Shown: positions 1 through 64,000 of the stretch, one piece after another
Layout: each line of letters opens with the position of its first letter
Numbering within the stretch: position 1 is the stretch's first letter
From: Magnetococcales bacterium WMHbinv6
GTDB lineage: Bacteria > Pseudomonadota > Magnetococcia > Magnetococcales > Magnetaquicoccaceae
DNA: 64,000 nucleotides
Reading direction: 5' to 3'
NCBI GenBank assembly: GCA_002753135.1
Contig: PDZV01000015.1
Location: forward strand, 1-64,000
Notes under the pieces: model-generated
What the model was told of the DNA's origin: nothing
The model's input: only the letters and a program-made list of their open reading frames with translations
The model's database searches: none
Translations under genes and position numbers: made by a program

Positions 1-3000
1 ATGCCCAGCGCGCGCAACCGTTGCCGATCATGATTTCGGTCACCATCGCCGATCAGAGTGGCCGCACCCTCTCCGGGCAGACCGTGGAGGCCTTTTGCCA
101 TTCGGTCAGCCATGTACGTCCCTTCACCCTGGGGCTCAACTGCGCCCAGGGGGCCGAACAGATGCGCCCCTATTTGCTGGAACTGGGTCTGCTGACCGAC
201 ACCCTGGTCTCCGCCCACCCCAACGCCGGACTGCCCAACGAGCTGGGCGGCTACGACGAAACTCCGGCAGAAATGGCGGAAAAAATTGCTGAATTTGCCC
301 ATTCCGGCCTGCTCAATATTGTCGGTGGCTGCTGCGGCACCACCCCCGAACATATTCGCGCCATCGCCACCGCCGTGCAGGGGATTGCCCCCCGCCAGCC
401 CGCCTCCCGCCAGGTTGCCTGTCGCCTGAGTGGCCTGGAAGCCTTCAACATCACCGCCGACAGCCTGTTCGTCACCGTTGGCGAACGGACCAACGTGGCC
501 GGTTCACGCAATTTTGCCCGCATGATTCTCGACGGTCAGTTTGAAGCGGCCCTCGATGTGGCCCGCAAACAGGTGGAAGATGGGGCCAATCTGATCGACA
601 TCAACATGGACCATGCCCTGCTGGACGGTCCCGCCGCCATGACCCGCTTTTTGAACCTGCTGGCCGCCGAACCGGAGATCAGCCGGGTGCCAGTCATGCT
701 CGACTCCTCCGACTGGCCGGTGCTGGAGGCTGGCCTGCACTGTCTGCAAGGGCGCGGGGTGGTCAATTCGATCAGCCTCAAGGAGGGCGAGGCCCCCTTT
801 CTTGCCCACGCCCGTCTGGTGCAACAGTATGGTGCCGCCGTCCTGGTGATGGCCTTCGACGAACAAGGACAGGCCGACACCTTGCCCCGTCGCCAGGAAA
901 TCTGTCGGCGCGCCTACCGTCTGCTGACCGAACAGGCCGGTTTTTTGCCCGATGAAATCATCTTCGACCCCAATATTTTTGCCGTCGCCACCGGCATCGA
1001 GGCCCACAACCGCTACGCCTTGGACTATTTTACCAGCTGTCGCTGGATCAAAGAGCAGCTGCCCGGAGCCTGGATCAGCGGCGGGGTCAGCAATGTCTCC
1101 TTCTCCTTCCGGGGCAACAATCCGCTGCGCGAGGCGATTCATGCCGTCTTTTTGCACCATGCCATGCAGGCCGGCATGGACATGGGCATCGTCAACGCCG
1201 GACAGTTACCCATCTATACGGAAATACCGGAACAGTTGCGGCTGTTATGCGAAGATTTGCTGCTTGATCGTCGCCCGGATGCCACCGAACGGCTGCTGGA
1301 GGTGGCCGAATCGCTCAAAGCCAGCGGCAGCACGGAACAGCACAAAGAGAGCCAGTTGGCCTGGCGTCAGGCTGGGGTGGAGGAGCGGCTGATACATGCC
1401 GTGGTCAAGGGCATTACCGAATTTATCGATGCCGACGTGGAAGAGGCCCGCCTGGCCGCTGCACAGCCGCTGGCGGTGGTGGAAGGGCCGTTGATGCGCG
1501 GCATGGATCAGGTCGGTGAACTGTTCGGGGCGGGCAAACTGTTTTTGCCGCAGGTGGTCAAAAGCGCCCGGGTGATGAAACAGGCGGTGGCCGGTCTGTT
1601 GCCCTATCTGCTGGCGGCGGGCAGCGGCAAAAGCAGCCACAAGGGGCGCATTCTGCTGGCCACCGTCAAGGGAGATGTGCATGATATCGGCAAAAATATC
1701 GTCAAGGTGGTGCTGCAGTGCAACCATTATGAGGTCATTGACCTGGGGGTAATGGTGGAAGGGGCGACCATTCTGCAACAGGCCCGTGCCGCGCAGGTGG
1801 ATATGATCGGTCTCTCCGGTCTGATCACCCCCTCCCTGGAACAGATGGCCTTGCTCGCCCAGGAGATGCAGCGCCAGGGTTGGACCATACCGTTGTTGAT
1901 TGGCGGGGCGACCACCTCGCCCCTGCATACGGCGGTCAAAATTGCCCCCCACTATAAGGGGGTGGTGGTGCAGGTCAAGGATGCCTCGCAAGCGGTCGGG
2001 GTGGTGGCCCGCCTGCTTCATCCCGGCGAACGGCAGGGTTATAGCGCCGAGATACGCCAGCAACAGGAGCGGCTGCGCCGCAACTATGCCGCCCGCCAAA
2101 GCCGGGGCCGGGCCATCGCGCTCAGTCAGGCACGGGCCAACCGGCTGCTGATTGACTGGTCGACCACTCTGCCCCCGGCCCCACGCCAGCTCGGCCTGCA
2201 GTGTGTCAGCCCCGATCTGCGCACCTTGAGCGCCTATATCGACTGGAGCCCATTCTTTCATACCTGGGAGATGAACGGGCGTTTCCCTGATCTGCTGCAG
2301 GATGCCGAAAGCGGCGAGACGGCGCGCAAACTCTACCAGGATGCCCAGCAGTGGCTGGAGCGGATCATCAACGAAAATCTGCTGCAGGCCAAAGGGGTCT
2401 ATGCCCTCTATCCGGCCAACAGCACCGATCAGGATGGCATTGAACTCTACAGCGACAGCAGCCGCAGCCAGTGCATCGCCCGCCTGGAAACCTTGCGCCA
2501 GCAGGTGGAAAAACCCGCCGGGCAGCCCTCCCTGGCCCTGGCCGATTTTGTCGCCCCGCAGAGCAGCGGCCTGCCCGACCATGTCGGCCTGTTTGCCGTC
2601 ACCTGCGGCTTGGGGTTGGAGGAGGCGGCAACGGCACAGGAGCAGGCCGGTGATGATTATGGTGCCATCATGCTCAAAGCCCTGGCCGACCGTTTGACCG
2701 AGGCTTGCGCCGAATGGTTGCATCAGCAGGTACGGCGGCACGCCTGGGGCTATGCGGCAGATGAACCCTGGGACAACGAAGCGTTGATCCGCGAAGCCTA
2801 TGTGGGCATCCGCCCGGCCCCCGGCTATCCCGCCTGCCCGGATCATACAGAAAAAGAGACACTCTTTTCCCTATTGCAGGCAACGCAACATACCGGCATG
2901 CGACTGACCGAAAGCATGGCCATGACCCCGCAAGCGGCGGTATGCGGCTACTATTTTGCCCATGCCCAGAGCCGCTATTTTCGGGTGGATCATCTGGGCC

Positions 3001-3104
3001 GTGATCAGGTGGCCGAATTTGCCGCGCGCAAAGGGATGGAGGTGGCCACGGCAGAAAAATGGCTGGCACCGGTGTTGGGTTATGAACCGGATGCGGAGGG
3101 GTGA
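1..3104 (+). CDS. metH: Cobalamin-dependent methionine synthase, 3' part (5' end outside window)
   Basis: Transfers a methyl group from methyltetrahydrofolate to homocysteine via cobalamin in the cytoplasm. The reading frame is open from base 3, so the gene starts before the window; about 200 N-terminal residues of the roughly 1,220-residue family length are missing. In order one sees the end of the homocysteine domain with all three zinc cysteines (GLNCAQG and the GGCCGTT pair near bases 330-335), the pterin-binding domain (VGERTNV onward), the cobalamin cap and B12-binding domain with DVHDIGK (axial His codon at 1680-1682), and the SAM-dependent reactivation domain with [10 protein letters not shown] near the end. 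The alignment to E. coli MetH is continuous with no disruption. Downstream is an accessory patch, so it looks like the edge of a stable region. Confidence 0.97.
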
Positions 3105-3232
3105 CTGGTGCTTACTTGCATAAATTGTAACTATTCAGCACCCAAAACAATCGCGGGTCCATGGAGCGGTGAAGTGGACCCCATCGTCAAGACAAAATAC
3201 GGCCTTGTTTAAGCTCTGAACCGAGACTACTT
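3105..3232. other. Gap between metH and the dinD remnant
   Basis: No gene is visible. It contains a 17-base motif (3123-3139, AATTGTAACTATTCAGC) that recurs with one mismatch at 48618-48634, at the edge of the hairpin array there. The minus frame continuing from the dinD remnant ends here without recognisable protein similarity. Confidence 0.4.
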
Positions 3233-3541
3233 TTATTGTCGTGAGCCATCTCTGATGCCTACCATGGCGGGATATAAGGTAAAAATCAGGCACCTCCCGG
3301 GTACTCCCAGACCCCAGCTCGACCATTTTGCCGGCACCGGCAAAATGGTGGTCCGGCTCGTTCCCCGATTCCCGACAGGAGAGGATGGCACGCTCAATGG
3401 CCTGTTCAAAACGGTGCCACTGGAATACCCGAGCAGAGGCTGCAAGTCACGGGAACTCCAATATTCGGCACCATATGCGTTCTGCCGCTTGAGCCCCTCG
3501 AAAGAGATGCCACCGATGACGGCGACCTGTTTGTCGATCAT
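3233..3541 (-). pseudogene. dinD: Remnant of a dinD-like (DNA-damage-inducible protein D) gene, frameshifted
   Basis: The minus-strand frame from 3541 reads as the N-terminus of a DinD-family protein, with the block NAYGAEYWSSRDLQPLLGYS. At about 3422-3427 the frame breaks. One base appears deleted in 'tattccagtgg'; restoring it gives QWHRFEQAIERAILSC and then HFAGAGKMVELGSGSTREV, the expected continuation, which is readable in the neighbouring frame down to about 3270. After that the similarity decays and the C-terminal half of the family is absent. The assignment rests on recalled family blocks, not on a search. It sits beside a toxin-antitoxin operon, consistent with a decaying accessory island. 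Confidence 0.72.
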
Positions 3542-3596
3542 TCTTCCACCTCATCGGGGATAGCGGATTGCTGAACCGTCATTGATGTGTCGTGGG

Positions 3597-3956
3597 TCAT
3601 CCGCGCCTGAGTTCATGCAAGTTAACCAGCAAATTTGGCAGATCATCCTGGATGATACTCCACAGGATATCGTTATCAATGCCCAGGTAGCCATGGATCA
3701 AACGGTTGCGAGTGGCGATAATCTGTCGCCACGGGATGGCCGGAGCACCCTCCCGCACCGGTTGGGGAATATGGCTGGCAGCCTCGCCAATCAATTCCAG
3801 ATTGCGCACCGTGGCATCAAAAGTCAGTCCGTCTGCCTCGAAACCTGCCCGATCCAGCCCCTTCGTGTAGGCAGTTGCCTTCTCTGCAAAGGAGATCATG
3901 TCGTCGAGATAGAACTCCCATGCCCGTTGCGGCAAGCCGCCTGTCTCTTCAGACAT
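3597..3956 (-). CDS. hepT: HepT-like ribonuclease toxin (DUF86)
   Basis: 119-residue HEPN-superfamily protein. The family toxin cleaves RNA and is neutralised by the MntA nucleotidyltransferase, which adenylylates it. The HEPN catalytic motif RX4HXY is intact (RNRLIHGY, around residues 83-90), and the upstream helix carries the usual RNLELIGEA signature. The ATG lies inside the end of mntA (8-base overlap), so the two are translationally coupled, antitoxin first. Length matches the family, and I see nothing suggesting loss of function. DUF86 proteins are often annotated only as hypothetical, but the motif and partner make this call firm. Confidence 0.92.
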   Translation of the reverse strand: MSEETGGLPQRAWEFYLDDMISFAEKATAYTKGLDRAGFEADGLTFDATVRNLELIGEAASHIPQPVREGAPAIPWRQIIATRNRLIHGYLGIDNDILWSIIQDDLPNLLVNLHELRRG

Positions 3957-4239
3957 GGATCACCTCGTGTTCGATGAAGGGGCGCAACTCCGGTCGCAGC
4001 GCCTTTTCGGTCACCAGGTCTACCGGTCGTCCCAACAGATCTTCCAGATAGAACTGGACGCCAAAAAACCGAGCCGAGGTGGCGGGACCATCGAAGGCCA
4101 CCAGCACATCCACATCGCTGCCCTCCCTTGCCATATCCCGCGCCATAGAGCCGAACACGGCCAGACGGGTCACGCCGAATTCCCGACGCAAGTACTCAAT
4201 ATGACTGGCGAGAAGGTCCATCACCTGATCTCGACGCAT
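3949..4239 (-). CDS. mntA: MntA-like minimal nucleotidyltransferase antitoxin
   Basis: 96-residue stand-alone nucleotidyltransferase that adenylylates a conserved tyrosine of its HepT partner. The GSX10DXD motif is complete (GSMARDMAREGSDVD, about residues 31-45), followed by the expected LEDLLGRPVDLV strand region. A longer frame runs upstream, but the ATG at 4239 is preceded by a strong AAGGAGG seven bases away, which fixes the start. The stop overlaps the hepT start by 8 bases. An uncharacterised frame (4221-4589) ends 19 bases inside this gene and may be a third member of the operon. Confidence 0.92.
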   Translation of the reverse strand: MRRDQVMDLLASHIEYLRREFGVTRLAVFGSMARDMAREGSDVDVLVAFDGPATSARFFGVQFYLEDLLGRPVDLVTEKALRPELRPFIEHEVIHV

Positions 4240-4589
4240 GCATCTGCCTCCTTCCGATCCTGGGGAGGATGAGCCAACAGGGCGTTCCGCAATCGTGCGC
4301 AATCCGGCGCGCTGCAAAATACGGCCCGGAAGTGACGCGGCATCTCGAAAGGGTCGCCTCCGGAACCCGTCCGCCGGGTCACCAAACCCTGCCCCTCGCA
4401 AAGAGTCCACAAAACCTCGGCCCACGCAAGAGTCTGATCAGAAATGGCAGATATTTCTTCTGAACTCAAGGAAAGCGATTCACCCTGTTCGGGGTGCAGC
4501 TTTAGATAGAGAACATTCAATATCAACCATCTGGCGTTTTCGAAGAATGCCTTGCGTGTTCCGGAGCTGGTGCGTCCACTCTCTTGCAT
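4221..4589 (-). CDS. Hypothetical protein upstream of mntA
   Basis: A 122-residue frame from ATG 4589 whose end overlaps the mntA start, so it could be the first gene of a three-gene toxin-antitoxin operon. I do not recognise a family. The middle (residues about 20-75) is predicted helical with LILNVLYLKLHP and SLSSEEISAISDQTLAWAEVLWTL, possibly a small winged-helix or helical-bundle fold; the C-terminus is charged. There is no clear Shine-Dalgarno at 4589, and the frame stays open upstream to a GTG at 4676, so the start is uncertain. It may be a non-coding open frame. Confidence 0.45.
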   Translation of the reverse strand: MQESGRTSSGTRKAFFENARWLILNVLYLKLHPEQGESLSLSSEEISAISDQTLAWAEVLWTLCEGQGLVTRRTGSGGDPFEMPRHFRAVFCSAPDCARLRNALLAHPPQDRKEADACVEIR

Positions 4590-4834
4590 GGTCGTGACGA
4601 CGCAGCGTTGCACCTGAACCGCACGCCAGACCGTGCGTGCGGAAATTTCCGAACGGAACACCTGAGTGTAACGCACTTTTCAAGACAGCAGAATAACGCA
4701 CTCCCACCAACTCTACCAGCACTTTTTCCCACCACCACCCAGCGGTTGGCCCGTGCAAAAGGGCACGCTTGTGTTTTACTGTAAGCCAGTTATTGACAGG
4801 TCACCCACCGCTCACCCCTGCAAGGAAAAAGCCC

Positions 4835-6061
4835 ATGTCCTGGCTCTCGCTGCTCTGGTTGCTGATTTTGCTTTTGACTCTCGGCGGGGTGGCGGTTGGG
4901 CGGTTGCCGCGGTTGGCGATGAATCGGGCGACGATTGCCGTGGCGGGGGCGACGTTGCTGATTCTCAGCGGGGCCATCTCCTACGCGGAGGCGCTGCAGG
5001 CGGTGGATCTGCATACCCTTGTTTTGCTGTTCGGCATGATGGTGATCAATATTCATCTGCGCATGGCCGGGTTTTTCAGCTGGGTGGCCTACCACACCAC
5101 GGCGGCACAGCTGCACCCCCGGCTGCTGCTTGCCCTGTTGATGCTGGTTTCGGCGTTGCTATCGGCCTTTTTTCTTAATGATACCGTGGTCCTCGCCTTT
5201 ACCCCGCTGGTGCTGGAAATTGTCCTGATGGCCGAACTGCCGCCTCTCCCCTTTCTCATCGGTCTGGCCACCGCGGCCAATATCGGCTCGGTCGCCACCC
5301 TGATCGGCAACCCGCAAAACATGTTGATCGGTATCGCCTCCGGCATCTCCTTTACCTCTTTTCTGCTCACCCTGGCCCCTGTCGCCCTCGGCAGCCTGAT
5401 GATCGCCTGGCTGCTGTTGCTCCTGCTCTTTCGCCACGAACTGGGACAGCGACCGGCTCCGGTGCCGCTGCTGCGCCACTTGCCCATGCACCCGACCCTG
5501 CTGCGCAAAAGTTTGTTGGCCAGCCTGTTGCTGCTTGCCGCCCTGCTCTCCGGCATGCCGGTCTCCCTGGCCGCTATCGCAGCCGCCACCCCACTGCTGA
5601 TCACCCGACGCTGGCAGGCCGATACCATCCTGCAGGAGATCGATTGGCCGGTGCTGCTCTTTTTTGCCGCCCTGTTCATCGTCACCCGCACCGTGGAGAC
5701 CGCTGGCTTCAGCCAACCTTTCCTCAGCCTGCTGCCCGACGCCGGGCAGCTGCAGCTGCCTGCTTTAGCCTGGAACAGCCTGCTGCTCAGCAATCTGGTC
5801 TCCAACGTGCCCGCCGTGCTGCTGCTCAAACCGTTGGTCAGCCAACTGCCCTGGGCAGAGAGCGCCTGGCTCACCCTGGCCATGGCTACCACCCTGGCCG
5901 GTAATTTGACCCTGCTCGGCTCGGTGGCCAACCTGATCGTCGCCGAATCGGCACGCAAACAAGGAGTTGTTCTCGGCTTTTGGCCCTACCTGCGGGCCGG
6001 GCTGCCCATCACCGTGGCCACTTTGCTCTGGGGTATCTTCTGGCTTGGACAAACCCCATAA
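4835..6061 (+). CDS. SLC13/ArsB-NhaD superfamily permease (anion or Na+/H+ transporter)
   Basis: 408-residue polytopic inner-membrane protein with about ten hydrophobic segments beginning immediately at the N-terminus. Two blocks typical of the ion-transporter superfamily are seen: FLNDTVVLAFTPLVLEI in the first half and ANIGSVATLIGNPQNMLIG, the SNP/GNPQN-type substrate loop. A second half-repeat has LLSNLVSNVPAVLLLKPL and GSVANLIVAESA. Substrate cannot be read from sequence; arsenite, dicarboxylates and sodium/proton are all possible. ATG 4835 is chosen over an upstream start because AAGGA lies about eight bases before it. The TAA stop overlaps the A-run of the convergent terminator at 6059-6094. 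Confidence 0.88.
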   Translation: MSWLSLLWLLILLLTLGGVAVGRLPRLAMNRATIAVAGATLLILSGAISYAEALQAVDLHTLVLLFGMMVINIHLRMAGFFSWVAYHTTAAQLHPRLLLALLMLVSALLSAFFLNDTVVLAFTPLVLEIVLMAELPPLPFLIGLATAANIGSVATLIGNPQNMLIGIASGISFTSFLLTLAPVALGSLMIAWLLLLLLFRHELGQRPAPVPLLRHLPMHPTLLRKSLLASLLLLAALLSGMPVSLAAIAAATPLLITRRWQADTILQEIDWPVLLFFAALFIVTRTVETAGFSQPFLSLLPDAGQLQLPALAWNSLLLSNLVSNVPAVLLLKPLVSQLPWAESAWLTLAMATTLAGNLTLLGSVANLIVAESARKQGVVLGFWPYLRAGLPITVATLLWGIFWLGQTP

Positions 6062-6094
6062 AAAAAAGAAGCCGGGGAAGTTGCCCTCCCCGGC
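6059..6094 (-). terminator. Rho-independent terminator of the pit/phoU-like operon
   Basis: Perfect 8-bp stem (6071-6078 with 6087-6094, GCCGGGGA/TCCCCGGC) and an 8-base loop. On the minus strand it is followed by CTTCTTTTTTT. It lies 28 bases after the stop of the PhoU-like gene. Confidence 0.85.
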
Positions 6095-6121
6095 CCGTGT
6101 ACCGCAAAATATGCCGGTAAC

Positions 6122-6820
6122 TTACGAAATTTTCACGACAATGTCGTGCAGGAAGTTGCCTGCGCGGGAAAGCTCGTGACCGGCATCCGACAAGTGACGA
6201 TAAATTTCACGACGTTTGAAGATATCCAAAACATAGGCCATCGCTTCCATTTTGGCATCCGGCGCATCGGCTTTCAGGCCTTCCATCACCTTGTCAGCCT
6301 TGAACAACTCAGCCAGGGCACGACGGAAACATTTGTCCAGATTGTGCTTGGCTTGCACGGCCACGTGGGCATCGCTCTCGGCCAGAGGGGTCTCTTTGCC
6401 ACCCAATTTTTTGTAGCCACGATTCAAGGCCACGTTGGCTTCGCGCAACAACACCGCCATCTCCATGGTGTATTGATCCGACGGCACACCCAGGGTCTGC
6501 ATCTCTTGCACGATGGTGGACATGTAGGTCATGGTCACACCCACCGAGGTCATGGCACGCTGCAGATCTTCACGATCCAGCGGCGTGGCGAAGGCGTTGG
6601 CCAACACATCCAGGTTGCGCGCCTTCAAGGCATCTTCTTCGCCTTCCAGGCGAATCACTTTGTCGGCGACCGATTTGCTGCCGGTCTGCATAAAATCCAC
6701 CATCGCATCGGAGGCCTGCGATACCAGTTCGCACTGCTCGAGAATCATGCCGTAAAAGTTGGGCATGCGGGGAAAAACAGCGTTGGTGATACCACTGATG
6801 AAAGAATTGCTACCGCCCAT
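6122..6820 (-). CDS. DUF47/PhoU-like Pit accessory protein
   Basis: 232-residue all-helical PhoU-related protein that typically partners Pit-type transporters and modulates phosphate (or metal-phosphate) uptake. Family features are the N-terminal FPRMPNFYGMILEQ block, paired long helices with conserved acidic residues (VIRLEGEEDALKARN), and a C-terminal helix ending AGHELSRAGNFLHDIVVKIS. AAGGAG precedes the ATG by about ten bases. It lies 82 bases downstream of pit on the same strand and ends in a clear terminator, so the pair is a two-gene operon. Confidence 0.93.
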   Translation of the reverse strand: MGGSNSFISGITNAVFPRMPNFYGMILEQCELVSQASDAMVDFMQTGSKSVADKVIRLEGEEDALKARNLDVLANAFATPLDREDLQRAMTSVGVTMTYMSTIVQEMQTLGVPSDQYTMEMAVLLREANVALNRGYKKLGGKETPLAESDAHVAVQAKHNLDKCFRRALAELFKADKVMEGLKADAPDAKMEAMAYVLDIFKRREIYRHLSDAGHELSRAGNFLHDIVVKIS

Positions 6821-6902
6821 GGTCTAACTCTCCTTTATAATGTCAGGATCACGCTCGGATCCGGTTATTAACGTGAATTGTCTTGTGTTTCCACCAAGAT
6901 GA

Positions 6903-7952
6903 TCAATGTACACCCAGCACATACTTGGCAAAGGCGAAGGATAAAGCACCCACCACACCCGAACCGGGGATGGTGATGATCCAGGTGCTGACGATCTCCG
7001 AAGCCTTGCTCCAACGCACATCCTTGGCCCGCTCGGAGGAGCCCACACCCATGATCGCCGAACTGGCCACGTGGGTGGTGGAGACCGGCAGACCCCACTG
7101 GGAGGCACCAAGAATCAAAGCAGACGAAGTCAACTGGGCACTCATGGCGTGCAACGGACGCACTTTATAGATGCCGAAACCGATCGTGCGCACAATACGC
7201 CAACCACCAGACAGAATACCCAACACGATAACAATCGAGCAGGCCAACATCACCCAGAAGGGAATTTCAAACTTGGGCGTGATGCCACCCAACACCAGAA
7301 TCAAAGCCACGATACCCATGCTCTTCTGCGCATCGTTGGAACCATGCGAGAAGGCCAAGGCCGCCATGGTGAAAAATTGCGAACGCTTCAACCAGGTATT
7401 GGCCGACGGTTTGGCGCGTATCAACAGACGACGCATAAGACGGAAGAAAATATAACCGGTCCAGAAAGCAGCCAACGGTGAAACAATCAGGCCGGCGACC
7501 GTTTTTGCCACCCCGGTCAGTTTGTGTTTTTCCACCAGCACATCAAAACCCCAGACCACATGATCGGCACCGGCGGCAAAAATCACCGCGCCCACCAGAC
7601 CACCCACCAGAGCATGTGAAGAGGAGGAAGGAATACCAAACCACCAGGTCAACAGGTTCCAGAAGATGGATCCAATCATTCCGCAAAAGACCACCGTCAT
7701 GGAGAGTACCGGCGTGAGATCGCTGATTTTGGCGATACCTCCGATGGTGTTGGCCACCGCTGTACCACCCAACAGGGGACCAAGGAATTCAAATACGGCC
7801 ACGATGACCACCGACTGAATCGGCGTCATGGCTCGTGACGCAATAACGGTTCCGATGATGTTTGAGGCATCATGGAAGCCGTTGGTGTAGTCAAATATCA
7901 GCACGACTATCACCGTGGCTACAGCCAGATTGAATATGATATCGCTACTCAT
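6903..7952 (-). CDS. pit: Pit-family inorganic phosphate transporter
   Basis: 349-residue low-affinity phosphate (metal-phosphate):H+ symporter of the inner membrane. Both signature repeats are present: GFHDASN near residue 26-32 and FSHGSNDAQKSMG near residues 192-204, embedded in about ten membrane segments. It is at the short end of the family. The downstream DUF47 gene is its usual partner. The 335-base upstream gap holds a tandem Pho-box-like repeat on this strand at 8136-8163, suggesting PhoB control, although many pit genes are constitutive. Confidence 0.95.
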   Translation of the reverse strand: MSSDIIFNLAVATVIVVLIFDYTNGFHDASNIIGTVIASRAMTPIQSVVIVAVFEFLGPLLGGTAVANTIGGIAKISDLTPVLSMTVVFCGMIGSIFWNLLTWWFGIPSSSSHALVGGLVGAVIFAAGADHVVWGFDVLVEKHKLTGVAKTVAGLIVSPLAAFWTGYIFFRLMRRLLIRAKPSANTWLKRSQFFTMAALAFSHGSNDAQKSMGIVALILVLGGITPKFEIPFWVMLACSIVIVLGILSGGWRIVRTIGFGIYKVRPLHAMSAQLTSSALILGASQWGLPVSTTHVASSAIMGVGSSERAKDVRWSKASEIVSTWIITIPGSGVVGALSFAFAKYVLGVH

Positions 7953-8135
7953 GTCTCACCCTTCTGGTTTCCTTTTCCTGTTGATTGTGAACGTCCCGTG
8001 ACAACAGCCACCCGATTTATTGTCTACAGCGTCATCAAATGCCACACCATGACGACCCTGTGTAAATTCTGCAGGCAGGATAGCGACTAACATGACAAAT
8101 TGGAACAGTTTATTTTGCAGAAATGTGAAATACGG

Positions 8136-8163
8136 GTTACATTTATGTAACATTTTCGTTACA
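8136..8163 (-). promoter_or_regulatory. Tandem Pho-box-like direct repeat upstream of pit
   Basis: Read on the minus strand, TGTAAC, TGTTAC and TGTAAC recur at exactly 11-base spacing with A/T-rich 4-base spacers (AAAA, TAAA). That is the architecture of PhoB sites (7-bp direct repeats, 4-bp AT spacer), although the core TGTCA is replaced by TGTAAC/TGTTAC. It lies about 184 bases before the pit ATG, the only gene reading away from it on this strand. The same bases also form an inverted repeat (GTTACAT/ATGTAAC), so another regulator is possible. The rest of the 7953-8287 gap shows nothing else I recognise. Confidence 0.5.
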
Positions 8164-8287
8164 AGTCAAAAAAGCATTGCTGCAGTGCCATATAGCGCAT
8201 TGGCCGTGCCGAAAGCAACCGCCAGGGGAGAGGGAATGGGGAACCAATAGTGAAAGTTAGCGTCAGGTAAAAAAAGGCAGGAGAGAA

Positions 8288-8839
8288 TCAGAACGGCTTG
8301 CGACCGTTGCCGATCCCTTGCCCGGCATCCAGAGTATCCAACTCCTGGGCCGAACTGCGAATCCGGCGTAAACGAATCTCGCCGTTGCTGGTGGTAAAGA
8401 TCAACTGGCGCGCCCACGGCCCGCCTACATCCGAGGCGGTCAGGTGGAGATGGTGGGCACGAATAAATGACATGGCGGTATCCACATTGCGCTTGCCGAC
8501 AGTAAAGCCCGGCAAATCCAGATGGGGGGCGGTACCGGTAAACATCATCGCCCCGCCAAACAATTTGACCTCCAACTCCTGCCGGGAAATGCCGCGCTGC
8601 TCAAAGCTGGCCAACAAAAAGGGCATGACACAGGAGAGATAGTCGCCCATCTCCCGACAGACCTTCACCCCCCCTGCCGGATGTTCACAGCTGCGACTGG
8701 CCCGTTTGCCGTGACAAATGGCCCCCAAACGACTGCGCGGATGATGCACAATCAATGAGACACAAGAGCCCAAAACGGTATGCACCTCGGCACCCACACC
8801 GATGAACAATTCGCCCGGATCCAGCCAAACGGTCTCCAT
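8288..8839 (-). CDS. cheD: CheD, chemoreceptor glutamine deamidase
   Basis: 183-residue cytoplasmic enzyme that deamidates receptor glutamines and, in many bacteria, binds CheC and stimulates its CheY-P phosphatase activity. The catalytic triad is readable as T21, C26 (VLGSCVSL) and H43 (GAICHGK), with the FGGA and VGGPWAR blocks later in the chain. It is the last gene of the minus-strand signalling operon, seven bases after a cheC-like gene, the expected partner. No chemoreceptor is encoded in the window, so its substrate is elsewhere or its role here is regulatory through CheC. Confidence 0.95.
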   Translation of the reverse strand: METVWLDPGELFIGVGAEVHTVLGSCVSLIVHHPRSRLGAICHGKRASRSCEHPAGGVKVCREMGDYLSCVMPFLLASFEQRGISRQELEVKLFGGAMMFTGTAPHLDLPGFTVGKRNVDTAMSFIRAHHLHLTASDVGGPWARQLIFTTSNGEIRLRRIRSSAQELDTLDAGQGIGNGRKPF

Positions 8840-8846
8840 GGCCTAT

Positions 8847-9512
8847 TTATTCCATTGAATCCGCCAAATAACGATCCAAGCCTGCCCGCAAATTGGGCAG
8901 GGCGGCACCATCCATCCACATCAACAAAGAGCCCGCCACCTGTTTGCCCAGCAAGGTAAAATCAACCCGCAACAACAACCATTGCTCCGCCTCTGCGGTG
9001 GCCGGATCTTCTGTCTGCGTCAACCCGCCAGGCAGCAAAAAGGGTTGCAATTCGGTGACAGTGCCGCGGTAATAGTGGGGCGCATCACACTCGATATCGG
9101 AGGACAACAAGGCACTGAAAGAGCTGACACAGGTATACAACAACACATCACCGGTGGATTGCATCGTCTCCCCTTCCACCTGGATCAGCACCTCATCCGG
9201 CAGCGGGCTGCCATAGAGCGCATCCAGCAAATGGGCAATCTCTGCTGCTCGAATCAGCAATACCGCCATGCCGGCAATGGAACGGTTTTCGCTGAAAACA
9301 AAGCGAAAACGCATGCCAACCACCCCGATGGCCATCCCGTACAAACCGGCCAGATGCGCCACCAACCGCGATTCGGACAACAGACTCATGCACGGGGGGG
9401 AGAGAGAAATTTCCCCATCCACCATTTCGCTCAAGGTGGCTGCCGCCCGTCCAAAGCTGAGATTGAACAGCTCCCGCAGGGCATCCTCCTCCATATCGTC
9501 CAGGCAGATCAT
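8847..9512 (-). CDS. CheC-like response-regulator phosphatase (one intact site)
   Basis: 221-residue CheC/CheX/FliY-family protein expected to dephosphorylate a phosphorylated CheY-like regulator. The consensus D/S-x3-E-x2-N-x22-P fits exactly in the N-terminal half (D10, E14, N17, P40). The corresponding second site is degenerate: E-x3-S-x2-D around ETMQSTGD, so its key Glu and Asn are lost. The ATG overlaps the upstream kinase stop (ATGA), giving translational coupling, and cheD follows by seven bases. It is one of two CheC-like genes in this operon, each retaining a single good site. Confidence 0.88.
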   Translation of the reverse strand: MICLDDMEEDALRELFNLSFGRAAATLSEMVDGEISLSPPCMSLLSESRLVAHLAGLYGMAIGVVGMRFRFVFSENRSIAGMAVLLIRAAEIAHLLDALYGSPLPDEVLIQVEGETMQSTGDVLLYTCVSSFSALLSSDIECDAPHYYRGTVTELQPFLLPGGLTQTEDPATAEAEQWLLLRVDFTLLGKQVAGSLLMWMDGAALPNLRAGLDRYLADSME

Positions 9513-10621
9513 CCCGGGATGACCTCTGCCGACTCACTGCCCGAGCGTGGCAGCCAGCAGGTAAACATGGCTCCCCGATCCAGATTGTTCTGCACCTGAA
9601 TTTCGCCACGATGGGCGTCGACAATTTTTTTTACGATCGACAGCCCCAGGCCGGTACTCTTCTCCTGTCCGGTGGGTTGGGTACTCAACTTTTCAAATAC
9701 GCCGAAGAGTTTATGCTGTTCCGCCTCCGGTATGCCGGGCCCTTGATCGACCACCTGCACAAAAATGCCCTGCCGTTGCTGACCGGTGCGCACCAGAACC
9801 ACCGAATGCAGGGGGGTAAATTTAATGGCGTTGCTCAACAAATTATCCACCACCTGGGCAATGCGTGCCCGATCAAAGCTGGTCGCCGGCGTCGGCTGCA
9901 AATCCGCCACCAGGCGCACCCCCTTTTTTTCGGCGGTAAAGGTCAACAAATGGACCCGCTCGGCCACCAGTTCGGCCATATCCCCCGCCGCCAAACGCAG
10001 GGCAAAAGTGCCGCTTTCGATAACGCTGACATCGAGCAAATCGTTGATCAGACCCAACATTTGACCGGCCACATTGTGGATGGTCTGAATAAAATAACGC
10101 CGCTCCTCCTCATCAAACTCCATCTGCAGCAGCAGTTCACTCAAGCCGGTGATCGAATTCAACGGGTTGCGCAGATCGTGGGCGGCAATACCCAACAATT
10201 TGTTTTTGGTGGCATTCAACTCCAGCAAATGGCTCTTCTGCCGCTGCAGCGCCAAATGGGTCTGAATGCGGGCCAGGGCCACCAACGGATTGAACGGTTT
10301 GCGGATAAAATCCACCGCCCCCACCTCCAGGCCATGGGTCTCATCCTCGGTGCTGCTTTTGCCGGTAATAAAAATCACCGGAATGCCTGCCGTTTCCGGA
10401 TCGCCTTTCAGCCGTTGACACACCTCATAACCATCCAGGCCCGGCATCATGATATCCAACAAAATCAAATCTGGACGGGGCGTGGCATGGGCTCTGCGCA
10501 ACGCCTGCTCCCCCGATTTGGCCACCAGAGTCCGATACTGTCCCTGCAACAATCCCACCAGAACGTCAATGTTGGTACTCTCATCATCGACGATCAAGAT
10601 ACGGGCCGCATCACTACGCAT
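9509..10621 (-). CDS. Response regulator-histidine kinase fusion (REC-HisKA-HATPase)
   Basis: 370-residue soluble kinase with an N-terminal receiver (phospho-acceptor Asp in [13 protein letters not shown]), then HisKA with the H-box [11 protein letters not shown], and HATPase with the N-box (LLSNAIKFT), G1 (DQGPGIP) and G2 (STGLGLSI) motifs. Its signal probably enters by phosphorylation of the receiver, for example from the neighbouring hybrid kinase. Start ATG 10621 is preferred over GTG 10630 because AGGAG lies eight to nine bases before it; it overlaps the end of the hybrid kinase. No membrane segment is present. Confidence 0.93.
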
Positions 10622-13376
10622 TCTCGCCACTCCTCTCTTCTGCGCCTCTCATCTCCACCGATCCCTGGCTTAACACCTGCCGCAACCGCGCAACACTCTG
10701 CATCGCATCCTCAAATTCATATTCATCCACCTGGGCAGCCAAACAGTCGATCTCTTTGCCGAACAAGTGCAAATCGGCCCACTGCCGCAGCTGCTCGACC
10801 AACTCTCGGGCGTCCGAATCGCCCTCTTCGATCATCCGTTGCAGGCGGTCCAACAAGTCGGTCAACGGCACGCTCTCCCATCCCTCCCCCTTGCCATCTC
10901 CCGCCCCTGCTGCCGCCTGCTGCGCCTGGCTCCAGGCGGCGATACCGGTCAGCACCTCCCGCAAGGCACGTTCCACCTCTTGCTGCAATACAAACCGTTC
11001 CGCCTGCTGCCCACTCCCTTTCCACACCTCTTCCAAAGAGAAAGCCGCCTGCTGGAGTGTCACAGCCCCGATCGTGCCGGCGACCCCCTTCAGCGTATGG
11101 AGCAGACGATGGGCAACCTCACCCTCCTCCCGGGCCTGCGCCTGTTGCAACCGTTCGAGAAAATCCCGGTTGCGCTGGTAAAAATCGGTCAAAATTTTCA
11201 GATACAAACGACGATTGCCATTCATGTTGCGCAAGCCACAGGCCAGATCAATACCCGGCAAACGTTCTGGCAAAAGAGGCTCCTCAGCAGCTGCTTGCGC
11301 CGTCGGCAGCGGCCCTTGCACGCTATTTACCCGACAATGGCGGGCCAGCGTGGCAAACAAATGCGGAGGCTGCACCGGCTTGCTGATATGGTCGTTCATC
11401 CCTGCCTGTAAACATTTTTCCCGATCACCGGCCATGGCGTTGGCGGTCATGGCAATGATCGGCAAGGTGGCAAAGCGCGCCTCGGCACGAATGGCCCGTG
11501 TGGCCGCATAGCCATCCATCACCGGCATCTGCACATCCATCAGCACCACATCAAAGGGGGCCTCCTTGACCGCCGCCACCGCCTGCTGGCCATCGGCAGC
11601 AATGCGTACCGTCATCCCCTCGCCGGTTAACAATTCATAGGCAACCTGCTGATTGAGTTCATTATCTTCCACCAGCAACACCCGAATGCCGCGCCAATCC
11701 CGTTGCGGCTCTTCCAGGCGCAAGCCCAACTCCCTGACCTCTGGTTCCGCCTGCTCCATCCCCTGCCCCAAAACCGATAACACCGTCTCAAAGAGCATGG
11801 ATAACGAAACCGGCTTGGTCAAAAAGCCTGCCACCCCCACCCCCTGGGCTGCCACCATCACATCCTCCCGCGAGTAGGCGGTTACCATGACAATTTTGGC
11901 GATGCGGGCATGGGGAAAACGGCGGTTGATCTCCCGCGTGGTACGAATGCCATCCATCTCCCCCATCTGCCAATCCAGAAAGATCAGCTGAAACGGTCGC
12001 CCCTTGCCGATGGCCCGCTCCATCTCAAAGAGTGCCTCTTCGCCAGAAGAGACACAGGTGACCTGAAAAGAGAAGGATTCAAAAGATTTTTGCAAAATCT
12101 CCCGCGAGACCGGATTGTCATCGGCCACCAGCACCCGCAAGCCCACCAACTCTTTTGAGGGCAAACGAAAGCGGCGCCGATCCCGATTGGCACGGGGAAA
12201 ACGGGCGGTAAAATGAAAATGACTGCCCGCCCCCGGCCAACTTTCCGCCCAAATGCGCCCGTGCATCATCTCCACCAGACGTTTGCAGATGGTCAACCCC
12301 AAGCCGGTACCACCGAAACGGCGGGTGGTCGAAGAGTCCGCCTGGGTAAAAGCGGTAAACAGCCGACCGAGCTGCTCCGCCGTCATGCCAATGCCGGTAT
12401 CCTGAACCTGGAAATGGAGGACCACCTGCGTCTCTTGCAGCTCCTCCACCCCCACCAGCACCGTAATATTACCCCGCCGGGTAAATTTTACCGCATTGTT
12501 GGTCAGGTTGACCAACACCTGTCCCAGGCGCAAGGCGTCGCCCAACAGAGTGAGCGGCACCTGGCGCTCGACATGAAAATTGACCTCCAGCCCCACCTCT
12601 TCCGCCCGCAACGCCACCAGATTGGCCACGTTATGCAGCACATCTTCCAGATGAAACGGCACCGACTCCATGGTCAACTTGCCTGCTTCAATTTTGGAAA
12701 AGTCCAGTATATCGTTGATAATGCCCAACAATGACTGGGCAGAGACATGCACTTTGCCCAAATAATCCCGCTGTTTGGCCGTCAATTCGGTTTTTAACGC
12801 CAAATGGGACATGCCGATGATGGCATTCATCGGCGTGCGAATTTCATGGCTCATATTGGCGAGAAAATCACTCTTGGCCTGGTTGGCCTCCTGTGCTGCC
12901 TCCTTGGCCGCCTGCAGCTGCAACGCCTGACTGCGCAGTACCTGCTCACGGGTCACCGTGTTGGTAATATCCTGGATTTGAATCAAACAATAGCGCTGCT
13001 CGTCAACATTGCGAATCGCTTTGATCATCACCAGCTGACTCATGCGGCGACTGCTGTCCTCCTGCTCCGAGGCTGTGTATAACGGAAAAGGGGTTGGCGT
13101 CAAACGGTGCGACAAGGTGGTCGGCAAACCGGTATGCAACGCACTCTCCACCGCACGGGCAATCCGTGTCGCCACCAATTCGGGAAACACCGCAAACAGG
13201 GGGCGGTAAAGCACCGCCGCCGCCGAGAGACGGGAACCGCGCTCCATCCAGTCGTTCCACAGCACAATCCGCTGCTCTGGATCGAGCAGAATCGTGCCAA
13301 CCACCCCGACATCCATGGCCCGCTGCAACAGAATGGCGTCCAACATCATGCCACCCTGGTCACCCTCAGAAAGCAC
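10614..13376 (-). CDS. PAS-hybrid histidine kinase with two receivers and HPt
   Basis: 920-residue soluble tripartite kinase. It has an N-terminal PAS-like domain (residues about 10-130, [19 protein letters not shown]), a coiled coil, HisKA with [15 protein letters not shown], HATPase with the N, G1 and G2 boxes, receiver 1 ([13 protein letters not shown]), receiver 2 ([13 protein letters not shown]) and a C-terminal HPt with [10 protein letters not shown]. All phospho-acceptors are present, so an intramolecular His-Asp-His relay is possible. It starts at GTG 13376, with AAGGTGA six bases upstream and an 11-base overlap with the preceding cheC-like gene; ATG 13349 is an alternative. No transmembrane segment, so it senses an intracellular cue or a partner protein. 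Confidence 0.94.
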
Positions 13377-14094
13377 CGATAATCACCTTCAACTCGCGTT
13401 TGAGAATTTCCATCGACGCCTGCGAAAACAACAACACCACAAAACCGCTCAACGTGTGCTGCATCCGCTCCTCGTCGTGGGTTTTGAAATCCATCATCAA
13501 GACAAAGGCCCGCTCCGCATCGCCACCCGACAAGGCCCGACGCTGGGCGGTCAAATGGGATTCCAGATCCAACAAAAACTGGCTGCTGCCACGTAAAAAT
13601 TCTGCCGCCTCAAACTCAAACTGCACCGACATCATCTGGGTAAAACTTTCCAGAAAGGCATTCAGCACCACATTGCCCACATCCAGCAAGGTCTCCTGCT
13701 CCAACTCCATCAACACTTCCAGCGGCATCTGTTCATTGAGCAAAGTGCGCACCAATTCCAGACTGCCTGCGCCAGGAAAAATCAACAGGGCGGTACCACT
13801 CAGCTCTCCGGTAAAATTTTGTCGAATGGCAACCAGTCTCTCCTCCTGCCCGGAGACCAACAGTCGGGTTGCCTCTTCATAGGAGGCAATGCGCAGTTGG
13901 GGTAACGACAACAACACTTCGTTATGGACCATCTCGCTCAGAGAGGCTGCCGCCATCCCCAGACCCATATTGAAAAACTCTTTGAGTGCATCCTCTTCCA
14001 ATTCGCTCAGCAGAAAGATCGATTGTCCGCCCTCTGTCGGCAGACACAACTGCTGCTTTGCCATCTCTGTTTTACCCTGCACCAAGGCATCCAT
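13366..14094 (-). CDS. Second CheC-like phosphatase
   Basis: 242-residue CheC/CheX-family protein. The N-terminal catalytic site fits the consensus perfectly (D35, E39, N42 and P65 at x22 spacing). The second copy, around [12 protein letters not shown], has Asp in place of the catalytic Glu and lacks the distal Pro, so it is probably weak or dead. A short N-terminal extension of about 30 residues precedes the domain. The start overlaps the regulator stop as TAATG, so the phosphatase is coupled to the CheY-like regulator it most likely acts on. Two CheC-like genes in one operon imply two regulators or two regulatory inputs. Confidence 0.88.
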
Positions 14095-14444
14095 TAACGC
14101 ATGATCTCCATCAGTTTATTCTCGGCAATCGGTTTTTTGATGAAACCAATGCCCAACGCATCGGCCTTCTGCTGCATCCGCTCCTGAATGTTGGCGGTGA
14201 CCAGATAGAGCGCCACGCCCGGATATTTGATCATCAATATTTCTGCCAACTCGATGCCGTTCATCCCCGGCATGTTGAAATCCAGCAAGGCCAGGTGCAA
14301 CGTTGTCTCGGCCAGAGACAAGGCCTCTGCACCATCCTTGGCTTCCACCAACTCCCAATCCGGGAAACGTGTGGTAACTATTTTGCGCACCATCATCCGC
14401 GCCAAACTGCTGTCATCAACCAGCAATACCCTCTTTTTATTCAT
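14094..14444 (-). CDS. CheY-like single-domain response regulator
   Basis: 116-residue receiver-only protein. The acidic pocket (VDDS), phospho-acceptor Asp in LALLDFNMPGMNG, switch Thr (LVTAN) and Lys (FIKKP) are all present. GGGGAG lies about eight bases before the ATG. It sits directly after the CheA-like gene and before a CheC-like gene, so the simplest reading is CheA phosphorylation and CheC dephosphorylation. It has no output domain, and whether it acts on the flagellar switch or passes phosphate on cannot be told from sequence. Confidence 0.93.
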   Translation of the reverse strand: MNKKRVLLVDDSSLARMMVRKIVTTRFPDWELVEAKDGAEALSLAETTLHLALLDFNMPGMNGIELAEILMIKYPGVALYLVTANIQERMQQKADALGIGFIKKPIAENKLMEIMR

Positions 14445-14459
14445 TGCCCACTCCCCAGC

Positions 14460-16160
14460 TCATGTCTCGCTCCAGGCTTGTATCAATTCCGGAATATTCA
14501 ATAAAAAAGAGACCGTTCCATCCGGCATCACCGCCGAACCTGCCAGTATGGTTATCCCGGATAACAGACGCCCCAACGGTTTGATGACCAGATTGGCCGG
14601 TTCCAGAATGGCCTCTACCGCCAAAGCAATCTTTTGCTCTTCCGCCTGCAGGATTACCACATGCAGATCCGTTGCCCGGCGGATCTGCGTCAACAACCTC
14701 TGATCCATCTCCTGCTCTACCGCCTCCTCCAGCACCCGCGCCAAAAGCACGATCGGAAAAATATGGTTGCGCACGCGCACCATCGGCGCGTCCATTTTGC
14801 CTTCCACCTGCTCTCGCACCTCTTTGCCGTGATAAGAGACCAGCTCAACGATGCCAGCCTGCGGGATGGCATAGGTTTCTCCCAGGGCACGCACCAGCAA
14901 AACCGGCACAATGGCCATCGTCTGTGGGATGCGGATGCGAAAACGTGAACCACTGCCGGGTTCATTGTTGATGGTGATCGTCCCGCCGAGTTTGTCGATG
15001 GAAGATTGCACAACATCCATCCCCGTGCCACGACCGGAAATTTTGCTCACCTGATCGGCGGTGGAAAAACCTGGCAATAAAATGAGGCGCAGCAACTCTG
15101 CCTCTTTCATCTCCCAGGCCCGCTCTTCGCTCAACAACCCCTTGTCGATGGCCTTGGCCCGCACCTTGCGCACATCGACTCCCCGGCCATCGTCGCTGAT
15201 CTCCAAATAGACCTGACCCTGCCACTGCCAGGCCGATAGCTGCACCCGACCCACCGGAGATTTGCCTTTTGCTGCCCGCTCCTCCGGCAGCTCAATGCCG
15301 TGATCAATGGCGTTGCGCAGCAAATGCCCCAAAATTTCCTTGACCACAATCAAAACATTGCGATCCACTTCGGTCTCTTCGCCCTGCAGCTCCAGTAACA
15401 CTTTTTTTTTGCGTTCGACCGCCAAATCACGCACCAGACGGTGGTAACTTTCCCATACCCGCCCGATCGGCTGCAAACGATAGCGCAACACCTCATCCTG
15501 CAAATTTTGGATCTGTTGGCCCAATCCCTCCATGGCCGGATCCACCTGCGACGGTTGTTGCGCCAGGGCATATTTCAATTGATTGAAGCCTGCCCCCAAC
15601 TCGCCGACATGGTTCATCAACGCATCAAGACGATCAATCGATAAACGGATCGAATCCAGGCGGTTGGCCGTCGCCTCCCCCTCTGCCACCATACCGGTCA
15701 GGATGATGCCCTCGGCCTCTGTCGCCGCGCCATCCTCCTCTTCAGGCAACGATTCCTCTTCCGCCGCCTGGGCAATCAACCGCTCCAACTGGCGGATCAA
15801 GGGGGCAAAAGCACACTCCCCCTCTGTACCACTCTGCTCGATCACCAGCAGCGTGCGCCGTACCGCATCCAAAACCAGCAACAAACCACTGCCTATCTCC
15901 TGATCGATACGCAAGCGGCCCGAACGCAACTGATCCAATAACGATTCTGCCGTATGGGTCAACTCCTCGAGTTGCGTAAACTCCATCATCCGGCAATTGC
16001 CTTTGACCGTGTGCATGTCGCGGAAAACAGCATGCAACAAGCCATGATTGCCCGGCATCCCCTCCAACTGCAGCAAACCCTGCTCGATCCGATCCAACGC
16101 CTCGCGGTTTTCGGAAAAAAATTCCTGCATCAATGCCTGTTGGGTCGCCTCGTCAAACAT
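14460..16160 (-). CDS. cheA: CheA-like chemotaxis histidine kinase
   Basis: About 566-residue kinase with an HPt (P1; phospho-His about residue 50 in MHTVKGNCRMM, where CheA usually has HTIKGGAG), a linker without an obvious CheY-binding P2 domain, a dimerisation P3 helix pair, a P4 ATPase (N-box LLRNAIDHGIELP, G1 ISDDGRGVD, G2 GRGTGMDVV) and a C-terminal CheW-like P5. ATG 16160 is chosen, but a GTG at 16184 would add eight residues. It is the first gene of the signalling operon. Missing P2 and an altered P1 surround suggest a dedicated kinase rather than the main chemotaxis CheA. Confidence 0.93.
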   Translation of the reverse strand: MFDEATQQALMQEFFSENREALDRIEQGLLQLEGMPGNHGLLHAVFRDMHTVKGNCRMMEFTQLEELTHTAESLLDQLRSGRLRIDQEIGSGLLLVLDAVRRTLLVIEQSGTEGECAFAPLIRQLERLIAQAAEEESLPEEEDGAATEAEGIILTGMVAEGEATANRLDSIRLSIDRLDALMNHVGELGAGFNQLKYALAQQPSQVDPAMEGLGQQIQNLQDEVLRYRLQPIGRVWESYHRLVRDLAVERKKKVLLELQGEETEVDRNVLIVVKEILGHLLRNAIDHGIELPEERAAKGKSPVGRVQLSAWQWQGQVYLEISDDGRGVDVRKVRAKAIDKGLLSEERAWEMKEAELLRLILLPGFSTADQVSKISGRGTGMDVVQSSIDKLGGTITINNEPGSGSRFRIRIPQTMAIVPVLLVRALGETYAIPQAGIVELVSYHGKEVREQVEGKMDAPMVRVRNHIFPIVLLARVLEEAVEQEMDQRLLTQIRRATDLHVVILQAEEQKIALAVEAILEPANLVIKPLGRLLSGITILAGSAVMPDGTVSFLLNIPELIQAWSET

Positions 16161-16355
16161 GCCTGCCCCATCCTGATCACACACCCTGCCCGTATCCTGC
16201 GCTTGCGTTGCGCAGATTAGTCCTTATACTGCCTTAAAAACAAGGATTCCGACAAAAAATCATTTTATCCCTTGCAAGAAGCATGATAACCTTGTTGCAA
16301 ATTCTGCAATTCGGCAAATCAAGTAAAACAAGAAACATTTTCAGAAAGGCCTGCC

Positions 16356-19037
16356 ATGCAACCGGATCTCCAGCATATTCTGATCGTTGACGATGAGCCA
16401 ATCTATCAAGAATTACTCAAAGCTCTTCTGCAGCATCACTATCGCATCTCACTGGCCGATAACGGGCTGCAGGCGCTGCACGCCAGCAACCAGGAACCCC
16501 AACCGGACCTGATCCTGCTGGATATCCGCATGCCGGAACTTGACGGCCTGGAAGTGTGTCGGCGTCTGAAAGAAAATCCGGCAACGCGATCTATCCCGGT
16601 AATTTTTGTCAGCGGTGCCGACCAGACCGGACACGAAGCGATGGGCTTTGCCGTCGGCGCGGTCGATTATATCAGCAAACCGATCAACCCTGCCGTGCTG
16701 GCTGCCCGCCTCAATACCCATCTCTCCCTGGCCAAACAACGTCGTCTGCTGGCCCAGCAAAGTCAATTGCTGGAACAACAGGTGCAAGAACGAACCCGCG
16801 CCCTGGAACTGGCACAGGATAAATTGCGCGAATCGGTGGACAACCTGTTGATTATCCCGATTGCGCCGGGCGTCTTTTGGCTGCAAATTCCCGAAGCCGA
16901 CCTCTACATTCTCTGCGGCTGCCCCAGCGAGGTGGTCAAATTGTTGATGCGCAAGGGACTCAATACCAGCGCTGTCAAAAACGGTGTCACCTTTGAAACC
17001 GGCCCCAACGCCATCCTGCTCTCGGACCTGTTGATCCAAAACGGCAGCTTTGCCAATCTGGCGGAATTTCCCGTGCTGCAAATGCTCTACCGCCAGGGGA
17101 TGATGATTCCCGGCCATCCCAACAACAGCGGCGTCAAACCGTTGCTGATCGGCTCCGCAGAACAACTGCAGGCGCAACTGGGTTATATCCATCGCGGCAA
17201 CTATGGCCTGCTCAACAAAGAAGAGATTATGGCCTGCGGCATCGATGCGACTACCGCCGACAACATGATGCGCATCAAACTGAAGTTTGCCTTTGGCAAA
17301 ATTCGCAACCCCACCGACTTCATCGATACCCTGGAACTGGATGATCAACAACGGGAGATTCGTAACGGTGTCTTTATCCGGCGCATCGGCTTCAACCATT
17401 TTCGTTTCAGCTATCGGCAACAACAGGCCGACATCAACCTCAATCTGCTGCCGGATCAAACCTATCAAGCCCCCTATCCCCTGGGCCACCACCGCCTGAA
17501 ACGGCACTATTTTGCCGTGTTGCATACCGGTGTCGGCGACGGCTGGGATCCAGACCGGCCCAGCATGAGCAGCGTGCTGATGTTTCAGGGGCGAATCTAT
17601 CTGATCGATGTGGTACCAGGTATCAGCCACATTCTCAACGCCATGGGCATCGGCATCAACGAATTGGCCGGTGTTTTTCACACCCATGCCCACGACGACC
17701 ATTTTGCCGGCTTGCCGGAACTGATCCGGACCGATCGGCGCATTCACTATTTTGCCACCCCGCTGGTGCGCGCCTCAGTCAGTAAAAAATTTGCCGCCCT
17801 GCTCTCCATCGACGAAAACAAATTTGAGCAGTTTTTTGCCATCCACGATCTGCAGTTTGACACCTGGAACCGCATCGATGGCCTGGACATTATGCCGCTG
17901 TACTCGCCGCACCCGGTGGAAAACAATTTGCTGCTCTTCCGTGCCCTCGGTGAAGATGGCTACCGAACCTATGCCCACTGGGCCGATTTGACCAGCTACG
18001 AAATACTCGATCGGATGAGTGGCCCTGGTGAGCAGGATGTGCCAGCCGCCTTTATCGCCAAAATCAAGGCCGATTATCACTACCCTGCCGATTTGAAAAA
18101 ATTGGATATCGGTGGCGGCCTGATCCATGGCAAAGCCGAAGATTATGCCAACGACCACTCCAAACGGCTCATTCTGGCCCATTTGGCCCGTCCTCTGACC
18201 CACACGGAAATGACCATCGGTTCCGCCGCCTCCTTTGGTGCGGTGGATATTCTCATCTCCGGAGAACAGGATTATCGTCGGCAACGCATCTTCTGTTATC
18301 TCAAGGATCTTTTCCCGAATGTCGACGATTGCGAAATTCGCATGCTGACCAACGGTCACATTGTCAACCATAACGTCGGGGCCATCATCCGCCAGGATAC
18401 CGACGAAGACGACGGCTTTATCGATCTGGTGGCCGCCGGTGAATTTGTCTATCGGGAGGCAAAAAGTGGCGTCTGCAGCCATCTCGGTTTCGGCTCTTTT
18501 CTCGGTCTGCGTCGTCTCTACGACGTGATTCATCCCGACGAAGGGGTCTATCTGGCCGAATCGCATGGCTCTCTGCTGCGTATCCCCATCTTCATGTTCA
18601 AAATTTTTCTGCAGGAAAACAGGCTGGAAAAGGCTTTCTCCAACGCCCTGCACACCATTCGTTTTTTGAACCGCACCCGTCTGTTCGGTGAACGGGTTTC
18701 GTTTACCATGCTGTTTCATATCGCCGAGGCGATGCAGCAGGTCACCCTCGCCGACGGTCAGTGGATCGAGCAGTCGATGGCAAACCCCACCCTTTGGATC
18801 GTCAGCCAAGGGCGCGTCGCCCTGCTCGACGAGGAGGGACTGGAACAGGAGTGTATCGAAGGTAACGGCTTTTTCGGGGAACATACCTATCTGCATCTGC
18901 CACGCCCGTGGCGTTTTCAGTGCAAAGGGGAGTGCAGCCTCTATCAACTCACTTGGCACAAACTGCTGCAAGCGCCGATCCTGCATTGGAAATTGCTGGA
19001 GAGTTGCCAGAAACGAACCAGCCTGACCCTGGCCTGA
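16356..19037 (+). CDS. REC + metallo-beta-lactamase + cNMP-binding-like fusion protein
   Basis: 893-residue protein read divergently from the CheA operon. Residues 1-120 are a receiver (Asp in LILLDIRMPELDG), 125-160 a coiled coil, then a long region ending in a metallo-beta-lactamase fold with THAHDDHFAG as the metal motif, further candidate ligands in YSPHPVENN, HWADLTS and LTNGHIVNH, and a C-terminal segment (about 770-885) resembling a cyclic-nucleotide-binding beta-roll (GRVALLDEEG, GNGFFGEH). The MBL part resembles the di-iron flavodiiron-like branch rather than a hydrolase, by inference. GAAAGG precedes the ATG. The 195-base divergent gap shows no promoter I can defend. This is a plausible output or sensor of the neighbouring operon. 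Confidence 0.82.
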   Translation: MQPDLQHILIVDDEPIYQELLKALLQHHYRISLADNGLQALHASNQEPQPDLILLDIRMPELDGLEVCRRLKENPATRSIPVIFVSGADQTGHEAMGFAVGAVDYISKPINPAVLAARLNTHLSLAKQRRLLAQQSQLLEQQVQERTRALELAQDKLRESVDNLLIIPIAPGVFWLQIPEADLYILCGCPSEVVKLLMRKGLNTSAVKNGVTFETGPNAILLSDLLIQNGSFANLAEFPVLQMLYRQGMMIPGHPNNSGVKPLLIGSAEQLQAQLGYIHRGNYGLLNKEEIMACGIDATTADNMMRIKLKFAFGKIRNPTDFIDTLELDDQQREIRNGVFIRRIGFNHFRFSYRQQQADINLNLLPDQTYQAPYPLGHHRLKRHYFAVLHTGVGDGWDPDRPSMSSVLMFQGRIYLIDVVPGISHILNAMGIGINELAGVFHTHAHDDHFAGLPELIRTDRRIHYFATPLVRASVSKKFAALLSIDENKFEQFFAIHDLQFDTWNRIDGLDIMPLYSPHPVENNLLLFRALGEDGYRTYAHWADLTSYEILDRMSGPGEQDVPAAFIAKIKADYHYPADLKKLDIGGGLIHGKAEDYANDHSKRLILAHLARPLTHTEMTIGSAASFGAVDILISGEQDYRRQRIFCYLKDLFPNVDDCEIRMLTNGHIVNHNVGAIIRQDTDEDDGFIDLVAAGEFVYREAKSGVCSHLGFGSFLGLRRLYDVIHPDEGVYLAESHGSLLRIPIFMFKIFLQENRLEKAFSNALHTIRFLNRTRLFGERVSFTMLFHIAEAMQQVTLADGQWIEQSMANPTLWIVSQGRVALLDEEGLEQECIEGNGFFGEHTYLHLPRPWRFQCKGECSLYQLTWHKLLQAPILHWKLLESCQKRTSLTLA

Positions 19038-19054
19038 CCCTGGTCTGACCCCCC

Positions 19055-19633
19055 TTAACGGATCAGGATACCGGCAAAAACCAAAAAAGCCGCCCCGGCA
19101 ACCCCACCCAGCCAAATGGCGCGGGGCCAGGAGATGCCGAATACATTATGCAGTCCAAGGGCGGTGAGAAAGACCTCGACCGCCAATACGGTGATATGCC
19201 AGGGGATGATCACCGAAAATCCACCCCAACCTATCTTGACCAGAAGAACATCCAACGGCAGACAGGGCAGCCACGGCCCAAAAAAACAGAGACCAACCAA
19301 CTCCCAGGTTTTGCGAAAGGTCATCGGTTTGATGGTGGCATGCGGCTCACCCCGTACCCAGACCAGATAGACAGTACCGGTCATGATGAGCAGCCCATAG
19401 GGACCATACAAAAAAATTTCAATGAACCGATAGAGATCGGGATCAATACCGAAGGGAACCGGCAACAGCATCGGACTGCGTTCCTGATACATGCTGACCA
19501 TGGTGGTCAACGCTGTCGATTGCCAGCGGAAAAACTGCAACAAAATGGCAAGCCGCAACAGATCATAGCCGCGCAGACGGGTAAACAGACCCGCCGGTTG
19601 CAACAGGAAAAACATCAGCAGGTAACGGATCAC
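19055..19633 (-). CDS. Hypothetical inner-membrane protein
   Basis: 192-residue protein with about five hydrophobic segments (LLMFFLLQPAGLF, FIEIFLYGPYGLLIMTGTVYLVW, LVGLCFFGPWLPCLPLDVLLV, ITVLAVEVFLTALGLHNVFG, AIWLGGVAGAAFLVFAGILI). The organisation is weakly Yip1-like, but I do not assign a family. The start GTG 19633 overlaps the stop of the MBL hydrolase gene (GTGA), so the two are translationally coupled and may work together. It ends 17 bases from the convergent REC-MBL gene. Confidence 0.75.
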   Translation of the reverse strand: MIRYLLMFFLLQPAGLFTRLRGYDLLRLAILLQFFRWQSTALTTMVSMYQERSPMLLPVPFGIDPDLYRFIEIFLYGPYGLLIMTGTVYLVWVRGEPHATIKPMTFRKTWELVGLCFFGPWLPCLPLDVLLVKIGWGGFSVIIPWHITVLAVEVFLTALGLHNVFGISWPRAIWLGGVAGAAFLVFAGILIR

Positions 19634-20577
19634 CCGGCCCGCTCCCGCCAGATGCGCAACCCCTGGGCATTCAGGGCGCAATCCATCGTCAACCAGTCGC
19701 GACAGACCGCCTCCGACACCAAGGGCTGCCCGTTGTGCTGCAGCTCCTGCCAGGCCAGTTGCTGCAACGCCTCCTGCAGAGCCGACTCCCCCTCAGGCTG
19801 ACCGACATAGCGCCCGCTCAAGGCGGCAAACTGATCCAACAGGCGATGCAAACGATCGGTCAATAGCGGGTTGAAGGGAATACGCCCGAAATGGGTGACA
19901 AAATTCCAGCGGGCTCCCAAGGCGGCCAAACGGTCCAGCGTCTGGTGGCTGGCGGCAAGATCAAACTGCACCGGGGTGGTCGCCGGCATCAACAACAGCT
20001 CCTCCCCCTGATCAAACAGCCGATAAGAGATGCCCGCCGCATCACCGGAAAAAATACCGCCACTCTGCGCATCCCAGATACAGTGGTGATGGTTGGCATG
20101 TCCCGGGGCATCGATAAACTGCAGGCGACGTCCGTTGAGCAGATAAACTTCGCCATCGCCCACCGCCCGCGTCCGCTGCCCATCCGCCGGGGTGATGCCC
20201 CCCAATATGGTTTCAAACTGTTCCGCACCGTAAACCGCTTCTGCCCCGGCCTGCAATTTGGCCGGTTCCAGCAGATGGCGAATTCCCTTGGGATGGACCA
20301 GCAGTTCGGCGTTCGGCAAATGGCGCTGCAGGGCACCGGCACCGCCGGCATGGTCCAGATGGACATGGGTGACCAGAATTGCCCGCACCTGTTCCTTGGC
20401 CACCCCGGCAAAAGCCAAAGCCTGCAACAAGACCGGCACCGCCCGACTGGGGCCCGTTTCGATAAAAACGGCCTCCTCCCCCTCCACCAACAGATAGCTG
20501 GCGGCAAAACCGGCCCGCCAATAGCCGGTATCGATGCGGATAATCCCATCGGGATAACGTGCAAACGGTGTTGTCAT
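19630..20577 (-). CDS. MBL-fold metallo-hydrolase
   Basis: 315-residue cytoplasmic metallo-beta-lactamase-fold protein. Metal ligands are visible as THVHLDHAGG (about residues 70-79), DAPGHANHH, FSGDAAG and FVTHFGR. The C-terminal 80 residues form a helical extension. Substrate is not evident; glyoxalase II-like thioesters, lactones or a repair-type substrate are all possible. It is the first of two coupled genes with the membrane protein at 19055-19633. The 341-base gap to the divergent TonB receptor holds a perfect long inverted repeat (20733-20766). Confidence 0.88.
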   Translation of the reverse strand: MTTPFARYPDGIIRIDTGYWRAGFAASYLLVEGEEAVFIETGPSRAVPVLLQALAFAGVAKEQVRAILVTHVHLDHAGGAGALQRHLPNAELLVHPKGIRHLLEPAKLQAGAEAVYGAEQFETILGGITPADGQRTRAVGDGEVYLLNGRRLQFIDAPGHANHHHCIWDAQSGGIFSGDAAGISYRLFDQGEELLLMPATTPVQFDLAASHQTLDRLAALGARWNFVTHFGRIPFNPLLTDRLHRLLDQFAALSGRYVGQPEGESALQEALQQLAWQELQHNGQPLVSEAVCRDWLTMDCALNAQGLRIWRERAG

Positions 20578-20732
20578 ACTTGCCTCTTCTTGTCAGTGAC
20601 CCTTTTTCTTGCCGGGTGGTCGGCACGCCATCATTGCGACGCACGCCAAAGTATAAGAATCCACCCCGGCAGACACAAGACTACCTTGTCGGCAGCGGGT
20701 TGCTCAATGGACTCTCTTTGCCCAAACCAATC

Positions 20733-20766
20733 TGTGAAATGACCTGCCGGTATGCGTCATTTCACA
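20733..20766. promoter_or_regulatory. Perfect 11-bp inverted repeat upstream of the TonB copper receptor
   Basis: TGTGAAATGAC at 20733-20743 and its exact complement GTCATTTCACA at 20756-20766 flank a 12-base spacer. It lies about 150 bases before the receptor ATG and the same distance from the divergent MBL gene. There is no U-tract on either side, so an operator is more likely than a terminator; the regulator is unknown. The rest of 20578-20918 is AT-rich near 20780-20825 and shows no gene. Confidence 0.5.
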
Positions 20767-20918
20767 CATAATCTGCAACATGATAACGACAAAGCATTAA
20801 TATTAAAACAAAAAAAATTGGTTCATTCATTGCTCTACCCGCCACGCATGCCGCTGATGCCGCTGTGGCAGTTGGTTGGTGTCGATATGACTCGGTTTTT
20901 AGAAAAGGAAGATACTCC

Positions 20919-23138
20919 ATGACAAAGCAGAAATGGTCGTTGCTGGGGCTTTCGTTGTTGCTTGCGCTCCCCTATCGCCCACTGGCGGCAGAAGAGAGCG
21001 CCAGCAAAACCACCTCTTTGCAGGAGGTGGTGGTCACCGCTCCGGCAGAGCAGGAGAGCAGCCATGCCCAGCACAAGATGCAGGAAAAAGAGATTGCGCC
21101 TCTGCGCCACGGCAGCGACGATGCGGTAAAAATGATTTCCCATCTGCCTGGCATGAGCAGTTATGGCGGCGGTGGCGTTTCTGGCCTGCCGGTCATGGAT
21201 GGTCTGGGCGATGATCGCCTGCGCACCCAGGTGGATGGCATGGATCTGGTCTCCTCGTGCGCCAACCATATGAATCCTCCGCTCTCCTATATCGCACCGG
21301 CCAACGTGGGCTCGATTACGGTGTTCAATAATGTCTCTCCGGTCAGTGTCGGCGGTGACAGCCTGGGCGGGGCCATTCAGGTCAACTCCCGCGCCCCGGT
21401 ATTTGCCAAACCGGGAGAGGAGACGCTGTTCAAAGGAGAAGCCGGGGCCCACTACAGCAGCAACGGCGATGGTTACGGCTTCAACCTCAGCACCACCCTG
21501 GCCAACAGCAAGGCCAGCATGACCTATACCGGCAGCAGCGCACAAGCCGACAACTATACGGCGGCACGCGCTTTCAAAGCGCCCGCCGCAGCCAGCAACG
21601 GTGCCAGCAGTACCGCCGCCGATGAAGTCGGCACGACCCTGTATAAGAGTTATAACCATGCTCTCAATCTGGCCATGCAGGGCGATGCACGCCTGCTGGA
21701 ACTGCAACTGGGGCTGCAGGAGATTCCCTACCAGGGCTTTGCCAACCAGCGCATGGATATGACCGACAACCACAGCGAACGGATCAACCTGCATCACCAG
21801 GAACAACTCTCCTGGGGTCTGTTGGATAGCCGTCTGTACCGGGAGCATACCCGGCACAGCATGAATTTTCTGGAGAACAAGAGGTATTGGTATGGCGCAA
21901 CCAATAACGCCCCCGGCATGCCGATGGAGACCGAAGGGGAAACCTTGGGTGCCATCGTCAAGGCAGAGATCAACCTGGCAGATCATGGCCTGTTACGTGT
22001 AGGCGGTGAATACCAACGCTATCGCCTGGACGATTGGTGGCCACCCTCGGGAACGGGAGGCATGTCTCCCAACACCTTCTGGAACATCAACAATGGCCAA
22101 CGGGATCGCTATGATCTTTTCGGCGAATGGGAAAAAGAGTGGAACCCGCAGTGGCAAAGCCGGTTGGGCCTGCGCAGCGCCAATGTGGTCATGGACACCG
22201 GCAGTGTGCAAGGGTACAACACGGGTGCCACCTATGCCACCGATGCGGCCCTTTTCAACAGCAGCAACCGTTCGCAAACCGATCATAATTGGGATGCCAC
22301 CGCCTCTACCCGTTTTACTCCCGATAACAGCAAAACCTTCGACTTCGGCATTGCGCAAAAAACCCGCTCACCCAATCTCTATGAACGTTATGCCTGGTCA
22401 CATGGAACCATGGCCTCTGCCATGGTCAATCTGGCTGGCGATGGCAACGGCTATGTCGGCAATCTGAACCTTAGACCAGAAATTGCCCGCACCCTCAGCA
22501 TCACCGCCGACTGGCACGATCCCGGCAAAAAATGGGGCGTCAAAATCACCCCCTACTACAGCAAGGTGGCAGATTTTATCGACGCTGCCGTCACCACCAC
22601 CTCCCCTGCAGGGGGGGCGACCGGCTCCTACAAGGTGCTGCAATTTGTCAACCAGGATGCCACCCTGTATGGTATCGATCTCTCCGCCTTCATGCCCCTC
22701 TGGTCCTCTCCGACCTATGGCGACTTTGCCGCCAGCAGCACTGTCAGCTATGTTCGGGGTAAAAATGACGACACGGGCGGCAATCTGTACAACATCATGC
22801 CGCTAAACGGCAAACTCTCCCTTGATCACCAGCGGGATAACTGGGGCAGCAACCTGGAGTGGCAACTGGTGGATGGCAAGAGGGAAACTGCTGCCGTGCG
22901 CAACGAGGTAAAAACCGCCGGATACGGTCTGCTCACTCTGAAAACCCATTACGATTGGCAACAAATGCGCTTCGGCGTTGGTGTGGAAAACATTCTCGAT
23001 CAATACTATGAACATCCCCTGGCCGGACGTTATGTGGGACAGGGCAGCACCATGAGCCTGTCAACCGGCCCGCAATACGGCTTCAACGTACCCGGTCCTG
23101 GTCGATCCTTTCTGGCGGAAATGTCGGTCAAGTTTTGA
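20919..23138 (+). CDS. TonB-dependent copper receptor (OprC/NosA-like)
   Basis: 739-residue outer-membrane receptor. Signal peptide 1-24 (cut after LAA), TonB box near LQEVVVTA (34-41), plug domain about 45-190, then a 22-strand-type barrel ending in an aromatic-rich terminus with C-terminal Phe. The OprC copper site is readable: C114-x3-M118 in CANHM followed by NPPLSYI in the plug, and H313-x-M315 in the barrel, at the spacing known for OprC. ATG 20919 has AAGGAA before it; an upstream in-frame start would spoil the signal peptide. A 12-bp-stem terminator follows. This supports copper uptake rather than siderophore uptake. Confidence 0.88.
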   Translation: MTKQKWSLLGLSLLLALPYRPLAAEESASKTTSLQEVVVTAPAEQESSHAQHKMQEKEIAPLRHGSDDAVKMISHLPGMSSYGGGGVSGLPVMDGLGDDRLRTQVDGMDLVSSCANHMNPPLSYIAPANVGSITVFNNVSPVSVGGDSLGGAIQVNSRAPVFAKPGEETLFKGEAGAHYSSNGDGYGFNLSTTLANSKASMTYTGSSAQADNYTAARAFKAPAAASNGASSTAADEVGTTLYKSYNHALNLAMQGDARLLELQLGLQEIPYQGFANQRMDMTDNHSERINLHHQEQLSWGLLDSRLYREHTRHSMNFLENKRYWYGATNNAPGMPMETEGETLGAIVKAEINLADHGLLRVGGEYQRYRLDDWWPPSGTGGMSPNTFWNINNGQRDRYDLFGEWEKEWNPQWQSRLGLRSANVVMDTGSVQGYNTGATYATDAALFNSSNRSQTDHNWDATASTRFTPDNSKTFDFGIAQKTRSPNLYERYAWSHGTMASAMVNLAGDGNGYVGNLNLRPEIARTLSITADWHDPGKKWGVKITPYYSKVADFIDAAVTTTSPAGGATGSYKVLQFVNQDATLYGIDLSAFMPLWSSPTYGDFAASSTVSYVRGKNDDTGGNLYNIMPLNGKLSLDHQRDNWGSNLEWQLVDGKRETAAVRNEVKTAGYGLLTLKTHYDWQQMRFGVGVENILDQYYEHPLAGRYVGQGSTMSLSTGPQYGFNVPGPGRSFLAEMSVKF

Positions 23139-23191
23139 TAGCAACCGACCCTCCACAGCGGCTACCGTGAACAGGCACGGCAACCGCTCCG

Positions 23192-23231
23192 TCCGGGCAG
23201 AGACTTTTCCCTCTCCTCTCTGCCCGGATTT
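23192..23231 (+). terminator. Terminator after the TonB copper receptor
   Basis: Perfect 12-bp stem TCCGGGCAGAGA (23192-23203) with TCTCTGCCCGGA (23217-23228), 13-base loop, followed by TTTCTCC. It lies 53 bases after the receptor stop. Confidence 0.7.
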
Positions 23232-23382
23232 CTCCCCCCAACGCTTCTCTACCATGTTGAAAAAAACCACAGACAAACCAGCCGCAGGGATTGGCAGAGA
23301 AAGACCATTTTTTGGTAACACCTGAGAGGGCAAAAGTGATATAATCGCCGTTTACGTGACTCTTACCGAAAGGAGCGAAGGC

Positions 23383-23595
23383 ATGGCAATGGATGAGGCA
23401 ACTGCGGAATTGGAACTGGCCACCCTGAAGGAACAGCAAAAAGCGGCCAAAGAGGCTTACAAAGTGCAGCAGCAAACCCTGAAGCTGCGCATGGAAGATT
23501 TGCGCGTTGAGGCCAAACGGGCCAAAAAAATCGCCAAACTGGAGAGCCGTCTCAACGAACTCAAAGGGATTCTTCCTCCGCTTCCGCAAATCTGA
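23383..23595 (+). CDS. Small coiled-coil protein, hypothetical
   Basis: 70-residue, highly charged helical protein (Glu/Lys/Ala rich, heptad-like throughout, e.g. LKEQQKAAKEAYKVQQQ) ending in a short LPPLPQI tail. There is no membrane segment or known motif. Expression is well supported: AAAGGAG lies eight bases before the ATG, and a perfect -10 hexamer TATAAT sits at 23340-23345, about 38 bases upstream, although I see no good -35. Function unknown; it could be an adaptor or regulator of a larger complex. Confidence 0.72.
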   Translation: MAMDEATAELELATLKEQQKAAKEAYKVQQQTLKLRMEDLRVEAKRAKKIAKLESRLNELKGILPPLPQI

Positions 23596-23667
23596 TCGAC
23601 ACACTCCCCGGTGCGGACTGGCTAGCCGTTGTCTGGGCCAGACGCACCGTTTGGATGGTATCCGCCA

Positions 23668-23988
23668 TCAATTGGCGGCATCCACCATGATGACCGCTTC
23701 CTGCTTGCTGTTGCGCCGGCGGGTTTTGTTTTCAACCGGTTGCTGGGCATCCTCCCGATCAAGTACCGCCAACAGCTTCATCCGCACAAAATCGGGGTCA
23801 AAGTTGGCCAGATCGCAAACCAGACGGAAATTTTGCCCACCCTCGCGAAACCAACGCCGCGCCACGTCCCGCCGCGAAGAGTTTGATCCCGACATGGCAT
23901 CATTCAACGCCGTTTCCAACACGGCAACCCATAATTTCTGCTCGGCCTCCATCAAAGGAGACACCCAATAACCACGTGAAGAGTCCAT
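23668..23988 (-). CDS. Small orphan protein, paralogue of 44066-44464
   Basis: About 106-residue protein of no family I know. Its core (LWVAVLETALNDAM ... RRDVARRWFREGG ... FRLVCDLANFDPDFVRMKLL) aligns with the 132-residue protein at 44066-44464, sharing LW-AV---A--D, WF, a C-L-N-DP block and a Leu-rich end, so the two are paralogues. The C-terminus is basic (KTRRRNSK), consistent with nucleic-acid binding, by inference. ATG 23988 is favoured because GGAGG precedes it; a second ATG at 24000 would place GAGG directly against the start codon. Confidence 0.68.
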   Translation of the reverse strand: MDSSRGYWVSPLMEAEQKLWVAVLETALNDAMSGSNSSRRDVARRWFREGGQNFRLVCDLANFDPDFVRMKLLAVLDREDAQQPVENKTRRRNSKQEAVIMVDAAN

Positions 23989-24200
23989 CTCTCCCTCCAT
24001 CCTCTTTTGACAAACCCCTGTTTGTCATCCTTCCTGCCTTTAATCAGGCAAACATCAGGCCAACCCGGCAACTCAGTTGCACATTGATACCGTTATAGGA
24101 TAACAGGGGATTATCCATAGAAAAGATAAAAAAATTAACCGATAATTTTTGTATATCTATGGCAAAAGGCTCCCTTTTTTACACCCTGACAGCAAAGCAA

Positions 24201-24229
24201 TTTTTACAGTCACGCTGCAGCTGTAAAAA
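24201..24229. repeat. Perfect 9-bp inverted repeat in the 23989-24341 gap
   Basis: TTTTTACAG (24201-24209) and CTGTAAAAA (24221-24229) flank 11 bases. It sits in an AT-rich 350-base gap without genes that also carries CCATAGA/TCTATGG arms about 50 bases apart (from 24114). It could be an operator for the small orphan gene or a weak bidirectional terminator; neither can be decided here. Confidence 0.45.
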
Positions 24230-24288
24230 TAAATTTTTCGGCAGGCTGCTCTTGCAGCGCATAGAGAGCGATACCACACACACAACAC

Positions 24289-24315
24289 GAGGGCGGGATG
24301 ATCCATCCCGCCCTC
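24289..24315 (-). terminator. Strong hairpin after hdrB
   Basis: Perfect 11-bp GC-rich stem GAGGGCGGGAT/ATCCCGCCCTC with a 5-base loop, 27 bases after the hdrB stop. There is no U-tract on the minus strand (TCGTGTTG follows), so it may pause or protect the mRNA 3' end rather than terminate alone. Confidence 0.55.
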
Positions 24316-24341
24316 GCCGATACAACAAAAAACGCCAAAAC

Positions 24342-25226
24342 TCAGGCAAAACGGCGCAAAACCTCTGCCGGAACCACCTGCTGATTCAACGCTGCATCCT
24401 CCCAGCTGCCGCCCCAGGACAAAACAAACAGCTGCGAGTAGTAGACCACCGGAATGTTGAAATTGGTGCCAAACAGTTGATTGATTTTGCCTTGATAGAC
24501 CTCCACATTCAACTGACAGACCGGGCAGGGGGTGACAATCACTTCGGCCCCGTTATCGACGGCACATTGCAACAGATCGCGCACCAGGGCACAGGATTTT
24601 TCCACCTCGGTAAACATCAAGGCCCCGCCGCAGCAGGCCACCTTTTTCGGATAGGGTACTGCCGTGGCTCCGGTCGCCTCGATCATTTTGTCCAGATAGA
24701 GCGGATTTTCAAAGCTCTCACCGGCAATCCCGAACGGACGGTTGGTCTGACAACCGACATAACCGGCCACCTTCAAACCGGTCAACGGTTTTTTGACCTT
24801 GGCGCGCAAGGCATCCCAACCAAAATCTTCGATCAACACTTCCACCAGATGGCGGGTTTTGATGCCCCCCTCATAGGAGAGGTTGGCCTCTTTGAGGGCA
24901 ACGTTGACATCTGCCCGCACCTCCGGCTCATGTTCAATCCGCTCTGCCGCCTCACGCATCGCCAACCAACAGGCGGCACAGGTGGCCACCAGATCGGTCA
25001 TGCCCCGCTGCTGCTGGGCCAAGGCAAAGTTGCGTGCCGACATCGATAAACGGGGTAACTGTCCACCCCCGGCATAACCGATGGAGGCACTGCAGCAGTT
25101 CCAGTCGTCAATCTCATTGAGCTGAATGCCCAAGATTTTGCACATTGCCTGTACCGAATGTTCCATATTGGCCGCCGAGGCATTCTTTTCCGAACTGCAC
25201 CCCGGGAAAAATGTGTACTCCTTCAT
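24342..25226 (-). CDS. hdrB: HdrB-like heterodisulfide reductase subunit (Qmo-associated)
   Basis: 294-residue protein with two CCG domains that bind noncubane 4Fe-4S clusters at the disulfide-reducing or quinone-linked site. Cysteine blocks PGCSSEK, WNCCSA and CAACW form the first motif; GYVGCQTNRP, VACCGGA and TPCPVCQLN form the second; all are intact. The ATG overlaps the hdrC stop (ATGA). In sulfate reducers the C subunit of Qmo is an HdrC-HdrB fusion with a membrane domain; here separate soluble HdrC and HdrB follow QmoAB, as in some sulfur oxidisers and Gram-positive sulfate reducers. Confidence 0.93.
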   Translation of the reverse strand: MKEYTFFPGCSSEKNASAANMEHSVQAMCKILGIQLNEIDDWNCCSASIGYAGGGQLPRLSMSARNFALAQQQRGMTDLVATCAACWLAMREAAERIEHEPEVRADVNVALKEANLSYEGGIKTRHLVEVLIEDFGWDALRAKVKKPLTGLKVAGYVGCQTNRPFGIAGESFENPLYLDKMIEATGATAVPYPKKVACCGGALMFTEVEKSCALVRDLLQCAVDNGAEVIVTPCPVCQLNVEVYQGKINQLFGTNFNIPVVYYSQLFVLSWGGSWEDAALNQQVVPAEVLRRFA

Positions 25227-25813
25227 GCCCCAGCCTCCCTTTTCGCTTCCAATTCCTGAGCCTTGGCGATCATCGCCGCAAATCCGGCATAGCCTTTGAT
25301 CTTGCCACGCAGCGGAATCGGATTCAAACGCTTGGTCATCAACATGCCCAAGGCCGAATCCTTCATTTCCAGACCTCTCTTGATACCCGCCCCCAGACCA
25401 TCGGCAAAATAGAGCCGCATGGTCAACATCGCTTCACCAACCCGTCCGGTGCCGACAATGTTGGGCCAGAAAATTTGCGTCGCAAAACGGTTGGTAATCT
25501 GGTTCGGGTCGGCATACCCCTTGACCGAGGCATAACGGGCCAAACCATGCACGATATGGGTGATCGGCAAGCTCCGAGGACAACGGACAATGCAGTTGTA
25601 GCAGGAGGTACACATCCACATCGAATGACTTTTCAACACCTCTTCTTTTTTGCCGGCACGCACCAGCTGAAACAGCTGCCGGGGCGAATATTCCCAGTGC
25701 GGACCGAACGGGCAGGAACCGGCACAGACGCCGCACTGCTTGCACATTTTGATCCAATGCCCCATTTCGGAATTTTTGTATACATCCTGGGCAAATGAAA
25801 GATCATAGGCCAT
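25223..25813 (-). CDS. hdrC: HdrC-like iron-sulfur subunit (Qmo-associated)
   Basis: 196-residue electron-transfer protein with two 4Fe-4S motifs: CKQCGVCAGSCPFGP (residues about 24-38) and CTSCYNCIVRCPR (about 69-81). It lacks the membrane anchor found in fused QmoC. It lies between qmoB (four-base gap) and hdrB (overlap), so the three are co-translated. It should relay electrons between the flavin subunits and HdrB. With no membrane subunit in the operon, the quinone contact, if any, must come from another protein. Confidence 0.93.
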   Translation of the reverse strand: MAYDLSFAQDVYKNSEMGHWIKMCKQCGVCAGSCPFGPHWEYSPRQLFQLVRAGKKEEVLKSHSMWMCTSCYNCIVRCPRSLPITHIVHGLARYASVKGYADPNQITNRFATQIFWPNIVGTGRVGEAMLTMRLYFADGLGAGIKRGLEMKDSALGMLMTKRLNPIPLRGKIKGYAGFAAMIAKAQELEAKREAGA

Positions 25814-25816
25814 TGT

Positions 25817-28039
25817 CTAAAACTCCTTGTACGGGTTGAGATCCATGGAACCGATCTGCTCGGCAAAGGCATTGATGATCGAAGGTAACTGATCCGCATC
25901 CATGATATTGACCTCCACCATCTTCACCCGGCTCGACTCCAGCTGCAACCGGTTGAGGGTCTCGGAAACTTTGCTCAAGCGAATCTCCGCCAAGGCCGAA
26001 CCGCGCACGTTGTGGCATTGATAATCGTCGCCATGGCGGCAGCCCATCAGCAAAATGCCGTCAAAACCGCTGGACATGGCGTCGGCAATCCAGACCAGGT
26101 TCATCGAACCCATGCAGCGCAATGGTATAATACGGATATAGGGGCTCAAGGCACTGCGTTTCTGACCAACCATATCCAAGGCAGGAATGGCGTCATTGAC
26201 ACAGGCAAAGACCAGAATACGCGGCTTTTCATCATCGGCTGGCGGAACTTCCACCTCCTTGATCATCGAGCCGATCATATCCACCGAATAGTTGGCAAAG
26301 GAGATGATTTTCTGCGGGCAGGCCCCCATGCAGGTGCCACAACGACGGCAGCGGGTGGGATTGAACAGCGGGTTGCCCTTCTCATCTTCGTTGATCGCCC
26401 CGAACGGACACTCCTCCGTACACCGTTTGCACTGGGTGCAGCCCTCGCGACGGAACGACGGATAGGAAAGATCGCCGGAACGGGGATGGACCGCCGCCCC
26501 TTTGGCCACCGCCTCCACCACCTGAATCGCCTTCAAGGCGGCTCCGGTGGCATCGGTGACCGTTTCAGTGATGCCCATGGGCCGCCGTGCCGGACCGGCG
26601 GCATAAATGCCGGTGCGCCGCGTCTCGTAGGGAAAGCAGATAAAGTGAGAATCTGGAAAACCCCACTGCAACTCCGGCATGCTGCGACCCTGGCGATAAT
26701 CCAGGTTCAACACATACTGGGCATCCTCTTCTGCCACCTGACCAACCGGTGAGGGTTTGTTGGGATCCTGGGTATCGACCGACGACATCATGCCCGTGGC
26801 CAGCACCAGCAAATCCACCTCCACCTTCTCTTTGCCGCGCAGCAGTTTGTCGTGAATCTGCACCGACAGACCGCCAGAAGAACCCTTCTCGACCTGTTCC
26901 ACGTCACCTTTGATGATCACCCCGCCCTCTTCCTGCACACGGCGGTAAAACTCCTCCATCTGACCCGGTGTACGCATCTCCTGGAAGAGCATGAAGGCCG
27001 AACCATCCTGATACTGCTCCAGCACATACAACGCCTGCTTGAGCGAATAGGTACAACAGGCGGCGGAACAATAGGGCAAATGGTTGGCGTCGCGCTGTCC
27101 GGCACATAAAGAGAACAACACCCGTTTGGCCGGTTTGCCGTCCGATTTGCGCACGATTTGGCCGGCCTTGGCCATCTCTTCAAACTCCAGGCTGGTCACC
27201 ACATCCGGCGACACCCCATAACCCAGGCGCGGATCCAGCTTGGCGGCATCATAGAGATTATAGCCGGTGGTCAAAATGATGCTGCCCACCCGCTCGGTGC
27301 TGACCGTATCGCCGTTTTTGATCTCGACATCAAAGAGACCCGGTGCCCCTTTGGTGCTTTGAATGCGGGCATTTTTGTAGACCTTGATCCGACTCTCGCC
27401 CTCGACGGCGGCAATCAGCCCCGGCATCGGGTTCTCTTCCAACACCCGGTAGGGAGGCATGGTCGGCGATACCTTGTGCATCCGGGCCACCATGCCACCG
27501 AGCGTTTCGCTCTTTTCGACCAGAATGGCCCGATAACCGGTGGCCGCCACCTCTTTGGCCGCCGTCAAACCGGCCAGACCACCGCCGACCACCAGCACAT
27601 CCCGTGAAAACCCATCATCCTGGAACGGATCCGGCGCATTCATCTTCTTGAGCTTGACGCTGCCCATGCGCAGATAGTCCGCCGCCATCATCTGCAAATC
27701 TTCCTTGGCCGTTTTGTCGCCGGAAGAGATATCCTGGATCCACAAGGCTTTATCGCGCAGATCCACCCGATCCAGCAACGGGGTGTTAAACCGATCAAAT
27801 TCGTCGGTCTTGACCCGGTGCGAACAGGCGGCGATCAACAGGGCATTGACCCCCTCATTGGCCATATCCTGGCGGATCATCTCCACCCCTTCCGCTCCGC
27901 ATAACAGCGCATGCGTGCGGGTGACAGGCAGTTTTTGTTCTTTGCTGGCAATCTTCTCCAGGGCAGCAACATTCAACGCTTCGCCGATGCCGCAGCCCGT
28001 GCAGATATAACAACCGATCTTTTTCGCTTCCATCGTCAT
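25817..28039 (-). CDS. qmoB: QmoB: HdrA-like flavoprotein fused to an MvhD/FlpD-like domain
   Basis: 740-residue cytoplasmic electron-transfer protein. An N-terminal cysteine-containing region (IGCYICTGCGIG) precedes the FAD-binding motif VVGGGLAGLTAA (about residue 150), then the HdrA core with CSAACCTYSLKQA, two ferredoxin motifs (CTQCKRCTEECPFG and CRRCGTCMGACPQK) and a C-terminal MvhD-like domain with RCMGSMNL and MGCRHGDDYQCH. That order is diagnostic of QmoB. ATG 28039 follows the qmoA stop by one base and has GAGG about six bases upstream; the frame is open further up, but only as an overlap with qmoA. Confidence 0.94.
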   Translation of the reverse strand: MTMEAKKIGCYICTGCGIGEALNVAALEKIASKEQKLPVTRTHALLCGAEGVEMIRQDMANEGVNALLIAACSHRVKTDEFDRFNTPLLDRVDLRDKALWIQDISSGDKTAKEDLQMMAADYLRMGSVKLKKMNAPDPFQDDGFSRDVLVVGGGLAGLTAAKEVAATGYRAILVEKSETLGGMVARMHKVSPTMPPYRVLEENPMPGLIAAVEGESRIKVYKNARIQSTKGAPGLFDVEIKNGDTVSTERVGSIILTTGYNLYDAAKLDPRLGYGVSPDVVTSLEFEEMAKAGQIVRKSDGKPAKRVLFSLCAGQRDANHLPYCSAACCTYSLKQALYVLEQYQDGSAFMLFQEMRTPGQMEEFYRRVQEEGGVIIKGDVEQVEKGSSGGLSVQIHDKLLRGKEKVEVDLLVLATGMMSSVDTQDPNKPSPVGQVAEEDAQYVLNLDYRQGRSMPELQWGFPDSHFICFPYETRRTGIYAAGPARRPMGITETVTDATGAALKAIQVVEAVAKGAAVHPRSGDLSYPSFRREGCTQCKRCTEECPFGAINEDEKGNPLFNPTRCRRCGTCMGACPQKIISFANYSVDMIGSMIKEVEVPPADDEKPRILVFACVNDAIPALDMVGQKRSALSPYIRIIPLRCMGSMNLVWIADAMSSGFDGILLMGCRHGDDYQCHNVRGSALAEIRLSKVSETLNRLQLESSRVKMVEVNIMDADQLPSIINAFAEQIGSMDLNPYKEF

Positions 28040-28040
28040 T

Positions 28041-29309
28041 CTATCCTCTCTTTGCGGCAGCTTGAATCGCCTTGAGCGCCACGGCAGTACTCGCCTGCAC
28101 CGCGCCCGCCACATCCAACGGCGAGGCCGCGCATCCCGAAGAAAGCACCTGCCCACCCTTGACCACAAATCCATACTCGTCATACGCCGCATTGTTGCCT
28201 GGTACCCGGGCGCTGCTGGCCGAGGTGGGCTCCATACCCGTGGCCAAAACCACCATGTCGTAGCTGTCCGCATAGCGAATGCCGGTCAGGGTGTTTTCGC
28301 CGATGACAATCGGATTCTGGCTGGCCGGATCCTCATCGATACGCGCCGGTTTTGATTTGATCCAGGTGATACCCGGATCCGCCTCCACCTTTTTCTGGAA
28401 CCCTTCGTACCGATCCATGGCCCGCAGGTCGATGTAATAGATGGTCACCTTGGCGTTGGGATACTGCTCACGCACATAGGTGGCCTGCTTCATCGAGGCC
28501 AGGCAGCAGACCCGTGAGCAGAAAGGCAAATGGTTGTGATCCCGCGATCCGGCACACTGAATGAACGCAATGCTCTGAATCTCTTTACCATCGGAAGGAC
28601 GCACCAGACGCCCGCCGGTGGGACCGTAGGTGTTGGCCAGACGCTCAAAGCGCATGTTGGTGCTGACGTTGGCAAAACGACCAAAACCATAGGGTTGAAT
28701 CTTCTCGGCATCATACGGACGCCAACCGGTGGCCCAGACAATGCTGCCAACCTTCTCTTCCAACACGGTGGCCGTCATCGCCGGATCAATCGCCCCGACC
28801 GGACAAACCGGCACCAGACTCTGCGCCTCGGCACTGCCCGCATAGGCCGGCTCCATGAAATAGTGGTTGGGATAGGCCATCGGATGGCTGTTGCGAATCG
28901 CCTTGACCTGATCGATGCCAAAATTGAACGGATTGGCCACCAGAGTTGTGCAGGCCTTGCTGCACTCGCCGCAGGCGGTACACTTTTCGCTGACAAAACG
29001 GGGATGCTGGCGAATGCGGACGGTAAAATCACCCTCCTGCCCGCTGATCGCCTCAACCTCTGCCAGGGTCAACACCCGAATGCGCGGGTTGTTTTTTACC
29101 CGCTGATAGTTGATCTCCAGCCCGCATGAAGGAGAACACAGTTTTGGAAAATATTGAAAATGCTGGGATACCCGCCCCCCCAATTGGGGTTCTCTCTCCA
29201 CCAGGAGTACGGTGTGTCCCACTTCCGCCGCCTCCACGGCTGCGGTCAGACCACTGATGCCGCCACCGACGACCAGTATGGTCCGACCCGCGGCTTGATC
29301 ATCCGCCAT
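28041..29309 (-). CDS. qmoA: QmoA: HdrA-like flavoprotein subunit
   Basis: 422-residue FAD protein, first gene of qmoA-qmoB-hdrC-hdrB. The dinucleotide fold VVGGGISGLTAAVEAAE is at the N-terminus, followed by CSPSCGLEIN, a 4Fe-4S motif CTACGECSKAC, and the HdrA block CSRVCCLASMKQATYV. Qmo exchanges electrons between APS reductase and the quinone pool; no aprAB lies in the window. A GAGGTG ribosome site sits about six bases before the ATG. The direction of flow (sulfate reduction or sulfur oxidation) cannot be read from this gene alone. Confidence 0.94.
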   Translation of the reverse strand: MADDQAAGRTILVVGGGISGLTAAVEAAEVGHTVLLVEREPQLGGRVSQHFQYFPKLCSPSCGLEINYQRVKNNPRIRVLTLAEVEAISGQEGDFTVRIRQHPRFVSEKCTACGECSKACTTLVANPFNFGIDQVKAIRNSHPMAYPNHYFMEPAYAGSAEAQSLVPVCPVGAIDPAMTATVLEEKVGSIVWATGWRPYDAEKIQPYGFGRFANVSTNMRFERLANTYGPTGGRLVRPSDGKEIQSIAFIQCAGSRDHNHLPFCSRVCCLASMKQATYVREQYPNAKVTIYYIDLRAMDRYEGFQKKVEADPGITWIKSKPARIDEDPASQNPIVIGENTLTGIRYADSYDMVVLATGMEPTSASSARVPGNNAAYDEYGFVVKGGQVLSSGCAASPLDVAGAVQASTAVALKAIQAAAKRG

Positions 29310-29620
29310 GTTTCACCTCTGTCTAAGGGTGTTGATAACGCATCCAGATCCGGCGAAATGCTCTTTCTTCGCCAATCCTTATCCTAACCTCCATCCGTTC
29401 CGGAAACCAGAAGATTCTTATATACTGAAATTCTGATCAAGCGGATTCTAGCAACGACACCGTGCCATGCAAATTTTTTTCTGTCGCATGTTGCATTTTG
29501 TTTTTGTATCATCAAAATTGTTTCCAGACAGTCGGAATAACCTCCTTCTGCCCGAAAATGCGTCATCATCCGTCAACCCATCACCGATTTGCCCATTTGC
29601 CCCCATCGAGAGGATTCGCA
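29310..29620. other. Divergent intergenic region between qmoA and the PreP-like gene
   Basis: 311 bases, noticeably AT-richer than the flanking genes between 29415 and 29520. It must hold both promoters. An AT-rich stretch at about 29417-29426 (TTATATACT) could serve as a -10 region in either direction, but I see no convincing -35 pairing and no operator-like repeat. Confidence 0.4.
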
Positions 29621-32530
29621 ATGACCCACCCCGCATTTGAGTTGCTCCGCCGTCAACCGGTCGAAGCCCTCAATCTGACCGTGGAATTTTATCGCCATAT
29701 CGAGACCGGTGCCCGTCACCTGCACCTGGTCACCGATGATCCCCATAACGCGTTTCTGGTCGCCTTTCTGACCGTACCCACCGATTCGACCGGTGTTGCC
29801 CACATTCTGGAACATACCGCCCTGTGCGGCAGTCAGCGCTATCCGGTTCGCGACCCCTTTTTCATGATGACCAAGCGCTCCTTGGCCACCTTCATCAACG
29901 CCGTCACCGGGGCCGACTGGACCGCTTATCCCTTCTCCAGCCTGTCGCGCAAAGATTTTGATAATTTGATGCAGGTCTATCTGGATGCCGCCTTTTTTCC
30001 CACCTTGAGCCGCCTCGACTTTGCCCAGGAGGGGTATCGTGTCGAACTGTCGGATCCAGACGATGTCGCCTCACCTCTGGTCTATAAGGGGGTGGTCTAC
30101 AATGAAATGAAGGGGGCCATGAGCAGCCCGGGGCGTGCCTTGAGCGAGGCCATCTCCAAACCTCTGTTTCCAGTCACCACCTACCGCTACAACAGCGGCG
30201 GCGATCCGGCCATCATCCCCCATCTGACCTGGGAGCAACTGCGCGCCTTTCACGCCCGCCATTACCACCCTTCCAACGCCATCTTCATGACCTTCGGCAA
30301 CATCACCGCCGCCGAACATCAGGCCACTTTCCAGGAGCGCGTCCTGCACGCCTTCACCTATCAGGCGGTGGATGTGCGTATCGATGACGAACAACGGTTA
30401 AGCCAACCGGTGCGCAGCCACGCCACCTACGCCCTGGACGGCCAGGAAGAGAGCAACAACAAGACCTATATTCTTATGGGTTGGTTGCTCGGTCACAGCA
30501 GTGTACAAAAAGAGGCGATCAAGGCCCACCTGCTCGCCGGGGTGCTGCTCGACAACAGCGCCTCGCCCCTGCTGCAAGCCCTGGAAACCTCTCCCTACGG
30601 CAGCGCACCTGCCCCCATGCTCGGCCTGGACGCCTCCGGCAAGGAGATGGCCTTTTTCTGCGGCCTGGAAGGCTCCTCCCCCGAACATGCCGACGCTGTG
30701 GAGGCGCTCATCCTCGAGGTGCTGCACAAGGTTGCCGAAGAGGGGGTTCCCCTGACCCAGATTGAAGCGGTCCTGCACCAGTTGGAACTGAGCCGACGCG
30801 AAATCAGCGGCGATGGTCTGCCCTACGGCCTGCGCCTGCTGCTCACGGCCCTGACGCCCATGCTGCACAACGCCGATCCGGTGGAAGCACTGGCCCTGGA
30901 TGAGATTCTTGACCAACTGCGGGAAGAGATTAAAGATCCAAATTTCATCAAACAAATGGTCAAAAAGCAGCTGCTTGACAACCCGCACCGGGTGCTGCTG
31001 GTCATGGCACCCGATACCCAACAGAACGCCCGCCTGGCCGAAGAGGAACGGCAACGGCTGGCCAAGCTGCGCGACTCCCTGGATGAACAGGCCCTGCAAC
31101 AGCTGATCGATGCCGCTGCACAATTGAAAGAACGTCAGGAAACGGAAGACGATCCCAACCTGCTGCCCAAACTGCACCTCTCCGATGTGCCCGCCGAGCT
31201 GGCCATCCCTGTCGGCAGCCAGCAGCAGCTCGGCAGCATGCCCCTGACCTGGTATCCCTGCACCACCAACCGTCTGGTCTATCAGCAGCTGATCAGCGAA
31301 CTGCCGGCCATGGATGACGAACTGCTCGACCTGGTGCCGCTCTTCTCCGCCTGTTTAACCGAAATCGGCTGCGGCGGGCGCGATTATCTGCAAACCCAAA
31401 ACTGGCAATCGGCGATCAGCGGTGGCATCGCTGCCTATACCTCGGCCCGAGGCAGTATCGATCAGGCGTACCCGTTCCGGGCCCAGTTTGTTCTCTCTGG
31501 CAAAGCCTTGAGCCGCAACCACCAGGAACTCAGCCGCCTGCTGCGGGAAACCTTGCAGACTCCCCGCTTCGACGAGTTGAACCGTCTGCGCGAGCTGATT
31601 GCCCAACACCGGGCGGCGGCAGAAACCCGGCTCACCTCCAACGGCCACGCTTTGGCCATGTCTGCGGCGGCAGCCGCCCTCAATCCGGTTGCCGCCATCC
31701 ATCATCGCTGGAGCGGACTGGAGGCGATTGCCCGCCTGCAAACCCTTGATGATGCTCTGGATGATCCAGAACAGCTGGCCCGTTTCGCCGAGCAGTTGGC
31801 GGCCATCTGGCAACAGCTGCGGCAGGCACCCAGTCAGTTGATGGTGGCGGGCGAAGAGGCCGATTTTGCCGCCTTCAGCGAAGCCTTGCGCCGCGAATGG
31901 GCCAGCAGCAACAGCGGACAAACCGTTGCGGCGCTGACCAGTTGTCCGGTCAACCGCATCGACAAAATGGCCTGGAGTACCGTCACCACGGTCAACTTTT
32001 GCGCCAAGGCTTACCCGGCTGTCTCTTATGCCCACCCGGATGCCCCTGCCCTGGCGGTGTTGGGCATTTTTCTCAAGCATGGCTATCTGCACAAAGCGAT
32101 CCGCGAACGGGGTGGGGCCTATGGCAGCGGTGCCGGTCTGGATACCGATTCCGGCGTCTTCCGCTTTTTCTCCTACCGGGATCCCCGCTTCAGCGAAACC
32201 TTGGCCGATTTTGACCGCTCCCTGCACTGGCTGGCCGAAAACAAACATGAACCGGAAGCCCTGGAACAGGCCATTCTCAGCATTATCAGCGGCATCGACC
32301 GCCCCGGCTCCCCTGCCGGGGATGCCCGTCGTGCCTTCCACGACGCCCTGCATGGCCGCACTCCGGCGTTGCGCCGCCGCTTCCGGCAGCAGGTTCTTCA
32401 GGTCAGCCTGGCCGATCTGCTGCAGGTTGCCGAGCGTTATCTGCACAGCGATCGGGCGGTGCAGGCTGCTGTCAGCAGTGCCACCACCTTGGCCAAGGAG
32501 GCGGAAGGATGGCAAATTCGTAGCCTGTAA
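29621..32530 (+). CDS. M16C metalloprotease, presequence protease (PreP)-like
   Basis: 969-residue zinc protease of the pitrilysin M16C family, which degrades short unstructured peptides in a closed chamber. The inverted zinc motif HxxEH is intact (HILEHTALCGS, about residues 61-71), with the distal Glu in VYNEMKGAMSSP. The second half is the inactive M16 repeat, with the R/Y pair in the C-terminal lobe recognisable as RERGGAYGSGA. Length matches the family. ATG 29621 follows GAGAGG; the frame is open upstream but reads as non-protein-like sequence. It is transcribed alone, divergent from qmo. No signal peptide, so cytoplasmic. Confidence 0.93.
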   Translation: MTHPAFELLRRQPVEALNLTVEFYRHIETGARHLHLVTDDPHNAFLVAFLTVPTDSTGVAHILEHTALCGSQRYPVRDPFFMMTKRSLATFINAVTGADWTAYPFSSLSRKDFDNLMQVYLDAAFFPTLSRLDFAQEGYRVELSDPDDVASPLVYKGVVYNEMKGAMSSPGRALSEAISKPLFPVTTYRYNSGGDPAIIPHLTWEQLRAFHARHYHPSNAIFMTFGNITAAEHQATFQERVLHAFTYQAVDVRIDDEQRLSQPVRSHATYALDGQEESNNKTYILMGWLLGHSSVQKEAIKAHLLAGVLLDNSASPLLQALETSPYGSAPAPMLGLDASGKEMAFFCGLEGSSPEHADAVEALILEVLHKVAEEGVPLTQIEAVLHQLELSRREISGDGLPYGLRLLLTALTPMLHNADPVEALALDEILDQLREEIKDPNFIKQMVKKQLLDNPHRVLLVMAPDTQQNARLAEEERQRLAKLRDSLDEQALQQLIDAAAQLKERQETEDDPNLLPKLHLSDVPAELAIPVGSQQQLGSMPLTWYPCTTNRLVYQQLISELPAMDDELLDLVPLFSACLTEIGCGGRDYLQTQNWQSAISGGIAAYTSARGSIDQAYPFRAQFVLSGKALSRNHQELSRLLRETLQTPRFDELNRLRELIAQHRAAAETRLTSNGHALAMSAAAAALNPVAAIHHRWSGLEAIARLQTLDDALDDPEQLARFAEQLAAIWQQLRQAPSQLMVAGEEADFAAFSEALRREWASSNSGQTVAALTSCPVNRIDKMAWSTVTTVNFCAKAYPAVSYAHPDAPALAVLGIFLKHGYLHKAIRERGGAYGSGAGLDTDSGVFRFFSYRDPRFSETLADFDRSLHWLAENKHEPEALEQAILSIISGIDRPGSPAGDARRAFHDALHGRTPALRRRFRQQVLQVSLADLLQVAERYLHSDRAVQAAVSSATTLAKEAEGWQIRSL

Positions 32531-32910
32531 TCGCTATCCACTCCCTGCACACTGCGCCAAACAACAAAACTCTCCTGCCAAGCCGCCGATCCGCACTGCC
32601 CTCTAAATCATGCGGATCGGCGGTCACAATGCAGGATAATCGCCTTTAAAAATGGAAGCTCACAAAAAGCTCCAGGAGGAGATCATCTCCTCCTGGCAGC
32701 GGTTTGCCGAGAGCGTCGCCAAGATTTATGCCTTGGTGGCGGGGCTGTTCACAACCAGCCAAGGCGCTTTTTGCCTTGGTGGCGCACCGCCACGCTCTTG
32801 TGACTTGCAAATGCGCTTGCCCTGCCAAAAAATCAATTTTGACTTGCAAATTTTTGCTGATGGTTGTAGAAGGGGCAGGGTCGTCCGTTGCATCCAGCGA
32901 GTATCCCTTT
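32531..32910. repeat. Repeat-rich gap with palindromes and direct repeats
   Basis: No gene is supported. It contains a 13-bp inverted repeat (32583-32595 with 32611-32623, CCGCCGATCCGCA) 50 bases after the PreP stop, probably its terminator but without a U-tract. There is a 25-base perfect odd palindrome centred at 32684 (32672-32696, core GGAGATCATCTCC), a CCAAGGC/GCCTTGG hairpin (32759-32779), and direct repeats TGCCTTGGTGGCG (32729, 32772) and TGACTTGCAAAT (32801, 32840). The palindrome core resembles those in the array at 48691-48836. Confidence 0.65.
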
Positions 32911-33642
32911 ATGCCACCATCCCATATCGAACCGCTGGTCATTGGTCTGTTCAGTACCCTGCATTGCCTGGTGATGTGTGGTGGCATCGTTGCTGCGTTG
33001 ACTGTCAGCCTGCCGGTGGCCGTGCGTCAGGAACCGCGCCGTCTGCTGGCGTATTTGATCGCCTATAATCTGGGTCGGCTGTTCAGTTATGCCATGGCCG
33101 GTTTGTTGGCCGGTTTGTTTGGGGAAACGGTCGTCAACCTGTTCAACCTGGGCCCCGAACACGGACGTTTTCTCTACCTGATCAGCAGCGTCATTCTGGT
33201 CGGCATGGGGTTGTACGTCGCCGGTTGGTTGCCCGGCATCGCCTGGTTGGAACATTTGGGTACCCGCATCTGGAACCATATCGAGCCGTTTGCTCAACGC
33301 CTGCTGCCGGTGCAGTCGCGCCTGCAGGCGCTGCTCTTCGGTACCATTTGGGGCTGGTTCCCTTGCGGTTTGACCTACTCCGTCTTGCTGTGGTCCGCCT
33401 TAAGCGGCAGCATGCTCAAAGGTGCCCTGGCCATGGCCGCCTTTGGCGTCGGAACGTTACCCGGTCTGTTCATGGCCAGCTATTTTTCCGGTCAGCTGAG
33501 TTATTGGCGGCAGCACCGGATGGTAAAAAAATTGTTGGGTGTGGGTATCGTGCTGCTGGCCCTCTCTGTCGGCTTCTCCCACCCACCCCCGGTTGCTCCC
33601 ATGGATCATCAACACCATTCGCATACGGAGAATTCCCCATGA
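32911..33642 (+). CDS. TauE/SafE-like membrane protein with MCGG motif and His-rich tail
   Basis: 243-residue inner-membrane protein of the sulfite-exporter TauE/SafE (UreH-like) superfamily with about six membrane segments. The first helix carries [10 protein letters not shown], and a second cysteine block is [12 protein letters not shown]; in related proteins such Cys/Met positions handle copper for cbb3 oxidase assembly. The C-terminus is His-rich ([10 protein letters not shown]), supporting metal binding. ATG 32911 has no convincing Shine-Dalgarno; the frame is open upstream to 32704 through the repeat region. It overlaps the next gene as ATGA. Copper handling is an inference. Confidence 0.82.
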
Positions 33643-34607
33643 ACGCCGTTGCCGATAGCATGCTGGGTCGCGCCCCGGAGTTCCGCAGCGTGGTCCGTGC
33701 CGCCGCGTTGGTGGCCCCGACCGATGCCACTGTTCTGATCAACGGCGAAAGCGGCACCGGCAAAGAGTTGCTCGCCCACTATATCCACCACAACAGCCGT
33801 CGGCAGCAGGCCCCGCTGGTAACCATCAACTGTGCCGCCTTGCCCGAATCGCTGGCCGAATCGGAGCTGTTCGGCCACCAAAAGGGGGCCTTCACCGGTG
33901 CCATGCAGCAACAGCCCGGTCGGGTACAGGCAGCCCATGGTGGCACCCTCTTTTTGGATGAAATTGCTGAAATTTCCCTGAACGTGCAGGCCAAGCTGCT
34001 GCGCCTGCTGGAGAGCGGCGAATGCCAAACCGTCGGCCAGCCTCATACCAGCAAGGTGGATCTGCGCATCATCGCCGCCACCAACAAAAATCTGCTGGAG
34101 TGGGTTCGCGCCGGACGCTTTCGTGAGGATCTCTATTTCCGCCTCAATGTCGTGCCTCTGGAGCTGCCCGCCTTGCGACAGCGCCGCGAAGATCTCCCTC
34201 TGTTGATGGAAGCCTTCGCCAACCATTTTGCCCGCCACAACGCCCTGCAACCGCCACGCTACGCTGCATGCGCGCTGCAGCAACTGCAAAGCTATGCCTG
34301 GCCGGGCAATGTTCGTGAGCTGCGCAATTTTTGCGAACGGATGGCCATTCTGCACGCCGGGCAAACCCTCTATGCGGCCAATCTGCCCTGGGAGATGCGG
34401 CAGACCACCCCGACCGTGCAATACACCTCCTGGCAACAGCTTTTTTCCCTGCCGGTCGAAGGGGTTGATTTTGAACAGTTGGAACGCCATCTGATCGATC
34501 AGGCCCTGGAACGCTGCGGCGGCAACAAAAGCCGTGCCGCCCGTCTGCTCGGCTTTTCTCGCGATACCTTCCTCTACCGCCTGAAAAAGTTTTCTATTCC
34601 GGTGTAA
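33639..34607 (+). CDS. Sigma-54-dependent transcriptional activator lacking a sensory domain
   Basis: 322-residue AAA+ enhancer-binding protein. Walker A GESGTGKE (about 36-43), the sigma-54 contact loop GAFTGA (83-88), Walker [10 protein letters not shown], the arginine-finger region [12 protein letters not shown] and a C-terminal Fis-type helix-turn-helix ([20 protein letters not shown]) are all present. There is no N-terminal receiver, GAF or PAS domain, so it is constitutive or controlled by a partner, as for PspF- or FleQ-like proteins. ATG overlaps the TauE/SafE stop (ATGA), so the two are translationally coupled. The flagellar operon lies just beyond, on the other strand. Confidence 0.93.
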
Positions 34608-34676
34608 AATGGTGCCGTGTGGCAGATCATAAAGCGGCTATGATTGGCATTGATGCCGTCTTGGCAAGGAATGGAG

Positions 34677-34896
34677 ATGAATGTTCTTGAACAACTAAAA
34701 AAACAGGGTAGACACTCTTCCTCCCTGGATGGCAGAAGAGATTCTCGAATACATCCGCTGTCTGGAATTTCGCCAACAGACTCCCATCCCTCGCCCCTGC
34801 GCGTGTGAGCCACTGATCATGGCACAAGAAACAGCCATGCGACACATCTGGGACAATCCAGAAGATGAGGTGTGGAATCATGTTCCAACCCGGTGA
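34677..34896 (+). pseudogene. Frameshifted antitoxin gene (DUF2281-like) of a PemK-type pair
   Basis: From ATG 34677 (AAGGA six bases upstream) the frame reads MNVLEQLKKQ and then breaks at 34707, where one extra G follows CAG. Skipping it gives VDTLPPWMAEEILEYIRCLEF and ends with MRHIWDNPEDEVWNHV before TGA at 34894-34896. The LP--xxEEILEYI helix and the WDNPEDE-W tail are characteristic of small antitoxins paired with PemK/MazF toxins, and the stop overlaps the toxin start as usual. As written it makes only a short scrambled peptide. Confidence 0.72.
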
Positions 34897-35175
34897 TCTG
34901 GTCATGGTCCCCTTTCCTTTTTCTGACCTGCGAACCCATAAAAAGCGTCCTGTTCTTGTGTTGACACGACCGGATAGCCGGGGAGATTTCATTGCTTTGG
35001 CGATCACTTCCGTTGACACAAAATTGATAACGGTGTCATTCCAAAACAAAGCTGGTTAAGACCAGATAAAGTTTTTACCTTGAATACGCAGCTGGTGGAG
35101 GGTTGGTTTGCGAAAGTTACCAGTCCATTCAGGCAACAAGCTGTTCTGGCGTTATGCCATCAGCTGACTACTTGA
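34880..35175 (+). pseudogene. Frameshifted PemK/MazF-like toxin gene
   Basis: ATG 34880 opens a PemK/MazF N-terminus (FQPGDLVMVPFPFSD, RPVLVL, AITSV), but the frame stops after 59 residues at 35056-35058. The expected C-terminal half continues in another frame from about 35053 (WLRPDKVFTLNTQLV, then QQAVLALCHQL) to a TGA at 35173-35175. A single indel within about 35041-35055 accounts for the break. The intact family is about 105-115 residues. The tail overlaps the convergent fliP stop by eight bases. Confidence 0.78.
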
Positions 35176-35950
35176 ACGACTGCACCAAAGAGCCGACCAC
35201 CAGCGCCCAGCCGTCCACCAGGACAAACAGGATCAGCTTGACCGGCATGGAGATCACCAGCGGTGGCAACATCATCATGCCCATGGACATGACCACACTG
35301 GCCACCACCATATCGATGATCAAAAAGGGAAGGTAGATCATGAAGCCGATCTGAAAGGCTGTTTTCAGTTCGGAAATCATGAAGGAGGGAATCAACAGGC
35401 GCAGCGGCACCTCATCCGGGCTCTGCGCTTTCTGCACACCGGACAAACGTAAAAAGAGCGCCAAATCTTTTTCGCGGGTTTGCCGTACCATAAAATTGCG
35501 GATCGGGACCAGGGCTTTGTCCAACGCCTGCTCCTCGGAGATCTGTTTGTCCAGGTAGGGACGCAGCGCCTCTTCATGCACCCGATCAAAGACCGGCCCC
35601 ATGATGAAGAAGGTGACAAACAGCGACAAGGCGATCAAAACCTGATTGGGTGGTTGCCCTTGCAAGCCCATGGCCTGGCGGACAAAAGACATGACCACGA
35701 CCACCCGCGTAAAGGAGGTGACCATGATCAAAATGCTGGGTGCCAACGACAACAAGGTCATCAGCGCCAGAATCTGTAGACCGACTCCCACCTGCTCCGG
35801 GTCTGCCTTGCCGGTCACACTGCCGGTCGAAAAGGTTACCCCCGGTAAAGCAACTTCCGCCGCTTGCCCCAACTCCGGCAGCAACCACAACGCCAAAGTC
35901 AGCAACAGGCTGCACCAGTACAGCCCACGCGGCAACGGCCCCCGACTCAC
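35168..35950 (-). CDS. fliP: Flagellar export gate protein FliP
   Basis: 260-residue inner-membrane component of the flagellar type III export gate. It has an N-terminal signal-like segment, then membrane segments with ILALMTLLSLAPSILIMVTSFTRVVVVMSFVRQA, FVTFFIMGPVFD, and a conserved C-terminal LLIPSFMISELKTAFQIGFMIYLPFLIIDMVV block. It starts with GTG 35950 overlapping the fliO stop (GTGA). It is the last gene of the cluster: fliQ, fliR and flhB, which often follow, are not here; instead a decayed toxin-antitoxin pair abuts the gene. Confidence 0.97.
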   Translation of the reverse strand: MSRGPLPRGLYWCSLLLTLALWLLPELGQAAEVALPGVTFSTGSVTGKADPEQVGVGLQILALMTLLSLAPSILIMVTSFTRVVVVMSFVRQAMGLQGQPPNQVLIALSLFVTFFIMGPVFDRVHEEALRPYLDKQISEEQALDKALVPIRNFMVRQTREKDLALFLRLSGVQKAQSPDEVPLRLLIPSFMISELKTAFQIGFMIYLPFLIIDMVVASVVMSMGMMMLPPLVISMPVKLILFVLVDGWALVVGSLVQSFK

Positions 35951-36555
35951 CGCCGCGAACCCCGATCTGTCAACGACGGCTCATCCTGATGGCGAACCGT
36001 CCGGCCGTGCCGACCTCCAGCAGATGTCATCAGTTCCACAGTCGGCTCCTCCTCCTCTTCAACCGCTTCGTCGAGCAGATCCTCTTCGCTCAACTCGCCG
36101 ATCAAAGTCACCTGCTCACGGGTCACACCAACCAACCAGTAGCGGGATCCGACCCGCAGCAACCGCACCCCGACACCCGGAGCCAGATTACGTCCATCTT
36201 CGATGAAGATTGGCCCACCACCCCGCCACGACGGACTGATACGCCGACCCAAACGGATCACCAACAAAGCCAAAGCAACAAAGACCACCAGCGCACCGAT
36301 CACCTTCCAAAGTGCATCACCCATCAGCTCATTGAAAGAGACCATGTCTGCCGCTTTGGCCAACACCCCTTTGCCTTCTGGAGGCGTCACCGCTTTGCTT
36401 TCGACAACCGGTTTGTTTTCCACTGCCGGTCTGTTTTCCATCATCGCAGCGGGGGATGCAGCGTAGAGTGTCGTGACTGTAGCACTGCAACCCACGACCG
36501 CCAGTATCACCAACACCCACCAGAAGCGCTGCCCAACCAGCCCAAACCAGTGCAT
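35947..36555 (-). CDS. fliO: Flagellar protein FliO
   Basis: 202-residue membrane protein assisting FliP assembly. An N-terminal hydrophobic segment (7-25), a spacer rich in Pro/Val/Lys, then the conserved membrane helix LWKVIGALVVFVALALLVIRLG (about 82-103) and a small beta domain with VRLLRVGSRYWLVGVT. The C-terminus has an unusually acidic stretch (EEEEEP) and a basic end, longer than typical FliO. ATG overlaps the fliN stop as TGATG. The family is poorly conserved, but position between fliN and fliP is decisive. Confidence 0.92.
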   Translation of the reverse strand: MHWFGLVGQRFWWVLVILAVVGCSATVTTLYAASPAAMMENRPAVENKPVVESKAVTPPEGKGVLAKAADMVSFNELMGDALWKVIGALVVFVALALLVIRLGRRISPSWRGGGPIFIEDGRNLAPGVGVRLLRVGSRYWLVGVTREQVTLIGELSEEDLLDEAVEEEEEPTVELMTSAGGRHGRTVRHQDEPSLTDRGSRR

Positions 36556-36848
36556 CAGCGCAAATTCTCCAACCGTTCGGCCAACGAGACGATGTCGGTG
36601 ATACGGATGCCCAACTTATCCTTGATCATCACCACCTCGCCATAGGCCAACAAACGATCATTGACATGGATTTCCAACGGCTCATCCGCCTCTTTTTCCA
36701 GTTCAATCAACGATCCTTTGTTCAACTTCAGCAGATCCCGGATCTGCATACGCACATGCCCCAAACGCACGGAAACATTCAGTGGAATATCCATCAGAAG
36801 TTCCATGTTTTTGGAATGCGACTCTTCTCCGTAGCCTGAATCGGACAA
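36555..36848 (-). CDS. fliN: Flagellar switch protein FliN
   Basis: 97-residue C-ring protein. The SpoA domain is complete: LLMDIPLNVSVRLGHVRMQIRDLLKL, GSLIELEKEADEPLEIHVNDRLLAYGEVVMI, and GIRITDIV. No ATG fits the expected start; TTG 36848 is chosen because GGAG lies eight bases upstream, and an in-frame stop just before 36881 limits any longer form. The N-terminal region is shorter than in E. coli FliN. It lies 119 bases after fliM and overlaps fliO. Confidence 0.92.
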   Translation of the reverse strand: MSDSGYGEESHSKNMELLMDIPLNVSVRLGHVRMQIRDLLKLNKGSLIELEKEADEPLEIHVNDRLLAYGEVVMIKDKLGIRITDIVSLAERLENLR

Positions 36849-36967
36849 TTTTATATCTCCAATATCAAATCCAAGAATCAATCATATCGGTCAGACCACC
36901 CGGGCTGCCCTGCACTCCGGTACCGCCACACCTGCCCACCTGCCACTGCATCACAGCACGGCAACGG

Positions 36968-37954
36968 TTACGGTTTTTCCTCATGAACACGGGTTACCCG
37001 CATCACACGACGCCCATCCACAACCCCTGCCATACCATAAAATTTGACCAACCCCTCCACCTCAATCGGCATTTCCGCCGCAATATCATGGCTTAAGGTG
37101 ACCACATCACCGACCTTCAAATGCAGCATCTCCTGCACCTTCATGGTCTCCCGTGAGACCACCGGCGACAAGCGCAACGACACCTGATCCAACTGCTGCA
37201 GCATGGTATCCATCCAGACCGATGCCCCTTCCACCTGTTCGCGCTGGAAGCCAACTTTGAGTTGCTGCTTGAACAGTTCCAACACCACCGACGGATAACA
37301 GATGGTCAACGTGCCCTCCGTATCGCCCACTTCAACGCCGAAGGTGATCAAAAAGACCGTCTCATCCAGTGGCACCACCGCAGCAAATTGCGGCTGATTT
37401 TCCCAACGGGTCATCACCAGACGGAAAGAAGAGTCCATCTTCTTCCAGGCAAGTTCAATCTGCTCGCGCGTCACCTCCATCACCCGATCGATCACCTTCA
37501 TCTCGAAGGGCGAAAAGTTGCGCAACGGGCGTTCCGACGAACCAGCGCCACCAAAAAAGCCCTCCAGAATGTGGTACATCACATCACCACTAATGGAGAT
37601 CAAACTCATCGATTGCGACGGCTCAACCCGCAAGATATTGATGAAGATTGGCGGATCCAGCGAATGCAAAAAACGGCCAAAAATCTGGTTGGTGGTCGAT
37701 TTAGGCTGTACATGCACCTCCCGCCCCACCTTTTGGCTCAACTTGAACGAAAGCTGCGATGCCAAATGCTCGTTGATCATGTCGAGCCCAGGCATCGCAC
37801 CGACACGTATCGCCGTCCGTTGGCCAAAAAAGAAAGGGGTCACCTTTTTATCTTCTTTGACTTTCTCCGGCTTAGGAGGCTCCAGGTCCAGCGTACCCTC
37901 CTCCAACCCCTGCATCAGGGCATTGATCTCTTCCTCGGACAGGATCTGCGTCAT
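36968..37954 (-). CDS. fliM: Flagellar motor switch protein FliM
   Basis: 328-residue C-ring protein that binds CheY-P. The N-terminal CheY-binding motif (ILSEEEINALM, residues 4-14) is intact, and the middle domain has GLDMINEHLA and the GGAG loop (FFGGAGSS), followed by a C-terminal SpoA domain (KVQEMLHLKVGDVVTLSHD). It is preceded by fliL (24-base gap) and followed by fliN. A normal CheY input is therefore expected, although the dedicated chemotaxis genes of this organism are not clearly in the window. Confidence 0.97.
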   Translation of the reverse strand: MTQILSEEEINALMQGLEEGTLDLEPPKPEKVKEDKKVTPFFFGQRTAIRVGAMPGLDMINEHLASQLSFKLSQKVGREVHVQPKSTTNQIFGRFLHSLDPPIFINILRVEPSQSMSLISISGDVMYHILEGFFGGAGSSERPLRNFSPFEMKVIDRVMEVTREQIELAWKKMDSSFRLVMTRWENQPQFAAVVPLDETVFLITFGVEVGDTEGTLTICYPSVVLELFKQQLKVGFQREQVEGASVWMDTMLQQLDQVSLRLSPVVSRETMKVQEMLHLKVGDVVTLSHDIAAEMPIEVEGLVKFYGMAGVVDGRRVMRVTRVHEEKP

Positions 37955-37978
37955 GTGCGTATCTTGGGAGCGTAAAGA

Positions 37979-38494
37979 CTACTGAATGACAAATTCGGTA
38001 AAGTAGACCCGCGCTACCGTACCGTTAACCAATAACGCATTTATCCGGGACAATAACTCTTCCCGCAGGCGGAATTTTCCCTCCAACGACTGCAACTCCT
38101 GAAAGGTCTTGGAAGTCAAAAGCGCCAAAATTACATCCTGCAACTGGGCCGCACGCCGATCCAACTCTGATTTCAGATCCCCCGTACTCATCTCCAATTG
38201 GATGGTCGCCTTCAGATAGCGGCTTCCCTTGGGCTCGTTGAGGTTGACGACGAACGGTTCCAGTTTATACATATCCCCCACCATGGCTTGGGTATCCTTG
38301 GCCACATCGCCGGCCTTGGGTTCCGGTTGGATGGCCTTGGCTTCCTCCACCTGCTTGGCAGCCGAACTGCTGCCAGCCATATATCCCCCTCCGGCTCCCA
38401 ACAACAGCGCCACGACTGGGATGATAATTTTCAACAATCCACCCAAACCGCCTCCACCCGAATCTTTTGCTTCTTTTTCAGCCTCTTCCGCCAT
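37979..38494 (-). CDS. fliL: Flagellar basal-body protein FliL
   Basis: 171-residue single-pass protein associated with the stator. Short charged cytoplasmic N-terminus with a Gly run, transmembrane helix about 20-42 (LLKIIIPVVALLLGAGGGYMAG), then a periplasmic domain with the family blocks LEPFVVNLNEPKGSRYLKATIQLE and RLREELLSRINALL ending VYFTEFVIQ. It begins a tight run fliL-fliM-fliN-fliO-fliP. The 320-base gap upstream suggests its own promoter, but I cannot point to a convincing sigma-54 or sigma-28 site. Confidence 0.95.
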   Translation of the reverse strand: MAEEAEKEAKDSGGGGLGGLLKIIIPVVALLLGAGGGYMAGSSSAAKQVEEAKAIQPEPKAGDVAKDTQAMVGDMYKLEPFVVNLNEPKGSRYLKATIQLEMSTGDLKSELDRRAAQLQDVILALLTSKTFQELQSLEGKFRLREELLSRINALLVNGTVARVYFTEFVIQ

Positions 38495-38814
38495 GGTCTG
38501 ATCCCTTCATTCTCGGTTTCAACTACTTTCCCGTGGCCACACTGCATACACCTTACGCCTTGCCCCACTGCACAATCTGGCAGGGAATCTTTAGCACAAA
38601 AACGGCACAGGCATCGACGACCCTCGGTGGGCAGGATAGCCTGCAACGCACAGGAATGCAACAGCCAAAATCTACATCCTCTTTTTTATCTTGGCAAATC
38701 CTTCTCTAATACCAACACCGCACAGACGAAACCGGCGGGACTCGCGCCCCGCCGGTTGCTCTCTTCCGAAGCCGATTTTTTATCCTACACCAAGCAGAAA
38801 CAAAAATCGACACC
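38495..38814. other. Gap between flgE and fliL with a strong hairpin
   Basis: No gene is seen. A perfect 10-bp stem AACCGGCGGG (38730-38739) with CCCGCCGGTT (38748-38757) and an 8-base loop lies 58 bases after the flgE stop; on the minus strand it lacks a U-tract. It probably marks the 3' end of the fliK-flgD-flgE transcript. The remaining 230 bases should hold the fliL promoter. Confidence 0.5.
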
Positions 38815-40266
38815 TTAACGCTTCAACGACAATAACTCTTCCAACATGCCGTCCACCACCGAAACGATGCGGGAGTTGGCCTGGAAACCACGTTGCGTGG
38901 CAATCATGCGCACAAATTCACCCGACATGTCCACGTTGGACTGCTCCAGGGAGTAGGAGACAATGCTGCCCAGACGGTCCCCTTCTGGTACGTTGGTATG
39001 CGCCGCACCGGAGGCTGTGGTTGCGGCAAACAGGTTGCTCCCCTTCTGGGACAACGCCGTCTCATCGTCAAAGTCGGCCAGCGTTATCTGACACAGATCT
39101 TTGCTGCGACTGTTGGTGTAGTTGCCGGTAATGATACCGTCAGCACCAATGGAAATTTTATCCAGATTGCCCCGGGGAAAACCGTTCTGATCCAATTTGG
39201 TGGTGGCAAACCCTCCGAAGACGCTGGTCGAACCACTGCTGCTGCTCGTCGAAGTGTCGACATTCCAGGAGGTCAGGGTGGAATCATACGTTAAATCGGT
39301 ATCCTCTTTCAGCGCGTAGTCGTTGCTCGCATCGCCGCCATCACCCACAGCCTGGCCAAAATCGACCAGAATATCCTGGGCACTGGTGCCACCCAGGAAC
39401 TGCACCGTCATCGGCGTCGAACCTTCGCGCAACAAGCGGCCATGATCATCAAACTCCAACAAACCCGGCGTGTAGGGGGTGGTTGGCGTCGTGCCATTGG
39501 CTGGCACCGAACCAAAAGTCAACACCTGCATGCCGGTCGCACCAGAAGTGACCTCGCTGGCCTGCACCGCTGCCTGCCACTGCCACATGCTGTCACCGAT
39601 TTTGCGGAACTGAATCTCCAGATTGTGACCGGCACCAAGCGAATCATAAACCCGTACCGCAGTGGAAAAATTATAGGTACCTGAATCTTCCGGATCAAAA
39701 TTTGCCGCCGGATCAAACACGGTCGCCGAGGTGTCCAGATTGACGCCCACATTGACCATCGTTGTCGCCAATCCCGCGTCCCGCTCAAACGGTTTCAGGT
39801 TGATGTCGATCGGGGTCATGCTGGATCCGATCTCTTTGCCCTGCAACACCATACCACCGGGTGTCACCAGATAGCCCTGTTCGTTTTTGCGGAAGTTGCC
39901 GGCCCGGGTATAAAAGGTATCCACCGGTGTACCCGTCGAATCGGTTCTGCCCGCCGCTTTCAAATCCTTGACGGTGAAAAAGCCACGGCCATCAACCGAC
40001 AGATCGGTCACGTTGACCGTCGGTGCAAACGACCCCTGGGTCATGTTTTGCTGTACCGCAGCCAATCCCATACCGGTACCCACCTGGTTGGCGTTACCGG
40101 CCCCGCTGTTGCCGACCGTTTGGATCAAAACATCTTCAAAAGAGGCTTGGCTCGACTTGAACGCCGTCGTATTGGAGTTGGCCAAGTTGTTACCAATGAC
40201 CGTGATCGACTCACTGAAGTTGGTCAATGCGCTGGCACCCGCATACATTGCTTGTGTAATGGACAT
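38815..40266 (-). CDS. flgE: Flagellar hook protein FlgE
   Basis: 483-residue hook subunit. The N-terminal rod/hook motif (SITQAMYAGASALTNFSESI, then GNNLANSNTTAFK), a TDLSVDGRGFF block, a variable central domain with a Ser-rich stretch (STSSSSGSTS) near residue 340, and the C-terminal LEQSNVDMSGEFVRMIATQRGFQANSRIV block are all present. The ATG lies 82 bases after the flgD stop. Size is moderate for the family, and the domain order shows no truncation. Confidence 0.97.
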   Translation of the reverse strand: MSITQAMYAGASALTNFSESITVIGNNLANSNTTAFKSSQASFEDVLIQTVGNSGAGNANQVGTGMGLAAVQQNMTQGSFAPTVNVTDLSVDGRGFFTVKDLKAAGRTDSTGTPVDTFYTRAGNFRKNEQGYLVTPGGMVLQGKEIGSSMTPIDINLKPFERDAGLATTMVNVGVNLDTSATVFDPAANFDPEDSGTYNFSTAVRVYDSLGAGHNLEIQFRKIGDSMWQWQAAVQASEVTSGATGMQVLTFGSVPANGTTPTTPYTPGLLEFDDHGRLLREGSTPMTVQFLGGTSAQDILVDFGQAVGDGGDASNDYALKEDTDLTYDSTLTSWNVDTSTSSSSGSTSVFGGFATTKLDQNGFPRGNLDKISIGADGIITGNYTNSRSKDLCQITLADFDDETALSQKGSNLFAATTASGAAHTNVPEGDRLGSIVSYSLEQSNVDMSGEFVRMIATQRGFQANSRIVSVVDGMLEELLSLKR

Positions 40267-40348
40267 ACTGTTCTCCCAAAATGCGTTGGACGTGCCGAAC
40301 GTTGCCGCCCGGCATCAATGCAATTTTCTCTCTTTATCGATCAACGGG

Positions 40349-41023
40349 TCACCCCGGTGTATTGCTCAACTCAAGCCGTGTCACATCCGACAACGCCACC
40401 TGCCGATCCCCCAACTGCAACAAAATGCCAGAGGTGCCATTATTGATCACCCCGGTTACCTGCTGCGCCTGCAGGGTACTCAAGGCGGTCTGGCTGCCAT
40501 CATTTTCCAGCAGCGATACGGCAAACTGATAGTTGCCATCTGCCGCCGCAATGCCACCTACGGCCAGATTTTTCTCGCCTGCCTGAACATTTTGCACATC
40601 CGTACTCTTGATCAACTGACCAAACTGATTGTAAATGCGAATGTTGACATCGCCCGTGGTCGGCATCTGGAAACGAACCGCCGCAGAACCACTTTTGACC
40701 GCCGTCTCGTTGCCGGAACCAATCACCCACTTGCCCATGTAGGAGACGGCCTGATTCATCCCTCCGGTCCCCTGTACGTCCAACAGCTTCTGCAACAGAT
40801 CGTTGCTGCGATTCTGGGCATCCAGACTGCTGAATTGTGCCATCTGCGAAGTGAATTGCGTGTTGTCAGTCGGGCTGAGCGGATCCTGATATTGCAATTG
40901 GGTCGTCAACAACTTTAAAAAGTCCAACTGCAGCTGTTGCGCACTCTTTGTCGAATTGTTTCCCGAACCGCTGCTCGTACCTGTCGTTGTCGGAATCGCG
41001 CCAAATAGCGGAGTCGTTGCCAT
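40349..41023 (-). CDS. flgD: Flagellar hook scaffolding protein FlgD
   Basis: 224-residue hook-cap protein needed for hook polymerisation. The conserved N-terminal block (DFLKLLTTQLQYQDPLSPTDNTQFTSQMAQFSSLDA, split over residues 34-68) is diagnostic, followed by the FnIII-like and tudor-like domain with GDVNIRIYNQFGQLI and DGNYQFAVSL. Standard position between fliK and flgE. The 291-base gap to fliK holds no gene I can support. Confidence 0.96.
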   Translation of the reverse strand: MATTPLFGAIPTTTGTSSGSGNNSTKSAQQLQLDFLKLLTTQLQYQDPLSPTDNTQFTSQMAQFSSLDAQNRSNDLLQKLLDVQGTGGMNQAVSYMGKWVIGSGNETAVKSGSAAVRFQMPTTGDVNIRIYNQFGQLIKSTDVQNVQAGEKNLAVGGIAAADGNYQFAVSLLENDGSQTALSTLQAQQVTGVINNGTSGILLQLGDRQVALSDVTRLELSNTPG

Positions 41024-41314
41024 GCCGTTCTCTCCTTAACCTACTCGAATGTCTTAACTTTCTTGACCAGCCTGTTCAATACTCATACCTCTGTGCTGCA
41101 CCATGGCCCGTGTGTACGCCCGCCCCGACACAGCAACAGGGCCATGTGCTGCCACCACAACACCTAACCCGAAAAACCCTCTGTCAGCCTTTGCAGTCTG
41201 CGATCCACCCGTTGCCAGTGACACAGCAGCGCACTGCTCATCTTGTCGCCGATGGTCCGTCGTCTGCGGCCAAAGCTCTTGTCTGAAAACTTTTGCCCGC
41301 GCACAAAACAAGAG

Positions 41315-42739
41315 CTAGACGATAATACTGACCCCCTCGCTGGCCGAAATGATCGGCCTGTGCATCGTTTCCACTGGATCGACCCGTACCGCATCCTCAT
41401 GCAAGCGACCGGAACCGCGTGCCAACAACTGCTCCCGTTGCGCCTGTTGATCGGCATAGCTCCACTGCGCGGCTGCATAGTGATCCTGCTGCCCCTGATC
41501 ACCGACCTGCACGATCACCTCACCAAAACCCATCTCCTGCCGCGCCAGCGCATCCCGCAACTGCCCCAACTGCCGATGCAACAGATCTTTGGTCATCTCC
41601 GATTCCGTGGTGATCAACAGATGGACCTGATGCTGCCCGTCCACCCGCAAGCGCAAATCAATGCTGCCCAAATTTTCCGGGGTTAAAGTCACCCGCAACT
41701 GATCGGTCATGCCGCCACGATTCAACAGGCGCATCTTGCCTACCCGATCCAGCAACTCATCGGCAAACTGCGGCGAATCGGCTGACAATTTCCCGCCGCC
41801 TGCCACTTCGCGACCGCCAGACGTCAGCCGCAAGGAGGTATCCGTAGTGCTGCTCCCTCCGCTCACCGCTTGCAACTTGCCCAATACCTCTGCAACCTCA
41901 TCCTGGGCACCCGCTTTTTCTACCACGCGCACCTGCATCATTTTTTCCACCAACTGGGCCATGTTGGCCGTGGGCAACAGGGCCGCTGCGGTTTTGCTCC
42001 CGGCATCCATCATGACGGCAGGGATCACCTCTCCCTCACCAGCAGCTTGCCCGCCCACCCCAAGCAGGGACAATTGCATGATCAACTCTTCCGCTGTCAG
42101 GGCACCTCGATCGGGCGTCTCGCCATGCGCCTCAGCGCCACCGTTGGCAAGCGCTGCTGCCAGCATACCCAAACGGGTCACAACCTGACCCGACATGTCC
42201 AGGCCATGCCCACCATCGACGCCGTGCGCCGCATCCCCCCCCTTGCCGCGCACCATTTCGCGCCTGGTCGCGTCCTCCCCATCGGCAGCTTTTTCGGCAG
42301 ATTCTGCCGCCTCAACCGAGCGGTCCTGCGCCGCATCGCCATCCTCGACCGCCTGAGCCGAGAGATCTTCATCGACATCGGCCTGCGCCTGCTTCTCCGT
42401 CGCTTTCAGCGGCGCACGCTCCGTCTTGACCTTGTCGACCGGACTCTCGCTGCCGCGCGTCTCCGTCGTCGACTCTTTGCCTCCCTTGGACGCAGCAGCC
42501 TCACCCCTTTTTTCAACCGGCACCCGACGGCGCTCCACCTTGCCGCTATCCGCCTGTCCGACAGCCGCTTTGACCGGATTGGTTTTACCCCCCCGCGACG
42601 GATTCGCCAGCAGCGACCCCAACGTCTGATCAAAAGAGGGCACCGCCCCATCTGCGGGCGCGTTCGATAATCTGCTCAATACCGCCATCCAGTCGATCGT
42701 CGCCGTCGACGATGACGCAGTGACACTCGTAGGAGTCAT
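41315..42739 (-). CDS. fliK: Flagellar hook-length control protein FliK
   Basis: 474-residue secreted ruler protein. The first 250 residues are low-complexity, rich in Ala, Glu, Lys and Gly with no fold, as expected of the ruler region. The C-terminal Flg_hook domain (about 350-430: LRVTLTPENLGSIDLRLRVDGQHQVHL, then LRDALARQEMGFGEVIVQVGDQG) assigns the family. ATG 42739 is chosen because GAGGA lies eight bases upstream; the frame is open further but would add a cysteine-rich non-FliK-like leader. It is the first gene of the flagellar run. Confidence 0.9.
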   Translation of the reverse strand: MTPTSVTASSSTATIDWMAVLSRLSNAPADGAVPSFDQTLGSLLANPSRGGKTNPVKAAVGQADSGKVERRRVPVEKRGEAAASKGGKESTTETRGSESPVDKVKTERAPLKATEKQAQADVDEDLSAQAVEDGDAAQDRSVEAAESAEKAADGEDATRREMVRGKGGDAAHGVDGGHGLDMSGQVVTRLGMLAAALANGGAEAHGETPDRGALTAEELIMQLSLLGVGGQAAGEGEVIPAVMMDAGSKTAAALLPTANMAQLVEKMMQVRVVEKAGAQDEVAEVLGKLQAVSGGSSTTDTSLRLTSGGREVAGGGKLSADSPQFADELLDRVGKMRLLNRGGMTDQLRVTLTPENLGSIDLRLRVDGQHQVHLLITTESEMTKDLLHRQLGQLRDALARQEMGFGEVIVQVGDQGQQDHYAAAQWSYADQQAQREQLLARGSGRLHEDAVRVDPVETMHRPIISASEGVSIIV

Positions 42740-42889
42740 CGGCACATTCCTCAATGCGTAAACACAACTCGACCAATATCGGTTCACACCTCGAGGAAAG
42801 CAACCGGTATGCCACAATATAACACTATGTAATATAAGGATTTTTATTGATGCACGGCAGGGAATGCCACAGGAAAAGGCAAGAAACGC

Positions 42890-42922
42890 CGGGCAGGGGC
42901 GGCAGTTTCTGCCCCCTGCCCG
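42890..42922 (-). terminator. Terminator after the nitronate monooxygenase-like gene
   Basis: Long stem CGGGCAGGGG (42890-42899) with CCCCTGCCCG (42913-42922), plus an inner GCAG/CTGC pair closing a TTT loop. On the minus strand it is followed by a moderately T-rich stretch (GCGTTTCTTGCCTTTTCC). It lies 14 bases after the stop. Confidence 0.65.
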
Positions 42923-42936
42923 TTTCATGCACCGCT

Positions 42937-43932
42937 TCAGAGGTCAGCGGTAATTTCGGCAACCAACTCGCGGATAATTTCTGCCACCGGCTGCACCGCT
43001 TTGACCATCCCGACACTTTGTCCGGCCATCACCGAACCATACTCCACATCGCCGTCAATGGCGGCACGACGCAAGGCACCCACCCAATAATGTTCCAATT
43101 CCAACAAGGCCTCTTTGCGTTCTTTACGCCCGGATTTGACCTCTTCAATCAATTGCAGCTGTTTTTGATTGAATTCTCCGGTCCCTTTGTTGACCAAAGC
43201 CCGCACCGGAATCACCGGCAACACCGGATCAAATTGCGCCGTCACCATGGCATCCCGCGATTGGGCGCGAATGAATGCCTGTTTGAAATTGTCATGGGCA
43301 ATACATTCACTGGCACAGACAAAACGGGTGCCCAACTGACAACCGGAGGCTCCCATCGCCACCAGAGTGGCCACCATGCGACCGCTGCCAATACCACCGG
43401 CAACAAATACCGGTACCGACGCCACCTGATACAAAATTTCCTGCACCAGCACATTGGTCGAAACCGGCCCCACATGTCCTCCGGCTTCGTTTCCTTCGAT
43501 AATCAGGGCATCGGCACCCCGGCGAATCAAACGTTGCCCCAAAGCCAGGGAGGGGGCAAAAACCATCACTTTCACCCCGGCATCTTTCAGGGCGGTCATC
43601 GTCTCCTGCTCCGGCAAACCACCGGCCAAAATGCAATGACCAACCCCCTCTTCCACCACCATCTGCACCAAAGCCGGCAAATCCGGGTGCATGGTGATCA
43701 AGTTGACGCCAAACGGTTGCACGGTCCGCTCTCTGGTGGCACGAATCTCTGCCCGCAACAGTTCCACCGGCATACCGCCCCCGGCGACCACACCAAATCC
43801 CCCCGCATTGGAAATGGCCGCCACCAGATTGCGCTCCGACAACCAGGACATCGCCCCACCCAAAATGGCGTAACGCACCCCCAAAAAGGCACATCCTCTG
43901 CGCCAGGATTCCCATTTCGCTTGTTGACTCAT
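42937..43932 (-). CDS. Nitronate monooxygenase / FabK-like FMN enzyme
   Basis: 331-residue TIM-barrel flavoprotein. Signature blocks are ISNAGGFGVVAGGGM near the N-terminus, PFGVNLI, the EGNEAGGHVGP phosphate/FMN loop (about residue 145-155), and FVAGGIGSGRM. Members oxidise alkyl nitronates (NMO) or reduce enoyl-ACP (FabK); sequence alone does not separate the two here. The start ATG 43932 has AGGAGG nine bases upstream; a longer frame upstream runs through the preceding terminator and is not used. It is a single-gene unit between two terminators. Confidence 0.88.
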   Translation of the reverse strand: MSQQAKWESWRRGCAFLGVRYAILGGAMSWLSERNLVAAISNAGGFGVVAGGGMPVELLRAEIRATRERTVQPFGVNLITMHPDLPALVQMVVEEGVGHCILAGGLPEQETMTALKDAGVKVMVFAPSLALGQRLIRRGADALIIEGNEAGGHVGPVSTNVLVQEILYQVASVPVFVAGGIGSGRMVATLVAMGASGCQLGTRFVCASECIAHDNFKQAFIRAQSRDAMVTAQFDPVLPVIPVRALVNKGTGEFNQKQLQLIEEVKSGRKERKEALLELEHYWVGALRRAAIDGDVEYGSVMAGQSVGMVKAVQPVAEIIRELVAEITADL

Positions 43933-44002
43933 CTCTTTACCCTCCTGTTGATCACCCTGCCGACCGGTCTTGCCGTCGTGCGCAACCAGTACCGCCTGTC
44001 TC

Positions 44003-44035
44003 AAAAAAAGACCGGGCAAAGCCCGGTCTTTTTTT
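44003..44035 (-). terminator. Rho-independent terminator, symmetrical
   Basis: A-run 44003-44009, perfect 8-bp stem GACCGGGC/GCCCGGTC around loop AAA, and T-run 44029-44035. It functions on either strand and lies 30 bases after the stop of the orphan gene at 44066-44464, isolating it from the enzyme gene downstream. Confidence 0.93.
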
Positions 44036-44065
44036 CTGCTCAATGAATCGCGTTCTGTCGACGGC

Positions 44066-44464
44066 TCAGGCGGCCTCTGCCTCTTCATCCACATCCAACA
44101 ACGCATCGGCCAGCACATCCGCATCCATGGACATGTCCCGCGGACGACTGCGACGCGAGTCGGGAATCAGACACACCTTCAGACGATCCTCCAAACGGTT
44201 CAGCGCCCACTTCGGGTCGATATTCACCAGGGAACAGATCCAGTTGAATGAGCCTGGCTCCATTGAAGTGGAATGAAACCATTTTTTCAAGGTGCGATAA
44301 TCATAGCGAAAAACCGGATCTTCCATAATTGCCGGATCTTGTCGATAACGCTCCAGGGCCACCAAATCACGCACGGCCCGATCCATTACCGCCATCCACA
44401 GGTGCGTGTCGTTGTTGTCACAAACCGCATCACTGATCACTTCCGAAACCATTGATTTCTTCAT
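44066..44464 (-). CDS. Small orphan protein, paralogue of 23668-23988
   Basis: 132-residue acidic-tailed protein without a family I recognise. The central part (HLWMAVMDRAVRDLV, a spacer, LKKWFHS, FNWICSLVNIDPKWALNRLEDRL) matches the smaller protein at 23668-23988 in order and spacing. The segment between the first helix and WF is about 15 residues longer here. The C-terminus has a basic stretch (RRSRPRD) and then an acidic tail (DVDEEAEAA). GAGG precedes the ATG by about 12 bases. It has its own strong terminator, so it is transcribed alone. The fold may be a small helical DNA-binding domain, but that is a guess. Confidence 0.78.
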   Translation of the reverse strand: MKKSMVSEVISDAVCDNNDTHLWMAVMDRAVRDLVALERYRQDPAIMEDPVFRYDYRTLKKWFHSTSMEPGSFNWICSLVNIDPKWALNRLEDRLKVCLIPDSRRSRPRDMSMDADVLADALLDVDEEAEAA

Positions 44465-45063
44465 AGAGCGCTCAACCTCTCACAGTGTTAAGGTGTTCCG
44501 GCCTGGGCGGGGCTTCAACATCAATTTTATTGCGGCATCAACCTGTGACACATCAAAGCATCGACAAGAGGTTATCTTCCCTGTTACACCACCCATGCAA
44601 GCCATTCGGACGCATCCTGACCTGGCCGTCAGCTGCCTCCGGGATCTTCAGCCCCTCCCCAGCAAATACAACTTAAATCGAGCAAATCAACCTAACTTTA
44701 ACCAGTATGGCATTTTTATAACAAAAAAACCAACCGAAACGACAAATGCGCTACCACTGCTGGCACCATAACTTGCCGAACCTGGCATCAACAGAGTCTC
44801 CACCGTCATGTGGGAAAGAATGTAGCAAATTGTATCAAGAAATGGTACAAAAAAATGCGGCACCACAGCAAAAAATCAAAAAACTCCGACAAGCGCATCC
44901 AACATACCGTTACGCATGGATTTTATCAATACCGCTCCAATTGTGCCGCCCAGGGGCTGCTCTTGCTGCGAATCGTCGTTGACATCTCGATTTTAATAGC
45001 TATCCTTGAGCGGTATTGTTTTGATTCGTCTCGACTGATGAATTTTATAAGGAGTCACTGCAT
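44465..45063. other. 600-base gap without a gene before the STAS gene
   Basis: No credible coding frame on either strand: the open frames here have no ribosome site and unusual composition. AT-rich with several A-runs around 44720-44890. The right end holds the candidate promoter for the STAS gene (44979-45006). I see no RNA fold or repeat that stands out. Confidence 0.45.
44979..45006 (+). promoter_or_regulatory. Candidate sigma-70 promoter of the STAS gene
   Basis: A perfect -35 TTGACA (44979-44984), 16-base spacer and TATCCT (45001-45006, four of six matches) lie 57 bases before the ATG, which itself has AAGGAG. By eye only. Confidence 0.5.
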
Positions 45064-45378
45064 ATGTCCGGCACCATTTCCATTGCTCGCACCGATCAGG
45101 AAACCACCATCAGCATCAAAGGTCGCTTCAACTTTGAAATGCACTCTCAGTTCCGCGCCGCCTACCAGGAAGAGACGGTCGACAAAAACCGCAACCGCCG
45201 CTTTGTCATCGATCTGACCGGTACCGAATATATCGACTCCTCGGCATTGGGTATGCTGCTCCTGCTTCGCGAAGAGGCCGGCACCAACGATGCCGACATC
45301 GAAATCGCCAACGCACGCCCGGAAATCCGGAAAATTCTGGAAACCGCCAATTTTCAGCGCTTGTTCAAAATCACCTGA
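45064..45378 (+). CDS. STAS-domain anti-sigma factor antagonist
   Basis: 104-residue SpoIIAA/RsbV-like protein. Its STAS motif DLTGTEYIDSSALGML includes the usual phospho-serine (S60, second of the SS pair). In partner switching, the dephosphorylated form binds and titrates a kinase/anti-sigma protein, and a PP2C phosphatase reactivates it. That phosphatase is very probably the REC-PP2C-HATPase protein encoded 175 bases downstream. Strong AAGGAG seven or eight bases before the ATG. No sigma factor lies nearby, so the output may be a diguanylate cyclase, a regulator or a distant sigma factor. Confidence 0.92.
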   Translation: MSGTISIARTDQETTISIKGRFNFEMHSQFRAAYQEETVDKNRNRRFVIDLTGTEYIDSSALGMLLLLREEAGTNDADIEIANARPEIRKILETANFQRLFKIT

Positions 45379-45553
45379 TCGATTTTGAACGTTTGGTTGC
45401 CTGTTGAGCGCTTTGCGGAACGCTCCACAGGCAAGGTACCGCTTGCCATCTGGGGCATATACTGGGTATGCGAGCTTGACGGCAGGTTACGTACTTGCGC
45501 ATCAAGGTTGTGTGGCGCTTTCATCAACAGGTTGTTAAGGTGCTTCTCGGGAC

Positions 45554-47371
45554 ATGAAAATCCTGATCGTTGACGATGACCGGATCAACAGCACCATCCT
45601 CCATCGCCTCCTGAGCAGGGAAGGTCATCAGGTCTTCTCCGCCGAAGATGGACAGGCAGGGGTGGAAATGTTCGACAGCGAACGTCCAGAACTGGTTCTG
45701 ATGGATATTCGCATGCCGCGCATGAACGGTTATGAAGCGGCCCGGGAGATCAAGCGGCTCAGTTCAGACCGTTTTGTCCCGATCATTTTCCTCACCGCCG
45801 TCACCGATGAAGAGGGGCTGGTCCAGTGCATCGAATCCGGCGGCGACGATTTTCTCACCAAACCGTTTAACCGTATCCTTCTGCAAGCCAAAATTGAGGC
45901 CATGGAGCGCATCCGCCGCCTCCATAACGAATTGCACAGCCAAAAAGAGGAGTTGGAACGGCATCAGGAGCGGGTCCAGCAGGAACTGGATATCAGCCAG
46001 CACCTCTTTTCCAACATCGTGCGTGCGGGCAATCTGCTTGACGCCCCCTGTCTGCGCCATATTTCGCGCCCCATGTCCCAGTTCAACGGTGATCTGCTGG
46101 TGGCCAGCTATAACCCGGCAGGGGGGCTCCATATCATGCTCGGCGACTTCACCGGTCATGGTCTCTCTGCTGCCGTCGGGGCCATGCCCCTCTCTGAACT
46201 GTTCTACGGCATGACCGCGCAAGGATATTCCATCGGCGATATTGCCGACGAAATGAATGCCAAACTGCTCTCCATCATGCCGACCCGCATGTTCTGCGCC
46301 GCCTGTCTGCTCGAAGTCGACATCCGGCAGCAAAGTTTGATGGTCTGGAATGGCGGCTTGCCCGATATTCTCCTGGTCGATGGCAACGGAAGGTTGCAAC
46401 AAAGCATTGCCTCCTACCATCTGCCCCTCGGCATCCGCCCGTTCAACCCGGACGATCGCAAAGTCAGCATCTTTGAACTGCGCCCGGAGACCCGTATTTT
46501 TCTCTACTCGGACGGACTCACCGAAGCCATTCGTCCCGACAACCAGATGTACGGCACGGAACGCCTGGAACACCATTTCGATGGCAATCTGCTGCCAGGT
46601 TTACTGTTCGATACCATTCTGGCCGACCTGGATATGTTTCGCGCCGGGGCCCAACAAACCGATGATATTACCTTGCTGGAAATCAACTGCGCCCGCGCCA
46701 ACGAAGAAGCGGTCAGCGGTACCATTCTGGCCGACCTGGATATGTTTCGCGCCGGGGCCCAACAAACCGATGATATTACCTTGCTGGAAATCAACTGCGC
46801 CCGCGCCAACGAAGAAGCGGTCAGCGGTACCACTGCCCATGCCAGACAAAAATTTATTCCGCCAACCAACTGGAGCCTCTCTTTCTTCTTCAGTCCACAA
46901 CTGCTGCAAACCGTCGATCCCTTGCCCGCCGTGATCAACGCGGTGATGAATCTGCAAGCGCCCGCCGGTCACCGCGAACGTATCTATACCACCCTCGCTG
47001 AACTCTACTCCAACGCCCTTGACCATGGCCTGCTGGGTCTTGATACCCGCACCAAACAGACACCGGAAGGGTTCATGCGCTATTACACCATGCGGGAAGA
47101 GCGATTGGCCGCCCTGGAGCATGGCTTTATCCGCCTTGAATTGACGCACATACCCCAGTATGATGAAAAACAACAAAAAATCGGCGGAGAAATGCATATC
47201 CGCGTGGAAGATGGTGGACCGGGTTTTGACCACCACCATGTCCATTCCACCCTGGAAGGCAATCTGGGACACGGTGGGCGCGGTATCGCCCTGGTCCGTT
47301 CTCTGTGTACAAAATTGGCCTATAACGAAGCAGGCAACTGCGCAGATGTTGTTTATCGCTGGACAATATAA
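45554..47371 (+). CDS. REC-PP2C-HATPase partner-switching protein (RsbU-like phosphatase + RsbW-like kinase)
   Basis: 605-residue three-domain regulator. Residues 1-120 are a receiver (D51 in LVLMDIRMP), 120-160 a coiled coil, about 175-385 a SpoIIE/RsbU PP2C phosphatase (GDFTGHG, FLYSDGLTEA, QTDDITLLEI), and about 440-605 a HATPase of the RsbW kind (ELYSNALDHG, VEDGGPGF, GHGGRGIALV). Phosphatase and antagonist-kinase in one chain should set the STAS protein's phosphorylation, gated by the receiver. Residues 354-389 are repeated exactly as 390-425 by a 108-bp tandem duplication that copies the last metal-binding motif. Start ATG 45554, no strong ribosome site. Confidence 0.93.
   Translation: MKILIVDDDRINSTILHRLLSREGHQVFSAEDGQAGVEMFDSERPELVLMDIRMPRMNGYEAAREIKRLSSDRFVPIIFLTAVTDEEGLVQCIESGGDDFLTKPFNRILLQAKIEAMERIRRLHNELHSQKEELERHQERVQQELDISQHLFSNIVRAGNLLDAPCLRHISRPMSQFNGDLLVASYNPAGGLHIMLGDFTGHGLSAAVGAMPLSELFYGMTAQGYSIGDIADEMNAKLLSIMPTRMFCAACLLEVDIRQQSLMVWNGGLPDILLVDGNGRLQQSIASYHLPLGIRPFNPDDRKVSIFELRPETRIFLYSDGLTEAIRPDNQMYGTERLEHHFDGNLLPGLLFDTILADLDMFRAGAQQTDDITLLEINCARANEEAVSGTILADLDMFRAGAQQTDDITLLEINCARANEEAVSGTTAHARQKFIPPTNWSLSFFFSPQLLQTVDPLPAVINAVMNLQAPAGHRERIYTTLAELYSNALDHGLLGLDTRTKQTPEGFMRYYTMREERLAALEHGFIRLELTHIPQYDEKQQKIGGEMHIRVEDGGPGFDHHHVHSTLEGNLGHGGRGIALVRSLCTKLAYNEAGNCADVVYRWTI
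46613..46828 (+). repeat. Perfect 108-bp tandem duplication inside the PP2C gene
   Basis: Bases 46613-46720 and 46721-46828 are identical, base for base, and each encodes the same 36 residues beginning TILADLDMF and containing QTDDITLLE. In frame, so the protein stays open. Identity at synonymous positions implies a recent event. Confidence 0.97.
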
Positions 47372-47453
47372 TAAAATGGTCGTTTGATAGACACGGTTGG
47401 CGACAATCGGCAGTTCTTTGCCCAATTTTGAACGAATAAGCGAGTCACTCAGA

Positions 47454-48578
47454 ATGGACACTCCCGAACCGATCAGCAACAAAGCCAGGGAATTTTTTAC
47501 CAGCTACTGCCAATCCCTGTCCGAAGAACTCAACTTGCTGACCACCAGCTCGGTAACCTGCGCCCTCAGCAGTTGCGGCTTGCTGCGTGGTAACGACGAA
47601 CTCGCCCCTCTTTTTGCCGCCGAACGCAGTGTTGCGCGCGGAGAAGAGGATTCCAGTGGTCTCGGTGACCTGCACCTGGTGTTCGATACCACCCTCTCCA
47701 TTGCCCTGGCCGGTTTGATGATGATGACCAACGAAGAGGTCATCCGCAGCAAAATCGGCAACCGCGATTATGACGAAGAGACCCATGAAGGTTTCCGTGA
47801 AGTCGCCTCACAAATCATGGCTGCCCTCAACCGGTTGCTGGAAAGCACCGTGCCCGATGGCGGTCATCTTTTTCTGTCCACCGTCCGCAAAACCGAAGCG
47901 GAGGTCATGCCGCCCTCCGTGGATGGTGACACCACCTATCTGGTCGCCAGCCTGGAGATCACCGTTGCCGATTTTGGCAACTTCATGGCGCACTGGCTGG
48001 TCTCCCGGCGCTTTGCCGCCGCGATGATCGGTATACCGATCCCCGGTTCCCCCAAAGAGATGGCTCTGGCTGCAGGTGCAAGTGAGGACGAGATGATCGA
48101 GGAAGAAGAGGCCGAGTTGCCCCATACCGCTCCCGGTGAACTTTTGGCCCCTCAGGTCGTAGGCAGCGTTCGGCTGGTTATGACCGAGACCCCCTTCTCG
48201 CTCAAAGATGAAGAAAAAGTGATGCGCGGCATCACCTCGATCACCCAGGATGGCTACCGCTATATCGGCATCGAACAAAAAGGGGCTCTGGTCCGGGTTC
48301 TCAGCCAAAGCGATATTTTTCAGATCATGGGCCCCTTTTATGGGGTCGGCCCCAGCTCACCACGCGACAAGGCCCTCCATAATCTGCCCATCGGTAAATT
48401 TCATACCCAACAGCAGTTGGTCAAAATTTCCGTCAACGGCACCATCAACGAAGCCGCCGACCTGATGCAACGGCATAAACTGCACGCTCTGCCGGTGGTC
48501 AGTAGTCGGGGAACCTTGCGCGGTTTTGTACCGATCCACGCCGTACTCGACTATTTCCGGCGCATGGGTAAAAAATAG
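47454..48578 (+). CDS. CBS-domain protein with an N-terminal CheC-like/FliY-like region
   Basis: 374-residue soluble protein. The C-terminal 140 residues carry a pair of CBS motifs (VMTETPFSLKDEEKVMRGI, GYRYIGIEQKGALVRVLSQSDIF; then ISVNGTINEAADLMQRHKLHALPVV, GTLRGFVPIHAVLDY), which usually bind adenylates. Residues about 10-200 resemble the CheC/CheX/FliN-Y fold (EETHEGFREVASQIMAALNRLLE), but without the catalytic Asn, so probably no phosphatase. ATG 47454 is used; a TTG at 47397 is possible. It is 82 bases after the PP2C gene, same strand. It may be an energy-sensing input or output of the partner-switching set. Confidence 0.75.
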   Translation: MDTPEPISNKAREFFTSYCQSLSEELNLLTTSSVTCALSSCGLLRGNDELAPLFAAERSVARGEEDSSGLGDLHLVFDTTLSIALAGLMMMTNEEVIRSKIGNRDYDEETHEGFREVASQIMAALNRLLESTVPDGGHLFLSTVRKTEAEVMPPSVDGDTTYLVASLEITVADFGNFMAHWLVSRRFAAAMIGIPIPGSPKEMALAAGASEDEMIEEEEAELPHTAPGELLAPQVVGSVRLVMTETPFSLKDEEKVMRGITSITQDGYRYIGIEQKGALVRVLSQSDIFQIMGPFYGVGPSSPRDKALHNLPIGKFHTQQQLVKISVNGTINEAADLMQRHKLHALPVVSSRGTLRGFVPIHAVLDYFRRMGKK

Positions 48579-48923
48579 GCCATAAGCGGCAACCCTTCAC
48601 CAGCCAAAACCTGAAACAATTGCAACTATTCAGCTCCTCTGGATCGCTGCATCTGCAATGAACGAAAGCCAAAGTTCTGGTGGGTGCAGAGAGGATCATC
48701 CTCCCTGCCGGAGTGCAGAGGCGGAGCCTCTGTTTCTGGCGCGCTGCGCCAATTTGCTGCGCAAATTGGCTTGGGTGAAAGCGCGCCATTCGCAGGGCTC
48801 TGCCCTGCACCCGCAAGGGGAGATGATCTCCCCTTGACCCCACACAACTTTTTCGTGCCGATTCACGGGGGGTGGGGTTGGTGGGGATGGTGGGGTTGGT
48901 GTTACAAAAACAGAATAAAAAAG
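48579..48923. repeat. Hairpin array: six consecutive short perfect palindromes
   Basis: Between the CBS gene and der no gene is visible. From 48691 to 48836 six perfect inverted repeats follow one another: 48691-48703 (GAGGAT-C-ATCCTC), 48716-48732 (loop GGA), 48737-48751 (loop GCT), 48749-48769 (9-bp stem, loop TGC), 48792-48808 (loop TCT) and 48814-48836 (11-bp arms around one base). A 17-base motif shared with 3123-3139 sits just before, at 48618-48634. After the array comes a G/T-rich stretch (48866-48900, GGGGTTGGTGGGGATGG) toward the der stop. Confidence 0.85.
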
Positions 48924-50381
48924 CTACCGCTTTTCCGCCGTATAGGGATTTTCGCTGCTGCTGGCGCGAAACCAGATGCGGATCGGCACCCCGACAAAAC
49001 GAAAATGGTCCCGCAACTGATTTTCCAAATAGCGCCGGTAGGTCTCATGCACCTCCACTTCCCGATTGGTAAACAAAACAACCGTCGGTGGATTGATCGA
49101 TACCTGCGTGGCATAACGAATTTTTACCAACCGCCCCCCCTGGCGCGGTGGCGGATGTTGGGCCGTCACCTCCAGCAACCAACGATTCAACGCCCCGGTC
49201 GAAATACGCAAACGGTTGGATTGCCATACCTCATGGGCTGCGGGCAGCAGCGTCTGCACCCCCATGCCGGTTTTGGCCGAGACAAAGAGAATCGGGGCAT
49301 GCACCAGTTGCGGCAGCGCAGCCTGTATATGCTCCTGAAAACGTTTTTTGTTGTTGCCCCGCTGCCGCTGCCGCGTCTCCTGCCAACCCCATAAACCTTC
49401 AGCAGCCTGGGCGATGGCATCCCACTTGTTGACCGCCAAAATCAAGCCACACCCGGCCTCGGTGGCCAGATTGGCCACTCGTCGATCCTGATCGGTAATA
49501 CCACGCAGCGCATCCAGCAACAAAATGGCCACCTGTGCCCGCTCCATGGCCCGCATGGCGGCCAATACCGAATATTTTTCGATCCGCAACGAGATCCGGC
49601 TCTTTTTGCGGATGCCTGCCGTATCGACCAGAATAAAATGGCGGCCCTCTGCATCCTGCAGCGGCAGATCAATGGCATCGCGCGTCGTGCCCGGCTGATC
49701 AGAGACCACCAGACGTGACTCACCAATGATCCGATTGATCAAGGTACTTTTGCCCGCATTGGGACAACCAACCACAGCAACACGAATTTCCGCATCAGCC
49801 GCTCCTGCCCCGTGGCGCACAGCCTCGACCGCCTGCAGGCGCGGCAGAGGAGTGCCACGCCCCTGCAGCAGGGTCACCAACTCATCGGCCAAACTGTCCA
49901 GACCCATGCCATGCAGGGCCGACAAAGCCACCACCGGCTGCAATCCCAGACGGTAAAATTCGTTGACCATCTCCTGACCGCCGCGCCCTTCGGCCTTGTT
50001 GACCGCGCAGACTACCGGTTTGCCGGAACGGCGCAACAAATCGGCCACCACCCAGTCATCGGTCAACGGGCCAGACTGGGCATCGGTCACCAAAACAATG
50101 GCATCCGCCTCTTCAATCGCCACCATGGTCTGCTCACGCATACCCGCAATGATTGATTCGCTGCTTTCGGCTTCAAAACCGCCGGTATCCACCACCCGGA
50201 AACGGCGTCCTGCCAGGGTGGCGCTACCATACTGCCGATCCCTGGTCAAACCCGGCGTATCATCCACCAAGGCGGCACGACTACGGGTCAACCGGTTGAA
50301 TAAAGAAGATTTGCCAACATTGGGTCGCCCGACCAAAGCCAACAGGGGCAGGACAGCAACCGCTTCAGACTCAGAAATCAT
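48924..50381 (-). CDS. der: Ribosome-assembly GTPase Der (EngA)
   Basis: 485-residue GTPase with two tandem G domains and a C-terminal KH-like domain, needed for 50S maturation. First G domain: GRPNVGKSSLFNRL, DTPGLTRD, NKAEG (an unusual NKxEG for NKxD). Second: GCPNAGKSTLINRI, DTAGIRKKS, NKWD. ATG 50381 overlaps the bamB stop by 11 bases; the frame is open upstream within bamB but would not be translated. It is the last gene of the conserved pilF-rodZ-ispG-hisS-yfgM-bamB-der run. Confidence 0.97.
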   Translation of the reverse strand: MISESEAVAVLPLLALVGRPNVGKSSLFNRLTRSRAALVDDTPGLTRDRQYGSATLAGRRFRVVDTGGFEAESSESIIAGMREQTMVAIEEADAIVLVTDAQSGPLTDDWVVADLLRRSGKPVVCAVNKAEGRGGQEMVNEFYRLGLQPVVALSALHGMGLDSLADELVTLLQGRGTPLPRLQAVEAVRHGAGAADAEIRVAVVGCPNAGKSTLINRIIGESRLVVSDQPGTTRDAIDLPLQDAEGRHFILVDTAGIRKKSRISLRIEKYSVLAAMRAMERAQVAILLLDALRGITDQDRRVANLATEAGCGLILAVNKWDAIAQAAEGLWGWQETRQRQRGNNKKRFQEHIQAALPQLVHAPILFVSAKTGMGVQTLLPAAHEVWQSNRLRISTGALNRWLLEVTAQHPPPRQGGRLVKIRYATQVSINPPTVVLFTNREVEVHETYRRYLENQLRDHFRFVGVPIRIWFRASSSENPYTAEKR

Positions 50382-51579
50382 ACCGCAATAAATTCCCGTC
50401 ATTGCTCCAGAGAAACAGCCGATCATCGACCAGTACCGGATCGGCCAGAATGGCCTCGCCAAGACGATCAATCCCTAAAATGCGCCCGGAATTGCTGTCC
50501 AGGGCCAACAACCGCCCTCGATCATCCGCAACCACCACTTTGTTTTTCAGCGCCACCGCTGCCGACAGCAAGCCGTCGCTGACCCGCGTACGCCACATCT
50601 CCACCCCGTCAACCGCACTCAAAGCTACCACATAGCCATCCATGTCGCTGAAAAAAAGTTGCCGGTTGGCCAGCCAGGGGCGGCGCACCGCCGACATTTT
50701 ATGTTCCCAGAAGCGGGCCCCGTTGCGCGGCAGCAGGGCAACCGCCCGCCCTTGATGGTTGACCGCATAGAGTTTTTTGCCTCCCGCCATCGGCCCATCC
50801 TCCCGCCCGATCACCACGCTGGCCCGAATCCCCTGCAAAAGATCCAGCTCACTGCGTCCACCACTGACCGAAAGGTTATCCGTCCACAGCGGGGCCCCGT
50901 TTTCCAGCAGCAGGGCAAACAGATCTCCTGATGAATAGCCCACATAGACCAGCGGGCCATCGATGACCGGTGTGGCAGCCCCCTGCACCACCAGGGCTTC
51001 CGGTGGCGTGGAGTGCATCCATAACCGTTTGCCATCTTGCACGTTCAAGGCATAGGCGCGGTTGTCCAGGGTCAAAAAGATCACCCGTCCGTTGCCGACC
51101 ACCGGGGCGGAAGTAACCGGTGCCAAGCCACCGGAACGCCAGACAATTTCTCCTGTCTCGCGCAGCAGGGCAACCATCTCGCCGTCGCGGGTGCCGGCAA
51201 AAACCCGGCGCTCATCAATGGCCACGCCACCGGTAATCTGGTCGGCCACATTCACTTCCCACAACACCCGGCCACTCTCGCGACTCAAGCGTACCACCCG
51301 CCCCTGATAGGTGCCGACAAAAATATCGTCACCGGTCACCACCATCTGCCCCGGATGTTGCCGGAATTTACCCGCCGAACGGGCCACCGACTGCTTCCAG
51401 ATGCGGGTCAGACCGGTCGACTCCCGCACCTGGGGCTCGACAAAAGCGGGCACCCCGGCAAGATCCGGGCTGCTGCTTTTGGCAGGAGCCTCCTTGAACG
51501 GATTCAGATTGCTGATCGACGAACAACCCGAAACCACCAGCAAAAGCAATACTGCACTGATCGCTTGCCACCGGTTCAT
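50371..51579 (-). CDS. bamB: Outer-membrane assembly lipoprotein BamB
   Basis: 402-residue lipoprotein of the BAM complex. Signal peptide with lipobox VVSGC (Cys at residue 19), then an eight-bladed PQQ-type propeller; repeated motifs such as GRVVRLSRESGRVLWEVNV, GEMVALLRETGEIVWRSGG and GRLLALDSNSGRILG are clear. ATG overlaps the yfgM stop (ATGA). The next gene, der, begins inside its 3' end, as in Gammaproteobacteria. Confidence 0.95.
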   Translation of the reverse strand: MNRWQAISAVLLLLVVSGCSSISNLNPFKEAPAKSSSPDLAGVPAFVEPQVRESTGLTRIWKQSVARSAGKFRQHPGQMVVTGDDIFVGTYQGRVVRLSRESGRVLWEVNVADQITGGVAIDERRVFAGTRDGEMVALLRETGEIVWRSGGLAPVTSAPVVGNGRVIFLTLDNRAYALNVQDGKRLWMHSTPPEALVVQGAATPVIDGPLVYVGYSSGDLFALLLENGAPLWTDNLSVSGGRSELDLLQGIRASVVIGREDGPMAGGKKLYAVNHQGRAVALLPRNGARFWEHKMSAVRRPWLANRQLFFSDMDGYVVALSAVDGVEMWRTRVSDGLLSAAVALKNKVVVADDRGRLLALDSNSGRILGIDRLGEAILADPVLVDDRLFLWSNDGNLLRYDF

Positions 51580-52220
51580 CTCTTTTCCTCCCCGCCCATC
51601 CGTTCCAATCGGCTCTCCAAACGGGCACGCAAACTGCCTTCCACCGCCAGCGCCCGCGCCTCCCGATAACGGGCTGCAGCAGCAGCCGCATCACCCTGTT
51701 GTGCTGCCATCACCCCACGCAACTCCAATGCCTGCGCCCGAAAGGGTGATTGCCCGCCCATCCGGCTCAAATAGCCCTCTGCCTTGCTGGCCTCTCCCGC
51801 GCTCAGATAGGCGGCGTTCAACAGGGCCAGATCACGCAACAAGGGCAGCTCCGACTCTTTGACCACCCGCTCCAGTTGTGCCAAAGCCTCTGCCGTTTTG
51901 CCCGAGGAGGCCAGGGCCTTGGCCTGCAAAAAGAGACCGAATTGACTGTAGGCATGTCCGGAATGGGCCTGCAGCAGCTGCTGCAACTGTTTTTCTGCCC
52001 CTGCCTGATCCCCCTTGCCATAGAGATCCTGCACCACCAGAAAATATTCCGAGGCCGCCTGACTCTGCTTGACACGATACTCCTGCCAGCCCACATAGGC
52101 AAACAGGGCGGCAAAAAAGAAAACAAATCCGGCAATCACTGCCTGGCGGTTGGCTAGCCACCATTTGTGTACCCGGTCTGCTTCCAGCTGTTCATCCACC
52201 TGCTCAAAAATATCCTGCAT
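51576..52220 (-). CDS. yfgM: YfgM-like TPR membrane protein
   Basis: 214-residue protein: a short cytoplasmic N-terminus, a transmembrane helix (about 27-47, AVIAGFVFFFAALFAYVGW) and a periplasmic TPR-like helical domain (ALAQLERVVKES, LALLNAAYLSAGEASKAEGYLSRM, ALELRGVMAAQQGDAAAAAARYREA). In E. coli YfgM binds PpiD near the Sec translocon and feeds substrates to chaperones. ATG 52220, with AAAGGA seven to eight bases before it, is preferred over GTG 52223. Sits 18 bases after hisS and overlaps bamB. Confidence 0.92.
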   Translation of the reverse strand: MQDIFEQVDEQLEADRVHKWWLANRQAVIAGFVFFFAALFAYVGWQEYRVKQSQAASEYFLVVQDLYGKGDQAGAEKQLQQLLQAHSGHAYSQFGLFLQAKALASSGKTAEALAQLERVVKESELPLLRDLALLNAAYLSAGEASKAEGYLSRMGGQSPFRAQALELRGVMAAQQGDAAAAAARYREARALAVEGSLRARLESRLERMGGEEKR

Positions 52221-52238
52221 CACCCATTCCTTTCTGCG

Positions 52239-53492
52239 TCAAGGCAGCAAACCGGAAGTTGCCACCAGCTGATCCCAGGCCAACCTGCGCTGCTCACCAT
52301 CCTGCATATTTTTGAGCAAAACCGTCTGTTCTGCCAGTTCCTGCTCTCCCAGAATCAACACCTGCAAGGCGGCAGCACGATCTGCGCGCCGCAACTGTGC
52401 CTTCATCGAACCCCCCAGCCAATCCATCTGCACCGCCAGACCGGCGTTGCGCCACTGTTCGGCCAGCAGAACTCCCTGCTCGGTCGCCGCCTCGCCGACG
52501 GTCAGCAGATAATATCCCTGCCGTCTGCTACTTTCTGCCTGTTTGCCCTCCAACAGCAAGGCCAGACGTTCCATGCCCATGGCAAAACCGATGGCCGGAA
52601 CCGTTTGCCCGCCCATTTCGGCCACCAGACCATCATAACGACCTCCTGCCGCCACCGCATTTTGGGCCCCCAACGCCGTGGTGGTCACCTCAAAGGCGGT
52701 ACGGTTGTAATAGTCCAAACCACGCACCATCAACGGATTGACCGTATACGGCAAGGCCATACCGCCCAACAACCCCTGCAACCCCTCGAAATGGTCGGCA
52801 CAACCGGCACACAAATGATCTTTCATCATCGGGGCCTGTCGGGCGATGGCGCGGCATTCTTCATTTTTGCAGTCCAAAATACGCAACGGATTGCGCTGCA
52901 ACCGATCACGGCAATTGGCACACAAATGGGCCTGCTGCCCCTGCAAAAAGGTCAACAACTGTTCACGATAAGGTGCGCGACACTGCTTGCAGCCCAGAGA
53001 GTTGATCTCCAACGTCAGCGAATCATCGATGCGCAACTGGCGCAGCAGACGCAATACCATGGCCATCATTTCGGCATCCGCCAACGGACCCGGCGCACCG
53101 AACAGTTCACAGCCCATCTGGTGAAACTGTCGGTAACGTCCTTTCTGGGGCCGTTCATAACGAAACATCGGCCCCATATAATAGACGGCCCAGGGCAAGG
53201 AACGGTGCAGATTGTTCTCGATAAAGGCGCGCACCACCGCCGCCGTCCCCTCCGGGCGCAGACTGATCGACTCCCCTCCCCGGTCGGCAAAGGTGTACAT
53301 CTCCTTTTCGACAATATCGCTGGTCGCACCGACCGCCCGGGCAAACAGCTCCGTTCGTTCAAAAATCGGCGTGCGAATCTCCCGGTAACCATAGGCAGTA
53401 AAAATCTGCCGGGCACTCTCCTCCAACAATCGCCAGGCCGGACTCTCCTCCGGTAAAATATCCCTGACCCCACGCACCGTTGCAATCGTCAT
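52239..53492 (-). CDS. hisS: Histidyl-tRNA synthetase
   Basis: 417-residue class II synthetase. Motif 1 region (VRDILPEESPAWRLLEESARQIFTAYGYREIRTPIFE, split over residues 8-46), motif 2 with FRYERPQKGRYRQFHQMGCE, the histidine-specific LDYYNRTAFE, motif 3 GGRYDGLVAEMGG with IGFAMGMERL, and a C-terminal anticodon domain. An internal CANCRDRLQRN and CKNEEC block is typical of the insertion domain. ATG overlaps the ispG stop (ATGA). Complete length. Confidence 0.97.
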   Translation of the reverse strand: MTIATVRGVRDILPEESPAWRLLEESARQIFTAYGYREIRTPIFERTELFARAVGATSDIVEKEMYTFADRGGESISLRPEGTAAVVRAFIENNLHRSLPWAVYYMGPMFRYERPQKGRYRQFHQMGCELFGAPGPLADAEMMAMVLRLLRQLRIDDSLTLEINSLGCKQCRAPYREQLLTFLQGQQAHLCANCRDRLQRNPLRILDCKNEECRAIARQAPMMKDHLCAGCADHFEGLQGLLGGMALPYTVNPLMVRGLDYYNRTAFEVTTTALGAQNAVAAGGRYDGLVAEMGGQTVPAIGFAMGMERLALLLEGKQAESSRRQGYYLLTVGEAATEQGVLLAEQWRNAGLAVQMDWLGGSMKAQLRRADRAAALQVLILGEQELAEQTVLLKNMQDGEQRRLAWDQLVATSGLLP

Positions 53493-54595
53493 TCTTTTTC
53501 AACCTCTCCCGCACGCATCCGGGCGGCAGCTGCCTCCACCTCAGCCACCAACCGCTCCAAAACCTCGGCATCACTCACTTTGCCGACCGGCTCTCCTCCT
53601 CGATACAACAAATTACCCCCCTCGCCGCCCACCAAACCGATGGCGCTCTCCCGTGCTTCCCCCGGTCCGTTGACCACACAGCCCATCACCGACACCCGCA
53701 CCGGTTCACGAATATGGGCCAACCGTTCCTCCAGGCGGGCAACCACATCGATCACCGGCACATTCTGGCGGGCACAGGTGGGACAGGAGACAATCGTGAC
53801 CCCCCGGTTGCGCAAAGCCAACGCTTTGAGAATGGCAAACCCCACCCGCACCTCTTCCACCGGATCAGCCGACAAAGAGACCCGCAAGGTATCGCCAATC
53901 CCCTCTGCCAGCAACAGGCCCAGCCCGATGGAGGATTTGACCGTACCGCTCAACAAACCGCCCGCTTCGGTAATGCCCAGGTGCAACGGATAATCGACCT
54001 GCCTGGCCAATTGCCGATAGGCAGCGACGGTCATCCCCACCTGACTGGCCTTCAGGCTGATTTTGATCTCTGTATAATCCAGATCCTCCAGAATGCGTAT
54101 GTGATGCAAGGCCGAATCGACCATTGCCGCCGCACACGGTTCTCCGTAACGGGCCAGCAACTCTTTTTCCAACGATCCGGCGTTGACCCCGATGCGGATC
54201 GGTACCCGCCGCTCGCGGGCTGCCCGCACCACCTCGGCAACCCGCTGCCGGGAGCCGATATTGCCCGGATTGATGCGCAACCCGTCAATCCCCTGCTGCA
54301 AGGCCAGCAAGGCCAGACGATAATCAAAATGGATGTCGGCAATCAACGGCACCGTCACCTGGCGACGAATTGCCCCCACCGCCTGGGCCGAATCGCTGTC
54401 AGGACAGGAGAGCCGGACCATATCCGCCCCCGCCTCTGCCAGTGCCTGAATCTGTGCCACCGTGGCCGCCACCTGCCGCGTGTCGGTGTTGGTCATCGAC
54501 TGGACGCTGATCGGTGCCTCGCCCCCCTTATGCACCGCACCGACCCATAAGGAACGACTGACCCGACGTGGTGCCGTCAAAGCCTCTTCTCTCAT
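53489..54595 (-). CDS. ispG: 4-hydroxy-3-methylbut-2-enyl diphosphate synthase IspG (GcpE)
   Basis: 368-residue iron-sulfur enzyme of the MEP isoprenoid pathway. N-terminal TIM barrel with PISVQSMTNTDTRQV, ADIHFDYRLAL and GLRINPGNIG, and a C-terminal cluster domain with the ligands CPTC and GCVVNGPGE, including the Glu after the third Cys. The ATG overlaps the rodZ stop (ATGA) and the gene overlaps hisS, consistent with a single transcript. Confidence 0.97.
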   Translation of the reverse strand: MREEALTAPRRVSRSLWVGAVHKGGEAPISVQSMTNTDTRQVAATVAQIQALAEAGADMVRLSCPDSDSAQAVGAIRRQVTVPLIADIHFDYRLALLALQQGIDGLRINPGNIGSRQRVAEVVRAARERRVPIRIGVNAGSLEKELLARYGEPCAAAMVDSALHHIRILEDLDYTEIKISLKASQVGMTVAAYRQLARQVDYPLHLGITEAGGLLSGTVKSSIGLGLLLAEGIGDTLRVSLSADPVEEVRVGFAILKALALRNRGVTIVSCPTCARQNVPVIDVVARLEERLAHIREPVRVSVMGCVVNGPGEARESAIGLVGGEGGNLLYRGGEPVGKVSDAEVLERLVAEVEAAAARMRAGEVEKE

Positions 54596-56337
54596 GGTTT
54601 GGCCCGGCGCAACAACGCTTCAGGGGTCAAATCCACACCGGACACCTCGGCACCCGCGGCCCCCAGATAGGGCAACTCCCGCTGCCCGACCCGTACCTTT
54701 ACCGCCGCCGCATTGCCCAGGGTGGCGATAAAACGTCCTCCCGCCGGAACACGGAAAATACGGTTGGGCTGCATCACCATATCTTTCAAAACGGCCCCTT
54801 TTTCATCCTGAATCTGCACCCAGACCATTTCGCTGGCCAGCAGGCTTACCGACTGCTCCGACTCCGCCTGCAAATCTGCCGCCCCTTTGACCTCCTCCTG
54901 GTAACGGTTCTTCAGGATGGTTGCCGGATCGCCACTCTCTTTGACCGCCACTTTGCGGGGTGCTTCCGCTGCTTTGGGGGCCTCCACCGCTTTTGGCGGT
55001 TCCGGGGGTTTGACCCCCTCCACCGCTTTTGGCGGTTCCGAGGGTTTGACCCCCTCCACCGCTTTTGGCGGTTCCGGGGGCTTGATCACCTCCACCACCT
55101 TCGACGCTGCTGGCGTTTTGCTCACCTCCACCGCTTTGGCAGCTTCCGCTGCTTTTGTGGTCTCTGCCGGTTTGATTGCTTCCGGTATTTTGAGCAGCTC
55201 CATCCCCTTGGGCGGTTCACTCTTTTTCGCGGGCTCGCTGCGGCTCGGCTTGTTCAGCTCTTCTGTTTTGAACAGCTCTTGCGGTGCCGTTTTAAGCGTC
55301 GCCACCTCGCTCGGCGTTTTGCCAGCCGTGACCGCGTTTTTGCCAGCCGCTGCTTCGTTGACTTTGCTCGGTGGCGGCACAGGAGGCGGCGGTGCTGCGA
55401 CCACCGGCGGAGGGGCAGCGGGTGCCGAAGTGGCAGGCGACTGCAGGGTCACGGAACGGCTCTCGCCAACGGCGGGTTCGCCGCTGGCAAAATGGAACAG
55501 ACGGGTAAACCACTCTTTGAGCCGCTGCACCGGGCCACCACTCGTACCCTCTGTGCCGCCACGTGGCGACTCCACCGCCTGCCCAAGACGAGCGGTCATG
55601 GTACCACCCCCCTTGCTGGCCGGGCTGCCGGCAGCCGGTGCCTCCCCCTCTTCTTCTTCGTTGTCATCGCCGCCGTTTGGCTGTTCAAAAAAACGGGCCA
55701 GCATATCCTCAGCAAAATTATCCTTCTCGTTGCCATCATGCAGCACCGGATCCGGCTGATCGGCATGCGTGCGTTGCGACCCCGGCGGCAGCGAATCGGC
55801 GCGCATCGGTTGGGTGGCAGGCAGCTGCGGCGGCTTCAGCGAGGCGGAAAATGGGGCAATATAGTGTTCATAAACATAATACAGCATCAACAAACCCAAT
55901 ACGCCCCCCAAAACCAACACCACCGAGGGTCGATGGCGCGAGGTGGTCGGAGCGGGCACAAAACGGGTACTGAGCGTCCCCTCATTTTCCGAACTCTCCA
56001 AATAGCGCTCGATCAGCGTGCGATCGCTCAGCTCCAAGGTTTCGGCATACAGCCGCAAAAATCCGGCAACAAAGGTCATGCCCGGCAGCTTTTCAACCTC
56101 ACCCGCCTCCAAAGCCAGCAGATAGACATCACGAATGCGTGTCCGACGGGCAATCTCGCCAATCGTCAACCCCTGCCTCTCCCGCGCCTGGCGCAAAAAG
56201 GCCCCCACCTGCAGCGCAGAAGGTGCCGATGGCCGGGTCAACTCCACCGCCGGGTTGTCCGCCGTCGCAAAGGATTCCTCACGCACCTGATGGCTACGTG
56301 TTGACCGTGATCGCAACCCTTTTTTGAACACATTCAT
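54592..56337 (-). CDS. rodZ: RodZ-like cytoskeletal protein with extended Pro/Lys linker
   Basis: 581-residue single-pass protein linking MreB to cell-wall synthesis. An N-terminal helix-turn-helix (GAFLRQARERQGLTIGEIARRTRIRD, about residues 47-72) precedes a transmembrane helix (about 190-210, VVLVLGGVLGLLMLYYVYEHY), a very long periplasmic linker rich in Pro, Lys, Glu and Ala, and a C-terminal DUF4115 domain (ASEMVWVQIQDEKGAVLKDMVMQ). The linker is about 230 residues longer than in E. coli RodZ, partly through three 12-residue repeats EPPKAVEGVKP encoded by 36-bp units at about 54986-55093. ATG 56337 overlaps the pilF stop as TGATG. Confidence 0.88.
   Translation of the reverse strand: MNVFKKGLRSRSTRSHQVREESFATADNPAVELTRPSAPSALQVGAFLRQARERQGLTIGEIARRTRIRDVYLLALEAGEVEKLPGMTFVAGFLRLYAETLELSDRTLIERYLESSENEGTLSTRFVPAPTTSRHRPSVVLVLGGVLGLLMLYYVYEHYIAPFSASLKPPQLPATQPMRADSLPPGSQRTHADQPDPVLHDGNEKDNFAEDMLARFFEQPNGGDDNEEEEGEAPAAGSPASKGGGTMTARLGQAVESPRGGTEGTSGGPVQRLKEWFTRLFHFASGEPAVGESRSVTLQSPATSAPAAPPPVVAAPPPPVPPPSKVNEAAAGKNAVTAGKTPSEVATLKTAPQELFKTEELNKPSRSEPAKKSEPPKGMELLKIPEAIKPAETTKAAEAAKAVEVSKTPAASKVVEVIKPPEPPKAVEGVKPSEPPKAVEGVKPPEPPKAVEAPKAAEAPRKVAVKESGDPATILKNRYQEEVKGAADLQAESEQSVSLLASEMVWVQIQDEKGAVLKDMVMQPNRIFRVPAGGRFIATLGNAAAVKVRVGQRELPYLGAAGAEVSGVDLTPEALLRRAKP
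54986..55093 (-). repeat. Three 36-bp tandem units in the rodZ linker
   Basis: Units begin at 54986, 55022 and 55058 (ACCGCTTTTGGCGGTTCC ...). The first two differ at one base, the third diverges slightly at its end. They encode 12-residue EPPKAVEGVKP-type repeats. Confidence 0.85.
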
Positions 56338-57176
56338 CACTTTTCATCCAATAACCAAATGCGCTGCGCCGCCCGTTGCGCCCATGCGCTGCCGGGTGCC
56401 AAAGCAAGGATACGGGATAACCAGGCGTGCAGTTCCAAACGCTCTTTGCCCGTTACCTCGTCCAATAATTGCCCCGCCGAACCCTCCGACCAACGATAAC
56501 TCTCGACCAGCTTCTGTAAAACCACCACCTGATCCGGATGGGCCGCCAGCGCGGTGCGCAACTGTTGCCGCTCCCGCTCCCTCTGGCCCGCCTCCCGATA
56601 ATAGTCCGCCAGCTCCAGATAGGCTGGCAAAAAGTGGGGGCGATGGGCCAGCGCCTGCTGCAAGGCCGTCCACTGCTCACTCTGCTGGCCACGCTGCTTG
56701 TACAACAAGGCCAGATTATAATAGACCTCTTCTGCTGCCCGCAGCTGCGGATCATGCAAGGCCGCCCGCATATCCTCTTCCGCCAGGCGCAACAGACGGC
56801 TGCACTCTTCGCGCAGCGCATCACCACAGGTGGCGGTATAGACCCGCAGGCGGGCCACCCCCAAATTGTTGCGCAAGGCACCACCGCCCGGTTGCAAGCG
56901 GTAGGCCTCCTCCAGAGAACTCAAGGCCAACAACGGTTGATCGGTCCGATCATAGGCCAGGCCCAGCAACGTTAATACTTCCACCTGCTGCGGCTGTAAA
57001 CGTTCCGCCTGCTGCAACGAATGCAAGGCCATCGGTGCATTGCCCCGCTCCAGATAGGCCCGTCCCTTGTCCAGCAACAGGTGCAACTCCCGCTGCTTGT
57101 CGCTCTCCCCGGTGGCACAGGCCGCCAGCAACAGGGCGAGAGATACGACCCCCCAGCTCTGCAACCCTCGCCTCAT
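56337..57176 (-). CDS. pilF: PilF/PilW-like TPR lipoprotein
   Basis: 279-residue outer-membrane lipoprotein (lipobox LLLAACATG, Cys about residue 20) with five or six TPR units; LLDKGRAYLERGNAPMALHSLQQAERLQPQ and NNLGVARLRVYTA are the clearest. The family is the PilQ pilotin for type IV pili, but similar TPR lipoproteins act elsewhere. Its position directly before rodZ-ispG is where pilF lies in Proteobacteria. ATG overlaps the nadE stop (ATGA). No pilin genes are in the window. Confidence 0.85.
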   Translation of the reverse strand: MRRGLQSWGVVSLALLLAACATGESDKQRELHLLLDKGRAYLERGNAPMALHSLQQAERLQPQQVEVLTLLGLAYDRTDQPLLALSSLEEAYRLQPGGGALRNNLGVARLRVYTATCGDALREECSRLLRLAEEDMRAALHDPQLRAAEEVYYNLALLYKQRGQQSEQWTALQQALAHRPHFLPAYLELADYYREAGQRERERQQLRTALAAHPDQVVVLQKLVESYRWSEGSAGQLLDEVTGKERLELHAWLSRILALAPGSAWAQRAAQRIWLLDEK

Positions 57177-58864
57177 CGGACAGAAAAACCGTTGGTCAAC
57201 GGATAGCGGCGATCTTTGCCAAAAGCGCGCCGGGTGATCCGCACGCCGGGCGGGGCCTGTCGCCGTTTGTATTCGTTGCGATCAACCCGATCGATCACCT
57301 GCATGGCCGTCTGCCGATCGATACCGGCGGCCACCATCTCTTCCAGACTCTGTTCCTGCTCCACATACCGTTCCAGAATGGCATCCAAAACCGGGTAGGG
57401 CGGCAGCGAATCGGAATCTTTCTGGTTGGGACGCAACTCGGCGGTGGGGGCTTTGCGCAAAACCCGCAGCGGAATGGGCGGCTCTTCACCCCGCGCCAGC
57501 GCCCACCGGTTGCGTGCCTCGGCCAAACGGTAGACCATCCCCTTGAGCAAATCTTTCAGGACCGAGTAGCCACCGGCCATGTCGCCATACAAAGTGGCAT
57601 AACCGACGCTCATTTCGCTTTTGTTGCCGGTGGTGATCAACAATTTGCGCCGCTTGTTGGCCACCGCCATCAACAAGGTGGCACGAATACGCGGTTGAAT
57701 GTTTTCGTCGGTCACATCCTCCCCCCCTGCCTGATCTGTATCCTGTTGCCACAAGGGAGCCAGTCGTCGCCGAAACTGTTTGTATAAGGCATCGATGCTC
57801 ACTTCCGACAAGCGAATGCCCAAAATGGCTGCTTCCGCCGCCGCATCCTCCAGGCTATCCTGCGAGGTAAAACGAGAGGGCATCATCAACGCATCTACCC
57901 GCTCCGCGCCCAGGGTATCGGCACAAATGACCGCCGTTAACGCCGAATCAATCCCCCCGGAAAGACCAAGCACCACCCCGGAAAATCCATTTTTGCCCAC
58001 ATAATCGCGCAAGCCCAAACAGAGAGCCTGATAGATCTCCTCCTCTTCCGACAACTGTTCTGCGGCGCTCTCCTCTTCTGTGGCAATCACCTGCAGGCGA
58101 ACCGGTGCCTCCGTGCGCGGAGAAACCCGCACAAAGCGCAAATCTTCGCCACAAAAACGGCTGCGCAACAGGGTGCCAATGTCGCCATCCTCCTCGCGGC
58201 ACATGACAAAAGAGCCGCCATCAAAGACCAGCTCATCCTGGCCGCCGACCTGGTTGACATAGACCACCGGAATGTTGTGTTCCAGAATGCGTTGGCGAAC
58301 CACCGCCTCCCGCTCCATCTGTTTGCGCAGATGATAGGGCGAGGCGTTGAGGTTGATGATCAATCCTGCCCCTTCTGCCGCCAGGCGGGCCAGCGGATCC
58401 CCGGCATGCCACATATCTTCGCAAATGGTGACGCCCAGCGCGACCCCGCGATAGGGAAAAATATGCACCTGATCCCCGGCAGTAAAATAACGCTGCTCAT
58501 CAAATACGCTGTAGTTGGGCAATCGCCATTTGGCGGCATAGCCCACCTCCTGCCCGGCCCAGACAAACACACCGGCATTGAACAACCCTTCCCCCCCGTG
58601 CCGGACTGTGCCATAAATCACATCCACACCGAGTGACGCCAACTCCTGATGCAACTGTTGTTCGACCTCTGCCAAACGCTGCAAAAAAAGCGGCTTGTGC
58701 AACAGATCTTCGGGTGGATACCCCGTCAACACCAGTTCAGGGAATACCACCAGCGATGCCCCGGCCTGCTTTGCCGCCTCTGCCTGGCGCAGCATCCGCT
58801 GCCTGTTTTCCTGCAAGGCACCGACATGGGGGTTGACTTGGGCTAACGCCAGGATAAATTCCAT
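57173..58864 (-). CDS. nadE: Glutamine-dependent NAD+ synthetase
   Basis: 563-residue two-domain enzyme converting NaAD to NAD+ with glutamine as the ammonia source. The N-terminal nitrilase-type glutaminase shows the Glu-Lys-Cys triad in FPELVLTG, KWRLPNYSVFDE and TICEDMW; the C-terminal synthetase has the ATP loop GLSGGIDSALT and TTGNKSEMSVGYATLYGDMAGGY. ATG 58864 is chosen because it yields the usual MxxxLAQVNPxVG start; ATG 58879 is the alternative. The frame is open far upstream but into non-coding and hisC-leader sequence. Head of the housekeeping operon. Confidence 0.95.
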   Translation of the reverse strand: MEFILALAQVNPHVGALQENRQRMLRQAEAAKQAGASLVVFPELVLTGYPPEDLLHKPLFLQRLAEVEQQLHQELASLGVDVIYGTVRHGGEGLFNAGVFVWAGQEVGYAAKWRLPNYSVFDEQRYFTAGDQVHIFPYRGVALGVTICEDMWHAGDPLARLAAEGAGLIINLNASPYHLRKQMEREAVVRQRILEHNIPVVYVNQVGGQDELVFDGGSFVMCREEDGDIGTLLRSRFCGEDLRFVRVSPRTEAPVRLQVIATEEESAAEQLSEEEEIYQALCLGLRDYVGKNGFSGVVLGLSGGIDSALTAVICADTLGAERVDALMMPSRFTSQDSLEDAAAEAAILGIRLSEVSIDALYKQFRRRLAPLWQQDTDQAGGEDVTDENIQPRIRATLLMAVANKRRKLLITTGNKSEMSVGYATLYGDMAGGYSVLKDLLKGMVYRLAEARNRWALARGEEPPIPLRVLRKAPTAELRPNQKDSDSLPPYPVLDAILERYVEQEQSLEEMVAAGIDRQTAMQVIDRVDRNEYKRRQAPPGVRITRRAFGKDRRYPLTNGFSVR

Positions 58865-58975
58865 CGGAGTCACAGCCATCACGGTTGTTGTGAATAACAT
58901 TAACGATCTTTGTCTACGGGCAATCCACGCCGTGTTGAGTATATCCTCCCGGATCACAAACGAAAAGGTTCCCTC

Positions 58976-60043
58976 ATGAATATTCACCGATGGGTCAGGC
59001 CGGAAGTGCTGGCGATGGCCGGTTATCAACCCGGAGAACAGCCGGAGGCAGGCCGTTCTTTCATCAAATTGAACACCAATGAAAATCCTTACGACCCGCC
59101 CGAAGCGGTCCGGCAGGCCCTGGCCGAGGCCGACTGGCACACCTTGCGCCTCTATCCGGAACCCTCCTCCCGCCCGGTGCGCACAGCGGCGGCAGCCGCC
59201 TACGGGCTGCAGGCGGAACAGATTCTGGTCGGCAACGGCTCCGACGATCTGCTGACCATCCTGCTGCGTACCTTTGTGGCACCCGGGGCAACGGTAGCGG
59301 TGCCGGAACCGACCTACTCCCTCTACCACAGCCTGTGCCAGATTCAGGGCGGCAGCTTTGTCGGCATTCCCTGGCTGCCCGAATGGCAACTGCCCCTGGC
59401 ATCACTGCTGGCCAGCGAAGCGGCCTTGATCCTTCTGGCCCGCCCCAACGCCCCCTCCGGACATGTGGTGCCACTGCCTGTGGTGGCCGAACTGTGCCGC
59501 CGTGCCCCCGGCATCGTCGTGCTGGATGAAGCCTACGTCGATTTTGCCGAGGATCACGGTCTGCCGCTGCTGCAACAACACCCCAATCTGGTGATCATCC
59601 GCACCTTTTCCAAATCGATGGCCCTGGCCGGCATGCGCATCGGGCTGGCCTTTGCCAGCTGTGAACTGATTGAGCAGATGCACAAGGTGCGCGACTCCTA
59701 CAACGTCAACCGTCTTTCCCAACAGTTGGCAGTCGCTGCCTTGCACCATCTGCAGGCCTATCAACCCGCCCTGCAGGCCATCCGCCAGCAACGGCAACTG
59801 TTGAGCGACGCCTTGCGGCAACGGGGCTTTCAGGTGCCCGACAGCCAGGCCAATTTTGTTCTCGCTGCAGTGCCTGGCAACGGGCGCTCTGCTGCCGAAT
59901 GGTTAAGCGCGCTGCGTGAGGCCGGTATTCTGGTGCGCTATTTTGCCAGCGACCCGGCTTTACGCCATCATCTGCGCATCACCATCGGCACCCCCGAGGA
60001 GATGGCACAATTGATTGCTCAAATCGATCGTTTACTGGCATAA
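58976..60043 (+). CDS. hisC: Histidinol-phosphate aminotransferase
   Basis: 355-residue PLP enzyme of histidine biosynthesis, fold type I. The early block LNTNENPYDPP, GNGSDDLL, the PEPTYSLYHSL cofactor region, RPNAPSG, LDEAYVDFAED and the Schiff-base Lys (K213) in TFSKSMALAGMRIG are intact. ATG 58976 is used (AAGG nine bases upstream, and the reading begins MNIHRWVRPEV). Divergent from nadE across 111 bases and followed by dapF after 51 bases, so hisC-dapF may be one transcript. Confidence 0.95.
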   Translation: MNIHRWVRPEVLAMAGYQPGEQPEAGRSFIKLNTNENPYDPPEAVRQALAEADWHTLRLYPEPSSRPVRTAAAAAYGLQAEQILVGNGSDDLLTILLRTFVAPGATVAVPEPTYSLYHSLCQIQGGSFVGIPWLPEWQLPLASLLASEAALILLARPNAPSGHVVPLPVVAELCRRAPGIVVLDEAYVDFAEDHGLPLLQQHPNLVIIRTFSKSMALAGMRIGLAFASCELIEQMHKVRDSYNVNRLSQQLAVAALHHLQAYQPALQAIRQQRQLLSDALRQRGFQVPDSQANFVLAAVPGNGRSAAEWLSALREAGILVRYFASDPALRHHLRITIGTPEEMAQLIAQIDRLLA

Positions 60044-60094
60044 TTGTTCTTTGAACCGTTGCATGCCGCCCTGGTGCTGCAGAAAGGAAAGCGC

Positions 60095-61168
60095 ATGGCC
60101 CATACCCTCACCATCCCGTTCATCAAAGGCCATGGAGCCAGCAACGATTTTATCTTGTTGGATGAAAGCCACGCCACCTTGATCCCGGAGCCACTCAAAG
60201 CCGCTTTTGCCCGTCTGGTAAGCGATCGCCAGCAGGGCATCGGCTCCGACGGTACCGTTTTTGTCTCCGCCGTCAGCCCGCAACAACCTCGCATGCGCTT
60301 TTTCAACCCGGATGGCAGCGAGGCGGAAATGTGCGGCAACGGCATTCGCTGCGCCTCCCGCGCCGCCTTTGAAGGGAGTTTCCGGCAGATTGATCCACTG
60401 CTCTTCCAGACCCTGGCTGGCAACTTCAAGACAGAAAATTTTTTCTCTGAGGCACATCAACTCCATTTTGTGCGCGTCACCACCGCGCCGCTCTCCACCA
60501 ATCCGAGTGCCATTCTCAGCAACCGGAGTACAACCCCTTTTATCCGGCAGCGTTTTCAGGTAGAGGGGATCGAATTGACCGGCACCATTCTCTCGGTCGG
60601 CAATCCCCATCTGCTCGTCCCGGTGGCCGATCTCAAAGAGCTGGATCTGATGCGCCTGGGTCACGCCCTGGAACACCACCCCATGTTTCTCAATCGGGCC
60701 AATGTCAGTTTTGTCCAGGTGCTGGATCGGCGCACCATTCTGGTGCAAACGCACGAACGGGGTGTTGGCCTGACTCTCTCCTGCGGCACCGGCATGACCG
60801 CCTCCGTGGTGGCGCAGGTGTTGAATGATGGCGTGGATAATCAACAGCCGATCGCCGTGCATACGGCGGGTGGCATTGTCTGGGTGACGCCACAGGTGAG
60901 TGCCGACGGCATCTTTGCCCAACTGACCGGCAATGCCACCTGGATCTATACCGGGCGCACCACCGTCACCCTTGAGGAAGAGTCGATCCGCTTCGCCGAC
61001 GCCCAACGGGTGGAAATTGTGCAGACGTTTGCGGAGGAAGAGGAAAATTTTCGTCGTTTGGCCGGGCAAACCCTGTTTGATCGCACCCTGTTGCGCGGCA
61101 CATCTCTGGAATCTTTTCTGCAGGAAAACAACGAAAAGAGAGGATCAACAGGCCAGAGCAGCCCGTAA
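60095..61168 (+). CDS. dapF: Diaminopimelate epimerase with C-terminal extension
   Basis: 357-residue cofactor-free epimerase, lysine and peptidoglycan synthesis. Both catalytic cysteines are present: C80 in MCGNGIRC and C230 in SCGTGMTA, with NPDGSEAEM and GNPHLLVPV blocks between. Normal DapF is about 275 residues; this one has an insert in the first domain and a charged tail of about 60 residues (295-357) that I cannot match to a domain. AGAAAGGAAA lies before ATG 60095. Its 3' end overlaps the convergent HIT gene by 24 bases. Confidence 0.92.
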   Translation: MAHTLTIPFIKGHGASNDFILLDESHATLIPEPLKAAFARLVSDRQQGIGSDGTVFVSAVSPQQPRMRFFNPDGSEAEMCGNGIRCASRAAFEGSFRQIDPLLFQTLAGNFKTENFFSEAHQLHFVRVTTAPLSTNPSAILSNRSTTPFIRQRFQVEGIELTGTILSVGNPHLLVPVADLKELDLMRLGHALEHHPMFLNRANVSFVQVLDRRTILVQTHERGVGLTLSCGTGMTASVVAQVLNDGVDNQQPIAVHTAGGIVWVTPQVSADGIFAQLTGNATWIYTGRTTVTLEEESIRFADAQRVEIVQTFAEEEENFRRLAGQTLFDRTLLRGTSLESFLQENNEKRGSTGQSSP

Positions 61169-61594
61169 ATGTGCCGCCACCGCCTGCCCTGTCGCGGTCG
61201 GATAGGGCAACGGTGGCAAGGCACCCCAGACAGGTTTTGGCCAGGTATCATCGCCATGCCTGCGGGCAACCACATGAATATGCAGTTGCGGCACCAGGTT
61301 ACCCAATGCCGCCACATTCAGTTTGTCGGGTTGGCAGTAGCCGCGCAGCGCCTCGCTGGCCCGACAAATATCCGCATGCACCCCGGGCAGCAACAGGCGG
61401 GAGAGTTGATCCCATTCGCGCAACCCCTCCTGATTGGGCACCAAAATCAACCAGGGATAGCGACTGTCGTTCATCAACAACACCTGACAGACCGACAAAC
61501 GCCCCAACCAGAGGGCATCCTCCCGCAGGCGAGGGTGCAAGGCCACATCGGCCAGGCCCGTGCTGCCACGCGGCGTCAGACAACTGCCTGTCAT
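61145..61594 (-). CDS. HIT-family protein (histidine triad-like)
   Basis: 149-residue member of the histidine-triad superfamily, which hydrolyses nucleotidyl conjugates. The core [26 protein letters not shown] shows HxH, but the third triad histidine is replaced by Val/Ala-Arg, as in a bacterial branch with this same ARRxGDxxWPxPVWG block. Activity is thus uncertain. ATG 61594 overlaps the ppnP stop (ATGA). A longer upstream frame has no ribosome site and is inside ppnP. Confidence 0.85.
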
Positions 61595-61872
61595 GCGTAG
61601 GTACACAGATAGGCGGTATCTTCGGCCACGCGCAATTGAAACGACTGTCCCGCCGCGACCACAAACGATTCGTTGGCCGCAAAAGCCCGCCAATCGGACA
61701 TGCCCGGCAATTGTACCGCCAACATGCCACTGATCACCGTCATTGTCTCTTGGGTGGCGGTATCAAAGGTGTATTCCCCCGGTGCCATCACCCCGATCGT
61801 GGCCGGCAAATCCGCTGTTTGAAAGGCTATCGACTTGACCTTGCCACCAAAATATTCATTGACCTTGAACAC
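61591..61872 (-). CDS. ppnP: Pyrimidine/purine nucleoside phosphorylase (DUF1255)
   Basis: 93-residue cupin-fold protein of the PpnP family, which phosphorolyses nucleosides. The N-terminal block [27 protein letters not shown], the [12 protein letters not shown] segment and the [20 protein letters not shown] end are diagnostic. It begins at GTG 61872 with AGGGGTAGGA upstream. It is coupled to the HIT gene by an ATGA overlap, a pairing consistent with nucleotide salvage. Confidence 0.92.
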
Positions 61873-61957
61873 AATCCTACCCCTCAGCGTTGTTCAGTCC
61901 GCACTCCCATCGCTCCGACAGGCAGCAACAGACTGCTTGATTGATGTTGCCCTGTCG

Positions 61958-62356
61958 TCAACTGGCCCAGGCCAGCCACTCCTGGTCGTCGGCCTCTTCC
62001 TGGTACCCATGCCAACCGTTGCGGCGCACCTCCTGCACCCCTTGCCCATACCATCCCTGCACAACCTCCATCAAAGCCACCAAACGACGATTGCTCTCCA
62101 ACGAGGCAGGATCCCCCTCGTTATGCAAGGCGGAGCGCAAATCGGCCATCGCCGCCATCATCTCCTGCACCAAAACCGCCGACACATGTTCGCCATGATC
62201 GACAATCAACTGACTGGCACATTCCAACAAGGATTCTGCGCGACCCACCACATCCGGCAAAACCAAAGGACGCACCACCTGAGGCCAACGGTATCCAGCA
62301 GCCAACATCCCGGCTGTCATGTTGCCACCCAGGTCAATATCAATAACATAATTCAT
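61958..62356 (-). CDS. Hypothetical protein
   Basis: 132-residue soluble protein without a motif I recognise. It opens MNYVIDIDLGGNMTAGMLAAGYRWPQVVRP and has a long helical middle (QEMMAAMADLRSALHN, RRLVALMEVVQGWY). The C-terminus is acidic and Trp-rich. GGGGGAG lies eight bases before ATG 62356, a strong ribosome site. It sits 85 bases before ppnP on the same strand, possibly co-transcribed. No transfer signs. Confidence 0.65.
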   Translation of the reverse strand: MNYVIDIDLGGNMTAGMLAAGYRWPQVVRPLVLPDVVGRAESLLECASQLIVDHGEHVSAVLVQEMMAAMADLRSALHNEGDPASLESNRRLVALMEVVQGWYGQGVQEVRRNGWHGYQEEADDQEWLAWAS

Positions 62357-62629
62357 ATTTATTCTCCCCCTGGCCCTTTTCACCATTCCAGCACTGACTC
62401 GCGATAACCTTTAACCGACGACCACCACAGACAGAGCCCCCTCATTCCACCAATCGGATAGAAATGGGGTACGGCGTTAAAGCAAGCAATATGTATACCA
62501 ACTGACTATAATGATTAAAATGAAGAACAAGGCAATAAAAATCAAAGCGTTGCGCGATAGATTAACCGCAGAAAAAGCCACTTTCCAGCGATACAAACAG
62601 AGAATGACACCCTTTTGACAAGCCAATCG

Positions 62630-63634
62630 TCAAACAATTTCATCTTCGTCAAATAATGGCTCGGCGCTCCACTCTTCGGTGCGCGGTGCCAGGGGGAGAT
62701 GGAACAACGCATCCCCTTGATTGACAACCGGCAATTCGGCGCAGCCAATCAGCAAACCGGCGTGCGTGGCCCGCAACTCGCTGGTCGTATCGCCGATCGG
62801 ATCGGTAATCACGCCGAGCAGGCTGTTTTGCTCCACCACCTCGCCAAGACGACGACGCGCCTGCCACAGACCGCTCATCGGGGCCCGGCTCCAGTGCGTC
62901 TTGCTGGCAAAAAGCGGCTCCGGCACCGCCCTGCCCTGCTGGCGCATCGGCGGCAACATGCCCAGGCTGCGCATCACCTCCAAAATACCACGCATTCCTC
63001 AGCTTATATCCTCTTCATCCAGGCGCAATCCGGCCCCCGCCTCAAACAGCAAGACCGGCACCCCCCGTTCCCGGGCCGCCTCCCGCAACGAACCCGCCCG
63101 CAAGGGCGCTTCAATCACAATCGGAGCCTGAAAGGAGTGGGCCAGACGACGCAGTTGCTCATCGCCCGGGGCAATGCGGATCTGCGCCAGGTTGCGCCGA
63201 TGCAAGGCTGCCGAATGAATATCGATGCCATAATCGCTGCGCTCCACCACCTCCTGCAAAAAAAGATGGGCCAGGCGGGCCGCCAGCGAGCCGTTGGCCG
63301 AACCGGGAAAGGAGCGGTTCAAATCACGTCGGTCAGGCAGATAACGGGTATGACCGATAAAACCATGCACGTTGACAATCGGAATACACAACAAGGTGCC
63401 GCGCAAGGCGTGCAACCGTTTGAGCTGTCCGATGCGGCGAATGATCTCCACCCCGATGATCTCATCCCCATGCACCGCGCCACTCAAAAACAGGACCGGT
63501 CCCGGTCGCTGCCCGCGCAGCACCTGCACCGATAAATGGAGCGGCACATGGTTGGACAGCAAAGTGATCGGCATATCGACCCGGCACCGCTCACCCGGTT
63601 TGACAGAAACCCCGTGCAAAACAAACCCATTCAT
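62630..63634 (-). pseudogene. Succinylglutamate desuccinylase/aspartoacylase-family gene broken by an in-frame TGA
   Basis: Read as one frame from ATG 63634 to 62630, this encodes a zinc M14-like acylase: metal ligands in GAVHGDE and DIHSA, RDLNRSFPGS, and a FEAG active-site block in the first part, then the beta-barrel domain RGILEVMRSLGMLPP and GLLIG after the break. At 62999-63001 a single TGA interrupts EEDIS and GMRGIL with no shift; family members have a residue there. Both parts keep strong similarity, so the event is recent. An ATG four bases past the stop could allow reinitiation to a split protein. Confidence 0.8.
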
Positions 63635-63654
63635 GCTCTGTCAGCCTTGCCCCT

Positions 63655-64000
63655 TCACCAACGCAGGCCGATGACCGTCACGTCGTCCATCCGCTCCATC
63701 TCTCCCTGATAGGTGAGAAAAGCGTCCAACAACAGCTCTCGTTGCCAGGCCATCGGCTGCCGACAATGCTCCTGCACCAGAGCCTGCCAGCGGCGGTTGC
63801 CCATCGGCAACCCTTTGCTGCCACCCAATTGATCGGTCACCCCGTCACTGGTCAAATAGAGAGCCAGGCCAGGCTGGATCGGCAGGGTATGCACCGTATA
63901 ATTTTGCTCCAGGCGGGACTCTTTATAGCCCAGACTTTTCCGATCCCCGGCCTTCACCTCCAGCACACCATCCCGCACCAGCAGGAGGGAGATACGCGCT
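63655..64000 (-). CDS. SpoIIE-type PP2C phosphatase, C-terminal part (start beyond window)
   Basis: The frame is open through base 64000, so this is the 3' end of a longer gene whose N-terminus lies outside. The visible 115 residues include the late PP2C blocks YLTSDGVTDQLGG and MDDVTVIGLRW, which supply metal-binding Asp residues. It is 20 bases upstream of the aspartoacylase-family gene on the same strand. A second RsbU-like phosphatase alongside the one at 45554 suggests several partner-switching circuits in this genome; its domain partners cannot be seen. Confidence 0.85.
   Translation of the reverse strand, partial: ARISLLLVRDGVLEVKAGDRKSLGYKESRLEQNYTVHTLPIQPGLALYLTSDGVTDQLGGSKGLPMGNRRWQALVQEHCRQPMAWQRELLLDAFLTYQGEMERMDDVTVIGLRW

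Follow-up and report, generated by a model that had tools for sequence, protein, structure and literature searches.

A gene of the Magnetococcales bacterium WMHbinv6 stands divergently beside a CheA-type kinase operon, and its product joins a phospho-receiver (REC) to a metallo-beta-lactamase (MBL) domain and a C-terminal cyclic-nucleotide-binding (CNB) region. This arrangement poses a question: Is the protein an output of the chemosensory kinase, or does it supply the operon with an oxygen or redox input? A preliminary description of this DNA had proposed both roles as candidates. We addressed the question by computational analysis of a window of 64,000 nucleotides (contig PDZV01000015.1, the whole stretch of DNA analysed), together with homologues of the protein and of its neighbors.

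Results

Domain anatomy of the fusion protein

The open reading frame was found exactly as originally described (Table 1), and it is conserved at full length in relatives: a homologue in Ca. Magnetaquicoccus is 84% identical to the window protein, and those of the sister genus are about 55-60% identical. The AlphaFold2 model of the window protein, computed from an alignment of 50 sequences comprising the window and locus proteins, has a mean pLDDT of 88.4, and a second model, restricted to residues 160-668, has a pLDDT of 90.6. The phospho-receiver is matched by Pfam PF00072 over residues 8-119 (E 1.6e-26) and carries the complete signature, with the acidic pair D12 and D13, the acceptor D56, S86 and K108; its best PDB match is the REC domain of PleD. 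The coiled coil reported to follow it appears in the model as a continuous helix (residues 112-160), and the model also supports an MBL fold and C-terminal CNB beta-rolls, the latter by a match to the tandem CNB domains of PKA regulatory subunits (PKA-R). The fusion of REC, MBL and CNB modules is thus confirmed as real and conserved, with an anatomy richer than first described.

Table 1. Positions of the fusion gene, its domains and predicted metal ligands, the divergent che operon, and other genes of the window
Feature	Position	Strand	Remarks
REC-MBL-CNB gene	16356..19037	+	ATG start; 893 aa; REC, coiled coil, unnamed domain, MBL, CNB, CNB
REC receiver domain	16371..16718	+	residues 6-121; phospho-acceptor D56; PF00072
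Coiled-coil linker	16719..16835	+	residues 122-160
Unnamed conserved domain	16848..17438	+	residues 165-361; no Pfam model
Active-type MBL domain (predicted)	17511..18350	+	residues 386-665; PF12706/PF00753 and Foldseek
HxHxDH metal motif H444-A-H446-D-D448-H449	17685..17702	+	four predicted ligands, identical in 50/50
Predicted metal ligand H519	17910..17912	+	identical in 50/50
Predicted bridging ligand D544	17985..17987	+	identical in 50/50
Predicted metal ligand H609	18180..18182	+	identical in 50/50
CNB1	18354..18650	+	residues about 667-765; degenerate ligand cassette, no Glu/Arg
CNB2	18702..19034	+	residues about 783-893; G-E 841-842 retained
CheA-type kinase (Hpt, dimerisation, HATPase, CheW)	14460..16184	-	Pfam; divergent neighbor of the REC-MBL-CNB gene
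CheY-like REC protein	14094..14444	-	Pfam
CheX/CheC-like protein	13366..14094	-	below Pfam cut-off; conserved in operon
Hybrid kinase PAS-HisKA-HATPase-REC-REC-Hpt	10614..13376	-	Pfam
REC-HisKA-HATPase kinase	9509..10630	-	Pfam
CheC-like protein	8847..9512	-	just under Pfam cut-off
CheD	8288..8839	-	Pfam
208-aa ORF	19055..19681	-	between the two MBL genes; no Pfam match
Second MBL gene	19630..20577	-	315 aa
TonB-dependent receptor	20919..23135	+	adjoins second MBL gene
Flagellar hook genes FlgE, FliK	38818..42928	-	
REC-SpoIIE-HATPase response regulator	45554..47368	+	

The predicted metal site

The MBL domain is matched by PF12706 and PF00753, barely over their cut-offs, at about residues 410-515, a stretch that includes the THAHDDH sequence (residues 443-449) noted in the preliminary description. 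All seven predicted metal ligands, namely the four of the HxHxDH motif and the more distal His, Asp and His that had also been pointed out, are identical in 50 of 50 aligned homologues, which span Magnetococcales, other Pseudomonadota, Thermodesulfobacteriota, one spirochaete and one Nitrospirae bin. Motif, distal ligands, Pfam matches and modelled fold agree in assigning the domain to the MBL-fold metallo-hydrolase superfamily.

Within that superfamily, three kinds of comparison point in the same direction. The profile search placed the arylsulfatase 8gyg, Apyc1, ELAC1 and RNase Z nearest; comparison with NCBIfam placed RNase Z nearest; and Foldseek returned RNase Z, arylsulfatase, YhfI, the PhnP family, ELAC1 and Apyc1 first, with RNase Z as the best single fold match (E 3.0e-12) and Apyc1 at a TM score of 0.74 by target length. 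The class II phosphodiesterases of MBL fold include Apyc1, YhfI, yeast PDE1 and RNase Z; their HxHxDH motif holds two zinc ions, and Apyc1 and YhfI cleave cyclic mononucleotides (PMC9117128). By sequence and modelled fold, the domain appears closest to this hydrolase branch, which also includes RNases and an arylsulfatase; RNase Z, PhnP and arylsulfatase are as near to it as Apyc1 in the profile, NCBIfam and fold comparisons.

These results go against the original suggestion that the MBL part resembles oxygen-binding di-iron members of the superfamily rather than hydrolases. No flavodiiron protein is among the matches listed from sequence and fold searches, and the flavodiiron-type HxExDH motif, in which the second metal-ligand position is Glu81 (PMC13133992), is absent: all 50 homologues have HxHxDH, with His at the equivalent position. 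We therefore dropped the di-iron reading, since the nearest relatives are hydrolases and the flavodiiron Glu is replaced throughout.

The same evidence bears on the possibility that a di-iron site in this protein binds O2, as in the oxygen sensor ODP, and informs CheA. ODP is an MBL-fold protein, as its Pfam entry also records, and the hosts of the present family are mostly magnetotactic, microaerophilic lineages. ODP of Treponema denticola sets a precedent for an oxygen sensor tied to chemotaxis (PMC7666581), and other members of the present family bear a C-terminal hemerythrin. We nevertheless consider such an oxygen input improbable: the closest folds and sequences are hydrolases; the invariant His stands against a flavodiiron-like site, in a ligand comparison made with flavodiiron proteins; and the window protein lacks the hemerythrin and has a REC domain of its own, the mark of a phosphate receiver.

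Just downstream, a second MBL gene exceeds the Pfam cut-offs for ODP and Lactamase_B. The best PDB matches of its product are PqsE thioesterases, and within the genus the gene is conserved, at 78% across the portion present in locus L007.

The domain preceding the MBL

The unnamed domain is marked by the motifs CGCP, ETGPN, HPNN and RGNYG, and its invariant residues include C187, G216-P217-N218, Q274, Y277, G281 and G284; five members searched gave no Pfam match at E<=10. The order of its helices and strands resembles that of the first MBL half (p 0.0004 versus shuffled order), and ELAC2, the human two-domain RNase Z, aligns over the unnamed domain and the MBL together (TMq 0.53, though with an rmsd of 14 Å). 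From this secondary-structure order and the ELAC2 match, the unnamed domain is possibly a metal-free MBL half-domain. It could also redirect specificity. An internal duplication of the MBL found no support at the level of sequence: hhalign of the two domains gave Prob 0.5 (Neff only 2.3), which did not exceed the values of the shuffled or permuted controls.

The match to ELAC2 over two domains, the first rank of RNase Z among single folds, and the equal closeness of arylsulfatase and PhnP to that of Apyc1 would all suit a REC-controlled enzyme with another substrate: an RNase, a 2',3'-cyclic or oligonucleotide phosphodiesterase, or an enzyme acting on some other ester. We regard this as unlikely, though deserving of some weight, because the tandem CNB domains and the fusions to signalling inputs suggest a second messenger, and no RNase Z exosite arm was recognized in the protein.

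Tandem CNB domains

The C-terminal beta-roll was correctly recognized as being of the cyclic-nucleotide-binding type, on the evidence of both the family profile and the AlphaFold model, but it is not a single domain: there are two. The window protein itself remains below the PF00027 cut-off; family members reach it, in two stretches per protein. Searched by profile, the family aligns with the tandem CNB domains of PKG and PKA-R (E 5e-31), and the best Foldseek matches of the whole AlphaFold model are PKA regulatory subunits.

The ligand cassette (Glu and Arg) was assigned by spacing in the alignment, not from a ligand-bound structure. On this basis eight sequences retain the CNB1 Glu together with an Arg 9-11 residues later, four of them being hemerythrin-type proteins and four not. 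CNB1 has lost the cassette in 10 of the 10 che-linked sequences checked, the window protein included, with Leu or Ile replacing the Glu. In CNB2 the Gly-Glu pair is present in 44 of 49 sequences and the spacing to Arg is irregular. The window protein accordingly lacks a regular cassette in either domain: CNB1 is without Glu and Arg, and CNB2 keeps its Glu with an irregularly spaced Arg. Nucleotide control of the window protein thus appears doubtful. In relatives with a canonical-looking CNB1 cassette, nucleotide feedback is plausible by analogy.

Loss of the CNB1 ligand residues in che-linked members might also suggest a protein without catalytic activity, serving as a scaffold or as a nucleotide sensor, in which the MBL and CNB domains relay a signal to kinases, flagellar proteins or other partners. 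All the metal ligands and many other residues of the MBL and unnamed domains do not vary among the 50 sequences, which come from several phyla; this argues for catalysis and leaves the scaffold, in our estimate, only a slim chance.

Linkage to the CheA operon

The divergent che operon (Table 1) has no receptor, stand-alone CheW, CheR or CheB among its genes. Ten loci of the sister genus (L086-L095) carry the REC-MBL gene within the che operon itself, co-directional and placed between the REC-kinase gene and cheC; contig ends interrupt two of these loci. In the window's own genus the gene lies divergently beside cheA in three genomes. At 11 of 12 close CheA loci it is no more than about 10 kb away on the same contig, and at the twelfth (G014) it is on a separate 3.2-kb contig. 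Four own-genus genomes (G003-G006) lack both CheA (at >=60% identity) and any copy of the gene above 57% identity. In a tree of 52 cores, a single che-embedded copy (G007:C42) falls outside the main che clade.

The expected co-occurrence with CheA thus holds among these close relatives, and it does not hold for other families of the order. CheA orthologues are present in 34 of 48 Magnetococcales genomes, and in the other families they have no such gene adjoining, as judged from contig and position. Universal co-occurrence with CheA is therefore rejected. The linkage is strong within the window's family and does not extend operon-wide across the order: it is a property of that family.

Of the two roles first proposed for the protein, this context favors the output. 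It is the sole REC protein of the che operon that bears an effector module, and because it combines its own REC with that module, we favor an output over an input.

A core with exchangeable modules

The core of the protein is not confined to this locus: its own genome holds five copies, namely the window gene, one without an input domain, a second REC copy, one with SBP_bac_3 and one with hemerythrin. Every one of the 48 Magnetococcales genomes searched carries at least one family copy. A sample of the phylum, 399 genomes in all, gave matches in 55, of which 48 belong to Magnetococcales and seven do not. Relatives beyond the order include Desulfatibacillum, Desulfobacteraceae, Rhodospirillaceae, Rhodocyclales and one spirochaete. 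Our literature search found no description of a bacterial MBL-CNB-CNB family.

The input module on the core varies (REC, SBP_bac_3 or none), and a C-terminal hemerythrin, a separate domain and the family's sole link to oxygen, is often present. The tree of 52 cores requires ten module changes, versus 26 with shuffled labels: the core exchanges its modules, but these still group by clade. Because different modules are swapped on a common core, the core looks like an output module. In several paralogues (L004, which is C11 of the own genome, L012 and L054-L056) a periplasmic SBP_bac_3 domain precedes the core; these proteins, as read from their sequences, are sensors with an MBL-CNB output. The hemerythrin paralogue (L005/L082, C40 of the own genome) has two CNB domains and adjoins a CheB-methylesterase/REC/kinase fusion and a REC-kinase. 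In paralogue L051 of the same genus (G001:C38), one in-frame TGA is reported inside the matched frame.

Six class III cyclases are encoded in the genome, along with many further CNB proteins, so a cyclic-nucleotide messenger likely exists in this organism; none of the cyclases is on the contigs that bear the five paralogues.

Discussion

Taken together, how might these modules operate? We propose that the window protein is an output enzyme under REC control: a hydrolase resembling class II phosphodiesterases, with a PKA-R-like tail and the layout of the Dictyostelium proteins GbpA and GbpB. We judge this proposal to have an even chance of being right. Weighing against it are the generic hydrolase character of the MBL matches, the lost or irregular CNB cassettes, an unnamed domain that could redirect specificity, CheA orthologues elsewhere in the order with no such gene adjoining, and the absence of cyclases from the contigs of the five paralogues. 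CheA and the hybrid kinases encoded in the neighboring operon would phosphorylate the REC domain, thereby altering the activity of a binuclear-metal MBL of class II phosphodiesterase/RNase Z type. The most likely substrate of the MBL would be a cyclic mononucleotide or a similar phosphodiester, and the two PKA-R-like CNB domains behind it would form a regulatory tail. In relatives that retain the CNB1 cassette (those of hemerythrin type and several other proteobacterial members), feedback activation by substrate, as in GbpA and GbpB, is plausible; in che-linked members, because that cassette is lost, phosphorylation has probably taken over or combines with control through CNB2.

It is instructive to set this proposal beside known systems. 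GbpA and GbpB are phosphodiesterases that degrade cAMP and cGMP and are activated by cyclic nucleotides, with an MBL domain followed by two CNB domains; GbpA has a part in cGMP control during chemotaxis, and Dictyostelium also has RegA, a phosphodiesterase of a different class that is under REC control (PMC11988041). Compared by described layout, GbpA and GbpB have the same order of MBL catalytic domain and two CNB domains as the bacterial family, and both groups belong to cytosolic signalling. No REC is described for GbpA and GbpB (PMC11988041), whereas the bacterial family has the unnamed domain in addition, as well as modules of REC, SBP or hemerythrin type. Apyc1 and YhfI share the binuclear HxHxDH site (predicted here) and similarity in profile and fold, but they have no REC or CNB domain, and identity is only 14-17%. 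RNase Z, ELAC1 and ELAC2 offer the best Foldseek match, that of ELAC2 over both halves, and likewise differ in having no CNB or REC domain, in an identity of 10-18%, and in their exosite, which is not seen here. PKA-R and PKG have two serial CNB domains and are the best PDB profile and fold matches; here, by contrast, the ligand residues are partly lost, and the pair is joined to an MBL domain and does not act on a kinase. ODP and the flavodiiron proteins share the MBL fold, and the family differs from them in the His that replaces the flavodiiron Glu, in its REC domain, and in their absence from the matches listed.

A fuller version of the proposal would have the chemosensory kinase set cAMP or cGMP through a REC-switched phosphodiesterase made up of two MBL units, one metal-free and one active, followed by a PKA-R-like tail, and would make the same core, attached to hemerythrin or periplasmic sensors, an unrecognised bacterial family of cyclic-nucleotide turnover with the GbpA/GbpB layout. 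This version is tentative, and we think it possible rather than probable. If cyclic nucleotides are indeed turned over, a CheA-type kinase would act via a second messenger, in an order known for magnetotaxis. The core, found throughout the Magnetococcales genomes searched and joined to several input modules, belongs to a family covered today only by generic domain matches, and it offers a candidate bacterial counterpart of the amoebal MBL-CNB-CNB phosphodiesterases of chemotaxis.
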